DNA from: Ceratodon purpureus
Lineage: Eukaryota > Streptophyta > Bryopsida > Pseudoditrichales > Ditrichaceae
DNA: 64,000 nt
Assembly: GCA_014871385.1 (NCBI GenBank)
Contig: CM026423.1
Coordinates: 11,029,952-11,093,951 of the forward strand
Direction of reading: 5' to 3'
Both the position numbers and the translations under genes were made by a program. A model generated the notes under the pieces. The model was not told where the DNA came from and ran no database searches. It saw only the letters and a program-made list of their open reading frames with translations. The first letter of the stretch is position 1, and each line of letters begins with the position of its first letter. Shown piece after piece: positions 1 to 64,000 of the stretch.

Positions 1-3000
1 CCCGGTTTCAGAGCTCAAGATCTGGCCAGCGGGTAGGGGAACCTTGGAGGGCTTAGAGTCAGCTGGAAGAAAATCGCGGAGAATTGACAAGGTATACTGA
101 GTTTGGTGGAGTAGGATGCCGTGTGGTAAATATTCGAAGATGACCCCGAGGTACTTCTGTATCTTGCCCAGGTCAGTCATGTCGAACGTGGCTGTGAGGT
201 ATGACTTAATCCAGTTTATCAGTTTGAGCGAACTACCTGTGATAAAAAGGTCGTCTACGTAGAGCATCACTAACAAAATCTGATCGTCTTGATGCAGGTA
301 GTACAGGTTGGGGTCGTATGAGCTGCGTATGAGATTCACCTGGCGGAGGGAGGAGTCAATTTTCTCGTACCAGGCACGGGGAGATTGCTTTAGTCCGTAG
401 AGGGACTTTAGCAGGTGACAGACCTTGTGCTCGTGCCCAGGAGTTACAAAACCGGGAGGCTGGGACATGTAGACGTCCTCTTTGAGGACGCCATGGAGGA
501 AAGCGGTGCGGACGTCCATATGATGGACGTCCCACTGATTCGCTGCTGCAAGTGCGACCGTGGCACGGATGGTCACCCATTTGATGACAGGTGCGAAGGT
601 TTCCTGGTAATCTAAACCAGGTTTTTGCTGAAAACCCCGGGCTACCAGTCGTGCCTTGCGAATGGGCGGGAATCCTGGGGGGCCAGGCTTGGTTTTGTAA
701 ACCCATTTAGAGCTGATAGGTTTGATGCCTACGGGTAAGGTTTCCAATGTCCAGGTCTTGTTTTTGTGAATACTCTGCATTTCCTGTTGCATAGCTGCGG
801 TCCAATTGGGGTCTTGGATGGCTTGTTGGAACGTGGGTTCTAAGTCATCATCTGGCTCTGTCTTGGTCGCAGGATGAGGTGAATTGAGGACGGGATAGCA
901 GTCGGGCGAGTCCTGGGACAGATAAACGAAATAGTCTCCCAGCTTAATGCTGGGAGCTCGCGAGCGGGAGCTTCTGCGGAGGCCTGGTGGACTGGTCGTT
1001 AGTGTTTCTAACTGCGGCGGGTTGGATGGTTCAGGTGCGGAGGATAAAGGAAGAGCAGGAGAAGATGGAGGCGATACAGCAGGATAGTTGGCAACAGGTA
1101 AGTCGGGTTGGTTGTTATCAGTGTCTGTGTCTGTTGTAGGTAGAGTAGGTTGAGTCTGGAGCTGTAGCGGGGAAAGGTCAATTGATTCTAACAGAGAAGT
1201 TGGTTTTGTAGGAGGAGGATCGAGAACAAAGAGAGACTCCTCGAACGTCACATCACGACTGAGAAGAACTTTCCGAGACAACGGGTCATAACAACGGTAA
1301 GCCTTTGCGGACTCATCGTATCCTACCAGTAGCGTAGCAACAGCTTTAGAATCCAGTTTGTTGCGTTTTTCCTTGGGAATATGACAAAAGGCAAGACATC
1401 CAATAACACGGAAGTGAGAAATATCTGGTTTCTGACCTGTGAATGTTTCTTCAGGTGTCTTGCGGTTGAGAGCGCGACATGGCAGGCGGTTCTGGATGTG
1501 ATTTACTGCACGCGCGACCTCGTCCCGCAGAAAGCGTGGGATGCGGGTACCTGAAGCAACACTCCTTATACCCTCAAGAAGGTAACGATTTCTTCTCTCA
1601 GCTACCCCGTTTTGTTGTGGGGAATAGCCTGCGGTAAATTGATGATGGATGCCGTGTGAACTGCAGAACTGCTCGAAGTCAGAGGAGATGTATTCGCCCC
1701 CGCGATCAGAGCGAAGGCTCTGTATTTTTCTGGTAGGTGTCTCTACCAGATTTTTGAAGTGGATAAAGTAGCTGAGGGTTTGGGACTTAGCTTGTAGAAA
1801 ATAAATCCATGATTTTCTGGAAAAATCATCAATGAATGTTAAGATGTACCGACAATTCTTGAGGGTGGGTGTTGATAGAGGGCCACAGAGGTCGCTATGC
1901 ACGAGCTGGAGTGGAGCAGCGGAGAATGAGGTGCGTGATTTGGGAAAGGGCTGCCGGTGCGATTTCCCAAATATGCAGCTAGTGCAAGGGCGTTTGAGGT
2001 ACGGTAATCTTGGTATACCATTGACAAGGCCCTGGTTAGATAAGTGATAAAGACTTTGTCGATTAACATGGGCCAGCCGTTGATGCCAGAGGTCGATAGT
2101 TTCGACAGAAACTTTGGGTTGGATGCTAACAGTAAGCATTGTGGGTTGTGGCAGGACCGGTTTGGCAGAGAGGCGATACAGTTTTGTGCGAGAGTCACGG
2201 TAAGCCTCAAGGAACACCCTGTTTGGATTCTTAGTGTCATAGATGAGACACTGGTTTGAGTTAAACACAATCGTGTGCCCTAGATCAGCGAATCTTCCCA
2301 CAGATAAGAGATTTGTTTTTACGCCAGGAACATAGAGAACGTCTTTCACAATCTTTACTTCATGAGTGGAAAAATCAATGTTTCCTTTGTGTGATACAGG
2401 AAGGACTTGACCTGCGGCTGTCCGAATGCTGGTAATTGAGGAATGAGACTTATCCGTAAGCATGTTGGAATTGCCGGTAACGTGGGAGCTCGCTCCTGAG
2501 TCAAGGAACCAGGGCTCCTCATCGGCCGTGAACGCCGACATGCAAGCATTTAAGGCTGCTTGCGTGTCCTCGCAGTCGGAGTCGTCACTAGGTAAGGCAT
2601 CAATCGAGACATAGGATGTAGAGTGACTTGAGGATGTCGAGTTGTTGGTTTTGAACTTCGAGAGTTGAATCTGTAGGTCGCGGATCTGCCGTTCGAGCTT
2701 AGTGGCCTCACAGTCTGCTTCGGTATGTGTGGTGCTTCCACAGCGTTTGCAGGTACGGTGAAACTGAAAGCTGCGGCCACGCCCTCGTCCTCTTCGACCA
2801 GAACGTCCGCCGCGGGAGGAAGGGTGTCGATACTGCCCGTCAGAGTGCTGCGTGTACAGTACGTCGTCGGACTCTCTTCTCTCAACGATGCGGCTGCTTT
2901 CTTCGTGGAGCAGTGACCCCTGAAGTTCGGCGAAGGTGGGGCTGCGTTCTCGACCCTGCTGGATAGCCTTGAACGTGCTCCAACTCCTCGGTAAGCTGGA

Positions 3001-3549
3001 TAAGACTTGGTCTACCAAGTCTTCGTCTGGGATAGATACCCCCAAACTTGCTAGCTGTGTGACTATAGCATTTACATCTTGTAAATGCGAGTCTAAGGTT
3101 TTCCCTTCTAGCATGCGTAATGAATACAGTCGCTCTTTCAGTGCTAAACGACGTGATGGTGACTGGACATCATACATAGTGCGTAGCTTGTTCCAGATCT
3201 CTAACGGGTCTGTTAAATGCAAAATGTGGAGAATGATATGATACTTAACTGTGGAGATGATAATTCTGCAGGCCTTGATCTTGCGTTCTGCTTCATCGGA
3301 AGGAGGAGATGCAGGTGTGTTGGCAGCTGGTGCAGCTGGTGTGGATGAAGTCACTCCAGTGTTGGAGGTGTTGGTTGCTGCAGAATTCGCGCTAGAGCTG
3401 CTTGCTGAATGGGCGCTCACAGGTACCTCGATATAGCGCCATAAACTTTCCTGCATCAATATCATCTTAGTACGGTAGCTCCATAGAAGGTAGTTACCCT
3501 GTCCCTCTAGCTTCGTAGAGTCTGACATATCTCTGAGAGAAGAATCCAT
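1..3549 (-). CDS. copia gag-pol polyprotein, N-terminal part
   Basis: The frame opens at ATG 3549, with an in-frame second ATG at 3528, and runs off the window. In order it shows a UBN2-type gag (start MSDSTKLEGQGNYLLW), a CX2CX4HX4C zinc knuckle near 2710-2751 (CKRCGSTTHTEADC), the aspartic protease motif DSGAS near 2490-2502, the GAG-pre-integrase motif LWHQRLAH near 2085, an integrase core between about 1950 and 1500, and reverse transcriptase with YVDD near 250-261. This order, with integrase before RT, is diagnostic of Ty1/copia. It supplies particle proteins and enzymes for the element's own copying. Fossil status: looks whole in the visible part. Confidence 0.9.
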   Translation of the reverse strand, partial: MDSSLRDMSDSTKLEGQGNYLLWSYRTKMILMQESLWRYIEVPVSAHSASSSSANSAATNTSNTGVTSSTPAAPAANTPASPPSDEAERKIKACRIIISTVKYHIILHILHLTDPLEIWNKLRTMYDVQSPSRRLALKERLYSLRMLEGKTLDSHLQDVNAIVTQLASLGVSIPDEDLVDQVLSSLPRSWSTFKAIQQGRERSPTFAELQGSLLHEESSRIVERRESDDVLYTQHSDGQYRHPSSRGGRSGRRGRGRGRSFQFHRTCKRCGSTTHTEADCEATKLERQIRDLQIQLSKFKTNNSTSSSHSTSYVSIDALPSDDSDCEDTQAALNACMSAFTADEEPWFLDSGASSHVTGNSNMLTDKSHSSITSIRTAAGQVLPVSHKGNIDFSTHEVKIVKDVLYVPGVKTNLLSVGRFADLGHTIVFNSNQCLIYDTKNPNRVFLEAYRDSRTKLYRLSAKPVLPQPTMLTVSIQPKVSVETIDLWHQRLAHVNRQSLYHLSNQGLVNGIPRLPYLKRPCTSCIFGKSHRQPFPKSRTSFSAAPLQLVHSDLCGPLSTPTLKNCRYILTFIDDFSRKSWIYFLQAKSQTLSYFIHFKNLVETPTRKIQSLRSDRGGEYISSDFEQFCSSHGIHHQFTAGYSPQQNGVAERRNRYLLEGIRSVASGTRIPRFLRDEVARAVNHIQNRLPCRALNRKTPEETFTGQKPDISHFRVIGCLAFCHIPKEKRNKLDSKAVATLLVGYDESAKAYRCYDPLSRKVLLSRDVTFEESLFVLDPPPTKPTSLLESIDLSPLQLQTQPTLPTTDTDTDNNQPDLPVANYPAVSPPSSPALPLSSAPEPSNPPQLETLTTSPPGLRRSSRSRAPSIKLGDYFVYLSQDSPDCYPVLNSPHPATKTEPDDDLEPTFQQAIQDPNWTAAMQQEMQSIHKNKTWTLETLPVGIKPISSKWVYKTKPGPPGFPPIRKARLVARGFQQKPGLDYQETFAPVIKWVTIRATVALAAANQWDVHHMDVRTAFLHGVLKEDVYMSQPPGFVTPGHEHKVCHLLKSLYGLKQSPRAWYEKIDSSLRQVNLIRSSYDPNLYYLHQDDQILLVMLYVDDLFITGSSLKLINWIKSYLTATFDMTDLGKIQKYLGVIFEYLPHGILLHQTQYTLSILRDFLPADSKPSKVPLPAGQILSSETG

Positions 3550-3613
3550 TCTCGAGAGTTTGGAAGAGAGTCTAACTTTCGAATCTGTTTTCAACAGGTT
3601 CGCTCTGATACCA

Positions 3614-3754
3614 TGTTGTCACAGAGAAAGTGGCTCTGAAGAGAGCTTGAGATTAAGAAGCAAGAGGTTATATACATGGTGTAGCCGGCGACTACATTAG
3701 GGTTAGAATAGGTTTACTAAATAAAGCTGACCTAATTATCCTAATACTTTAACA
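3614..3754 (-). repeat. copia 5' LTR (141 bp)
   Basis: On the plus strand the repeat starts TGTTGTCAC and ends TTTAACA, giving the short inverted ends TGTT/AACA. It abuts the primer-binding site. A TATA-like stretch (minus strand TGTATATAACC, around 3668-3678) would be the element promoter. The flanking five bases TTAAG (3755-3759) would be the target duplication, but its partner is outside the window. Confidence 0.8.
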
Positions 3755-3857
3755 TTAAGATATCTTTCGAATTGCTCAACTCACCGCAAAAGCAATCTCA
3801 ATCTTCAACCAAAAAGGATATGAATTTAAATAACTTATAAGACTAATCAGAACTTAC

Positions 3858-6800
3858 TCGACTGTCCGTATCCAGCGGAACAAGATACGAGAAGAAGTCG
3901 TGCAACAAAGGGGAGAAGAACTCTGAAAATACTAGAGGACACCACATCTTTAAGTACTCGTCTGCAGATAACCGTTTTTCCGGGAGGATGTTGATCATGT
4001 CCAGAATCATATCACGAACACCTGCATCTGGGATCTGCCCAAGCAGTCAAGATCGTTATACACATACGATTGCTTACTCTCTTCAAAACTATGAAACATG
4101 TACAAAAGCGAAATGCTCAACAAATGTTCGACTGACATGAAGCAATCCGAAACATCTAACACAAACAAGGACTTCCAAGATATATACAGGATACAGTCAC
4201 ACAATATGACAACTGTAGAGCAGATATCAACCAAGAGAAGTGCCTCCAAAATGCACACAGAATTCATCCTTGTAACCATCTGTATGCACACTTTCACGAA
4301 TTGGCCAAGACAAGTTGCCTTGGGATAAAAATGCCTTCAGGCGTGAGGCTCACCTTCTCAAGAGATGGGCGAGGATCAAATTTCCCCTAGCGATACGCTA
4401 GCAGCTGGGACAAATCAAACAAAGCCTTCCCTTCCAAGAACATCTCGCCTATCACACACCTGATATCCCACAAACGTACCACATCATGCACTTATAACCC
4501 CTACCTAAGAAAACACTCATACATCACGTAGTTATCAACCACTGTCCATTGAAATGGTTAACATCAAACAGCAAAACAAATGTCAATGAAGATGACGGCA
4601 CCAAACGAATAACTTACCCAGCAGAGAATATATCCATCGCGGGCGTCAAGGCAGCATCTGAAGTGGCAACTGTATCAACATTTGGCTCATGGAAACGCTG
4701 CATCCATAACAAGAGTTACAAGTCTTTTGTCATTTTGAAATATAAAACGGATATTGTATCCAGTCATATTACAACATATTGGTATTGTCGAAAAATCACT
4801 TATACCCATGTCGTACATGAGACAAAGCAAAAAGTACAATAAGGTAAATGAATCTACCTCGGGTGCCAGATAGCAGCGTCGCCGACCTCCTGTGTCTAAA
4901 AAGAAGGAAAAATCGGCAGGATTGTCCGCAGGTAGTAAGGTTGGCTTTAACGACCCGTAATAGTCTGCTAGATATGCCCAGTTCCATGACGTCACCAAGA
5001 CATTCTCGCATTTTATGTCCCCTGCAACAGCCATTAAGGTATTAATCCACAGAAACTTTCACAGCCAAGAAAACAAGAGCTGACACAGTGTACACTTCTA
5101 CAAACAAGCAATGCGTACTATTTCCAGCCAGCGCCATGTTGACCTAATGGTATTAGCCTATTAAGAGGAACATCAACACTAAATACAACGTGCAAGGAAC
5201 GAATCTGTTATGTCAACACAAACAAGAGCACGGAGAGGAGAATCACACAAGAGTTCAATTATCCACCCAGGTTGCCTTGTTCAGCACAACCGCTACATAC
5301 ATAGTAAGTTGAGGACTAATACCATGACAAACTCCACGCTCATGACTTTGCTTCAAAGCATGCAGCAGCTGCAAAAGCCAGAGCATTTGTGAGATTACAA
5401 CCATCAATCAAGGGCAGCTGACTAAAGATGGGGTCCTAAAATTCAGCAAGGGAGGGCATCAATAAAACACAGTGCACATTATTAAAACAGTTTTAGGGTT
5501 TAAGGATCACGAAAGAAAAAACACCACCCACTAATTAAAATTCTGCAAAGTACCTAGAAGGCGAGCCACTTCTTTTCGATAAGGCTCAGTTCGGTCATAA
5601 CCTGCATTCAGAAACGAAAGTTTCAGCAACTGACAGCGTTTGGAATTTGGGATGCACTGTAATTTGATGTTTGAGATGCAAGAGAGATTGTACTCACTGA
5701 CCTGCTCCGAAGCGCTCTTCCGGTTAAACTGTGATGCAGGCCGTTTGGAAGTGTACAAACTCCAGAATCCTCTCTCTACTCTCGGCCGCTGCAATTCTGT
5801 CACCTTGGGATTTTCCACTGGTACTCTGATCGGTGTCATTTGGGTTTGCGCATCGACCAGCCAGTCGATCTTCCTCCCAGCGCCACGCCATGCGACTACG
5901 ATGTCCCGTCTTCCCAGTCTCTCGATCTCTTGCATGTCAGTAGCAACAGCGACATATCCCATCCAGTTCGAGTCGGTGTCCCAGCTCTTGGAGGAGAGAG
6001 ACGGTTGCAGCACACCTGGGAGAGGATTTTCGCTTGTTGCGTACAGGTACCTCGTGACCTCGTACCCACAGTCTTGCTTGTGCAGTTTCTGGAAGAGCTT
6101 CTGTTTCGAGAATCTTGCACTTCCAGCGTACTTGGATCGGGTGTTGCACTCGAAATTGTCATGTGCTATTTGGGCGAAATCGCCATAGCGGAGGATCTCT
6201 CTCCTGAGGTCAAGGTCGAGAGGATCCATGAGGCCGTGCCAATTGGTAGCCCCTTGAATCTCTCTCCATTTCATTGACAGATTAGGCGGCTCTGATGGCT
6301 CCAACTGACCTGATCGATCAAGAGGAGTGGCGCTAGGAATGTTGCTATCGCCGAAGCTGCTACCGAATTTAGAGCTGTCGCCGAATTTGGAGCGGCTGAA
6401 CAAATTCAAGCTTATGAAATGGAGGCTGTTGCTTTTGCTCGTGGGGGACGCAGCTGTACAGAAACGGACGAGTGCTGATCCGATCGTGCAAATTAGAAAA
6501 AAAATATTGTCGCAATAAATAAGCCGCCTTATCTGTCTCGAGCCAGTGCTGTCAGAAAAAAATCAAAAATCCGTGAGAGTGTCCTTCACGGAGCATCATC
6601 CAACAATTCCGGTCCATCAACAAATCAAAACAACACCCCGAAGAGATCCAAAAATTCAAAAAAATCAAAAAAACAGAACAACTATCGAAACCCTAGAGCT
6701 CCGGAATCACAACAACAATCACCATAGCTTCAATTCACACAATCCACGCAAAATCCTCACCTGAAATGGCCAAACATGCGAATGTTCGATATCCCTCAAC

Positions 6801-7166
6801 CGGTCCCGAATATCATGCAACTTCTTCTCATACTCCTGCTCCAAAATTCAACCCCCACACAACACGTCAAAAACCACCCCATCTCAAACCCCCCTAATCA
6901 CCTCCCACAAAATTCTCACCAACACACCAACCTACAAAACCCGAAACAGAACTCAAAATCCCACACACCTTCAAATCCGGCGACTCTCCACGCTTGAAGT
7001 ACACCTTGACAAGCAACAGCCCCTCATCGTGCACGCACTGCACCGACTTCAGAAACCGCCCCCCTCCGAGCGCCTCCTTCAACACCAAATTATACAACGA
7101 CGGCAAGTCGTGCAGGTAATACTCCGACGCCGACACCTGCGTCGTCCGGGCCAACTTGTTCCCCAT
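3858..7166 (-). pseudogene. VPS15: VPS15-like protein kinase gene, kinase-domain exons, disrupted
   Basis: VPS15 (PIK3R4) is the pseudokinase-like regulatory subunit of class III PI3-kinase (VPS34) in endosomal sorting and autophagy. Exons read by eye on the minus strand: 6969-7166 (start MGNKLARTTQVSASEYYLHD), 6761-6835 (ends HSHVWPFQ), 5554-5601 (LSLIEKKWLAF), 5323-5368 (HERGVCHG), 4858-5021 ([15 protein letters not shown] to CYLAPE), 4618-4697 (PAMDIFSAG), 4354-4459 (MFLEGKALFDLSQLLAYR) and 3858-4034 (ends VPLDTDSR). Borders are GT/AG and phases agree. Defects: the exon between WPFQ and the LSLIEKKW exon is absent and its place is taken by a lipase exon; the last codon of 5554-5601 is TAG where the family has Gln; a second TAG follows LLAYR in 4354-4459. 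HEAT and WD40 parts are not in the window; a copia element follows at 3754. Probably a pseudogene or captured fragment. Confidence 0.85.
5702..6409 (-). pseudogene. Phospholipase A1 (class III lipase) first exon, truncated
   Basis: This 236-codon exon starts MNLFSRSKF and contains the N-terminal part of plant PLA1-gamma/DAD1-type lipases, for example MKWREIQGATNWHGLMDPLD, YGDFAQIAHDNF and DIVVAWRGAG. It ends at SASEQ with a GT donor (5700-5701). The family then continues to the catalytic GHSLG serine motif, which is nowhere nearby, so the enzyme would lack its active site. It lies inside the VPS15-like gene on the same strand, exactly where one VPS15 exon is missing. The next exon downstream (5554-5601) is VPS15 sequence in the same phase, so a chimeric transcript is possible. 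Identification is sure at family level. An inserted or captured fragment is the best explanation. Confidence 0.82.
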
Positions 7167-7412
7167 AGCTACCCCCTAATCTCACAGCGTTTGGGGATCG
7201 CTGCAGACTACTCTAGACTGTCACAAACTCCACAGTGCTCTGAGGCCATAGCTCACCGCATCACCATTCCAGCTACCGGATCTACCCTGCAAAGGGGAAC
7301 ATCAGATGTTATTAATTTTATTTTTTAAAAACAAATCATCTAAGACATCTTTTAAGAAATCAAAACAGCATACCAACTGTCATTTAAAAGTGCTGGAACT
7401 TACCTAGAGCTT

Positions 7413-8498
7413 TTACATCCAAGTCTCCAAGTCTTCGTTCTGGCTTCCGAAATTTAATTCCACTAGTCGCTTCTCAGACGCCTTCAACACCAACTTTTTG
7501 ATTGCCAAAGCAACACCGACTTGCCCATATCTTGTATTCCTTCTTGTCGAATGTGCTATGTCATTAGTCTTAAAAATTGTAATGGTCCCATGTTGAGGTA
7601 TAAAAGATATACCATAATCACACAAACCAAACAATGTCCTCTGACATGTTTCATTTGCGTGATTATCATCAAACCACATGATTGTCCCAAAACCATAATC
7701 TGATGCGTCAATATGCTTGCAAGCCCAATAGTTCAATGTGGCCCCCATAGTTGTAAATGGAGAGGTCCCCAATCTTGCCAAGCTGGTTCCTACATCTATA
7801 GGAACTAATTTTTCGAAATTGGCTGTCCATGATGGCAACTTCTCCACCATCTCTGCATAAACCAATGATGCAAAACAACTAGAAATTCTATCTAGTTCCT
7901 CAGCAGTAGCAGGTTTCAATCCCTCTACAGTTTCTACTCCACAAAGTCTGTTGGTGTGCCTATAACGGTCAAATACACCATTGCAAATCCGAGCCCCCTG
8001 CATGAACATCAACCCTCCTTTTTTCTTTTTTGATCTAGCTACTACCCCGGAATGCCTAGTTATATTGAAGAGTGTGTCAAAATGCTTGTCACTAACTCTT
8101 TCATCGAAAAAATCCAAAATGACTAATCCTACAAGGTCTCCATTTTCAACAAGGATACTATTGCACTTAAGCTCTTCATACTGATTAACTAACAACGTTT
8201 TTTTAACACGTTGCACATGTACAACATGTTTAACAGAGAGAGGTATGGATACACCACGCGAGCGAAAAGCATCAATTAGATCTTCATCAGAAGATCTGGA
8301 GGTGACAGTTTCAAATGCTAATCGTCTCACCTCATTAATAGGTACCTTGTGCTGTAGCGAATATCGCAGCACACCTTTGCTGTGGTTGTTAGATCCTATA
8401 TGCTCCGCCCACTGAATTGAACATTTGATGCATTTCCTACAGGGAATGCAATCAAAATGTTTCTTCAAAGTGGGTAAGCCCTTCTTAGCCCTCGTCAT
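7413..8498 (-). CDS. Putative TET/JBP-like 2-oxoglutarate/Fe(II) dioxygenase with zinc finger
   Basis: Uninterrupted 361-codon ORF starting at ATG 8498 (MTRAKKGLPTLKKHFDC). The frame stays open a few codons upstream, where a possible splice acceptor ends at 8500. Residues about 15-45 have a Cys-rich segment (CIPCRKCIKC) followed by W..H..SNNHSKG, like a U1/BED-type C2H2 zinc finger. The C-terminal 120 residues resemble a double-stranded beta-helix dioxygenase: TLNYWACKHIDASDYG supplies an HxD iron pair, FIPQHGTITIF a central strand, and NDIAHST a distal His, followed seven residues later by Arg in RYGQVGVALAI, a possible 2-oxoglutarate ligand. This layout recalls TET/JBP enzymes that oxidise methylated bases in DNA. 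The family call is pattern-based and tentative; another 2OG oxygenase family is the alternative. A good GT donor (GTAAGT) follows just after the stop. It lies 247 bp upstream of the VPS15-like start on the same strand. It looks intact, unlike its neighbours. Confidence 0.5.
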   Translation of the reverse strand: MTRAKKGLPTLKKHFDCIPCRKCIKCSIQWAEHIGSNNHSKGVLRYSLQHKVPINEVRRLAFETVTSRSSDEDLIDAFRSRGVSIPLSVKHVVHVQRVKKTLLVNQYEELKCNSILVENGDLVGLVILDFFDERVSDKHFDTLFNITRHSGVVARSKKKKGGLMFMQGARICNGVFDRYRHTNRLCGVETVEGLKPATAEELDRISSCFASLVYAEMVEKLPSWTANFEKLVPIDVGTSLARLGTSPFTTMGATLNYWACKHIDASDYGFGTIMWFDDNHANETCQRTLFGLCDYGISFIPQHGTITIFKTNDIAHSTRRNTRYGQVGVALAIKKLVLKASEKRLVELNFGSQNEDLETWM

Positions 8499-8602
8499 CC
8501 TGCTCACAACAAACAATAATATAATGAATTATACATTCCTTTAATTTTTTATTTTCATGGTACTATGGTATTAATTATAATTAGTATATGTAGATATAAA
8601 AG

Positions 8603-8772
8603 ACACTAGGTGGCAAAACTAGAAGAGTGAATACATAAAGAGACTGAACAGAGGAAGAACTTCCAGCATAAAAGCGTCCCATCAGGGACCATGTGGTCAA
8701 CCTGTGTCCCGCCTGCCTTGGTTCTAACAAAGAAGAGAAAAAGGGATTTTACAAGGAATTGCCACCTAGTGT
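8603..8772. mobile_element. 170-bp MITE-like element with 14-bp perfect terminal inverted repeats
   Basis: The ends are ACACTAGGTGGCAA at 8603-8616 and its exact reverse complement at 8759-8772. If the outer base is dropped the ends read CACTA...TAGTG, suggesting a CACTA-derived miniature element. I see no clear target-site duplication and no coding capacity. Confidence 0.5.
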
Positions 8773-9235
8773 TTTTTCTATAATTGTAAGCATTACAATT
8801 AAACATGTACAAGGATGAAATAAGCACAATTTTCACCAATCCATTAATGTTATAATTTTCAACAATTCACATGCAAGCTTGTTCCTGCGCTGCTGAAACG
8901 CTACTCCATAAATTAGAGATCCCCGAAAACAGTTGCCCAGTTCTCCAAGCTGGCAGCTAAGAATTAAAAAAATGCTTGAGAACAAAAGGACCATATCCCT
9001 GCTGCACACACCTTCTACGCTTAACACCAAACCCACCAAACCTGCGTAGCCACAACACACGTGGAACAACACCGAGCAGTAACCCAGAGAATGCCACCAC
9101 CCACAGCAAGCACCCAAACGCAGCTCCGTGAGTCCCTGCAACCTCACTCTCGAAAATGGAGAAAACTATGACAGGTGCTGAATAAACGATGAGAGCTCCA
9201 CCTGCAAAAAAGGAAGGGAAATTCAGCTCTAAAAT
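8773..9235. other. No gene recognised
   Basis: Between the small inverted-repeat element and the UPF1 fragment. A minus-strand open frame around 8957-9235 encodes hydrophobic residues but matches no family I know. It runs on from the UPF1 exon at 9236-9312 without resembling UPF1, so I treat it as chance or intron sequence. Confidence 0.3.
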
Positions 9236-9699
9236 ATGCAATTCTGAAGAGTCCCTTCGTAGAAACTGTTAGATGGGAACTCAGACAAACTTGGATGCAT
9301 CCGGTATTGAACCTGGATAAAAAGAATTTCGAATCAATTTTATAAATAACAGCTTGCCAAAGAACAAAGACCTATTATGTCCATTTCTGTAACAGCTAAC
9401 AATCACGGACATACATAACGCAAATTAAATGTGTGGTTGTAACAGCTAACAATCACGGACATACATAACGCAAATTAAATGTGTGGTATCAGATCTCTGT
9501 CCAAAAGTCTGAACTGGATTGAGGCTAAGACACGTCAAGATACTACAAGATTATTCTTGCAACATTAAGAGATACTCAGAAATCCAAGGCACAGAAACAT
9601 GATTACCTGAAGACGAATAGGCTTCACTCCAAGCAGAACAAGGCGCTCACACAGAGATTGAGCAAGCCCGGCACGGGCAGCTTTCTTGCACATGATAAC
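9236..9699 (-). pseudogene. UPF1: UPF1 RNA helicase fragment (two partial exons)
   Basis: UPF1 is the core SF1 helicase of nonsense-mediated mRNA decay. The upstream piece (9607-9699) encodes [16 protein letters not shown] then [15 protein letters not shown] and ends in a GT donor. The downstream piece (9312 leftwards, after an AG acceptor) encodes [20 protein letters not shown] and TLQN. Joined at this intron the two follow the highly conserved UPF1 order around helicase motif IV. Both outer edges lack the expected continuation, so only about 55 of over 1,100 residues are present. Same strand as the VPS15, lipase and dioxygenase pieces. It is a fragment, not a gene. Confidence 0.8.
9388..9487. 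repeat. Perfect 50-bp tandem duplication
   Basis: Two identical adjacent 50-bp units (9388-9437 and 9438-9487), each starting TGTAACAGCTAACAATCACG. They lie in the intron between the two UPF1-like pieces. Perfect identity implies a recent duplication or an assembly artefact. Confidence 0.9.
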
Positions 9700-10342
9700 A
9701 AAGATTTCCAGGAAGAATGTTTCTTAGTCTAAATTCGTATAGTCAGAGGGCTTGTGAAATATTACCCTCGCAGGGTTGAATCTCACTGTAAACATGGAAG
9801 ATGAGCCGAATTTTGGTCAAGAATCACTAAGCAATTGGAGGTGAAGGATGGTTCTAGTTACCGGGTATGGAACATAAAAATCTACAAAATTTTGAGTCTT
9901 GATCATATTACGACAATCAAGAGAATAAGGACTAATCCTGACTGAGGTTCAAGTTCCACATTCAGCAGCTGCAGCAAGGGTCTTGGATACTCCTGGACAA
10001 GGGTCGTCTCCAAAAATGCTGTTCACAATAGGTACCAAACATTTATGCTGCCCAACGCATGCCTGTTACATTTCCACCCATGCAAACAACCGTCACTCAA
10101 TACCAGCCATGGATGTAAGTTTAGCGAATACATGCAGAGTGAAATCCAATTTTAATATGGTATCTTGTACTTTTGAAAAACGTACTAGTCAGTCACTCGT
10201 TTTCCGGTACAAGGCAATGTGCTACAGAACATCTCTTTTTCCTGGTTCCAAATTAGATACATTCGAGCAAGGTAACCCTGTTTGATTTAAATCTGAAAAA
10301 CTTCGAATCAGTTGGATGGCAATGTTCAAGGACGCAACCCAC
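9700..10342. other. No gene recognised
   Basis: Non-coding by eye. It would be the intron or flank downstream of the beta-galactosidase exon and upstream of the UPF1 piece. No repeat or RNA gene noticed. Confidence 0.3.
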
Positions 10343-10685
10343 CTTGCTTAAAACGTCGTAGGAGGTGTTAGCATGGCAAGCACCAAGCATGAATCCTCCA
10401 CAGTCACCGGATGGAGTTCCATAACTTGCGAAGCTTATCGAGGATATTCGTTGTCCGTCTGCACATTCTAATGCCAGAGGAGCACTTGGTGGCTCCGAGG
10501 TCAGGCTGCCTCTCCTGGTCCAGGAGGTTACAGACAGTGGGAAAGGATGTGACTCCGAAATATGGGAGCAGACTCGCTGCGGCATGCGAGTGGCAATTGT
10601 GATGGCATCTGGGTTTCCTCCCTTTTCCTCAAACAGCACTATGAAGTTGTGCTTGGGAAGCAACCACTGCCGTGGAAGATGGTAC
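10343..10685 (-). pseudogene. Beta-galactosidase (GH35) C-terminal exon fragment with SUEL lectin-like domain
   Basis: The exon has an AG acceptor (10686-10687) and GT donor (10341-10342). It encodes YHLPRQWLLPKHNFIVLFEE, GGNPDAITIATR and then ALECADGQRISSISFASYGT, GDCGGFMLGACHA and NTSYDVLSK. These match the end of the plant GH35 beta-galactosidase body and its C-terminal galactose-binding (SUEL) lectin domain. Such enzymes trim galactose from cell-wall polysaccharides. No GH35 catalytic exons were found upstream (10.7-12.3 kb) and the last lectin exon is not seen downstream, so this is an isolated piece on the same strand as the neighbouring fragments. Confidence 0.82.
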
Positions 10686-12373
10686 CTCCAGTGAATACTA
10701 AATGGTTAGCCAACTCCCTGGACAAGGATTTTGATACAAAGTACATGTTAGCTCCATCGTTGATTCATCCGAAAATTTATGCAGCCGTGGTCTCCTTCCT
10801 ACTAGATGCATTTTGAGAAGCAGTATTCATTTTCACAAATTTTCTATCCAAATGTGGCAGCCGATTGCACCATGCATGCAATCTTATAAAATGCTCAACA
10901 CCTGGATGTTACATTGTGTGGTGGTTAAAGGAAGTACTTACAAGGTGCTGATACTCGGGAGATATGTTTCTTCAGGAAACCAAAAGACAATCCCACCCAC
11001 AGCACACACTCATAAATTAGCTACTCTTACATTACCACTAACCAGCCTTCTCACAAAGTTTGAACACCGCAACAACCACGCTTAACAAAACAATGAAAAC
11101 CTTGAGACGGTGGTAACACTTACAGATACAACCGGCCAGGTATCGATCACAGCTCACGCTCGGGAGAAACCAAAGCAGACAACGAGACAACCGAACGCTC
11201 CAGAGTCCAGTCCTCGCAACGCATCTACAGCCGCCACTTTGATCTCGACGTCGCCCACATCTGGCAACTTACAAACCAGCTAAGCATTGGAGAGAGACCT
11301 GTTCAAAATTTTATTCATGTTAGAGCACATATCATCATTTCACGTTCCTCTTCAAAAAAGTTGAACGGTATCAACATTTCATGCATGCTTAAAGTCATCT
11401 CTAAGAGTAATATATAGGCGACGGATTGTGCTACCCCTGGGCATGTGAGCACAACCACTTTTCTGGAGCTTACTAGAACACAAAAAATTCAGAAATAGTT
11501 TCTCTGAAATTGTCACTACATTAACAATCTGTGCATACCGGATCAAAACCCTGAGCTAATGACAAGGACAAGGACAGAGAGAGCATCACGACACTTAACA
11601 AAATTCAAGTCGTTCTCGAAATCAGACGAAGTCAAACAAGGCATTCCCAAAGCAATTAATCACGACCTACCATAGATCGGTTACCGACTAGATGTAACAG
11701 CTGATGTTTACAGGCTGCTAACAGCAGTGACACAACCAAAAAGATACAACTACTCAGGGGCGCTTTGAGCGGTGGAATCTGTGAATCAGGCAGAAGTTAT
11801 GCCTAGAATCCAGCATTCCTTTTAGTCGAAGCCAAGCTTAGCTCAACTTCTCTAAAAGTCCAATTATCTTAATTGCGAACCTAAACAAAGGAAAACTTTG
11901 ATGTAAACCCAAGCACCATACCACTACGAAGTGCATCTTTTCCTTCACCCAACCCAAGACTCATTTCTAGAATTGGGTCTTCAAGCCGCAATCATAACCC
12001 GTGTCTATACTTACACATGTGCAAGGCATCTCAACGCCTGATCAGAACGCAAACGGACCCAAAATGCATAAATCAGATGTCTTAACAACAAATTACAAAA
12101 AGTCACTTCAAAGGAACAAACCTCGAGCCCACTAAAAACGTAGCTACAAGATTTGTTGAATGCAACTTAAACAGGCAAGACACCGAAACCAAACGAGCAA
12201 TTAAGCCATCTTCCAACCCCAAGTGCTGTCCACAAACAAAGCCCACCAACAGGGGACTAGGGCATGTCCGAAAGGCAGCACTCACACACAAACTCTTCAA
12301 AACTTCACAAAACTTTCCTGAACGACCGAGTTCTGGTTCATGACATCGCATTCAAGCCTCAACTTTGACTCAC
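10686..12373. other. No gene recognised
   Basis: About 1.7 kb without a convincing coding exon on either strand. Short open frames are present but unsupported. A segment near 11170-11290 on the minus strand reads LPDVGDVEIKVAAVDALRG and could be an exon remnant of unknown origin. Confidence 0.3.
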
Positions 12374-12433
12374 CAAATCGTCGTCCTTGTTCGTCTCGTC
12401 CTTCTTCCGCTTCTTGGTCCCCTTGGCTGCGTC
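12374..12433 (-). other. Possible 20-codon Lys/Asp-rich exon of unknown host gene
   Basis: Bounded by an AG (12434-12435) and a GTGAGT donor. Encodes DAAKGTKKRKKDETNKDDDL, of nuclear-protein-like composition. It is on the same strand as the other gene pieces. Too short to assign to a family; could be chance. Confidence 0.3.
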
Positions 12434-12884
12434 CTTTCATGCAAGAAACAACCCAATGTCCTGTAAGGTAATTGTGCTGAACCAGCCATATCATCGAAAG
12501 AGACTGACAATGCACATGGCACAGCCTCATAACCCACAGTTCCCCATTAAATTATCTCCCTCAGTGCGCAACCACCAACTTAAACCCTAAACCCCTCATG
12601 CGCTCATTTCACAGGACAAAGATGCCAATTTGGAAGCAATGCAATGTATACAAACAAATGGGTCGGATTAATGAACACCAATAGCAGAACCCTCTAACGG
12701 TCACAACTGCACACAATCTTCAGAGACAGCAAACTGATACTTGGTTACATCACACTCATGTTGTATCTGAAAGTGAACGCAATGGAAGTTATCCACATAC
12801 CTGTATTGCTCGCCTATGCAGTTGCGAGAGTGAGTTAAGTTGCAGTTCCGTGTAGTGAGTGAGTGCTAAACTGGTGTCGTCGAT

Positions 12885-12974
12885 GCTCTTCGACAATGCG
12901 GAGCTTCAGACGCTGCTCCTCGACAATGCGGAGCTTCAGACACTGATCCTCAACAATGTCGTCACTCGTCACAG
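12885..12974 (+). repeat. 30-bp minisatellite, about three copies
   Basis: Units begin at 12885, 12915 and 12945. The first two differ at only two positions and share CGACAATGCGGAGCTTCAGA; the third is diverged. The CAACAATG/CGACAATG core recurs several more times up to 13030. Confidence 0.75.
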
Positions 12975-13488
12975 CTTCTCAACAATGACAAAGCTACTCC
13001 ACGACAATGTCGACGCTCTTCCTCAACAATGCCAGAGCCAACTTAGGAACCCCAAACGAGGAGAAAGTGGAGGCACGTCTGCTTACCAACCTATCCTGCC
13101 CAAACCCCCAACCTCCCGCCAGGCTCCAGTTCCCGCTCGTATTTGCTCGTTCCCTCTCTTTTCAGAGTCGTTGGCCGTTCCCTGGCGCGTTCTCTTGGGC
13201 GTTCCCTGGGGTTCACGTCGTGCTTTTCGGTTTCTGCTTGATGAGGTGTTTGGGAGTCTTCGGGGATTTACATCGGAGTTCGCTTCGATTGCTTCGGAGA
13301 TGATCGAGGGTGTGTGTGTTTGTGCGGAAAGGAGTTCCTCCGATGAGTGTGCTGTATTCTGTACTGTATGGTGGTTGCTTTCCTATTTTGGAATTTTTAG
13401 TTTTACGATTTGTGGCATAATTTGGGGACATTGATATGGGTTTTGGGTATTAGTGTGTGCATTGAATTCATGAAGATCATTTTTTGTT

Positions 13489-13506
13489 ATACCCGGATCC
13501 GGGTAT
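13489..13506. other. Perfect 18-bp palindrome
   Basis: ATACCCGGATCCGGGTAT is its own reverse complement. It lies 14 bp left of the 43-T run. It may be a protein-binding site or a remnant of an insertion junction; no function can be assigned. Confidence 0.6.
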
Positions 13507-13519
13507 GTAAAGCGATAAT

Positions 13520-13520
<1 letters not shown>

Positions 13521-13563
<43 letters not shown>
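13521..13563. other. 43-base poly-T tract (poly-A on the minus strand)
   Basis: An uninterrupted run of T. On the minus strand it lies about 100 bp downstream of a stop codon (13665-13667) of a coding exon, the position expected for a retrotransposed poly-A tail. A simple slippage tract is the alternative. Confidence 0.7.
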
Positions 13564-13565
<2 letters not shown>

Positions 13566-13664
13566 AACTGCACAAACTTCATTGCAAGAGATTTAAAGTA
13601 CAATCCTCTTCAGACAAATATCCAAGGAGACAAACAAACTTTTGTCATAAATCCGTAATGTGTC

Positions 13665-13853
13665 TCAGTCATTTGTAACCTTAATGATGTGAGGACTCTC
13701 CATGTGTTTCAGAGCTTTCTTCCTATCACAAAAGTAGTCAAGTTTCTTTTGACCTCCGAATAGAGTAACCTTAAGTAACTCGAGGTCTGCATTGTGAACT
13801 TCCGCTTTAATCATCTTCAAAGTGGTACAGGATTGGCATTGAAATATGCACTT
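13665..13853 (-). pseudogene. Last exon of an unidentified host gene, next to a poly-A tract
   Basis: After an AG acceptor (TTTACAG) 62 codons run to a TGA, starting KCIFQCQSCTTLKMIKAEVH and ending KHMESPHIIKVTND. A CxxxCxxC group suggests a small zinc-binding feature. I do not recognise the family. About 100 bp of 3' UTR-like sequence separates the stop from the 43-A tract. No upstream exon was found in the AT-rich DNA to the right. It may be the 3' end of a retrocopy or a captured exon. Confidence 0.4.
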
Positions 13854-15445
13854 CTGTAAAATGTGTTAATTACTATACAACAAGTCTAATATAAGAATAT
13901 AGAATTGAATTTTTCATATGTTGTTTCCATTTACACTCGCCATACTTTTTAAAAAATGATTTTTTTGGTAAGAAAAATCATAGATTTATTAGATGTTAAT
14001 ATTCTCTTCTACTTGATTGATTTCTTCTCCTATATTTTTTGGAGAAAAAATAATTATTGAAATGATTCATACAGGTTTTAAGTGGAAAAATGTCATGTAA
14101 CTGAACTTATAAGCTTAAGAATAATTTTTCAAATTGCTCTTGTAAAGAAAATTTGTGAAATTATGATTCAATTTGTTGTTGACTATAATATATTTAAAGT
14201 AATTCCATCACACATACAACAAATATATAGAATGCATTGCAAAAATGTGATTTTTTAAGTTTGAAATGATTAATTTGTACAAATATATTTACAACCTTAC
14301 AATATGAAAAATTTGCTCAGATTTTACAAAACAAATAGCATTAAGATTTAAACTTCTATAGCTTTTAATCTTTACAATATCTTGAATTAAGCATAAATTT
14401 CTTTGTGAAAACCAGTATAGGAATAAGGTCTAATGTTGAATAAAGAAAAATGGTTTGTCAAAGTTTTGCTTAGTTTGGAATACAAAATTAGTGTATAGCC
14501 AACATAAAAATTTGAAGGCTGTATTCTTGAAATCAATAAATAATGTGAAGTTACTTTAATTTTTTATATATGACAAAATATGGCTTTCAGTGTTAATGCT
14601 TATTTTTAGTGACATTTGGTACATATGGTGATTGTACGCTAAAGTCAATCCCCTGGAACTTTTGTACAAACTGTACAAACTAAGTACAAATTGTATAAAT
14701 TGTACAAAACACAGTACCCTAGATATTCTAGCCCCGACCAGTAGCACTATAGATTACTTAACATGTTAGGTGGATCCCAATTTGGATGCCATATAGGAAG
14801 CGATGATTGGTCCATACTCTACAAAAAGTACAAATTATACAAAATTAAGTAGATTTCTGTACATAAAGGAATCTATAGAGAATCTAAAGGGCCAGAGCTT
14901 ATTTTAAGGCAATTACTACAAATTCGTACAACTGTAGTGTATTTTCATCCCATAACTTGATTTAGTTCCATAGGTTTAATTGTGAAACCAATATAGCTTT
15001 AATCAAATAATATTTCAAAATTTTATGATTAACTAAGGGAAAGTTTTTATAATAAGATGATAACTAGTTCAATAGGGCTTAAAGCCTAGAGGCAATGAGA
15101 TTTTTATTTTTATTTTTAAAAAAAAAATTGAAACAAATGCTTCAAATTTGTTTTTTGTTTTGAATAAATATTAAGATCTATGGTGCCTATGATTTATTTA
15201 TTTAATTTAGAATGTAAATTTGTTTTTTCCAATACAAGACTCTAATAAAAATTAAACTTGATAAGAATTTTTATAATCATATATTAATCACCTTTGTGTT
15301 CATGCATATCATTTTAAAATTTTGATTTGAATTATTTTTAGTGTTTAACACTACTTAAGAATTCTTTTTATTGTAGTTTTATTTTTTCATGGGATCACAA
15401 CTACAGACCTGAAGATGACTGTTAGAAAAATACAATCGAATTAGT
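13854..15445. other. AT-rich spacer without genes
   Basis: About 1.6 kb of clearly lower GC than its surroundings, with frequent stops in all frames and many A/T runs. Nothing recognisable. It probably represents old, decayed repeat DNA left of the CACTA element. Confidence 0.5.
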
Positions 15446-16253
15446 CACTGGCCGGAAACATTAAAAATGAATTACAGTACATGACAGTCTTCATTGTCTT
15501 TTAAAAAAAAAAAGTTCGCACTTGACAAATGCAGTAGGGGAGACCTACTACCCTTCAGTAAGTCACAATTACATAGCAACGTCCAGTTCTTCGTTAATTC
15601 CTCAATCCTGGCAATACGGAAACTGTGGAAATGAATTACTGAAATCTTACAATATGAGCATACTAAAATATTTCTTTCTACGGTAAAATTAAAATGGAAT
15701 GCTATATAAATTGATCGCAAGGACTGATTTGTAAAACTGTCTCATATCCCACTATGATTGAAACAATATTTACGTAGCCACAATAAAAACCACCAAAACA
15801 GTAATGCAACCAAAACGTTTCATCATATACAGTAACGCATATGCAAAGACCGCACCAGATATTTTTAAGAATCCAATTCTACAAGTTATCCGGACGGATT
15901 TCTCTCTCGCATAAACATTTTGTATTTGCATTCAGGAGAATTTTGACAGTTGAAACTCACTTCACAATCCAAGGAGACAAAGCTTGGACCATTCCTCACT
16001 GTCTCCCTACCCAACGCCGCTTATCCTGCCATCTGTTCCCATGAACAGCCGCACCTGCTCTAGCTCTACTTCTAGTCCCGGAATCCGCGAAGCTCTCTTA
16101 AGCTAATGCAATGTCCGTTTCGTTCAGGATAATTGCACCGGCTAAATCCGTCTCCCTTGGATGGTTTTCAAAGGTTTTGCTAGGAACCTCGCCCAAACTC
16201 TGAACATTAAACTCCTCGCATATCATGAACTACTACTATGAACCGGTATTCTC

Positions 16254-16640
16254 CTATCCGTGTTTGTTGACTGTTGCTCTGCTGTCTGTCCACACCCGAG
16301 CCAATTCAATAATCGGTTGGTAGCAGTCTTCCCTCGTAATATGCTCGACGGCCTCAAGACTCTTCAGCTCCGCCTCAGACACTAGGATCAAGTGTCGAAG
16401 AGTCTCCAGTCTACGGTGTCCACGGTACCAGCGGTTAAAGGCACTCTCTTTCTCCTGCCTTGCGTTCATAACATCACTGAGCTGCCTCCCCAGCCTCCTG
16501 TCGACATCAATGACACCACGCCTGTACCGTGTTGGAGCAAACATTTGGAGGAGGTTACCCAGAACATCTAATTCATTCTCATACTCTTCCTGCGCATCCC
16601 TCATTGCCTCACGAAGGATAGGTTCCTCTGCCTCAAGCAA
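16254..16640 (-). CDS. Hypothetical coiled-coil exon in the CACTA left arm
   Basis: 128 codons rich in Glu, Arg and Leu (starts MLEAEEPILREAMRDAQEEY) with heptad-like spacing that suggests a long alpha-helical coiled coil. It lies between duplicated blocks 1 and 2. An AG-like border precedes it on the minus strand, so it may be an internal exon and not start at the ATG. No family recognised. It could be a decayed part of a transposon-encoded accessory gene. Confidence 0.35.
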   Translation of the reverse strand: MLEAEEPILREAMRDAQEEYENELDVLGNLLQMFAPTRYRRGVIDVDRRLGRQLSDVMNARQEKESAFNRWYRGHRRLETLRHLILVSEAELKSLEAVEHITREDCYQPIIELARVWTDSRATVNKHG

Positions 16641-18413
16641 ATCTCATGTAACTCAAATCTCATGTTGTTAAGTTCCAATCTAACTACGAAGGTCGTTGTC
16701 TCTGCATGCAAAAGACGCTCCACACATCCTACCAAGTCGTCCATCTCGCATTCTCTCCTGGTTCTGTTCTCATAACGGATTGGATTCTACATTGGATGCC
16801 TTGGTATAGGCGACGTTGATACGATTTCGGAAAGAATAGGCGTGCATGGAAAGGAGAATAAGAAAAGAAAGTCCGCGTATACTCGTTCTCTCGTATCTCA
16901 AGTACACTCACAGTGCAACATAACCTGCCCATGATGACACACACGCCTAGTTCATAATGTCGAACATGACTTACCTGCATGAAAGGACTGATGTTGTACT
17001 AATTCGAGTATTGCATGAGTCACCAAAAGGTAGTCAGCGTTGTTTTGTGATCCGAAAGTATTCCCCTGGGAGAGCAAAAAAAAAAAAACATATTTCAAAG
17101 ACGACTGTGAGAAAAATACGGTGAGCAGTGCATCAATAAACGGACGACGCATTTTCGAGTTAAAATGATTCCTGATCATATTGAATTCATTAACTTTAAC
17201 ATTGGATGCAAAATGGTCCGACAGGTAAATCACTGGAGTGGCAAAAATAAACACCTTCGACTTACCCGCCACTACGTATGTTGATTCCTCCTTGGGTGAT
17301 GGAGAGAACATGCGCTCGGATAATAACACCGTCGTTGGAGACAGTCTGTATGTCCTACACAGACAATAATGAAAAATACTCCCAGCATTTCTAAAAATTC
17401 GCCACAAATATTTCGGTGTAACCAGATATGTATCTCAGAAACTGTCTCCTTATCAATGCACACTATCACGACAACAACACACGAATACAACATCCTTCGA
17501 CAATTCAAACAATTAACTTCATAGTATGTACACATACAATATAGATTGTATAACAAACTACGACAGAGCGAAGGAACGAAATACGGATCCATACCACTAT
17601 TGTGCTCCTGCCTTACCTTCCCATCAATCAACCTCCGCAGTTGGGACGAAAACTCAAAGCTTGGAATCATGGTTGCTTGAACGCAAACAGATACATCGGC
17701 GACTGAAACATAACCTTCGGAGAATCAAACATAATCGTGTTGAAGCAATATTATATCTACAAATGACTGAACGCTTTATAGGAACCCACCATTCATGGGA
17801 GTCATTCCGAATTGTCCCAGAAACTCGTTCTGCACCTCCAGTTCTCAAATTAAAGAGAAACTAAAACTTTCTTGAATCCTGGGATATCCGAAGGTATGCA
17901 GACACTACATGGTACTTGTCACCATTTTTTTCGTTAATTCATTATTCCTATCTATACAGAAAATGTGGAAATGAATTAATTAACTCTTCCATTATGAGTA
18001 TACTGAAATTTTCATTGTGCAATACTGCAATTTCTAGAATGACACGAAAGTTGTGAATATATCAAACCACTAATTCAGTTATTTCACCTGCTTGTTTTTT
18101 GCAGATGCGTCCTCCACAACATCTAAAGGAATTTGAGTCAAGTGAGATCCTCCATTAGCATTTACAGATCCGGTTTTTACAACATAATACCAGAAGCTTA
18201 AAAAAAAGAGTCATTAAGATGTCCTGTACGAAATTAGATACATACGTATAACGCAGTCAGATAGCATTGTTGTGATTCAAACCAAGCCTCCATGAATTTC
18301 ATGTAACACACAACATATCTTATTTCTATTCAGGAAATATAAGATTTGGGAAAAAGGGATGTATAAACAATGAATTAAGTAGAATCCCCTATTTCACATG
18401 AATGTCCTCAACT

Positions 18414-19079
18414 CTAATCGAAAATTACTACTCCCAGGTCATCTCCATCCCTCCCTGATATAAACGTATCCTCCTCTGGTAGTTCTCCTGTCGGATTACC
18501 GTCACGCAAGTCGCATTCTATCACCTTTAGTTTCGAGGTCCATCGGTCTCCGGACTCTACACACTCACAATCAAAGAATTTTGTGAGCTTGTGTCTTGGC
18601 AGGTGAGGACACCGTAGTCGCTTTGCTCTGACGCGGGCATCTAGAGGCAAACCACAACTTAGTCGGGGAAGCTTGCACTTACAATGGGGAAGAACTACCC
18701 ATCGCAAAGCGGTGCAGTACATGCACCTGCATGTGTTGCACAGGTGACGGTGATTCCGTCCAATCCAAATGGTCGTCGCGTCCCTCGGATAATGAAATTT
18801 CCTCGGTGCGCCCAACCCCGTTGATCTTAGATTATCGGGCTGTGAATACATATACCGAATAACATCAGTTTCTCTTTCTAGTGTCTAAGACGCCTCACGC
18901 ATTGGATCTATTCACAAGCAAGGACTATCTGACAATTTCTCAAGGCTCTAAGCTGATACATGTATTCATCAAAAAAGGGTATAGATACTCACATTTGCTT
19001 GGAGATTCTGATTGCCGCCCTGTCCATATGGTAGTTCACTTCCTTCGTTATTGAGAATCTGTTCTTGAGAGGTGGACAT
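18414..19079 (-). CDS. Two-exon Cys-rich protein of unknown family inside the CACTA element
   Basis: Exon 1 (18993-19079) starts MSTSQEQILNNEGSELPYGQ and ends with a GTGAGT donor. Exon 2 (18414-18839) follows a TATTCACAG acceptor in phase 0 and ends VVIFD with TAG, giving 170 residues. The middle is Cys/His-rich: HLCNTCRCMYC, then HCKC, C, CPH and FDCECV, probably a metal-binding module. The C-terminal 40 residues are acidic (GELPEEDTFISGRDGDD). It lies between duplicated segments of the left arm on the transposase strand. No known family recognised. It could be an element-encoded accessory protein or a captured host gene. The clean splice sites and open frame argue that it is or recently was functional. 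Confidence 0.5.
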
Positions 19080-20196
19080 TCTGAACGACCTTGTCCTGGT
19101 AAAGAACGGAAACAAACGTAAAACAGCAAAGGTGATCAATCGGAGAGCTCATACTGCTGGTACAAGCCATAGCCGACATTAGTATACCGAACTAAGAGAA
19201 AAGAAAGTCCATGTACACTCGGTATCTTGTTTCTCAAGTACACTCACAGTTCAACATAACTAGCCCATGATGACACACAAGCCTAATTTAAGTGTCGAAC
19301 ATAACTTACATGCATGAAAGGACTGATGTTCTACTAATTTGAGTATTGCATGAGTCACCAAAAGGTAGTCAGCGTTGTTTTCTGTTCCGAACGTATTCCC
19401 CTGGGAGAGCAAAAAAAAGTACATATATCAAAGGCAACTGTGAGAAAAATACGCTGAGCACTGCATCAATAAACGGGCGATGCATTTCTGCGTTAATATG
19501 ATTCACGATCATCTTGAATTCACTAATTTTAACATTGAATAAAAAATGGTATGATTGGTAAATCACTGGACTGTGGCAGAAATAAACGCCTTCAACTTAG
19601 CCGCCACTATGTATGTGGATTCAACCTTGGGTGATGGAGAGAACATGCGCCCGGATAATAACACCATCGTTGGAGACAGTCTCGATGTCCTACACAGACA
19701 AAAATGACATAAAGACCGACATATCCGAAGATAGGCAGACACTACTGTCTTCCATATGTTAGACTACGACATGATACCTGTCACCAATTTTTTGTTAATT
19801 CATCAATCCGGGCAATACAGAAACTGTGGAAATGAACTACTTAAATCTTACAATATGAGCATAGTAAAACCTTTCTTTCTATGGGAAAATTAAATTGGCA
19901 AACTATATGATTTGATCGCAAGGACTGATTTGTAAAACTGTCTCATATCCCACTATGATTGAAACAAGCTTAACGTACACACATTAAAAACCACCAAAAC
20001 AGTAATGCAACCTAAACGTTTCATCATATACACTAACGCATAAGCAACGACCGTTCCAGATATTTGTAACAGTCCAAAAAATACAAGTTTGGTGGACGGA
20101 TTTCTCTCCCGGATAAACATTACGTATTTGCATTCAGGAGAATGTTGACTGTTGATACTCACTTCACAATCCAAGAACCAGAGCTTGGACCATTTC

Positions 20197-21069
20197 TCAC
20201 TGTCTCCCTACCCGGCGCCGCTTATCCTGCCTTCTGTTCCCATGAACAGCCGAACCTGCTCTAGCTCTACTTCTAGTCTCGGAATCCGCAAAGCTCTGCA
20301 AAGCTAATGCATTTTCCGTTTCGTTCAGGATAATTGCACCCGTTAAATCCGGCTCCGATGGATAGTTCTCAAAGGTACTGCCAGGAACGTCGTCCACACT
20401 CTGAACATTAGTGGTAATATAAACATCGTCGTCCTCTTCCACTATTCTCCTAGACCGTGCTTCTTTACGTAGAATCACTTTCCACTGCGAACCTATACCA
20501 TGCAAATCATCGTGTGAAAAAAATACTTGACTGCATTGACTTGGGAAGACATATGGGTCAATGGCTCTGGAGGTGTTGTATCGAAAGTTCACTACAAGGA
20601 ACCCATCCGCATCACGTATGTAAGTCTCCCTTCTTAAGTGGTCATATTTCCTCTTCCACTCGCAGGAAAAAACTATTATTGGAGTCTTGATGTCACCATA
20701 ATCAAGTACAAAGATGTCCTTCAATATTCCAATGTAATCTTTTCCAGCACCCGCAGATTGCTCATTGGCTTCCAAGCACGCTACTCCACTGTCAAAGGTA
20801 TCCATGCTCCTGCTGGTTTCATCATCAACACGCCAGTGATTTCCATAGGCCGTCATCTTCGCATAACGCCTGCATACCATTGAGGGAGGATTGCAGAGAA
20901 GCACTAAGTCTGAATCATCTGGGTCAGACATATTCAGCTCCAATGAATGCACATGGCGCTTTATCCAAGCTTCAACGGGTCCAACAGCTCCGCCAGAGTT
21001 ATTCCATTCAGCATCCCATTTGCTGCATACCAAAATACCCGATGTAAATTCCCATTGGTCCGTGAGCAC
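20197..21069 (-). CDS. CACTA transposase 3' exon with DUF4216 domain
   Basis: 290 codons open to a stop at 20197; the first codon is GTG, so this is probably an exon whose acceptor lies just upstream. The core YIGILKDIFVLDYGDIKT, VVNFRYNTSRAIDPYVFPSQ and SQVFFSHD matches DUF4216, found C-terminal to TNP2 and DUF4218 in plant En/Spm transposases. The tail is basic (RRQDKRRRVGRQ). It is separated from the DUF4218 exon (35165-36069) by the nested gypsy element, and without that insertion would lie about 800 bp downstream of it. A strongly similar but decayed copy of its 3' end is at 15.6-16.2 kb. Confidence 0.8.
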   Translation of the reverse strand: MLTDQWEFTSGILVCSKWDAEWNNSGGAVGPVEAWIKRHVHSLELNMSDPDDSDLVLLCNPPSMVCRRYAKMTAYGNHWRVDDETSRSMDTFDSGVACLEANEQSAGAGKDYIGILKDIFVLDYGDIKTPIIVFSCEWKRKYDHLRRETYIRDADGFLVVNFRYNTSRAIDPYVFPSQCSQVFFSHDDLHGIGSQWKVILRKEARSRRIVEEDDDVYITTNVQSVDDVPGSTFENYPSEPDLTGAIILNETENALALQSFADSETRSRARAGSAVHGNRRQDKRRRVGRQ

Positions 21070-21790
21070 CGAAACAATTCTTGGAGATATGACTCTTCAT
21101 TATATCATGCATTATATTATCGTTTCTCACAGTACTGTACAGACTGTAGTACATATGGCAATTTTAAATTCAGGTGTCCGTCGACCATAAGAGGCACAAA
21201 TTCCCTACACTTCTCATGTTCAGGTAATTACGAACAAACACTTTTTTCGGTACAATATGGCACAATGTATAAATAGAAGCAAACCGTGAAGTTATAGAGT
21301 ACTCTCTTTTTACGGATTGTCTCCATTAAAAAAATTGTACATGCCCACTAAACAAACAATTTAAACCTTCGATTCACAGTGATCACTACATCGGTGTGAT
21401 CTAAGCAGCAGCAAAACAGAGTATTTGTGGGATCCGAGAAACTCAGAATAAACCAGAAAAGCCCCAGCCGGCGTAAGTATTCCATGAATTTTTCATTTTT
21501 TTTGGTTAATTAGGTAAAAACTGGCCAGACACTAGCAGCATTAGTAGTTAACGCAAACCGGATACTCCAGAAACGTTAAAACAGTTAACGCAGGAAGTGT
21601 TCCCGGAACCTGGATTCCGGAAACTCGGAAGATAAGAGACGGAACGGGTGGACGATCCGAGTACTGACCGTTACTGTAACCGCGTCAAGGATCCGAAGCG
21701 ACGCGGAAGTCATCATGACTCGGATAGGCGTTTACCCGGTACGTTGGCGGCTGCAATTACGGGCCGCCACATCGTTTATTATGCCTGGGG

Positions 21791-21798
21791 TATATAAG
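21791..21798 (+). promoter_or_regulatory. TATA box of the gypsy 5' LTR
   Basis: TATATAAG preceded by GC-rich sequence and followed about 150 bp later by the LTR ORF start. Identical element in the 3' LTR at 31508-31515. Transcription would start near 21820-21830, so the LTR ORF would be the first ORF on the element RNA. Inferred from sequence only. Confidence 0.7.
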
Positions 21799-21949
21799 CG
21801 AGGGTGTTAGGGTTTGGAGTTCCTTTTTGCGAACTGGGAGTAGAGAGTGAAAGAGCGGTGAGGTGTCTTTGTCTTTTCCGATTCACCGGCAGTTGGATTG
21901 CCGGGTTTCTTGCTGTCGGATCGTAGAGGGAGAGAAGTGAGGAGTAGAG

Positions 21950-24145
21950 ATGGCGCGCGTACAGTGTTGCGTCCTTAGCCCCGGAACTCCAGTGAAGGAA
22001 TCGGATATGGAGGAACTGATCACCGACCTCACTCGGATGAGGTGTGAGGGATTGTTGGCACGACCGTGGTTACTGAAGAGTGAGGTGATGGTGAGGGAGG
22101 TCCTGGAAGGTCCGGACAACCGGTGGGATAATACGATCCGAGGCAAGCCCACGCTGTGGAATGCGGAACAGTGGGCGGAAGCTTACGGTTTCGAGCAGAA
22201 GGGACTCCTTTGGGCGACCCGGACGGATCAGTACGTGCAGGATAGGTTCCACGGGAAGATCCATAGGAACAATGGATACGAGATAGACGCCTGCAAGGAT
22301 AGGAGGCAGAGGCAGGTCTTAGCTTTCCTCGTCCCGATCCTATATCCGCAGAAACCGGCACAAGTTACCATTACGGTCGGGAATACCATCCTCGGAGCGT
22401 ATACAGGAGAACGTCCGGTGAATTGGGCTGCACTCATGGCGGAAGTGGTGCAGAAGATGGTTCCGACGATCAGAAAGAAGCCGACCCTACTCTCCCCTTA
22501 CCTCTTTCACCTTTACCATGCGTATGACTTGCTGACCGATAAGGAGGACGAGACGTATACGCACGCGAAGAACTGCCTCAACTTCTCGGAGATTCCGCCC
22601 GGAATGGAACCCGATCTGCGAGGTGAGCCCTCTGATACAACGGACTCGGAAGATGAGGACGATACGAGGGAAGTTCCGAACCCTGGCGCTGCTAGGGCTC
22701 AGTCCAGATCGCGATCGGAGCAGCCTGCGTCACGACATGCGGAGCCGTCTACGGCCCGGGGAGATCCGGAACGGAGAGAGGTCAGTTCCGATCGGGGATT
22801 TCCGGTGGACCTGTTTCGGGGGATTCGGGAGGAGACTCACCGGGCGCAAGCTTCTTACGATCGGATCGAAACACTGTTCCGGAGGGTCTGTACAGCGCTG
22901 GGAGGGTGCTTACCGGAAGAGGTGATCCGAGAAGTGGAGTTGTTGAAGGATGCCCCAACTCTCCGGAGTGAGAAGAAGCGGCTGGAGCTTCAGTTGCAGG
23001 AGCTGACGAAGGAGCTGGCGGCAAAGAGTGACGAGATCCGTAAGTTCCACGCCGAGCAGGAGGAGACTTTGGGGGAGCTTCGGAAGTTGGTGGGAAGTTC
23101 GGGAGCGGTAATCAACAAGGCCCGGCTGTTCGATGAGAACGTAGTGCAGCCGGCTGATTTCGAGGACAAGCAGAAGATCATCAAGATCCTCTCCAAATGC
23201 GAGCACTCGATGAACATGATCCTGAAGAAGGTCCGGCAGCTGCTCAATCCGAGCACCGGAAGTCCCAGTCTCGTAGTCGCTGGCCGGGGCCTTCCGCTCC
23301 CCGGATCGCCCTCTCGTGCCGTGGTAGGAGAATCTCGTGGAGTGGGGTTCCGAACCCCGATAGGGAGTAACCTCCAAGTCGAGGAGCGGATGACGGTCGA
23401 AGAGGCCGCCATGACAAATCGGATGATTGCGGAGGCGATCCGAGAACACCAAGCACCAGTGGTGTCACCCGGAACCAGTACAGTCCAGCAGGGCTGCGCG
23501 ATCCCCAGAGGACAGGTGCAGGTGACCGGAACGACAGTCACCGAGAGGCGGATCGAGGAGAGGACGGTTTCGGAACAGGTGACTAGGACCGTACCGCCGG
23601 ATGTTCTTCCACGACTCGGAGAGGAGGTGATCATTGCGAATTACCGAGGGGAGATAGCGGGACCAGAATGGGGACGACCTATTTCACCACCCGGACGGAC
23701 CCGAGTAACTCAGGAGGGGGGATTGACCCCTTCACCCACAGCCAAGACCAGAACGGTGACGCCTACTCCCACCGGAACGCCAGCAGCGGGTTCCCCTCCG
23801 AACACTGTCGGTGATTTCCGGAGGTTGCGGAAAAGGAAGGAGCCGATTACGATTTCCGAATCCGACTCAGAGACGCATGGGAGCTCTCCGGTCAGGACCA
23901 CCGGAACTGAAACTCAGACTCCGACGTCCGGAACTCCTCCCGCACATATGATCCCGAAATCGCCCAATTCTCCCAAGCCCCGGATCGTTACCCGGTTGTC
24001 TTTGGAGGCTCAGGAGAGGGAGTCAAAGGCGGAACGGAGTGCTAGGCGCAAGGCGGCACGAGCAGCAGGGGCGGGCGGATCAGAGCCGCGGGTGACCAGG
24101 TCGAAGGATCGCGAGCAGGAGAGCCACAAGAAGACAAAGAAGTGA
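21950..24145 (+). CDS. LTR-encoded 731-residue protein of unknown function (5' LTR copy)
   Basis: Starts MARVQCCVLSPGTPVKESDM at an ATG in purine context (GAGATGG) and runs uninterrupted. Residues about 1-225 look globular (LWNAEQWAEAYGFEQKGLLW, VLAFLVPILYPQKP, NWAALMAEVVQKMVPTI). Residues about 225-290 are acidic then Ser/Arg-rich. About 325-400 form a probable coiled coil (EKKRLELQLQELTKELAAKS). About 440-680 are Pro/Thr/Gly-rich. The C-terminus is strongly basic (RSARRKAARAAG to KKTKK), like a nuclear localisation or nucleic-acid-binding tail. No enzyme motif and no match to gag, pol or env is evident. Location inside the LTR, near the start of the transcript, suggests an extra leader-type protein. 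Function unknown. Confidence 0.85.
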   Translation: MARVQCCVLSPGTPVKESDMEELITDLTRMRCEGLLARPWLLKSEVMVREVLEGPDNRWDNTIRGKPTLWNAEQWAEAYGFEQKGLLWATRTDQYVQDRFHGKIHRNNGYEIDACKDRRQRQVLAFLVPILYPQKPAQVTITVGNTILGAYTGERPVNWAALMAEVVQKMVPTIRKKPTLLSPYLFHLYHAYDLLTDKEDETYTHAKNCLNFSEIPPGMEPDLRGEPSDTTDSEDEDDTREVPNPGAARAQSRSRSEQPASRHAEPSTARGDPERREVSSDRGFPVDLFRGIREETHRAQASYDRIETLFRRVCTALGGCLPEEVIREVELLKDAPTLRSEKKRLELQLQELTKELAAKSDEIRKFHAEQEETLGELRKLVGSSGAVINKARLFDENVVQPADFEDKQKIIKILSKCEHSMNMILKKVRQLLNPSTGSPSLVVAGRGLPLPGSPSRAVVGESRGVGFRTPIGSNLQVEERMTVEEAAMTNRMIAEAIREHQAPVVSPGTSTVQQGCAIPRGQVQVTGTTVTERRIEERTVSEQVTRTVPPDVLPRLGEEVIIANYRGEIAGPEWGRPISPPGRTRVTQEGGLTPSPTAKTRTVTPTPTGTPAAGSPPNTVGDFRRLRKRKEPITISESDSETHGSSPVRTTGTETQTPTSGTPPAHMIPKSPNSPKPRIVTRLSLEAQERESKAERSARRKAARAAGAGGSEPRVTRSKDREQESHKKTKK

Positions 24146-25088
24146 TAGATTCCTCTCACTGCCACTTGTCGTAACTTTCCGGATTTATAGGAGTAGATTC
24201 CGGATCGGGAGATCCGTCCTAGTCGTAAAGTAGAATTCTGGGTAGATAGTTAGGGATTAGGGTTTTGATTGAACTGTCGGCGCCGCCGCTTTGTGAAAGC
24301 CCCTGCTTACTTAAACCGGGCAGGCGATGCGGTCCGGGTCTTCGTTTTGCATGTTTTCCCCCTATATTCCTTATCAGTAAAGTATTTGTGTTTTGTAAGT
24401 ACTGTGCGTGATTTCCCGCTAAGTGTGAATGATCCGGGAAGGATATGAGAGTTCCGCTGTAGCTCGGATAGGAAGGTGATGGGAGTTGCGACGAGACCCG
24501 AATCGGAAAGGAAATGGGATTGAGCGGAAAGATTTAGCTGATTGTCGTAGGAGTGAAGCCTCACTGTTCCGTCCCCAAATCAACCTCATACGGAATAGCC
24601 GTCGCTAGGGTCGAAGCGGATCAAGAACTACTTGGTCGGGCTCCCTGAACTTCTGAAGAGGTTCCGTGCATAGTGAGAGGGGGAGTCGGAACGTGGTACG
24701 GGTCGCCTAGGGATAATCGGATCCTGGTTCTCCCAGATCCGGATTGGTTTGTCGTTGTAGTCCCACGGATCGGGGAGGATCGTTTGTGTGACCTGCTGGC
24801 CAGAGTACTCTAGGACAGTTGTGAGACGGTAACTGATCCGAGACGTTGGGGTTTGTGGACGAAACACCTAATGAGAGAAGAATAGAGAAGGAGATAGTTC
24901 GGGAGTTACGTTCCGAAGACACTATCCGAGCAGTGGCAAGGCTCGGAACGATTAGAAGTAACTACTTGGTGAAACACTATTGAATCCCTGGACGATACTC
25001 GGAACCTAGTGACAGTACGGAAGTTTACGCTCAATTAGAGCACTATCCGGATGTTAGTTGCGTTTCCGTGTTCCGACACGTAAAAATC

Positions 25089-25106
25089 TGGCGCCGCTGC
25101 CGGGGA
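25089..25106 (+). other. gypsy primer-binding site (tRNA-Asp type)
   Basis: TGGCGCCGCTGCCGGGGA, 10 bp after the 5' LTR. It matches, with one difference, the TGGCGCCGTTGCCGGGGA site used by Athila-type plant gypsy elements and is complementary to the 3' end of tRNA-Asp. Confidence 0.85.
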
Positions 25107-25117
25107 TTCGATAAGCT

Positions 25118-26947
25118 GTGAACCAGGTGGATACTCGGGAGATACGTGAGCGCAGATTTAAAGAAAAGTGGAGTCAGACCGTGAAGGCTTCATTTAGGTG
25201 GATATGCGGTAGGCGGAAGTCTTACGTGCAGATCCTGCCTTCCGAGGAATCGGAAGAAGAATTCCCAATCTCTTCCATGGTTGGGGCGCAACCGGAAGAG
25301 TTAGGGGGAAGAAGATCCACTCGGTTGCTACAGAAGAGGGGAAAAGTCTTGGTACACGATCTACCGGGAACGAATCTACTTCCCCGGATCCAGACTGCTG
25401 TAGAACGAGAAGGAGACGTAATCGTGGTATCGTTGGCCGGAACCTCCGCAGCCGGAACAGGTACAGCTCCAGATCCGGAAGAGGAAGAAGTCGTAGCTGA
25501 CGAAGTCGAAGCCGACGCAGGAGTAGAAGAGGAGACCGAGGAAGAGGAAGAAGACGAGGAAGACAATCCAATGGCACCCTCTACCAGACTGAAGTACAAC
25601 CGATTCAAAGGAGACGGAAGTCAAGACGTGGACGAATGGCTCTGTGAGTTCGAATCCATTGCTCTGGCCAATCAGGAAGATCCGGATGCGAAGAGAAGGA
25701 TATTCCAAGGTCTTCTGAAGGGAGAAGCTCTACAGTGGTACCAAGACGTTCCGGAACGCACACGTAACGACTGGACCAGTTTCGTGACCTTGTTCCGACG
25801 TACGTTCCGTGAGGCCGGAGGAGAGGCTCGCGCACTCGGAAAGCTGAGTCGGATGACGATGAGATCTTCCGAGTCAGTACGGAAGTACAGTCAGAGAGTA
25901 AAGGCGCTCATACAGAAACTCACTACAGCCATAGCTCCGAGTGTACAAGTGGAATGGTTTGTCGCCGGATTTCCAGAGGAGATGGGGTTTCAGATCCGAC
26001 AAACCCGTCCCGCCACACTCCAGGAAGCCGTGGAAGCGGCTCAGAACTATGAGAACTCGGCCCAATCCCTACGGAAGTCTCTGAAGCATACCGAGAAGCG
26101 GGGCAAGAAGATCCGGAAGGAGAGAGAGCGCCGTCGGAGGCACGAGTCCTCCTCGGAAGATTCCGACTCTACCAGTAAGAGCGATTCCACTTCATCCAGT
26201 TCCGATCAGTCGGAAGAGGACTCCAGGGGAGCCTCGAAACGCCGAGGCGGCTCCAGTAGAGACACCCGGCCAAGACGGAACCGAGAGTTGATCAAGGTGA
26301 AAGTGGAGGATGACGATTCTCGGAAGGTCATGAAGGAGATGAAGGAGATCCGAGAATCGATTGCCGAACTCAACGTCCACCTTTCCGAGAATCGGAAACC
26401 TCGTAAGATGATTCCCACCAGCAGAGCTAATGTGTGGTGTGCTAACTGCGGAAAGCAAGGACATTATCCTCCGGAGTGTACTGAACCCCGCCAGAAACGT
26501 ATCCACTACGTCCATCCGGAAGAAGAAGTGTACTTTGCCTATCCGGAAGAGGAAGAGTTTCAGATGGAGGAGTATCAACCTGTATATCAGGTTCAGACCA
26601 CTTACGGACGGGGGAAGGCTCCGATCCAGATAGCCCGTCCTCCCGCCGGATACCGGATCCCACAGAACGTTCCGGGTAGGCCGATGTACCCGAAGCCGAC
26701 CCACGGGTACTGCTTTAACTGTGGGAGCCCGGATCATTACGCACCTAACTGTCCGTTTGAGCGACAGGGGCAGGGAGCACCGCGGATCCTTCCGTGCCAA
26801 AATTGCGGAGAGTACGGTCATACGGCTCCTCAGTGTGCCAAACCGGCACAACCCCGCCCGACTTTCAAACAGGTGGAGGTCCCTCCGAGAGAGATGACTG
26901 GGGTAAACTATGGTCACTCGGGTGGGATAGAGAATCCGGACAAATGA
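25118..26947 (+). CDS. gypsy gag
   Basis: 609-codon frame from a GTG at 25118; the likely ATG is a little downstream. Glu-rich N-terminal region, then a Retrotrans_gag capsid domain (STRLKYNRFKGDGSQDVDEW through about residue 325), a Ser/Arg/Asp-rich linker, and three CCHC zinc knuckles: CANCGKQGHYPPEC, CFNCGSPDHYAPNC and CQNCGEYGHTAPQC. It forms the virus-like particle and packages the element RNA. gag and the following pol frame are adjacent and in register, an arrangement some retroelement families express by read-through. Looks whole. Confidence 0.9.
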   Translation: MNQVDTREIRERRFKEKWSQTVKASFRWICGRRKSYVQILPSEESEEEFPISSMVGAQPEELGGRRSTRLLQKRGKVLVHDLPGTNLLPRIQTAVEREGDVIVVSLAGTSAAGTGTAPDPEEEEVVADEVEADAGVEEETEEEEEDEEDNPMAPSTRLKYNRFKGDGSQDVDEWLCEFESIALANQEDPDAKRRIFQGLLKGEALQWYQDVPERTRNDWTSFVTLFRRTFREAGGEARALGKLSRMTMRSSESVRKYSQRVKALIQKLTTAIAPSVQVEWFVAGFPEEMGFQIRQTRPATLQEAVEAAQNYENSAQSLRKSLKHTEKRGKKIRKERERRRRHESSSEDSDSTSKSDSTSSSSDQSEEDSRGASKRRGGSSRDTRPRRNRELIKVKVEDDDSRKVMKEMKEIRESIAELNVHLSENRKPRKMIPTSRANVWCANCGKQGHYPPECTEPRQKRIHYVHPEEEVYFAYPEEEEFQMEEYQPVYQVQTTYGRGKAPIQIARPPAGYRIPQNVPGRPMYPKPTHGYCFNCGSPDHYAPNCPFERQGQGAPRILPCQNCGEYGHTAPQCAKPAQPRPTFKQVEVPPREMTGVNYGHSGGIENPDK

Positions 26948-26953
26948 CGGTTC

Positions 26954-29900
26954 GTGACGGAACTACAGGAGGGCGCGGAAGTACCAGTACACAGAGTATC
27001 AACCCGTAGTTCCGCTAGAGAACGTGCCCAGGAACCGGAACTTCCGAAATCCCGGAAGACCAGGAGGAGGGTAAGATCCAGAAGAGTGGATTCGGATTCG
27101 GGATCCGAACCCTCTACGGTAACCAGAGCTTTACCAGAAGAAAATGACCGTCCAAGAGCGGAAAATGGGGTGGAAGGAGGGAACCTTCCGGAAGATATCA
27201 GCGAGGAAGTTCGGAAAGAACTCACGGATCCCCCTGTCCGGAAGATCACCAAGCCTTCGGTCCGGTTTGATGACGTTCCGGTGATTATTCCTTCCGATCC
27301 CAGAGTGGACGAGTATGACATTCTTGGGGACATCAAATCCCTCAAGGCAAATGTCACGATTGGACAGTTGCTCCATGACAATGTGAATTACCAGAAGGTA
27401 ATCCGAGAGGCATGGACAAAGCGGAGGCGCCGAGGGGTGAAACTTCCGTCTGTAGCTACTAATTTCTTACAGGTTGAGGATCACGGAGCCCCGGAACTGA
27501 CAGTGCTAATAGAAGGATGTGCTATCCCGAAAGTTCCGGTAGATGGAGGATCCGGTGTGAACCTGATGTTGGAGGATACGGCCTTTGAACTCGGATACAC
27601 CTCGTTCGAACCCACCGATCAGGTGTTACGAATGGCGGATCAATCTAGAGTTAAACCCGTGGGAAGGTTGTCCCAAGTTCCGACCACGATCGGAGAGGTA
27701 ACCTACCTCTTGAATTACGTGATAATCCGAGTTAGTACGGGCCGTCCCTTCCCGATGTTGTTGGGAAGACCCTGGCTATACATGGCACGAGTGCTCGTTG
27801 ATTGGGGAGCCAAGGAGTTCGTACTCGGAAAAACCAATCAGCGGATTCCGTGGAAGATGGATGGATATCTAGGGGAAACCAGTGGCTCGGATGGGTATAC
27901 GTCTGATTGGTCCGACCCGGAAGAGGAGGATGACGAAGTATTTAGTTATTTCGTGAATCAGTTCTCGGAAGTTACCGACGATGACTTCCGATTTCATAAT
28001 CCGATCAGTGAGCAACCCCAACCATCATCGGAGCGCGTGAAATTCCCGGTACTGGAGGATCGCTCTCTCGGAGAGGGAAGTGTTCCACTCTCAGCCGAAT
28101 GGTTCCGACAACAGGTCGAGGAGGGAAACCTGCCCGCCATGGGTCTCGATCCGGACACCCCTGTCCGGGTATGGAGCGCATGGACGGATCAGGGAGAGGA
28201 ACAGGAATCGGAACGAGTCAAGAACGTTGTGAAACCATCCGACTATGAGAAGGTGGAAGTAGCCCTCGGAAAGACGTTTCTGCTAGGGCGAAGCATGAGC
28301 AAGGAGCAGAGAAAGGAGTATGTGGATTTACTAAAGGAATATTTAGACGTATTCGCTTGGTCACCCTCCGACCTCAAGGGAATACCTCCGGAACTCGGCC
28401 AACATCATATAGACTTGGTTGATGGATCAGTTCCGGTCAGACAACGCCAGTACAGGCTCAATCCGAAGTATTCTCTGATGGTGAAGGAAGAGATCGATAG
28501 CCTCCTGAAAGCCGGATTCATTTATCCGGTAAATAATTCCGAGTGGGTATCGCCCATAGTCGTCGTTCCGAAGAAAGTTGGCTCGGATGGGAAAGTCAAG
28601 ATCCGAGTTTGTCAAGATTTTCGGAAACTGAATGCGGCCACAAAGAAGGATTACTTTCTGTTACCTTTTACGGACATTATCCTCGATCACGTGGCAGGGC
28701 AGGAGTGCTACAGCTTTCTTGATGGATTTTCCGGTTACAACCAGGTGTCGATCCGGGAAGAAGATCAGCTGAAGACGACCTTCACCACAGAATGGGGGAC
28801 GTTCGCCTTCAACAGAATGCCCTTCGGACTGTGTAACGCTCCCGGAACATTCCAAAGGCTGATGGTGGATATTTTCCGAGATTTCTTGAGGCATTTTCTA
28901 GAAGTCTTCATCGATGACTTCGCGGTGTTTAGTAAGTGGAAGGAACATCTCGAGTACCTCCGAAGGACCTTCCAGAGGTGCAGGGAAACCGGACTGAAAT
29001 TACACCCCGGAAAATGTTTTATGGGGATGATTTCCGGAATTCTTCTCGGGCACATCGTAAGTCGGAACGGGTTGGAAGTCGATTCGGATAAGGTACGAGC
29101 TATCCTTATTCTAGTGTCTCCCACCAACGTCCGAGAGGTCCGGGGATTCCTAGGATGCGTCGGATACTACAGGAGGTTTATTATTGCGTATGCCAAATTG
29201 GCAGCCCCATTAACGGAACTGTTGAAGAAGGAAGAAGAGTTTTTGTGGACGGAACGGAGACAGCAGGCGTTCGAGGAACTGAAGAAGGCCCTGACCACCG
29301 CTCCGATCCTATCAGCACCAGATTGGTCGAAGGAATTCCATGTGACAATCGACGCTTCCGGGTGGTGCCTAGGGGCGATTCTGTGGCAGCAAGGGGAGGA
29401 TCGGAAGGAGCATCCGATCTATTATGCTAGCAGGCAGATGAGCCTTGCGGAACGGAAATATACTACCACTGAACGGGAAGCCTTGGCGGTAGTATACGCC
29501 TGCAAGAAGTTCCGACACTACCTTCTCGGATACAAGATCGTGTTCCATACGGATCATGACTCCCTGAAGTATTTGGTGAACAAACCGGACCTCTCAGGGC
29601 GTATTGCACGATGGATCTTGCTGCTCCAGGAATTCAACTACGAGGTAGTAGTGAAACCGGGTAAGGCCAATGCCAACGCTGACTACCTGTCAAGGATGCG
29701 AGGCCCGGAAGCAGTCTCGGACATCACCGCCACGTTTCCGGATGAGTTTCCGGAAGAGGCGGAGGTATTTCACATTTCCGGAACGGAGAACTCCGATTAT
29801 TCGGAGATTATCCAGTATTTAACACAACGGAGGTACCCGGAGGGATTTACGCGGGAGGAGAAGATGGTATTTCAGAATACAGTAGCTCCTTTCACACTGA

Positions 29901-31106
29901 TCCGAGGAGTACTTTTCCGGATGGGACCGGATGATGTATTACGGAGGTGCCTCGAGGAATCTGAAAGAAGGCAGGTCATGAGGGCCTTATACGCCGGACC
30001 CTCGGGCGGCCATTTCGCCTCGGAGACAACCATCAAGCGAATCCGATCAGCCGGATATTGGTGGCCTTACCTCTCCCGAGACGTGAAGGAATTCGTAGGG
30101 CAGTGTGACCAGTGTCAAAGAACCGGGGCACCCTCGTTCCGAAACCACTGGCCCCTCACTCCTATTATCCCCTTGGCTCCGTTTGAAAAATGGGGGATAG
30201 ACTTTATCGGACCGATCAATCCGGTCACAGCCCGGAAGAGGAGATACATTATCCTGGCTACGGATTATGCGACCAGATGGGTAGAGGCAAGAGCAACGGT
30301 GAAAAATGACGCCGCAGCCGCAGCCACATTTCTCTTTGAAGAAATAATGATGAGATTTGGACATCCGTTAGAACTGGTGAGTGACCGGGGAAAACATTTC
30401 CTAAACGATGTCATCATCAATATTACGGAACGGTATCTCATCAAGCACCGGAAGACGACCCCTTATCATCCGAAACTTGAAAGCGAATGGACTGACGGAA
30501 CGAGCCAATGGCATCGTCGGAAAGATTCTGAACAAGATGGTCTCGGCTCATAAGACGGATTGGGATCGGAAGCTCCCTTCAGCTGTACACGCCTACAATA
30601 CCAGCGAGAAGAAAACCATGGGTAAGAGTCCTTTCTTCCTAGTTTTTGGACAATCCGCAGTTCACGGAGTGGAGCTGGAGGTAGAAACCTTACGGGTTAT
30701 GGCTGCCCGTCACGGGACGAGAGTCGAGGATCCGGGGTACCGGATCGTGGCATTACAGGATCTGGAAGAAGTCAGGAGAGGCGCTCTACAGCAGGCTGTA
30801 GATGTCCAGGCAAAACGTAAGGAGACCTACGACAAAAGAATTCCTAAGGACAATAAGGTGATAGAAGGAGGCTTGGTGCTCTTATACGATAATCGGCACC
30901 AAAAGTTTCCGGGAAAGTTACATACGAGATGGATGGGACCTTACCGGGTTACGCGGATCTTTGAGAACGGATCATTACAACTGGCGGACCTCCAGGGAAA
31001 TAGCTTCGAAACCCGGGTGAACGGATCCCGAGTGAAGAATTACAACCCTGAGGAGTTCACAGACACCGAAGGAAGCGAAAGCCCGGAAGGGGAGGAAGAA
31101 GAATAG
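26954..31106 (+). CDS. gypsy pol (protease, RT, RNase H, integrase), nearly whole
   Basis: Visible in order: a retropepsin-type motif (VDGGSG, near 27540), reverse transcriptase with IRVCQDFRKLN and the catalytic FIDDFAVF (near 28910), RNase H (TIDASGWCLGAILW, near 29350), and integrase with an HHCC-type zinc-binding region (QCDQCQRTG), core WGIDFIGPI and VSDRGKHF, and a C-terminal region ending near 31106. RT before integrase makes it Ty3/gypsy. No chromodomain is apparent after integrase. As a fossil it appears to carry about one break. Confidence 0.9.
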
Positions 31107-31142
31107 TGTTCGCGGGGACTCTCACATTTGAAAATGGGGTAA

Positions 31143-34100
31143 TGTGGGATCCGAGAAACTCAGAATAAACCGGAAAAGCCCCAGCCGGCGTAAGTATTCC
31201 ATTTATTTTTCAATTTTTTTGGTTAATTAGGTAAAAACCGGCCAGACACTAGCAGCATTAGTAGTTAACGCAAACCGGATACTCCAGAAACGTTAAAACA
31301 GTTAACGCAGGAAGTATTCCCGGAACCTGGATTCCGGAAACTCGGAAGATAAGAGACGGAACGGGTGGACGATCCGAGTACTGACCGTTACTGTAACCGC
31401 GTCAAGGATCCGAAGCGACGCGGAAGTCATCATGACTCGGATAGGCGTTTACCCGGTACGTTGGCGGCTGCAATTACGGGCCGCCACAGCGTTTATTATG
31501 CCTGGGGTATATAAGCGAGGGTGTTAGGGTTTGGAGTTCCTTTTTGCGAACTGGGAGTAGAGAGTGAAAGAGCGGTGAGGTGTCTTTGTCTTTTCCGATT
31601 CACCGGCAGTTGGATTGCCGGGTTTCTTGCTGTCGGATCGTAGAGGGAGAGAAGTGAGGAGTAGAGATGGCGCGCGTACAGTGTTGCGTCCTTAGCCCCG
31701 GAACTCCAGTGAAGGAATCGGATATGGAGGAACTGATCACCGACCTCACTCGGATGAGGTGTGAGGGATTGTTGGCACGACCGTGGTTACTGAAGAGTGA
31801 GGTGATGGTGAGGGAGGTCCTGGAAGGTCCGGACAACCGGTGGGATAATACGATCCGAGGCAAGCCCACGCTGTGGAATGCGGAACAGTGGGCGGAAGCT
31901 TACGGTTTCGAGCAGAAGGGACTCCTTTGGGCGACCCGGATGGATCAGTACGTGCAGGATAGGTTCCACGGGAAGATCCATAGGAACAATGGATACGAGA
32001 TAGACGCCTGCAAGGATAGGAGGCAGAGGCAGGTCTTAGCTTTCCTCGTCCCGATCCTATATCCGCAGAAACCGGCACAAGTTACCATTACGGTCGGGAA
32101 TACCATCCTCGGAGCGTATACAGGAGAACGTCCGGTGAATTGGGCTGCACTCATGGCGGAAGTGGTGCAGAAGATGGTTCCGACGATCGGAAAGAAGCCG
32201 ACCCCACTCTCCCCTTACCTCTTTCACCTTTACCATGCGTATGACTTGCTGACCGATAAGGAGGACGAGACGTATACGCACGCGAAGAACTGCCTCAACT
32301 TCTCGGAGATTCCGCCCGGAATGGAACCCGATCTGCGAGGTGAGCCCTCTGATACAACGGACTCGGAAGATGAGGACGATACGAGGGAAGTTCCGAACCC
32401 TGGCGCTGCTAGGGCTCAGTCCAGATCGCGATCGGAGCAGCCTGCGTCACGACATGCGGAGCCGTCTACGGCCCGGGGAGATCCGGAACGGAGAGAGGTC
32501 AGTTCCGATCGGGGATTTCCGGTGGACCTGTTTCGGGGGATTCGGGAGGAGACTCACCGGGCGCAAGCTTCTTACGATCGGATCGAAACACTGTTCCGGA
32601 GGGTCTGTACAGCGCTGGGAGGGTGCTTACCGGAAGAGGTGATCCGAGAAGTGGAGTTGTTGAAGGATGCCCCAACTCTCCGGAGTGAGAAGAAGCGGCT
32701 GGAGCTTCAGTTGCAGGAGCTGACGAAGGAGCTGGCGGCAAAGAGTGACGAGATCCGTAAGTTCCACGCCGAGCAGGAGGAGACTTTGGGGGAGCTTCGG
32801 AAGTTGGTGGGAAGTTCGGGAGCGGTAATCAACAAGGCCCGGCTGTTCGATGAGAACGTAGTGCAGCCGGCTGATTTCGAGGACAAGCAGAAGATCATCA
32901 AGATCCTCTCCAAATGCGAGCACTCGATGAACATGATCCTGAAGAAGGTCCGGCAGCTGCTCAATCCGAGCACCGGAAGTCCCAGTCTCGTAGTCGCTAG
33001 CCGGGGCCTTCCGCTCCCCGGATCGCCCTCTCGTGCCGTGGTAGGAGAATCTCGTGGAGTGGGGTTCCGAACCCCGATAGGGAGTAACCTCCAAGTCGAG
33101 GAGCGGATGACGGTCGAAGAGGCCGCCATGACAAATCGGATGATTGCGGAGGCGATCCGAGAACACCAAGCACCAGTGGTGTCACCCGGAACCAGTACAG
33201 TCCAGCAGGGCTGCGCGATCCCCACCGGGCAGGTGCAGGTGACCGGAACGACAGTCACCGAGAGGCGGATCGAGGAGAGGACGGTTTCGGAACAGGTGAC
33301 TAGGACCGTACCGCCGGATGTTCTTCCACGACTCGGAGAGGAGGTGATCATTGCGAATTACCGAGGGGAGATAGCGGGACCAGAATGGGGACGACCTATT
33401 TCACCACCCGGACGGACCCGAGTAACTCAGGAGGGGGGATTGACCCCTTCACCCACAGCCAAGACCGGAACGGTGACGCCTACTCCCACCGGAACGCCAG
33501 CAGCGGGTTCCCCTCCGAACACTGTCGGTGATTTCCGGAGGTTGCGGAAAAGGAAGGAGCCGATTACGATTTCCGAATCCGACTCAGAGACGCATGGGAG
33601 CTCTCCGGTCAGGACCACCGGAACTGAAACTCAGACTCCGACGTCCGGAACTCCTCCCGCACATATGATCCCGAAATCGCCCAATTCTCCCAAGCCCCGG
33701 ATCGTTACCCGGTTGTCTTTGGAGGCTCAGGAGAGGGAGTCAAAGGCGGAACGGAGTGCTAGGCGCAAGGCGGCACGAGCAGCAGGGGCGGGCGGATCAG
33801 AGCCGCGGGTGACCAGGTCGAAGGATCGCGAGCAGGAGAGCCACAAGAAGACAAAGAAGTGATAGATTCCTCTCACTGCCACTTGTCGTAACTTTCCGGA
33901 TTTATAGGAGTAGATTCCGGATCGGGAGATCCGTCCTAGTCGTAAAGTAGAATTCTGGGTAGATAGTTAGGGATTAGGGTTTTGATTGAACTGCCGGCGC
34001 CGCCGCTTTGTGAAAGCCCCTGCTTACTTAAACCGGGCAGGCGATGCGGTCCGGGTCTTCGTTTTGCATGTTTTCCCCCTATATTCCTTATCAGTAAAGT

Positions 34101-34795
34101 ATTTGTGTTTTGTAAGTACTGTGCGTGATTTCCCGCTAAGTGTGAATGATCCGGGAAGGATATGAGAGTTCCGCTGTAGCTCGGATAGGAAGGTGATGGG
34201 AGTTGCGACGAGACCCGAATTGGAAAGGAAATGGGATTGAGCGGAAAGATTTAGCTGATTGTCGTAGGAGTGAAGCCTCACTGTTCCGTCCCCAAATCAA
34301 CCTCATACGGAATAGCCGTCGCTAGGGTCGAAGCGGATCAAGAACTACTTGGTCGGGCTCCCTGAACTTCTGAAGAGGTTCCGTGCATAGTGAGAGGGGG
34401 AGTCGGAACGTGGTACGGGTCGCCTAGGGATAATCGGATCCTGGTTCTCCCAGATCCGGATTGGTTTGTCGTTGTAGTCCCACGGATCGGAGAGGATCGT
34501 TTGTGTGACCTACTGGCCAGAGTACTCTAGGACAGTTGTGAGACGGTAACTGATCCGAGACGTTGGGGTTTGTGGACGAAACACCTAATGAGAGAAGAAT
34601 AGAGAAGGAGATAGTTCGGGAGTTACGTTCCGAAGACACTATCCGAGCAGTGGCAAGGCTCGGAACGATTAGAAGTAACTACTTGGTGAAACACTATTGA
34701 ATCCCTGGACGATACTCGGAACCTAGTGACAGTACGGAAGTTTACGCTCAATTAGAGCACTATCCGGATGTTAGTTGCGTTTCCGTGTTCCGACA
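31143..34795 (+). repeat. gypsy 3' LTR (3,653 bp) containing a 731-codon ORF
   Basis: Near-identical copy of the 5' LTR with the same length, ends, TATA position and ORF. It is followed directly by the right-hand GTATT target duplication. Confidence 0.95.
31667..33862 (+). CDS. LTR-encoded 731-residue protein of unknown function (3' LTR copy)
   Basis: Second copy of the LTR ORF, same length and open throughout, with a handful of amino-acid differences from the 5' copy. The absence of stops in both copies shows the frame was open at insertion. Same architecture: globular N-terminus, acidic/Ser-Arg linker, coiled coil, Pro/Thr-rich region and basic tail. Confidence 0.85.
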   Translation: MARVQCCVLSPGTPVKESDMEELITDLTRMRCEGLLARPWLLKSEVMVREVLEGPDNRWDNTIRGKPTLWNAEQWAEAYGFEQKGLLWATRMDQYVQDRFHGKIHRNNGYEIDACKDRRQRQVLAFLVPILYPQKPAQVTITVGNTILGAYTGERPVNWAALMAEVVQKMVPTIGKKPTPLSPYLFHLYHAYDLLTDKEDETYTHAKNCLNFSEIPPGMEPDLRGEPSDTTDSEDEDDTREVPNPGAARAQSRSRSEQPASRHAEPSTARGDPERREVSSDRGFPVDLFRGIREETHRAQASYDRIETLFRRVCTALGGCLPEEVIREVELLKDAPTLRSEKKRLELQLQELTKELAAKSDEIRKFHAEQEETLGELRKLVGSSGAVINKARLFDENVVQPADFEDKQKIIKILSKCEHSMNMILKKVRQLLNPSTGSPSLVVASRGLPLPGSPSRAVVGESRGVGFRTPIGSNLQVEERMTVEEAAMTNRMIAEAIREHQAPVVSPGTSTVQQGCAIPTGQVQVTGTTVTERRIEERTVSEQVTRTVPPDVLPRLGEEVIIANYRGEIAGPEWGRPISPPGRTRVTQEGGLTPSPTAKTGTVTPTPTGTPAAGSPPNTVGDFRRLRKRKEPITISESDSETHGSSPVRTTGTETQTPTSGTPPAHMIPKSPNSPKPRIVTRLSLEAQERESKAERSARRKAARAAGAGGSEPRVTRSKDREQESHKKTKK

Positions 34796-35164
34796 GTATT
34801 GTAAAAAATCTGTTTTTAATAAAAATGTGCAGACAACTAGCCACTGTTCAGTTATATTCATCAATATATAGTGGGTGTTGTAGAGTGCGTTGTGTACCAC
34901 TCCTAAACTACATTTTGTTACGACAGACGTGAAGGAACACGGGCAAAACAGTATACGGTGAGTAGACTTAGGCAGTAAATAAACGTACCTCAAATAAGTT
35001 GAAGGGAATTGATACTTCATAGGAGAGACCGAGCATAATTACATGATGAGGCCGAATATCATGGGGATACTAGGAGTACTAAATATTACAGTGCACCAAA
35101 TTAGTTGAAAGCTACAAACCTACTTTCAAACTTCAAAGGCTACAACCCAGTCTAGTTACTGTAC

Positions 35165-36069
35165 CTGTACAATGCTGCAGTGAGTGTGTTGTTCCTCAAT
35201 ACAAACTTGTGAATCGCATCGCGTTGCGCACGGCTGAGAGTGAAATCTGCTGGTGCTCCTTCCAGCACTTCATACTCGGCAGAGTCTTCGGGATCGGCAT
35301 CCCACACTCTGCGCCTGACAACATTGAAACCATGCATATACGAGGTTGCAAACCCCATTGTTTCATCTAGTAAATACCCGTGGGCAATGGATGCTTCCGG
35401 TCTTGCACGTTTTTTCACATGATTTTTTAATGTCATCATAGTGCGCTCAATTGGGTACATCCAACGTACCTGTGTAGGACCCAGTATGATCAACTCTTCA
35501 ACCAAATGCACTGGTAGATGAGTCATAATATCAAAGAACGTCGGGGGGAAGGTCATCTCCAAAAGACACATCGTGATAGCCACATCCTCACGCAAATTCT
35601 CCTCCTGCAACGGGTCCCAAACCTTGCAACAAAGCCTCCTAAAAATCCTACAAACTCTCATGATTGCATATCTCGTATTCTGATCCATAAGTCCTCTTAA
35701 TGCTAAGGGAAGTAGTGTCTGCATCAGAATATGATAGTCATGCGATTTCAGTGCTCCAAACTTCTTATTCCTAATATGAGACTCTATGTCAGAACAATAC
35801 TCTGAAGGCACTTTCAAATTTTCTAACCTTGTGCAAAAGATATCAAACTCTCTAGGGGTTAGCACATAGTTAGCAACAGGTTTAAGCATTCTTGATTCAT
35901 TGTTAGGATCCCTAGTCATCCAAAGGTGTGGACGAATACCCTCCCGTTGCATATCTCGTCTAACCTTCACACTGTCTTTCTCCTTTACACCACAGATTGT
36001 TTTGAGCAAATTCTCCGCAAGATTCTTCTCGCAGTGCATGATATCCAGAGAATTCCTTATTTCCAGATG
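35165..36069 (-). CDS. CACTA transposase exon with DUF4218 domain
   Basis: The exon opens after a TGTGGCAG acceptor with HLEIRNSLDIMHCEKNLAEN and contains PREFDIFCTRL, LPVHLVEELIILGPTQVRWM and YPIERTMMTLKNHVKKRARP, typical of DUF4218, which follows TNP2 in plant En/Spm transposases. Donor at 35163-35164. It joins in phase to the TNP2 exon (SIFFDLPYWE at 37588) across a 1.5-kb intron. Downstream exons are interrupted by the gypsy insertion at 34796. Part of the transposase that cuts and inserts CACTA ends. Confidence 0.85.
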
Positions 36070-37587
36070 CTGCCACAGTCAAGAACAAAAAATGATGTTA
36101 AACATAATGTCTCTGCAAATGTAGAATGGAATTAATGTAATACAGAAAACATGAAATACAAACTGGGTATGAAAATAGTTAACATGGATGCAATATGCAG
36201 TAAACATGCACAATCCGTCGGTAATGTTGAGCTCATATCAAGTTAACAAATACTCTGTCCCAAATAACAAATTCTTAGTTAACTGTCCTTGTACAGGACA
36301 AAAAATCTGTGCTTGTACGGTTACCCCCCACACAAGTTCAACCCGACAGTGATGTACAATACATAGATATCAAGTTTCTTATTAGTCAGTCCAGAATAAC
36401 AAAGTCGATGTGAATAGTGATTTTGAAAAAATTGAATATAGGGCTTATACCATGACTCCCAAATTGTTAAATCCGACAGGCATTTCAATGGAAAAAATTC
36501 AAGTTCTAGACCACTGCCCTCCGGCCATAATATCAGAAATAATTTATGATTCTACTACATTTACTATAATACTTAATTCTCGAAATCACTACTGACTAAT
36601 ACTCATTCATCCCATACGTATTGATTGACTCCTGGATTGTTAATTTCACTTTAGGTCAATGCAAATGCTCAGAAACAATCTGAACACATGTTGTCGTCTT
36701 CAGAAACTCAATTAATGCCTCCTACAGCAAAATTTGGCAAATCAAGCATCCCGAGAACGACAGTGACTCAACGATGCATACTACTGCACCCCAGATATAT
36801 TGTGCTTATCATATGTTGTCAAAACATTAAAGCAAGTATAAGATTCCGAAGATTATAAGACTTAAAATAAATAGTGCATTAAATAAATTTTATGAGAAGA
36901 CACGAAAACCTGACGTGATTAGTCCTTTAAATATCTTGAAAACAAAAGTAAATATTTATAAGATATTAATTTCTAAAAAATTGTAAGTAGGATCAGATGA
37001 TTCTATAACATTCTGAACTCAATATTGCAGCATACAAAGATGGTAACAGATAACTACAACGGTCCAAAAAAATAAAAAAAATTCACCAGCAATTCAGTGA
37101 ACAGTAAATGGGTTGGAGTGCATCTAACAAATTCCGGACTTCTGACTGTTAATTGAAACTGTCTCTGACGTAATGCTAGCAGAATTTCATTTTGTGACGA
37201 ACACATCAGTAGTGAAAACCAGTAGCACACAATTAAACATGGACATGGTAGTTTTTAATCTTTGAAACAAATAGCGATTCGCCTTGTCATGATCGAATTA
37301 AAAATTATGTAAACATGGAGCAAGTACCGAGAAAAAAAACTAAACGCTTAAAAATATGCCTTCACAGCACTATTATCGTGACGTGCATTAATTATAGGTG
37401 TTGGGAAAATTGTATCCAGAGCTACAACCCCTGGCAATTTTCGTCCATGAAGTGGGGGTTTATTTTTTAAATCGTGGCTACCCCAATAAACAATCAAAAC
37501 ATCCAGTGGAAAACAACATAAAGCTTCAAAAAAATACTAAACCAGTATTGATAGAAAAAACATGATAAGGAATCGGAAACTGCTTAC
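36070..37587 (-). other. Intron of the CACTA transposase gene
   Basis: 1.5-kb AT-rich intron between the TNP2 exon (GT donor at 37586-37587) and the DUF4218 exon (AG acceptor at 36070-36071). No other gene or repeat recognised inside. Confidence 0.7.
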
Positions 37588-39849
37588 TTCCCAGTATGGT
37601 AAGTCGAAGAAGATGCTCCTCCGCTTCATGCCATGAATTTTTGATGGATCTTGTATCTTCGGCCCGCTCCTCTCTCTTTTTCTGCTATTTGCTGTGGGAA
37701 AATTAGATTTGTTTGTGTGAGACCTCGTTGTCGTATTGTGTGCTTCAGATGATGCGGACGCGCGCCTGCTAACTCGCTTCTCTTTCCTCTTTCTTGTTGA
37801 CACCGACGATGGTCCTGCGGAGTCTGGATTCTGAGTAGGTGTTGATTGAACAACATGTTCACCAAATAAACTTTCTCTACCTTGGTTCGCTGTTGCTCTA
37901 GATCTGAATGAGTCCTGACTTCCAACAGACATGCTCTGCCCCATATCTCCACCAGTAGTATTACTTCCTCTATTTCCCGACAAATACCTCTGATACTCAC
38001 GGAGGGCTGCGAGCTGCTCCGCTGCTGTTTTAGTCGTGGGTCGTAACCTCTGCTCAGGTAGACCATCAAAAAATTTATCAAACTCAGGAGACCGAATGAA
38101 GTGATCAGGTCTCACCCACCGCCTAGTGTCTCTGTAGGTGATTTTCCGGCTCTCGTATGCGTACCTCCCTTTCATTTGGTCGCCACAAGGAGGGCAGGCC
38201 GCATAACCTTGATGTGCAGCACCACTCACAGTCCCATATCCAGGGAAGTCGTGAGTGGTGTAGAGGACTGCAGCACGTAAATTGAAGCCGCGTTGTCCTT
38301 CTGGCTTCGTGACGTCATAACCGGGAACTCCTTTCCATAGCTCCTGAAGTTCATCGATGAGAGGCCTCATCCAAACATCAAAGTACTCGAAAGGCACCTG
38401 AGCTCTACCAGGAATTAAGAGAGTAAGAATTGTGAAAAACTTTTTTGTTATAAGCCAAGGTGGCAAGTTTAAGAAACTTGCTAGTACCGGCCATGCAGAC
38501 CATGTAGATTTGTGCAATTTGAAAGGGCAAATTCCGTCACAGGAAATTTGCATCCGCACATCTCTTTCGTCACTACCAAAGCCTCCTGTATCAAAAACCG
38601 CCGGGTCCATCGAATCCAACTTCTTCCACGCTTTACTGTCTGCTGGATATCGTACTTTACCGTCCCTGCTAGGATTGTCCTTGTGCCAGCGTAATAACTT
38701 TGCTAGAACAGGTATCCTATTAAACCGTTGCAGCCTCGGAATTACAGGAAAAAATCGAAGAACTTTTAATGGTCTAATCTTATGATGCATGTCTTTGTAC
38801 CTTGCTGCATCGCATCTTGGACATCTGTCAAGGTGTTTTGTATCCTCTTGATCAAATAAGGTGCACCCGTTGGGGCATCCTTCTATGTTGCGAAAATCCA
38901 ACCCCAACCGTCTTGTCAGAGATTTCGCCTGGTAAAAAGAGGTGGGCAAACAATTATCTGAGGGAAGAAGAGAGTTGAAAGTAGCCAAAATGTCATCTGC
39001 TGCTTTCGCTGTGATACCTGGGTGTGTGGCTACAAGGTTCACCACCATTACTGTTGCGGCCAATTTGGAATCCTTTGAACCTGCGTATAGGTAACGCATT
39101 GCGTCCTCTAGGGCTCTTGCATCCTGCACTCTGTCTTCCTCCAACCCCTCGGACTCTGGAAATGATCTGCTCCCTGGAATGTTATCGTCGGCACCTTGGT
39201 CGACTCTATCACTGTCTTCTCTATTGTTGCGGTTGTAGTCCTCGGATGGGAACTCCTCTCTGTCTCTGTTCTCCGATGGTTGGGCCCGACCTTGTCCCTG
39301 CTCAAAAATTCCGTCGACCAATGTGGAAGCTCTCCCTACCTGAGCTCCATCTCCTTCTTGTCCTCCCAGTTCATTGGGGTGCTCACCCGGCTGCAAATAC
39401 TCATCCGTATTAATCCCAAGTATCTCATCAGATGCTTCCAACGCGGACATAGCTATCTCATTAATGGCGTTCTCGGTCTCCCCCGCAATGTCAACTTCTT
39501 GATATATATGTTGGATCATTTCACGCATTTCCAACCCGCTGTCGAGTGTTTCTTCACGTCTTGTTGAGGCTGCCAGTTGCGATGCATAGTGTGCCTCCCA
39601 CTCTTCATCAGAGGAATCCAGATTGTCTGGTCCTCTCCAGGTACGACACTCTGGTGCTCTTCCGTAACGTATTAAGTCTCTCTCTACCTGTCCTAATCGA
39701 ATAGGTCGACCTGTTCCCTTATGCTCATTGCATGGGCAAGGTATGCCCTGAAAACCGTACCTTGCAGCCCTGCGTTTATCTCTTATCCAAAGTTTATTAT
39801 CACGATCCCATATACGTTTCGCATCCGTCATAGGCAATCGATGCAGCAT
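37588..39849 (-). CDS. CACTA transposase, TNP2 (Transposase_21) exon
   Basis: 754 codons from ATG 39849 (MLHRLPMTDAKRIWDRDNKL). An AG acceptor stands just before the ATG, so a 5' untranslated or short coding exon may precede it. Near the N-terminus is a transposase-associated zinc motif (GIPCPCNEHKG), then an acidic linker. Residues about 300-610 match TNP2: FNSLLPSDNCLPTSFYQAKS, CPNGCTLFDQEDTKHLDRCP, VRMQISCDGICPFKLHKSTW, YFDVWMRPLIDELQELWKGV and FNLRAAVLYTTHDFPGYGTV. A Ser/Arg-rich low-complexity stretch follows, then KRRSIFFDLPYWE at the donor, continuing in phase into the DUF4218 exon. No internal stop. The catalytic D-D-E set was not mapped residue by residue. Confidence 0.88.
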
Positions 39850-40305
39850 TCTGTGGACAAATAATTACACGTCAAAGTAAAAATGAGTGGCAAATGAAGG
39901 ACCTATTACAAATTCTTTACGCAGGTAGTCGGGAATGGAAATAAACTAATTGCTATTCATTGAAACCAGGGATATTGGTAGATATTGAAGGAAGCACAAA
40001 CGTGAACCAGAGCTAGGTAATGATAATCGGAAAGAACAGTACTTCAAGCTGCATGGCAGAAGGTTACATTGGAAGTAAGACCAGAAGGTGGAATCAAATT
40101 CAACAATAGCAAGGCGTTGAGAATCCAACTAGTCTATATAGGAATTTGTGTTTATCCACTAATGAATATAATCAAACGACGTTGACTTCATGAACATGAT
40201 TAAATGAAGATGCAAGTGACATTTGCTGAATGAATATTAAAGAATGCACAGACATTGTAACAAGAAATCACAGTAGGGGAGATAAATAGTAGTGTTCAAT
40301 TCTAC

Positions 40306-40769
40306 CTGGCTAGCTGATTTGAGAGTTTTGTCCACCACTAATCGACTTTGTCTTAAGAATGAATCCTCGTACAGAAATTGCAGCAGCAGATGATTGAAAC
40401 GAAGAACCTCTGCTCCGTGATCAGCCCTGCACATTGAAATGAAAGGAATGTATCTGTTTAGATGTGTGAGAAATATGTAGGTCAATAGAGTTGAAATTGG
40501 TAGGAGAGGGATTCTCAGAGCAAACAGTAAGGATGGTCTAGATTCACGCATGCGAAATACACACATGGATAAACCCTAAAACGGATTAATCCGGATCTGC
40601 ACTATGAAACCAGAGCTGGACGAAATTGTTGAATTCAATGTGTGGAATATACCTTTTTCTTAAAATTGAAAGTTTGCAAACCGGATACAGCATAACTTTG
40701 TTTGGTAGGATCTGTTAAATCTGCCAGGTATTCCTTCAGCAGAATATCGACTTCATCCCAGTTGTGGAT
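40306..40769 (-). other. Two exon-like host-gene pieces between the divergent CACTA genes
   Basis: Piece A (40653-40769) has AG/GT borders and 39 open codons: IHNWDEVDILLKEYLADLTD then SYAVSGLQTFNFKKK. Piece B (40306-40426) reads ADHGAEVLRFNHLLLQFLYE then DSFLRQSRLVVDKTLKSASQ and ends in a GT donor. They read like consecutive exons of a helical host protein I cannot name. The phase between A and B does not agree as drawn, so the gene is broken or a border is misread. The rest of 39850-41361 is promoter-like, non-coding sequence serving both CACTA genes. Confidence 0.45.
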
Positions 40770-41361
40770 CTGTACAATAATCAGCGTTGCAGCTAGGATC
40801 GTAAAAAAGACTAATGAAGGTGTGCGTATTCAAAGATAATCACTCTGTTGTTGTACATAATCGCAAAGCTGAATTTAATCTAGGTATCTTACCCTAATCC
40901 TATTCTCAGTTGTTTATTGTGAAGCAAAACGCTACTCGGAAGTTCAAAAGTTCGCCTCGAAAAAACCTACATACACGAGTTTCAAGTAGAAAACTAGGAC
41001 AGCTGCATAGATGTAATTCACAAGAACATTGATAGAGTAGACCTAGTTCATAGTGTCTTGAAACCGAATGACGACAACCCGCCAATGCAAATCAGGAAGA
41101 AAGCAGTACCTCATACTTTCTATAAGTAAGTGGACTCCAGTTGTTGTTAAAAAGAACACGTAAACCTAATGTTCTTGTACATATTACTGCGGAGAATCAC
41201 AATGCGTTGTTAGTACGAGTTAGGCGAGAGCATCATCTTGAATTATCGTTTAGTAGGTTGGCGTGGTTGTTCAAGTAGTGGTCTTCTGCAGGTAGTTTAT
41301 GAAGCTGGATCGCTGGTAGATGTTTCGCTATTCGTCTTTTCATTTGTATGTGAATTAAAGG

Positions 41362-44300
41362 ATGTCTGGAGACGATAGCCCACGGCCAGCAGGTGAGAGT
41401 CCCATTGAGGAATCAGATGCCGATTTAAACACAGAGAAGAATGAGTACGAGCTTATGAGAGACGCTCTCGTAGCGCGCAACAAAGCAAAGTTTCAAGCAG
41501 TACAGGATGCCGCGGACGAGTTGTAAGTAATTCTGGCTTTGTTAAACCCTAGATGTTAATTGTTTGAACGGACGGATTCGTGACACGTGTAAGAATTAAC
41601 GGTTAAGATTTTTAGTCTTAGGTTTTTACGTATCTCGAGACAGAGAGAGAACCATGTGCACGTCGTCTACAGTGGTTTTGCATGTAGTCTTTGACATTGC
41701 TAATTTATTTGCTTTTGTTGCTCAGAAAATCGCATGTGGGTTCCGGGAAAAGGAAGTTGCGCAAACAGGATACGGTCAACACAAGCCTCCCACAACGACG
41801 CAGTGGTAGACTCAAACCCCAATCAGCGAAGGAGGTAGAAGATTGCGTTGTTCGAGAGGAATGTCCGGACTCTACTGTGGGCCGTCAACTCAGTAGCGAC
41901 AACTCCCTCGAAGACAGCGGTCCAGGTTTAATTCTCTATCCAGATTTGTAGTGACGGCAATTTTTTTCATATGTACTTTCGTTTCGCATGCATTCCGTGG
42001 TCTTCCCCTTGCAAGCAGGCAACTGTGAAGAATAAAATAGTTGTCCATTTGAATTTACGATGAATACAAACTGTGAAGTGTTCTAAATTCAGGCAGCACA
42101 AGCTTCTTGCGCAATAGAAGGATATACTCACATCTTCCTTTAACTATCTATAGTATTATTTTTAGGGCAAACGACGGTGTAATTTGACGTTGTACTTGTG
42201 CAAACGGTTTCGTGTTACCATGGGAACACGTTGCACTTGCATATGGGACTGGTTACTCCTCATCTTCGTCTCGCTCTGCAGGAAAAGGACAGGAGACTAT
42301 ACACCACTTAGGTCGTACTTCTCTGAAGAGGAATGCAAGTTCACACCTGTCGGAGGGGATTGCACATCGTAGAAGACGACAGAAGGACACAAATGACGAA
42401 AATGAAGCGCCTGTACCACAAAACTGCGGTCCTACGGAAAGGAAGAGCTTTCCCACTTCTTCTAGAAATCCGTTAGAAGCCCCCGCTGGTTATACATGGG
42501 TGCCCGTGCCCAACAATCAGTCGGGGTCAAATTTGTGTAATGTGCTGAATGGTTTATCACAGGGAAGTCTTCCAAGGGATTGGCGTTTCTCTCTCGCTAA
42601 TGCTCTTACTAGTTCTGGTGATCTGCAGAATCGTGTTCAAGAAAATGTAGATGACAGTGGACAGACGCGTTCCAGTTCGATAAAGGAAGAGTCCCTGAAG
42701 AAGAGGATAAGTAGAGCGAAAAGAAAAGAGACAGATGTTGAAGCCAAGAGAAGAGTGACAGTCGGACAGAAACCCTACTCTGTCGAAGTCCGAGCTACGG
42801 GAATTGTCGATAGTGGATGTGCTGGCCACTTGAAGTGGCAGGAGTATGTGCGAGATTTAACACCGCGTATGTTAGACTTGAGTATTATTAAGTATGAGGA
42901 TCAAGATCAGAGCTGCAGAGACAAGTTTTTCGAGATGATGACGAACAAGTTTGAGTTCTTAGAACACGAAGTGACTCAGATATCTTTTGAACGAATGATC
43001 AAAACGTGGCTTCGTAGGGAGCGCGAGCGAGTGAGAAGAGTGCATGGGCATAATGCGAAAGCACCTGCGAGGTTCACTGACAGTGGATGGGCAAATCTAA
43101 GACAGTATTGGGCTTCTCCGGCATATAGGGAGAAATCTGAGAAGATGACGGCCACTCGGCAGAAGGTGGTATACAATCCGCGAGTTGGGAGACATTGCTA
43201 CGCGGGTCAAGAAGCCAAGATGGTGAGCTGTAATACATTATCTTGCTCTTATATGACACAGTAGCGCTTATCTTTAGTGATGTCATGCATCGTAGATTTG
43301 CAGTTTTGAATTACAAATTTAATTGTAGTTGAATTTTGTTTATTCCTTTTTCGATGATTTTCACCATGTTTGACACTAAAGAGAGGAGAACGTGAAACCA
43401 CTCCCGGAGTGAGAGAGAAGGCGGCAGAAATTCAAAACACTCTCAAAAACCCTGTCAGCGAGGTATGTAGCATTCAAAACACTTTCTAGAACCCTATTAG
43501 CGAGGTATATTGCATGTTGATTTCTTTGAGAACATAGCAGTCACGAGAAAAAATGCACATATACAAATTCTTACGTATGCTTCATCATTTTCATGTATGT
43601 ATGCGTCACTATATGAAGTAGGTGTTTTTTGCTACCGTTCTGTAACATGTGTGCTAGTGTTTTATGATTTTGATGGTACTTACCTTTTAATATTCTCGCT
43701 GTATACTACTAAACGTTTGATATGGTAAGAAAATTTAAGTTGGCGAAGTTTGGAACAACTTGACATCTCATATATTCAATCAAGGTAGACGTACATGTGG
43801 GTTTACTTTAAAAATACGATATAAGGTACTCCTGCATGTACAGTATGCACGGTTGTTCTTTTCTGTAGCCTTGAGCTCCTCGAATCAGTGTGTCGACTTT
43901 GAACTCGAGGAATCATGGTAAACAGTGCATATAGATCCACGAAACTCTTACTTGAAGATGACTAAAAAAGTGGTTAAAAATGTAGGAAATGGAGAAGAAA
44001 AATGCAGTCAGACTTTCGGTGATGGAGCGAAACCAGGAGCGAAACCAAATTGAGACTAACAAGCGACTGGATGATGTTACCGAAAGCATCATGAATCTAG
44101 AGAGTATGATTCAGAGTTTGCTCAATAATTTCAGACATGCGGACGATAGAAAAGGTAAACGACTCAAAGAAACGAATACGGTGACCTTGGAGGAGGGATC
44201 ACAAGACCAGGATGATGTCGACTTTCATAAAGGAGAGAAGTCAGGGGCCCCAAGTAGCAGTGAGAAGTTGTGGGATGGATTGTGCATGTCATCGGAAGAC

Positions 44301-46464
44301 GAAGAGTGTGGACCGAATGTCCCGCTAAGGTGTGGGCCGATTGAATTGAACAAGAGGAAACAGGTATTCCAATACGAAGTGACAAAACCGTGATTTATTT
44401 TGTATATGTTTACTGATGTATAGGATTGGATGTGCTCTGGTAAATAAGCATGACGTGCGCTCACAATTGTCGATACAAATAACAATAATATCGTAGATTC
44501 CAATCGTTGACATAAGTCTTAGTTGTTGACCTGCAGATGGTTTTGACTCTCGTCCCACAGCTTGGTACTTCATTTACACTCTGATTTGAGAAGTAGAATG
44601 GTTTTTAAATGACACCATTAAATCTGGATGTAATAAGTAACGCATATTAAAAGAGAGTTAGTAAGCATCTGAAGTATGAATTTCCCATGAGATCGAAATG
44701 TATAATGTATTTCTTTACTGGTGTACCGGTTTAAAATTATCTTGAATGTAAAAGTGGAGACTATATGTTGAAGTGGAGAATAGAAATTGAGTAGCAATAA
44801 TGTAGTAAAGGATTATTAATGACTATGGAATCCGTTTTCTTGTTCTGGTTTATGGTGACAGAATAGCGACATCTGCGCTGGTCGCAGAACATCGGGCAGT
44901 GAGGGAGGCTCAAACCAACCGCAGGTACTTCCTTGCACTAAAAGTCGCAGCCGGATCTATGATAGAATTTGGTGTCGTTTCAATTTAGACATATTATCCT
45001 GATTGCAATTTATATTCCGAATAAGAAGTTGAAGACATGTGTTTGAAATTTGTTGTGTTTTAATGAATGGTATAACTCAGAAATCCAAAAGTGAATTATG
45101 CAAGTAATCCTTAAATTGAAGAACCTAGGTAAATAATTTCAAATTTGTATCTCCTTGTTTACTGATTGACTCTGTCAATCACAACCAATATCGTACTTTT
45201 GTACAGCTGAAAGTTAGTTATAATATTGTCGCTATGATTTTACTTAAACAACGTAGGATATACTGTGCTGAATCAAACTCAGTGAGGTGTTTATAATTAC
45301 ATTAAATAAAATCTGTGGAAAATTTTACAAAGATAAATTGACAGACAATTGAGAATCTGATTCAGATCATCGAGAGGACACCGACTACGTTTCCGAAACC
45401 CGTCGATGCACAGGTACGTTCTGAGTCTAAGTCCAGAATGCTTTACGTGAGTCTCACAACGCAACTATGTAACTATTATGTTTACAACAATTTAAGCTAT
45501 CATGTTTAAAATAATATAAACAGGATTTGTTTAGCGTCTGATAAGGTAAGTAGGATGTAATTTGTCAACATTGAAGGATTTATGTGGAATTTCTGTGTGT
45601 AATTAGTCTTTATGGAACTACCAGATTGATTGAATGTTAGGCAAGGTAATATAGTTCGATAAACTTATACGAGTATGAGTAACATATTCTATGTTGTGTA
45701 GGAACTCCGTTAATGCAAAAGTATTTGACGTAGATATGTCTTCAGAGATTTCCAAAAGTCTATAATTTACACATATCTTTATTGTCATGATCGGAGGAAA
45801 AAGAAACGAGAACTAACTACATGTCTTTCATTGGTCTTTTTGCAGCAGTTCATGGATGTTGACAAGTCGAAAGATTCGGACATATCATGCAGAGAGGTAA
45901 CGATTAACATATTTATGTACAAAGTGCATGAGTTAAACATGTCAATTTTCTTTAAAAATTATGGATCATAACGGCGGATTATTTTTGACAAGGAGTTCAG
46001 ACGAGTCGATTTTGAGAGAGGGAATAGTGAACTAACAATTGTCCTTTTAAATTTCCAAAGCGGTTTGGATAATCACTTATTCAGCATGAATGATGTGTGA
46101 TGAGTAAAAACCCTCGCTTTCCTTTTTTCAGTTGAAAATCTCGGTTAAATAGATAAGGTCAGTCTAAACTTCCGCTAACTAAGGTGGGGGTTAATTCCAG
46201 ATATCACCAGGACACCGAGTGTGGCTTGCGGACCCACTGGATTCCAACGTCAGGATTGGGAGCGGTACTGTTTTGAGCATCGGTGGAGCCGGATTGTTTC
46301 ACAACCGTACGATTCCGCCACAGTATTTGCGTGTGAATTTGGAGGAGGTGATAGTCGACTTACCTCTCATGATTCCGGTTGAAGAGGCAGATCAAGCGAC
46401 CCTAAACGATGCGATAGGGTCAAGTGTTCTTTGGTTCAAAGGGTTGGTCTTCCCGAGGAAGTAA
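41362..46464 (+). CDS. CACTA second gene (TnpA-like): Transposase_24 and DUF8039 domains, multi-exon
   Basis: Exons read by eye: 41362-41522 (start MSGDDSPRPAGESPIEESDA), 41726-41925, 42282-43222, about 43381-43460, about 43985-44363, about 44864-44922, about 45370-45414, about 45847-45895 and 46200-46464 (end VLWFKGLVFPRK, TAA). The third exon carries the Ptta/En/Spm Transposase_24 signature (SGWANLRQYWASPAYREKSE, KVVYNPRVGRHCYAG). The fifth is a coiled coil (MEKKNAVRLSVMERNQERNQ). The last matches DUF8039 (ISPGHRVWLADPLDSNV, DAIGSSVLWFKGL). It is transcribed divergently from the TNP2 gene. By analogy with En/Spm TnpA it may bind subterminal repeats and assist the transposase. Small-exon borders are tentative; no internal stop was seen in the exons read. 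Confidence 0.7.
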
Positions 46465-47370
46465 GTATCACAATCATGCATTTGGTGTTATAATCTGGCA
46501 GATGTAGTCTTCGTATGTGTAAGATTTCAGCTATGCACAGTTCATTGTCGTAGTCGAGATTAGTGGACATCAGCGGCTTTGCACTTAATTACAGGATTGT
46601 AGACAGTGATCACCGTTGAGATTTTTTCGTAGAAGTCATAGCAATTTCGAGGGATTCACCATAACCAAGTGGAATGGTGTCCACATTAGAATGCAAGCAG
46701 AACTATTATCTGCGACGAATTTATGATCGTCGTTTGTAAGCTGTACACGAGTGTGTTTCAAACTACCCAATAAAAAAAGGGGAGATTTAATATTTCTGCT
46801 GTATTATTTAAATGGTGGGAAAGGAGCAACATGCGACACATGGCAGATTCACCAAAGATCCAATATAGAGAATCGACGGTACAACATTGTTGCTGAGAAT
46901 GGTGGGTACAGTTAACGAAGTAACACGTGTCCACATAATATAGGACAAGAGAGGATTTCACTCAATCTCTCAATATAATACGAAAAAGTTGGGTGACGAC
47001 ATGTGTACTTCGGTGTCCACCAGAATCCGACTATTCAGCTGCCTTTGTCGAGCCAGAAACGTAGATTACAGTACAAACACAGACATTTAGCAACTGTCGA
47101 AGTGGATGACATTCCAGAATTGCAAGCAATGAAGCTACACCGAAAAGACCCGCACGCATGAAGAAGATAGTACCATGTCTGAATACCGAACATGCAAGAC
47201 TAACAGTGACTCCGAGGAAGACGATTTACCGAAGGGTAAAACAAAGGATTAAACGACAAGGACAAAAGAAGGACTCGTCTTCGTAGACTGGAATTGCAAG
47301 CGTCATTTTTTTTCCATTTTGTACAGAATGACTGACAAGGAAGTCAATAAACACGTCACTGATTACAAGA
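46465..47370. other. CACTA right subterminal region
   Basis: Non-coding, between the end of the plus-strand CACTA gene and the element terminus. Expected to hold transposase-binding subterminal repeats, but I could not define a repeat unit by eye. Confidence 0.4.
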
Positions 47371-47382
47371 TTTCTACTAGTG
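47371..47382. repeat. Right terminal inverted repeat of the CACTA element
   Basis: TTTCTACTAGTG, the reverse complement of the canonical CACTA terminus CACTAGTAGAAA. It lies 0.9 kb beyond the stop of the divergent plus-strand CACTA gene, as expected. Confidence 0.65.
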
Positions 47383-47509
47383 CTATGGCGATAGGATTGT
47401 TCCGTTCAGAAAAAAAAATAAAAATTATAACACACAAAGAAGTTAGTCCAGCATAGCTCACTAGGATACGGTAGTCACACCTAGACATATTGTATTACAA
47501 ACATAACCT

Positions 47510-47742
47510 GCTCTAATACCATGTTACACATAATCAACGTGTAAATGCCATAATCAGATCATTGTATTAAGAGAGAGCTTTAGCACTACATGATTGTACA
47601 TTATATACATGAGTGCGGCCACTCGGAGGATGTAACGTGTCACGGACAGAGAGGCTGAGAGATCGAGGTAGTATATTCTGTTTGGATAAACAGGGGACAA
47701 AGGTCTTCATTTTATGGATGAAACGATAGAAGGGTAAGTTAA
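47510..47742 (-). mobile_element. Ty1/copia LTR plus primer-binding-site remnant
   Basis: 47510-47521 is the reverse complement of TGGTATTAGAGC, a copia primer-binding site. Immediately right, TGTTACACA begins an LTR-like stretch with a minus-strand TATA-like sequence (near 47600) that may end at GTTAACA near 47742. Only a short trace of the internal region is present to the left. A broken fossil fragment; boundaries approximate. Confidence 0.5.
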
Positions 47743-48277
47743 CAAAATCTAGTTCCTTGCAATTTATATGTACTACATGAAAATGAGTAAACATGGAGTT
47801 TAATTGAAGCAATGATGACAATCTTAAATTAGGTCAAAGTTGAAAACTATAGAGTGAACATGTTTGTGACGCCTTTATTCACTCGCTTTTTATGCTCATC
47901 CTTCTTCACTCACTCGCTCACTAACTCAAATAATGCAAGTTTGCACTTATTCATTCATTCACTCTCGATGCACTCTTGAAACCGACTCGGAACATTCAAA
48001 TTGTAAATATGATGTTCAACTTCAACCTTGGACTTAATAAAGCCGCTTTGCCTGCACTTCCTATGAATTAGCTTATGCATTTTTGAACATTAGGAGAGTC
48101 ATGATTCATGAATATTGTCATGCAAACCATCAATTTTTGGTAGCCAAGTGTAATTTGATTGTACTCCTATCAATAAACAATCGCCATGTTGATCTTCTAA
48201 AATTATTATGAATTTGCCCACATTTCATTTTTGCACTTCGGCCATTAACATGACTTGATGAGCTGGAGATATGTTCT

Positions 48278-48330
48278 CGGCATCAACCCATATTGGCGGT
48301 TCACGGCATCGACCCATATTGGGGGCTTGA
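48278..48330. repeat. 26-bp imperfect tandem pair
   Basis: Two adjacent units (48278-48303, 48304-48330) share CGGCATC(A/G)ACCCATATTG and then G-rich tails. Confidence 0.7.
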
Positions 48331-48704
48331 CTCACCAAAAATCAGCTCCTTCACCTTCTCCAATTATAAATTGACTTTTCAAAAAATACAAAATAGAGTG
48401 GGTAGCTAACAGTTTTGAGTCACATAGGATTGCCGATTTTAGGATTGGTGGTAGTGATAGGTTATCAAACCGTAGACTATCACATTTGTTTACAAGGCTT
48501 ACATATCACATTTATTTACATTGTACAAGAAAGACTCACAATTCAAAGTAAAGTAGCAAAACAAATCACTTTGTAGCACCAATAGCCGCCTTATTTTAGA
48601 CATATATAAACTGTTATAGAAGACACTATTTTTCATTATGAGTTAGCAGTTGGTCATTGGTCTACTTATTCTTCTATAGAACTTGTTTTTGGTAGCTGCA
48701 TAGT

Positions 48705-48843
48705 TCTGGTTCTTAAAACAATATACTGTAATGAGATAATAATATTTTTTTATTTTAAACCTTAGAAAATTCGTCTGGTTCTTAAAAAAATATACTATAA
48801 TGATTTAATAATATGTTTTTATTTTTAAACCTTAGAAAATTCA
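48705..48843. repeat. About 70-bp AT-rich tandem pair
   Basis: Units 48705-48773 and 48774-48843 both run from TCTGGTTCTTAAAA to CCTTAGAAAATTC, with scattered differences. Confidence 0.85.
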
Positions 48844-51671
48844 TTTCAGACTCAATTCAATTTGAAGATTCAATGCAAACTCAATATAACTCCAAAACTA
48901 AATACAACTTGAGAAATTTGAATTTTTTTGTCCATATTGACTATACTTGTTCAACCTTTGTACATTCTTTTACATTAATTGTGAATTTGTGCCATTTAGC
49001 AAGTAGAAAGGCTACAAAAGTAGCAGTTTTTCATGTGGTTAATGTAGAAACTTCTTTATTACATGTATTTGATTATCCATGCATTGGCATTAAAGATGAC
49101 GTGGGCAGTCCTCAATCATTTGAAGATGTAGATGTCTTTGAATTAAATGCATGTTTATTATTTAAGAAAATAATCTTGTTTTAAACATTATGTTTCTTTT
49201 TTTATGAATACAATTATGATATTAATCAAACTCAAAAAATTCAAGTACTTAAGATAAAAACTGGAACTTCCATAAATCTTTTTAAAAAAACTCATTCTAA
49301 AAATACCTGGTGAAGATTAAATATAATTTTTGAACTTACAAACAAATTATCTAACCTTACAAACAATTTCTTATTATCATGATCAACATTTTCTTTTTTG
49401 AAATGTGAATTGTAAAAGTTGTAGGAATTGTGGAAAATTGTGTAAAGAACTCTCTAGTATTAATTTTGAAGTGTGATTGTAGAAAACTAGTTAGAAATGT
49501 GATAATATGGAAATAATATATCATGATTCATAAAACTTCTAATTTTTGTCAGATATCCTTCATCTTTTAAAGATTAATATAGGAGCACCAATAACTTAGA
49601 AGGACCAATTGTTGAGCCTAGGTGCACCTATAATTGGGATTAGCATAAATAAACAACTAGAATATGACTCTTGAATCTTGGTTTTTGATTCACTTGCACA
49701 TGATTTTTGGTACCCTCCTTACTTTTGCTTCATATCATGTTGAATATGAGTAGATACAATGTTCCTTTTACCCTTCGATATCCTCTCTATTTGTTAGATT
49801 TCTCAATACTTCTTTCCAAAGATTTCCTGCCCAAATCCCCAGCCAAGAAGCTGCGGAAGTGACAGAACCTGGTGCTTCCATCTTACATGTAACTTAGATT
49901 ACTTTGGTTGAAGCATTCCAATGGTCATGACTCATCACTGATCAGTGAGTCGTGACCGCTGTAAAGAGGAAGGAGCAAAAGCCCCTGAAAAAGGACACTG
50001 GCCGTCTGGACTCTGTACTGGGTTAATGAATGTGATGGTGCGTTCTGCAAACTAATTAACTGCACTGTCAAGACCACAGTACAATATGTTGTCAATGGGC
50101 AGTGTTGTGGTGCTCCAATAAGTGAACACCTATCCACATTGCACAACATGCAGAGTATCCGGCCTTGAGCAAAGAGGACAGGAAATATTTCATCTTTGGC
50201 AGGACGTTCGTTTCTTCAAATACCGCCATTCCGGCCTTATGGTTTTCTTGGAGTCCTGTTCGTGTTCCCCTGCCAGCTTGGTGCCGATGAGAGGTGTTTG
50301 TTTCGTTATTCTAGCAATGAATTTCTTTCATTTGTGCCCCATTTTAAAATAATAAAAAATTAGACTGCCATCCCAGCTTCGTCAAAACATTCTCAAAATG
50401 CCACACATTCTAGAACTTGTAGCCAGATGCAGCAGCCCAAGTGCTTAAAACTGGTTGAAGATTGTACAGTTCAGTCATTGCAAATGTAATACCACAAAAG
50501 ATCCCACATTTCTATATTCCGAATTATGACTCTATATTACACAAAAAGCTTCTACATTACACGTACTGTTAGTTGGTCATTTAATGTAACTTAAAGCTCG
50601 AAGTTATACTGATACAGTGGACAGATATGGCGCTGAATTCTTTCACTGTACGTCATGAATCATGGCTCGACAGAGCAATGAAGGCAATGAAGACATAGTG
50701 TTCAGTTTGAGGTGCAGTGTATGACACAAGTCGCACAACAGAAATGTAATCATAGAATAATTTTCCACAGTCCGCACCTCACAAAGATATTAATCACACA
50801 CATGAGAACTAATTGAGTGCTATCAATCAAGCGGCAGCAATCACTCGTACCCACGCACCTAATCCCACAATACCGGCACACTGCTCGAGTACAAGTTGTC
50901 AGTGGCACATTCTTGTCAAAGTTCTACTTGGCACGGAACAAACTCCAGGAAAAAAAAATTAGAATGCTCATTCAAAGCACATTTATGTAGACTTGAGTTG
51001 TGAAGTGATGCCACAGTGAACATTGCGAGCTTCCAGCAAGGTGATCTTACTGTGAGCAGGTTCTCCACTTCTTCTAGAAGCACTACACAGCCCCCCTCAA
51101 TTATCAACAAACACCTCGGTGCCAACTCCCTTTTCCCATCTGAAAGAGTTGGTTTCGTAATCTGTAAGTCTTTGTACCTAAAAAATAACTAAACTTCCAA
51201 CAAAGTTATGAGATATTCCTTACAATTTCATATTAATACGTTTCATGCCACTAATGAACCATGTCGAACTACGTTAAACACAAATGTTTATATGCATCTA
51301 AGTTGCTCTGGATTCTAGTGGAGAATCTGTCTTCAATATTTAACCTCGGAGTAGGTGTAATTGGTTTAAGGACTTGTATGCACAAACTTACAAGAGCTTA
51401 TAAAATCAACACTATTAACCCAACACCATTCAATAAGAGGTAAGATCCACTGTTTTAATATCCTTTCACAAGAATAAGGTTTAGCAATCAAGAAGAAATA
51501 AAGAAGGTACATGACTTTACCCAGCTAGCCACCTCGGCGAATTCCACAATTGAATTATCAGAATGATCAGGTCCCCGCATTGAATGGGGACGGCTATTCT
51601 AGTTCTAAACCCACGACCGTGACTTGCCCAGTCCAAGACCGTGTTCCGAGAAAGACCACCGTCACTGCCGC

Positions 51672-51680
51672 CCATATAAG
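51672..51680 (+). promoter_or_regulatory. Putative TATA box of the lipid transfer protein gene
   Basis: CATATAAGC lies 112-120 bp before the ATG at 51792, a normal plant promoter distance. Confidence 0.5.
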
Positions 51681-51791
51681 CTGTAGCTCCGTCCAGGTAG
51701 TCATCAGTCGCAGCTTCACTCCATCTCTACTACTGAGCCTCTACAGTTCTGAGCTCTGTGTCTGTACGTGACTCCCAGCTTCATTCCAGCA

Positions 51792-52257
51792 ATGGCGATG
51801 TTCAAGAACGGTGCTGGAGCTGCGGTGGCGCTCCTGGTGCTCTTGGCCATGGTGTTCCAGTCCCAAGCGCAGACGTGCCCTTCAGCCACCAGCATGGTCT
51901 CATGCCAGGCTGCTGTGACCACGGTGAACACCATGCCCACCCAGGCGTGTTGCAACAAGGTGAAGTCTGTGCTTGATCTGGGAAGCGTGGGTCCCAAGTG
52001 CCTCTGCGATGCCATGACGAGCCCCACTGCTGTTGCCTTCAAAGTCATCAAGTCTCAGGCTGTGTTGCTCCCCAGCAAGTGCGCGAAGCTCATGGGGCTG
52101 CAGTACATCAAGGGCTACAACTGCGCTGGTTTGTGACGACTCTCTCTGATTAACTTCGCTTTTTTAATTGATGACATTGTTAACTTCTGAGTGGTTTTGA
52201 GTTAATTCAGCTTGGTGATCGGGGTTTTCTTTTGGTGCAGGTGCAATTGTTCCTTGA
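51792..52257 (+). CDS. Non-specific lipid transfer protein-like secreted protein
   Basis: ATG 51792 gives MAMFKNGAGAAVALLVLLAM, a signal peptide likely cut after QSQAQ. The mature part has the eight-cysteine motif in order: TCPS, SCQA, ACC, KCLC (CxC), KC and NC. Such proteins bind lipids in a hydrophobic cavity and act in the apoplast, in cuticle or wall lipid delivery. An intron (52129-52240, donor GTTTGT, acceptor GGTGCAG) very likely splits the last codons: spliced, the protein ends NCAGAIVP (117 residues); unspliced it ends NCAGL (stop 52136). A late intron in this place is common in plant LTP genes. An in-frame codon series extends upstream to 51768 but starts at GTG, so the ATG is preferred. 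Looks functional. Confidence 0.9.
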
Positions 52258-54749
52258 ATGGTTGCTTTCGCTGAAGCGTCCATGCACTGATTAGCGATGA
52301 TGGAGTAGTCGAGCCTTGCAGCTTGAGGATTAGTATGGCGATAAATTTCTGAAGTAGGCTTACCTTGGTCTCTTTTGGATAAGCGTGCTACTGAGGGCTC
52401 GAGAGGTCATGCCTCGTACTACAGCATGGATTTTGTCTCCTGCTTTCATCAACGGTAGCATTTGCAGGAAGAGTCGAGTCTGCAGTTGGTCACTAAGCTC
52501 TGAGACAGAGTTTTGGAAATTGCGTGTTTGTAACCATTTGTGGCCATCAATGAATAACCCATTTGTAATATTCTGTCTCTGCACTTCTCTTGGGTAGTCA
52601 GACGATCATCGTCCTCACTATACATGTTTTCGGATTATACCTTGATTCTTCAAAGCTTAAAGCATACAACTTCGGTATTTTTGCGGGTGCTTGTTGAATC
52701 TTGTGGAGCTACGACACTGTAGTTTACATCGGATTCATGGACTTATTTCAGTCGAATGGAGAATGACGGGAGGCTACATAATTTTATGGTGCTTGCAGAG
52801 TATAGTCTATCAATGGAATGTCGAGATATTCATTCTTTGATTCTGAGTTGAATTATCTAAAAAAATCTCTTTTATTATACTCTAAGCGACGTGTCTTAGC
52901 ACATTGCAAAGAGCTGAACTAAGCATCGCTGACCATATTGAAGATTTGATTTTGGTACAAACTTCTTCTGTCAAGAGCCACTGATCTAGATGCACTAAGC
53001 AATCGTATGAAATGAACAAAATGACTAGAAACAGAGATAGTGGTCAGGTTGCATCCCTATCTCGCCATGGCCTAAGTGACTCAGACCTGCGTGCAACAGA
53101 CAAAACTGAACTTATCATGTTCAAGTTCACATCTGTAAAATCAAATTAGACTATGTCCACCTGCAACTAGTTAGTTAGCAGCGTAACATTATGTGGATCA
53201 CAGAAATTCATGCTTTCTAAATCTGTGATATTTTTAGTTCTGAAATACATTAGTCGGCATAAGTGTTTTAACATCGTTAGCTTTACAGCCAATACATTTA
53301 AGCTTACTCAATTCCTGCGTCAGAGAGTCACACGTTCAAATTCTGAGAGCTAAAGCGAAGTTCACATGCGACTCTACTTGCAGGCTGCAGCAGTGCTGGT
53401 GACTGCTGAAATTGCAGAATAGCTGATGCCAGAACAGTAATTCAGGGGTGATGCTGACGTTGCTCAGGCGAATACCGTACTGATTGCTGCAGAATTCCTA
53501 TTATTTTCAAGTCATCAAAACTTAACTTAACTCATGATCACTTGGACCCGGAAAAGACTGCATGTCAAAGGCAAGGCGATTACTGTATCGATTGATTTTC
53601 TGACAATTTATCTGTACGCTGCAGATATCGTTGTGGCATGAGGATTTACTTTATCGTCTTTCATTTTTCTTCAACCTAATTTTTTTGAAATAGCCCTTGC
53701 TTTGTGCCGAAATTAATTATAAAATTATAAAATAATCGTCTATCAAAGACGAAAGATCTGAACAGAATGAGGGAAGTCATCAGCTGACGGATCATCCCGA
53801 CATGACAAATCAACCTCGTTGAGTCATACAGAGCCTCTCCTGAAGCATTTTAGGCTTCCAATCCAAATTGTTTTCACCTAACGGTACCTGTTGGTACTAT
53901 TCAGTACAGACATGCAAGGTTACCACAGTGGGGTTAAAATATTTACTTGTTTCACTGATTAGACTTGGATGATTTAGAGTTGAAATGAAAACACTGAAAT
54001 TTCAACCCAAACTTCGTAAGAATTTAATCCCCACGTATCTCAAACTTTCCCATTCCAGCAAAAAATTAGGCTGTCAAGTAGCTCAAACGGGTGTTCAAAG
54101 TTTCACCTTCGTCGATCATCTTGATCAGTCAAAGAAGTTTGCTTTTTTGTATCACCAACAAACTCTGCAAAAAATAAACAATGTTTGAGCCCCACCAATG
54201 AAAATCGCAACGAGCTGCACATATCGCCTAGCAGATTGGTTTGAAGCTGATGGAGATAGCCAAGTAGGTGAATGTTTTTTGTCAAGTCTACGTTGAGAAG
54301 GTTTTATTATTCAGGAATTCGACCTTTCACACCGCGCCTGTGGACACACATTGCTCGTCTCTAAATGCTCAGTTCGAACAGAGGATTTATTTAATACGCC
54401 ATTGAATAAGGCACAGCCACAACATATCCGCTACTCAAGCGATTTCTGACAATCACACGTCGATACTCGTCACTGTTTGTACTACAATGAGCACTGTAAT
54501 TCGATACATCTCTAGCTGCCTCCGGGCATGATTGTCCCTGCATATGACATTCCACCAACATTATGAGATATCCCAGCATGGCGGAGTCATTTTCTGCCAT
54601 AAAGTAGAAGCTGAGGTACAATCTCTAACATCATATACTGGAATAACATAACAGAAGCAATACATACATTTGAAAGACTTCTGAATTTATATTTAGAGAA
54701 GCTTTCTATTGTGCCTACATATCTGCCGATCCAGGCTCTGACCACAAGC
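52258..54749. other. Intergenic region between converging LTP genes
   Basis: The first few hundred bases should be 3' UTR of the plus-strand LTP gene and the last part the 3' end of the minus-strand one. No other gene, repeat or RNA recognised. Confidence 0.4.
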
Positions 54750-55179
54750 TCAGGCTATATCTGCATCGATATCGAGACTCAGCGAGATTTGATCAAGGAT
54801 TTCAATTAAATCCAAAAAGTGTAGAAGTATTCAACTACTCACCGTTACATTTCTGGCCCTTCTTGTACTGGTCGCTCAGTTGACATTTTTGAGGGAGCCC
54901 AAGAGCCAAGCTCAACTCCGTGCCAGTCAAGGGTCCATTGTATAGCTTCACTCCCTTGATGGCCTCGCAGTAACTCTTCAGACTGGCAGTGGGTTTCACG
55001 AGTTGGAAGTTGTTCTGAACCTCAATGCAGCATATCTTCCCTGGAACACTGCTTGAATCAAGAACATACGACGCACAATCTAGAGGGAACTGGGGTGGGC
55101 ACGCTGCTTGTGCAGATCCCACCATCATCGCCATGACCACTAAGACAGCTGTAGCTGCAGGTGCAGCTGCCTTCATCAT
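54750..55179 (-). CDS. Lipid transfer protein-like secreted protein, lacking one conserved Cys
   Basis: ATG 55179 gives MMKAAAPAATAVLVVMAMMV with a signal peptide ending near SAQA. The mature part follows the LTP pattern (ACPPQFPLDC, KICC, LKSYC, PQKC, GQKC), but the first Cys of the CxC pair is Ser (S-Y-C), leaving seven cysteines instead of eight. Exon 1 is 54843-55179, exactly 337 nt like exon 1 of the LTP at 51792, with a GTGAGT donor in the same place after the last Cys. A plausible 11-nt second exon (54750-54760) after GATGCAG would end the protein NDIA; unspliced it ends NGE at 54835. A TATA-like sequence (ATATAAAT, minus strand) is at 55283-55290. The missing Cys may alter one disulfide and the lipid cavity. 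Confidence 0.82.
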
Positions 55180-55299
55180 CGTTATACCGGATGAGGACAG
55201 TGCCTGATCTCGAAATACAGTGGGTGATACGCAATTGACACTGGAGCTAGGATTGATATGAAAATGATCTCCGCTGCTGCCGATTTATATCGAACTGTG

Positions 55300-56330
55300 C
55301 TCCGAGTCAAACGCACATCCTCTCGACGACTTAAACTTGAAGTCAAAACATGTGCACTCATCTCTGTTTTCTATCACCTAACGTTCAATTTAGTCAAGCC
55401 TCAGAGAAGTACTTCCGCGTTCCTGTCTAGCTTATTTTGGTTGCATCCATGTTTATCCAGGAAGTTAGCTCACCCAACCGTCATCACCGCTAGAGAGCTC
55501 TGAACCGGTTCAAAACAGGTTCTTAATAGGTGGCCTGCTAATCGACGAAATCGACGATCTGCTTCAATCAAACAAGCACGTCGTTGCACTCAACTGAGAT
55601 CATCAGCGTCCAACGTCTTTCCTACACATGGGTCGTGTGATGCAATTATGTGTAATTAAAGCGGTAGACATAGACAAAGAATAAATCTTTTCAGCACGTT
55701 TCATGTAGCCACTAGTTACCAGCTCTGCGTTCTACACACAATTTTGTCTCTCACGCATCTTGTTTCTTAAGCATTAATGTTCAGAACGGAAGACAGAGCA
55801 AGGTGTCCGGCGCTGAAACTCGGCATTCGTCACTTGCTGACGATTGTATGTACTCACATAGATTCGCTGTTGTTTGCTCTCAAGAGCTCGGAATTTCAGG
55901 GCAATAGAGTTGTTTACCTCTCTTTCTTCACCGAGGTTAAAAATTTGTCATTTCATTTTGAGTTTGTCATAGGTGGATATAACTTGTTGAATCAGAGTGC
56001 ATGCTCAATCCATATGGCTCAATCATAAGCATAAGTGAGATGAAGAATGTGAGATCATGGATAACTCTTTGGTTGACAATTAATAGCTGATCTAATATCG
56101 TCTAATCCCAATCTTGCTGTCCCTCGGTGAGAAGTGAGGTGAGAGTTCAGTGAGGTGTGTACCTTTGAGCAATGAATGGAGTTTACTTACAATTGAGCAA
56201 TAAGTTTTTATTTTTTTAAATAAAAATAAAATCCAGGCAATGCTCCAACCAGGACCAGTCCGCACCTGAAAGACAAGTCTCAAATGAAAGACTGCAAGCT
56301 GATTTCAAGTTTGTCAAGAACTGCTACATT
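55300..56330. other. No gene recognised
   Basis: Intergenic. Short open frames only; none resembles a known family. Confidence 0.35.
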
Positions 56331-56720
56331 TTGGAAGTAAACGTGTCATCTTCATCCAGAAAATAAGCTAGACCACCAGTCATTCCAGCAGCAACATTGC
56401 GACCAACCCCGCATCGCACAACCTTGAAGCAGTTGTAAACACTGTAATTTCAAAATGAAATGTGACCATTCCGTATTAGATAAGGTATTCCAAATTTGTT
56501 GCTAACACAATAAACCTCAGAATCCTACTTCAGGTCAACTTGGCATGACTTCCACAGAGAGGAGACCAGTGTTCTCAAAATCTGCAGACAACCTTCATCT
56601 CGCAGATAGCAAATGTCATAGATTCAAAACTTCCGAGCATTCGAGTTGAACCACCGTTTTGCAGTTCGATGGGATCTTCGGAGCGTGTATCCACAAGCAT
56701 GTAGCATTTAATGCATTCAA
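56331..56720 (-). pseudogene. Inverted, internally deleted duplicate of the glutamate-synthase locus
   Basis: Read on the minus strand, 56720-56612 matches 58292-58403 and 56611-56331 matches about 60094-60378, both at high identity and in inverted orientation to the plus-strand copy. The part between 58404 and 60093 is missing. The join falls on a shared TTTGC, so the deletion had microhomology. It includes the glutamate synthase exon [20 protein letters not shown]. Non-functional. Confidence 0.8.
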
Positions 56721-56859
56721 CAAATTTACAACGGCAATCTAGAAGATGAGATACCACACTACTTCTCGGCATTTCGAAAAACCGATAACATGATATGAAG
56801 GCTGCTAAATAGCCGAAGGAATCATAGAGACCTGTCAGTGCATTCCAACTCCACCGCAT

Positions 56860-57344
56860 GTAGACTCACTGATCAACGAAGACGCAGCACCTCAACCTCA
56901 AACTTCAATCGCAACAAGGATATCACTTCATTGAAGGAAACAGCTAAGATTGGAAAACCCCGGAACAAAATGCAACAAGAACCTGAAAGGGGCAAATGCT
57001 GAGAATGACCGAAACAACTAATCTAATAAAGATTGACATTAATTTAATGATTTCCCAGTGCCTTCAGGTCGAAATACAACGACTCTTGAATCCTCGGCTA
57101 TTCTCCAAGGTGGCTACTGTGTAAAAAATTAAGACGAGCGTCAGCAGACTGTCACCCTGTATCTACGTACCCTGGCAGATCGTGGAACTTAACTATCACT
57201 AGAAAGTCGCCTCTTCACGCTTCCCTGTAGATCACATCATTTTCTCTCCTCAATCGCGCCAACCATACATTGTGTCGATAAAACACAAATCTCTGTATCT
57301 AGACCCGCCCGCTAAAGCGTAAACCAAGTGATCACAATCACACC
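56860..57344. other. Spacer, likely 3' flank of the GPI-anchored protein gene
   Basis: Non-coding by eye. Would contain the 3' UTR of the minus-strand gene at 57345-58055. Confidence 0.35.
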
Positions 57345-58055
57345 TTACGCAGCAAAGTAGACGAAAACCGCGACAAAAGTCACGATAAACGAGAACAAGG
57401 TAGCAGGTTGCAAGAAAGCACCGGAGTTAGGAATCAAGATGGGAGGAGCAGGGGGGGACGCGCCGAGTCCACTGGACGGACCAGACGCCGGGGCATCACC
57501 CACAGGAGGCACAGCAGCGCCAAGCGGAGCGGGTGAATCCACAGGAGGAGACGCATCAGGGGTAGCCGAAGGCACCGGACTGAAGCTCGAAGGCGGCACA
57601 CCGAAAGTAACCGGAGGAGGCGCATCCATGCCAACAGGGGATGGCGCCACACCAACACCAGGCGTGGGCGCCAACGTACCATCTAGATTAAAGCACCCCT
57701 GATAACAATACGACTGGTTGTTGGTAGGATCAATCAGCCGCTTCAAAGTATAATAAATATACGGCTTCATCTGCGCGGGAGGATTCACCGTCGCGTTCGT
57801 CAGCGCCAACCGCAACACCGCCAAGCAGCTCGCCGTCGTCGCAGGGTCGTAAAGCTCATTCGCAAACCCGTACCAGGTACAATCCACAGCAAGTCCATTC
57901 GTATCAGACAACGCAGGCGTCTGGTCGTAGGTAGTCGTCGGCTGGTCGGGAAAATTCGCCGGTCGAGGCCGCCCATCGATACTCGCAGCGACGCTAAACA
58001 CACAAGAAGAACAGATCACCAGCAACAGAAAGAACGCCCCTCCTGTCGACGCCAT
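57345..58055 (-). CDS. Secreted Pro-rich, probably GPI-anchored protein
   Basis: 236 residues from ATG 58055 (MASTGGAFFLLLVICSSCVF, signal peptide to about residue 25). Residues 55-125 form a small domain with four cysteines (VDCTWYGFANELYD, ASCLAVL, SYCYQGCF) and N-glycosylation sites (NAT, NQS). Residues 130-205 are Pro/Ala/Ser/Val-rich with many AP, SP and TP pairs, like arabinogalactan-type O-glycosylation sites. The last about 20 residues are hydrophobic (LFSFIVTFVAVFVYFAA) after a small-residue stretch, as in GPI signals. I cannot assign the Cys domain to a family. It probably sits at the outer plasma membrane or wall. Single exon, intact. It lies between the inverted glutamate-synthase copies. 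Confidence 0.75.
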   Translation of the reverse strand: MASTGGAFFLLLVICSSCVFSVAASIDGRPRPANFPDQPTTTYDQTPALSDTNGLAVDCTWYGFANELYDPATTASCLAVLRLALTNATVNPPAQMKPYIYYTLKRLIDPTNNQSYCYQGCFNLDGTLAPTPGVGVAPSPVGMDAPPPVTFGVPPSSFSPVPSATPDASPPVDSPAPLGAAVPPVGDAPASGPSSGLGASPPAPPILIPNSGAFLQPATLFSFIVTFVAVFVYFAA

Positions 58056-58579
58056 CTTTCGCTCCTCGCTCAGTCCTCCTCCGCTCCCGCTGCTTGCTAG
58101 CTACAATGCAGTTAACGTGGAGTGGTACAGTCAAGCTGAGAAGCTCGACGTCGTGAGATGAGATCTAGAAACCTGCAAAAGTAAGCAAGAGATCGACACT
58201 AGAATACAACCTCGACTTGATCGACGAAACGTTTGCTAATCCCTCTCATCCTTACAATGGCAACGACAACGGAACGTATGAATAGCTCAACTTGAATTCA
58301 TTAAACGCTACATGCTTGTGGATACACGCTCCGAAGGTCCCATCGAACTGCAAAACGGTGGTTTAACGCGAATGCGCGGAAGTTTTGAATCTATGACATT
58401 TGCATGCAAGTTGGCGAGAGCGCGCCAGTGACACCGCAAGCACCGCTTTCGCAGATTGATCCGAAAATAGAGGAAATACTTTCGGCCAGATTTACAGATC
58501 CCCCAACCACGTCTCCATAGTTACCTGGTATATATATCCCATCCAAGAAACCCGGTTTGTCAGTGTAACTTTACAGGGT

Positions 58580-61500
58580 ATGTCCAGCTTCACCTACAGT
58601 ACAAATATTAAGGTGGGTCATGTGTTGAACGCCAAGACATTGCCGACCTTCTTTGATATCAGTGAAGGTATTCCTGGAGCGCTTCAAAAAGCATTAAACC
58701 GCTTATGTGAAGCCGCAGATAATGTTGTTCGTGTGGGCTCTCAGCTTCTCATTCTAAGTGACCGCGCCAATCATTTTGTACGTGCTGTTCTTCCCTGTGT
58801 CATGGATGCGTCAATTTGATCATCTGCATGCTCTCCTCTCATAATGTATGTCTAGGGCTTGCAGCTAATTCGGCTTAGAGCTAATTCGGCTTAGACTGCA
58901 TATCGAGTGCCGACGAAATTTTTTACTTCCATCTGTTGCAAGTGCTGGTTTCCATCAATTCGTGTTTTTGCAATCTTTTCTAGGTAGAAGAATCGATTTT
59001 GGTGATTGAATTTTAATTTTAGTTAGTGATTCATGCACTCTTTGGGCTTACCAATTGTGATTGTGGGATTCGCGTCCTTCGTAATTTATGCAGTGGTATC
59101 TGTCCATACAGTTTGGCTTTGGAGACTTGCCGATCACACTGGCGGGGGAGTACGAAAACAGTAGCCCTGGTGAAGAATGGGAAGATACCAACACTTTCTA
59201 TTGAACATGTACAAGCAAACTCTGTCAAGGTAATTATCATTTTAGAGCTATTACAACTATTATATTAGTGACAGAAGGAAAGGTGATATTTACATGCAGT
59301 ATTTTTGCTAAGTAATGCATATGCTAACTCAAGGTTGCGACCTGCAGGAGCTGCCAAAGTGGCTCTTTTGAAGATTCTTTCGAAAATGGGCATCTCTTTG
59401 ATGACAAGGTATGTACGACGTTAATGTCGTTTATTTGGGCTCTTCGAGATTCTATGCTCGATAAGGCAAGGTCTGAAACGTTTGAATACCACGGAGTTGA
59501 TGTGATTCAGTGCATCGCGTAGTAGTGTGAGACCTCTAAAGAAAAAATACTCTTGTGTGCTAAATGGAAGAGAAGTTTTTTTTCAATTACATTTGTATGC
59601 TCAGGATTTTTCTTGTTTGCCTTGAAGAAAGCTCAAATGGATCTGTTTGTGTATGCAGCTATCACGGTGCCCAGATTTTTGAGAACTATGGGTTAAGCTA
59701 AGAGGCTGTGGAGACTGCTTTTCGGGGAAGCGTATCTCGCATAAGTGGCTTAACGCTTGATGAGTTGTGAAACCTGTTTAAATCATGGTTCCAGGATTGT
59801 GACGTTTGTGTTGATTTACAGCTGTCTTCTAATTTTAGTGGTTCCACATGATAACTGGATATATCCCAGAGGAGGCAACGATAGTAGGCAATACTTGCCT
59901 TTATGGTGCTACAGAAGGCGAGCTGCTTGTAAGAGGAAAAGCGGGCGAACGATTTGCTGTGCGAAACTCTATGGCAGAAGCTGTAACTGAAGGGACCGGC
60001 GATCATTGCTACGAATATATGACCGGTGGTTGTGTCCCTTGGCAAGTAAGTCAGGAAATTTTTTGCTGCTCTTTTTGTGATCGGCATATATTTTGCTACC
60101 TACGAGATGAAGGTTGTCTGCAGATTTTGAGAACACTGGTCTCCTCTCTGTGGAAGTCATGCCAAGTTGACATGAAGTAGGATTCTGAGGTTTATTGTGT
60201 TAGCAACAAATTTGGAATACCTTATCTAATACGGAATGGTCACATTTCATTTTGAAATTATAGTGTTTGCAACTGCTTCAAGGTTGTGCGATGCGGGGTT
60301 GGTCGCAATGTTGCTGCTGGAATGACTGGTGGTCTAGCTTATTTTCTGGATGAAGATGACACGTTTACTTCCAAGATACTTTCTTTGCAACCACTTCTTC
60401 ATCATGTCATGCGTTACAAATTAGATTGTATTGACTATTAGTATCCATGTAAACTATCTGATACTCTTGGTTTATTTTAGACTCTACTTTTCAAAATGAA
60501 ATCATAAGGGGGGGAAGCACAATAAAGTGGACCACCAAGTGCAATATGTGATCACTAAGAAGTGAATATGAAGTGTGCTGTTTTTTATAGCTCAAAGCTA
60601 ATTTTGAGCATTTTGGTTTAGTTTTTGAGCATTTTAGTCACTTTTAAAGGTGTCATAAGGTATCTTGCACACATCTCCATGAAAAAAGCATCTTCAATTG
60701 AAACTTAATTTGACCCCTAGTTCTAAATCATGAAAATGAACTTTTCCAAAGTCTTGATTTCTTCATTTGGGGCCCTCTATTGTCTTTAGAGGATGTTTTT
60801 TCCAATTTTAAAAACAATGTTCGGTGAAGAAAACCCCACAAAAAGTTTCACCGAAAACAGTGTTTTAAAAATGTCCCGGGGATACTTTTCGCCAATCTAG
60901 GATTGCAAACACGGCCACCTGGATCATTTCTACAAGCGCAATGTACAAACAAAGGGCCCCACAAAGTCAAAAGTGATTTTTGTCAAAACTACAATGTAAT
61001 ACGGTCACTTTTCCAAATGACTGCATTCACTTTGTTCAACTTTGTGGTGTTCATAGAGGTGTCTCAACTCAACAACTACGAACGCAAATTTCGGAAGTTG
61101 TAGTACATCAAGTCTACTTTCTATATCACAAACTTAATTTCCCATCAAGAAGTTTTAGATGCCACTTTCTAGCGTGTTTACACAACAAGCTGAAATTGGC
61201 AATGAGCTAAGCACTTTTGTGGTCCACTTTATTGTACTTCCCCCCAAGGGTGATGGTCCTATTGGGGTGTCCAAAAGGACCGTCCAACTAGAAAATCCCC
61301 TCCCCCCCCTTTGTTTCCACCACAATCTCATCATTTTGGACAATGATATCAAAAGGTGACTTATGAAAAATAGGTGCACCTAATCATCTATTTTAGTTTT
61401 TTAAAAAAAAATTACATTTATTGACCATTTAGTTTTTTGTACGTGTCCTTTTAATAAAATTTACGGAACTGTCCTATTTCAGAAAAGTGGCAAAAAGGAT

Positions 61501-62007
61501 TGAAACAGATAAGTTGTTCATATTCCACTCCCATGAAAGTTGTGGTAATGGTAAATGAATGTATAATGGACATATTTTTATGTATAAAAGCGGGGCTATC
61601 ACTGAATTTTCTCAGTCGTTTTCCTAAAGACTGCATTTTACATGTGTTGACAGGTGAATTGGGAGATTGTGAAAATGGAACGTGTCACCACAGCATCTGG
61701 GCAAGCTCAACTGAGGAAGCTCGTTCAGTCCTATTTGGTAAGGCTTCTTGTCTACCTACGAGCAAATATTCTGAGTGATTCATTCGAGTGAACTATTCTT
61801 TTTGTCTACAAGTATGTTAACCTTTCTGGAGTTTGTGATGGCAGGATAAAACAGGGAAAATAAGTCCTCGAGAATTGGGACAAGGTTATCCCACAATTTT
61901 GGCAACTGGTTCCTCCAAGCGAGGAATAAATTCCGGAGGCTAAGGTTGGATCTGATGACAAACCCATTGAGCGACTCAAGCTGCTGAAGTACATGCATCG
62001 ACTTTAA
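58580..62007 (+). pseudogene. GLU: Ferredoxin-dependent glutamate synthase (GOGAT) fragment, rearranged
   Basis: Exon-like pieces follow Fd-GOGAT order: about 58610-58785 (LPTFFDISEGIPGALQKALN, VGSQLLILSDR), 59096-59230 (ICPYSLALETC, TKTVALVKNGKIPTLSIEHV), 59350-59409 (LLKILSKMGISLMTR), about 59660-59763 (YHGAQIFENYGLS, TAFRGSVSRISGLTLDE), about 59840-60042 ([40 protein letters not shown]), 60283-60378 ([20 protein letters not shown]), 61653-61737 (VNWEIVKMERVTTASGQAQL) and about 61845-62007 (WQLVPPSEE region). Fd-GOGAT makes glutamate in plastids. Here the N-terminal amidotransferase domain, several hundred residues of the FMN domain (between 59763 and 59840) and parts of exons are missing, and some frames are shifted. 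A dead copy. A 737-bp inverted-repeat element occupies one intron. Confidence 0.82.
60509..61245. mobile_element. 737-bp non-autonomous DNA transposon with 27-bp TIRs
   Basis: Left end 60509-60535 (GGGGGGAAGCACAATAAAGT then GGACCAC) and right end 61219-61245 are inverted repeats with one mismatch. Flanking AAG on both sides (60506-60508, 61246-61248) is a possible 3-bp target duplication, which would suit a PIF/Harbinger-like or related superfamily. No transposase ORF. It sits in an intron of the glutamate synthase pseudogene. Confidence 0.75.
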
Positions 62008-64000
62008 CTACACGTATTTCGTTGACCACTTTCTGGCAACAGAGATCTTAACAGCGGCAAATTTCTAGCATCTTCACTTCCTGAAGTCGCTCTGCATTCC
62101 CAGTTTCTAAAGGATACTACCAAGCAGGAGGCTCGTGACGAAGAGAAATCGTGATATGGAAGCGGCACATGGTTCAAGTTTGTTCTTTGGTATTGGTTTT
62201 TCCGCAAGGGTAGTGGGCGTAGGAAATAAATCTGCTGGAGAGGTGCTTATTAGCAGATAATTTATTCACAAATTGATCATAGATGATGGTGTATGAGCAG
62301 GGAGCTTTTCCTTGACTGAGAAGCATGTTTGATATAACAAGGGTATGTCTCTAGATAGGTGTTGCCATAGCTCCTTTGGGTATAATCATCGGACGATTCG
62401 GACCTAGTGAGACCGAGTACCGGGCCCCTTTTATAATTTCTGAGGATTGTACATAGTATGCACTGTAAACGTTGTAGAAATATGCCCGATCCTGTCATTC
62501 ATTGCCAATAGCTTCCCTCTTCAGAGAAGGTGTTCTTGTTATAATAGTACATATATGTTACCGTTGGTCATCATTATTAACCGATGATCGAAAGTCTTAA
62601 TGGATCCAGCTTATTTACAAACGTACAATGTGTCGACTCCGTTTTTTCTTCTAAAGTGAAAGCCTTCAAGTTCTACGGTACTCTTTTGAACTCGATATGG
62701 TAATATTTGGAGCCTTTGTCAGAGGTATATTGTCTTCTCTTTGGCGGTGTCTAGTCCCTTTGGTTTAGATGACTATTAACCGTAATCGCTCTCTTTTTTA
62801 GACTCTTTTAGTTTAATCGCAACGAATCGCGCTTCTACGTCGTCGAGGTCTTTTCACAGCTGAGATTCGTGTGGCTTTGCGGGTGCGAACTAGAGCTATG
62901 ACAAAGCTGCTATCTCCGTGCTATTACTTTGTTCAGAGAGAGCCCCTTCCCGAAGTTCCAGAGGGCTGCTCAGTGCGACAGCACCCTCCAAGTGTATCTG
63001 TGATAAAAGTGTACGTGGTCATTGAATAAATTTCAGTCTATAATACTTCTCTTCTCCGTCAAGTGTCTATAGCGACGTTGATAGATTCTCAGATCCAAAG
63101 AATCCTGGCATGTACATATTAGACTCTCCATTGAACACTGAAATGTTGTCGAGGTAAGAAGGTCACTTCTAGGTTTTCATCCAAGTAATGCTAGGTTGCA
63201 GGGTGTTTGTTGTGGCTACCTCTCAGATTGCAGGTCTGCCACGACCGTGGGAACAAGGATGGGACCATTCTATGGCCAGGTTCGTTGTTCGAGGGACAGA
63301 CAAGCACGCTTTCAAAACAATTGTCTAGACCCCAGACAAATACAAAACATGCAAGTTTGGTTTTAGTCCTCGTTAGTATAAATATGCTATTACTCAATCT
63401 CTGACTCGTCCTCTCTGTGCCAGATTCCAGTAGCACCATGCAATGAAACTACCGGTACATATCTTTCAATCATCTCTGAATCCTCTCTGAATGCAAACTC
63501 GCAAATTGCGGGTGTGCAATATTGCTCAATAAGCCTAGTCAATTGTCCACTTGGTTCCGGTGGCTTGCATTTTCAACTCGTGCTGTAGTCAAACCACCGG
63601 ATCTGACGTAGTTGTTTCATCAAAACTTCGATCTCCTGTAGAAAGGAACCCACAGTCAACTCCGGAACGTAGTTCAACGTCACCAAGTAGCCAAGCTCGG
63701 CCATCGGCGACCACAGGGCATTAGAATATAAATTTCGTCGAAAAACCGCAATCAGACCAAATTTCCATATGTAAGTTGTCGTACATTCAGTTTGTCGTTC
63801 CAAAAGGCTGGCAGCTGGATTCCTTCTCAGTTCGCACTCATTTTTCCCTGACACAATCAGTCAGGGATTTTTCTCTTGTTAATAAACTCCGAGTGCACAT
63901 GTCGACTGTGTGCACCAGACGATGGAGAATCCGAGTGCAGGTGGCCAAACGATGGCTTGGCTTGGAGCAGAAATGGGTCGTATTATCGAACTTTGCTTGA
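62008..64000. other. No gene recognised at the right edge
   Basis: About 2 kb without recognisable coding exons. A minus-strand open frame near 63573-63854 (contains GYLVTLNYVPELTVGSFLQE) could be part of a gene, but I cannot assign it. Confidence 0.35.

Follow-up and report, generated by a model that had tools for sequence, protein, structure and literature searches.

Why would a retrotransposon keep the same long reading frame in both of its long terminal repeats (LTRs), and what might the encoded protein do? The question is raised by a gypsy-type LTR retrotransposon whose two ends both lie in a 64,000-nucleotide stretch of Ceratodon purpureus DNA (the window). An earlier note on this DNA had described a young element with a 731-codon open reading frame (ORF) in each 3.65-kb LTR, just downstream of the TATA box, and was right on each count: the frame is open in both LTRs (21950-24145 and 31667-33862), its ATG is the first one 3' of the box at 21791, and the LTRs differ by 19 substitutions and zero gaps in a global alignment (K = 0.0052). 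Each LTR is exactly 3653 bp long (termini, TGTGGGAT...TTCCGACA), and a 5-bp target-site duplication, GTATT, stands on either side of the element (Table 1). Parts of a CACTA transposon flank it on the opposite strand (DUF4216, 20197-21069; DUF4218, 35152-36039; tnp2, 37537-39849). No further pieces of the LTR element were found elsewhere in the window (tblastn).

Table 1. Features of the element, in window positions
Feature	Position	Strand	Remark
Left target-site duplication, GTATT	21421..21425	.	
5' LTR, 3653 bp	21426..25078	+	
U3-like stretch	21426..21790	+	Upstream of TATA box; 11 CGGAW sites (30 per kb)
TATA box	21791..21797	+	Sole TATA[AT]A within LTR
LTR ORF, 731 codons	21950..24145	+	
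Second, weaker TATA-like site, TTATAG	24185..24190	+	Possible transcript start 3' of ORF
AGTAAA, then GT-rich stretch	24376..24381	+	Candidate poly(A) signal
U5-like stretch	24401..25078	+	24 CGGAW sites (35 per kb)
Primer binding site	25089..25110	+	
gag frame	25118..26947	+	Retrotrans_gag, CCHC knuckles; first in-frame ATG 25277
pol	26954..31106	+	Reverse transcriptase, RNase H, integrase; frame change inside integrase in window copy
Polypurine tract region	31107..31142	+	
3' LTR, 3653 bp	31143..34795	+	
Second copy of 731-codon LTR ORF	31667..33862	+	
Right target-site duplication, GTATT	34796..34800	.	
CGGAW/WTCCG-saturated domain	21426..34795	.	Density shifts at element ends

The primer binding site resembles the complement of a tRNA-Asp 3' end. 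The gag frame ends at an in-frame TGA followed by CGG, and no significant readthrough hairpin was detected 3' of it (fold z, -1.17). A domain search of pol matched reverse transcriptase, RNase H, and integrase, with no chromodomain listed at E 1, as in OTA (Athila/Tat) non-chromovirus gypsy elements. The additional archaeal-type RNase H of Tat elements was absent from pol (RNase H models matched, RT_RNaseH and RT_RNaseH_2 only), which argues against Tat and not against Athila.

When the LTR was shuffled 1000 times with dinucleotides preserved, the longest ATG-to-stop ORF averaged 131 codons and never exceeded 349, so that the 731-codon frame lies far outside chance. With a TATA box, a frame opened by the first ATG, and, about 230 bp past the stop codon, a candidate poly(A) site, the LTR has the look of a gene complete in itself, and we infer that it is transcribed and that solo LTRs have promoter activity. 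Genomic RNA may start at the second TATA-like site (24185), which would place the ORF in U3, where the sag ORF of MMTV is located. Between 24146 and 25290 there are ten ATGs, of which the last is the first in-frame gag ATG, so gag translation would presumably need an extra step from either start.

A functionless frame, held open by composition or youth, would account for two observations: six of the seven codons changed between the window's two LTRs are non-synonymous, and stops are present in most of the older copies (53 of 65 rows). The former is what neutral change following insertion would produce. In a search of the genome (362 Mb), all of the best 61 of 2162 first-look candidates, which were the ones scored, span residues 1-731, and 58 of these young copies are free of stops; 19 pairs among them lie on the same strand 9710-9717 bp apart, the spacing that an ORF in both LTRs predicts. 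Older copies came up with a 55%-identical relative (P0007) as query, free of stops in 12 of 65 rows and otherwise with one to ten stops each, mostly TAG and TGA. Stops, whose frequency in other copies the earlier note took as a test, are thus rare in young copies and common in older ones.

The earlier note's other test, whether dN/dS is well below 1, came out in favour of selection. Against nine diverged, still-open ORFs from other subfamilies (L059-L067; dS, 0.23-0.64), dN/dS was 0.24-0.27 (Nei-Gojobori), an estimate that concerns intact copies, since three of the 12 diverged loci were excluded (L068-L070; one opens late, two have stops) and 10 of the 12 had been chosen for lacking stops. L062 was read from codon 20, the start of its longest ATG frame. 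Among 16 young copies drawn from L001-L058, mean dN over mean dS was 0.14 (Nei-Gojobori). By part, dN/dS was 0.15-0.22 in the N-terminal domain, 0.06-0.14 in the coiled coil (the most constrained part), and 0.28-0.46 in the linker and tail. This domain-specific constraint, deep conservation of the protein, and a shuffle maximum of only 349 codons make a functionless frame highly improbable, and the dN/dS analysis refutes it as a general explanation. Low dN/dS together with stops in older copies indicates that single insertions decay, whereas in the lineage of active elements the protein persists: selection at the level of the element maintains it.

Solo LTRs that retain the whole ORF, foreseen in the earlier note, do exist. 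The same 5 bp stand on both sides of a single LTR in 7 of 20 LTRs of one set and 10 of 12 of the diverged set (scored without L009-L038, whose sequences are cut off short of the LTR end; in L060 no LTR end could be recognised), which identifies these 17 as solo LTRs. An open frame of 721-740 codons is present in 12 of the 17 (L046, L050, L054, L056, L058, and L061-L067, with L062 counted from codon 20), a proportion that is no genome-wide share of intact solo LTRs, because 10 of the 12 diverged places had been picked beforehand as stop-free. A complete ORF held in the LTR, and hence duplicated on every insertion, recalls the superantigen Sag of the animal retrovirus MMTV, a U3-encoded membrane glycoprotein; the analogy is one of arrangement and not of descent, and no similarity between the proteins is claimed.

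The protein consists of a globular N-terminal domain (residues 1-212), an acidic linker (213-289), a coiled coil (290-432), and a basic low-complexity tail (433-731); models support the globular N-terminus and coiled coil that had been proposed for it. It is deeply conserved at the protein level. Pfam matches of the ORF and 14 members were weak, mostly coiled-coil or low-complexity in look, and set aside; the window's own protein had none at E 1, and DUF1985 was not among the families listed for the 14 members at E 1 or for six proteins at E 10. Sequence matches in PDB, again mostly coiled coils, were not convincing, and Foldseek gave no significant match against PDB and BFVD. The modelled N-terminal domain gave a weak, lone structural match, to VANC21 with DNA; VIA-align with a poor full-length model returned coiled-coil and EF-hand fragments, with VANC21 absent. 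Relatives were found neither in viral contigs nor in prokaryote genomes.

The long coiled coil, as the most constrained part, would suit an accessory protein with a structural or packaging role in the virus-like particle, as would a reading from the 5' end of genomic RNA, if transcripts start at the 21791 TATA box. The word described below would then serve something else. We consider such a particle protein distinctly unlikely. Of the functions guessed at in the earlier note, a structural role gained no support, and a regulator or silencing suppressor did.

Word counts showed that CGGAA and CGGAT, with their complements (CGGAW/WTCCG), crowd the element, one every 41 bp on average. There are 237 sites in 21426-31142 (63 expected from dinucleotides) and 91 in the 3' LTR (23 expected), versus 66 (54 expected) and 70 (68 expected) in the flanks, and per-kb counts rise and fall at the element ends. 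When coding sequences were shuffled with amino acids and codon usage fixed, the LTR ORF had 47 sites versus 21.3 (sd 3.7; maximum of 500 shuffles, 36), gag (read from codon 25280) 43 versus 16.4 (maximum, 25), and the main pol piece (stretch around the frame change omitted) 89 versus 34.9 (maximum, 51); the small C-terminal pol piece had 11 versus 5.8, which is not beyond its maximum of 12. No excess was seen in five control ORFs of the window. Each of the three codon phases has sites, as do both strands, and the non-coding DNA of the LTR has 42 in 1457 bp, with A or T following CGGA in 42 of 43 cases versus 22 of 44 after [AGT]GGA (Fisher p 2e-7). The sites are not in tandem repeats, and a preference for a pyrimidine before the word was not significant. 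Presence on both strands and in non-coding DNA speaks for recognition of double-stranded DNA, not RNA. We know of no parallel to such saturation.

The word persists as the sequences diverge. All 12 diverged LTR stretches keep the non-coding excess (21-38 sites versus 5.5-8.1 expected), and the 11 whose longest frame has at least 566 codons hold 35-50 sites in the frame versus 16-21. Non-coding DNA was taken here as a fixed 500 bases before and 900 after the ORF; for copies L009 and L019, which are not among the 12, these stretches are truncated. Young copy L001 (47 ORF sites) and diverged copy L059 (42) have only 24 in common, which implies that sites come and go while the density is maintained. 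A test at four-fold sites pointed the same way but was weak (10/39 versus 97/245, p 0.11), and only L066 reached p 0.007.

The excess extends to L069, a relative with about 50% protein identity, which would be in keeping with a host-factor binding site, or a mutational or targeting bias of the host, unrelated to the role of the ORF. Such a host cause is improbable, since the flanks and the five control ORFs of the same locus lack the excess and a mutational bias should also affect the flanking CACTA element. The LOB-domain family, a candidate for the host factor, was looked for as a CGGAW binder and not confirmed.

The density of sites in the U3-like and U5-like stretches could also mean that the protein acts on the LTR promoter through CGGAW, as a transcriptional activator or as a regulator that binds enhancers, with methylation unaffected. 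A basic tail and coiled coil suit a regulator, and the non-coding LTR is 87-96% identical to that of five relatives whose ORFs have a synonymous divergence of 0.25-0.64. An activator, however, has no need for sites all through gag and pol, and we think this role unlikely.

The packing of the whole element with this word suggests an ORF protein that recognises the DNA of the element encoding it and protects that DNA from silencing. Because a possible VANC fold coincides with a CpG-containing word in nearly all parts of the element, we deem a self-recognising anti-silencing system the likeliest reading, if one that falls somewhat short of an even chance. The LTR TATA box would drive a capped RNA whose first AUG opens the 731-codon ORF, and each LTR, solo or paired, has the structure of a self-contained gene, given the candidate poly(A) site. 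The product would most likely be a sequence-specific DNA-binding regulator, its N-terminal domain, with the coiled coil, binding CGGAW on both strands, coding sequence included. By analogy with VANC, bound protein may coat or mark element DNA and counter methylation or heterochromatin; we infer both the binding and the effect on methylation. Since the gene sits in the LTR, an insertion brings two copies of it, and a recombined solo LTR is a possible source in trans.

Passages of PMC5735166 and PMC10398659 describe VANC proteins as binding short motifs in non-coding parts of their own VANDAL family, with loss of methylation and mobilisation, and a passage of PMC12859917 mentions unpublished VANC-DNA structures. 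The likeness to VANC of the Arabidopsis VANDALs, Mutator-like DNA transposons, is that a transposon-encoded protein goes with short words accumulated in its own element's DNA, non-coding DNA included, and that the weak, lone structural match of the N-terminal domain is to VANC21 with DNA. Unlike VANC, the ORF here lies inside the LTR of a gypsy retrotransposon, and its protein lacks DUF1985 by sequence. VANC targets are in tandem repeats, whereas CGGAW is dispersed, occurs in coding DNA as well, and is common to the examined subfamilies and relatives whose protein has diverged.

Extra ORFs (eORF/aORF) beyond gag and pol are reported for the plant LTR retrotransposons Ogre, Retand, Athila, Grande, and SIRE, the Grande protein being nuclear and having its own promoter (passages of PMC6317226 and PMC7264820), and are placed in the internal region, mostly between pol and the 3' LTR, in part of a review (PMC7264820); the window ORF, in contrast, lies wholly inside both LTRs. 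Rice Retrosat2, of the Tekay chromovirus lineage (excerpt of PMC6317226), is similar in its long LTRs, which exceed 3.2 kb and have an R region reported to span about 2 kb, and in an extra ORF0 upstream of gag-pol, which is reported only from grasses, but the sections of PMC3485330 that describe ORF0 do not assign it to the LTR. Judged by titles and the opening of abstracts, the open-licence literature in PMC yielded MMTV and other mostly animal papers and no ORF inside a plant LTR; excerpts of PMC11963269 and PMC9033089 held no matching passage on LTR ORFs, and the "gene within the LTR" of one plant paper is, in its excerpt, a host gene inside a whole retrotransposon. What appears to be new, by this literature, is an extra-ORF retrotransposon with its ORF in the LTR, the extra ORFs of plant elements being described as internal.

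It is possible, though we propose it with greater reserve, that this is a large plant LTR-retrotransposon family with an LTR-encoded anti-silencing factor of VANC fold and an element-wide CGGAW self-recognition code, which synonymous codon choice would have placed even in gag, pol, and the factor's own gene; every insertion or solo LTR would then be a two-part counter-defence unit, both source of the factor and target. Given a selected gene wholly inside the LTR, solo LTRs can be viewed as possible functional genes and no longer as dead scars, and a word that spans the element and outlasts site turnover in coding as well as non-coding DNA makes a self-recognition code directly testable. If the protein counters silencing, plant retrotransposons and DNA transposons would have reached the same counter-defence logic.

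The gypsy-type element (21426-34795) looks, from the order of the flanking domains, as if it had inserted into a CACTA-type transposon. Parts of the latter lie on the minus strand at 20197-39849, with DUF4216 on one side of the element and DUF4218 and tnp2 on the other. Within the element, pol lies in the frame of gag, and a single TGA with CGG directly after it separates the two (26936-26960). Stop codons in the TGA-CGG context are leaky in certain plant viruses. Downstream of this TGA lies an 8-bp helix, whose fold was not significant (z, -1.17).

Other features of the window were tabulated. A Tet_JBP oxygenase would be unexpected at a land plant locus. The inverted repeats enclose an open reading frame at 57345-58055.

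Other features of the window, with their coordinates
Feature	Position	Strand	Detail
ORF with weak Tet_JBP oxygenase match	7413-8516	-	E 1.6e-7, under curated cut-off
Diverged direct repeats, two sets	15583-20410		84-92%; spacing 2.3 and 4.2 kb
Inverted repeat	56328-60377		286-nt arms, 98% complementary, 3.5 kb between arms
Second inverted repeat	within 56328-60377		112 nt

In the genome containing the window (G000), contig C1 carries three copies of the LTR ORF, evenly spaced 9,711 bp apart (18185450, 18195161, and 18204872; LTR copies L047 and L048). A polypurine-like stretch precedes the middle LTR, L048, and a primer site follows it; this LTR therefore seems to be common to two elements. 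Among older copies of the ORF (65 rows found with the 55%-identical relative P0007 as query), TAG and TGA make up most stops by raw count, the types that C-to-T decay of methylated DNA would be expected to leave. The one very large contig, C6 (110,524,308 bp), probably a sex chromosome, holds many among the copies listed, in absolute number.

Of the 19 differences between the two LTRs of the element, 3 cluster within 5 bp (23508-23512/33225-33229), two of them in the same codon, which they alter; the cluster possibly arose in one event that changed several bases, or by conversion with a different copy. Between LTR copy L001 and five diverged relatives (L059, L061, L063, L065, and L066), the non-coding parts of the LTR are 87 to 96% identical, whereas synonymous divergence in the ORF is 0.25 to 0.64; on these alignments, the synonymous sites of the ORF are thus the faster changing and the non-coding LTR the slower.
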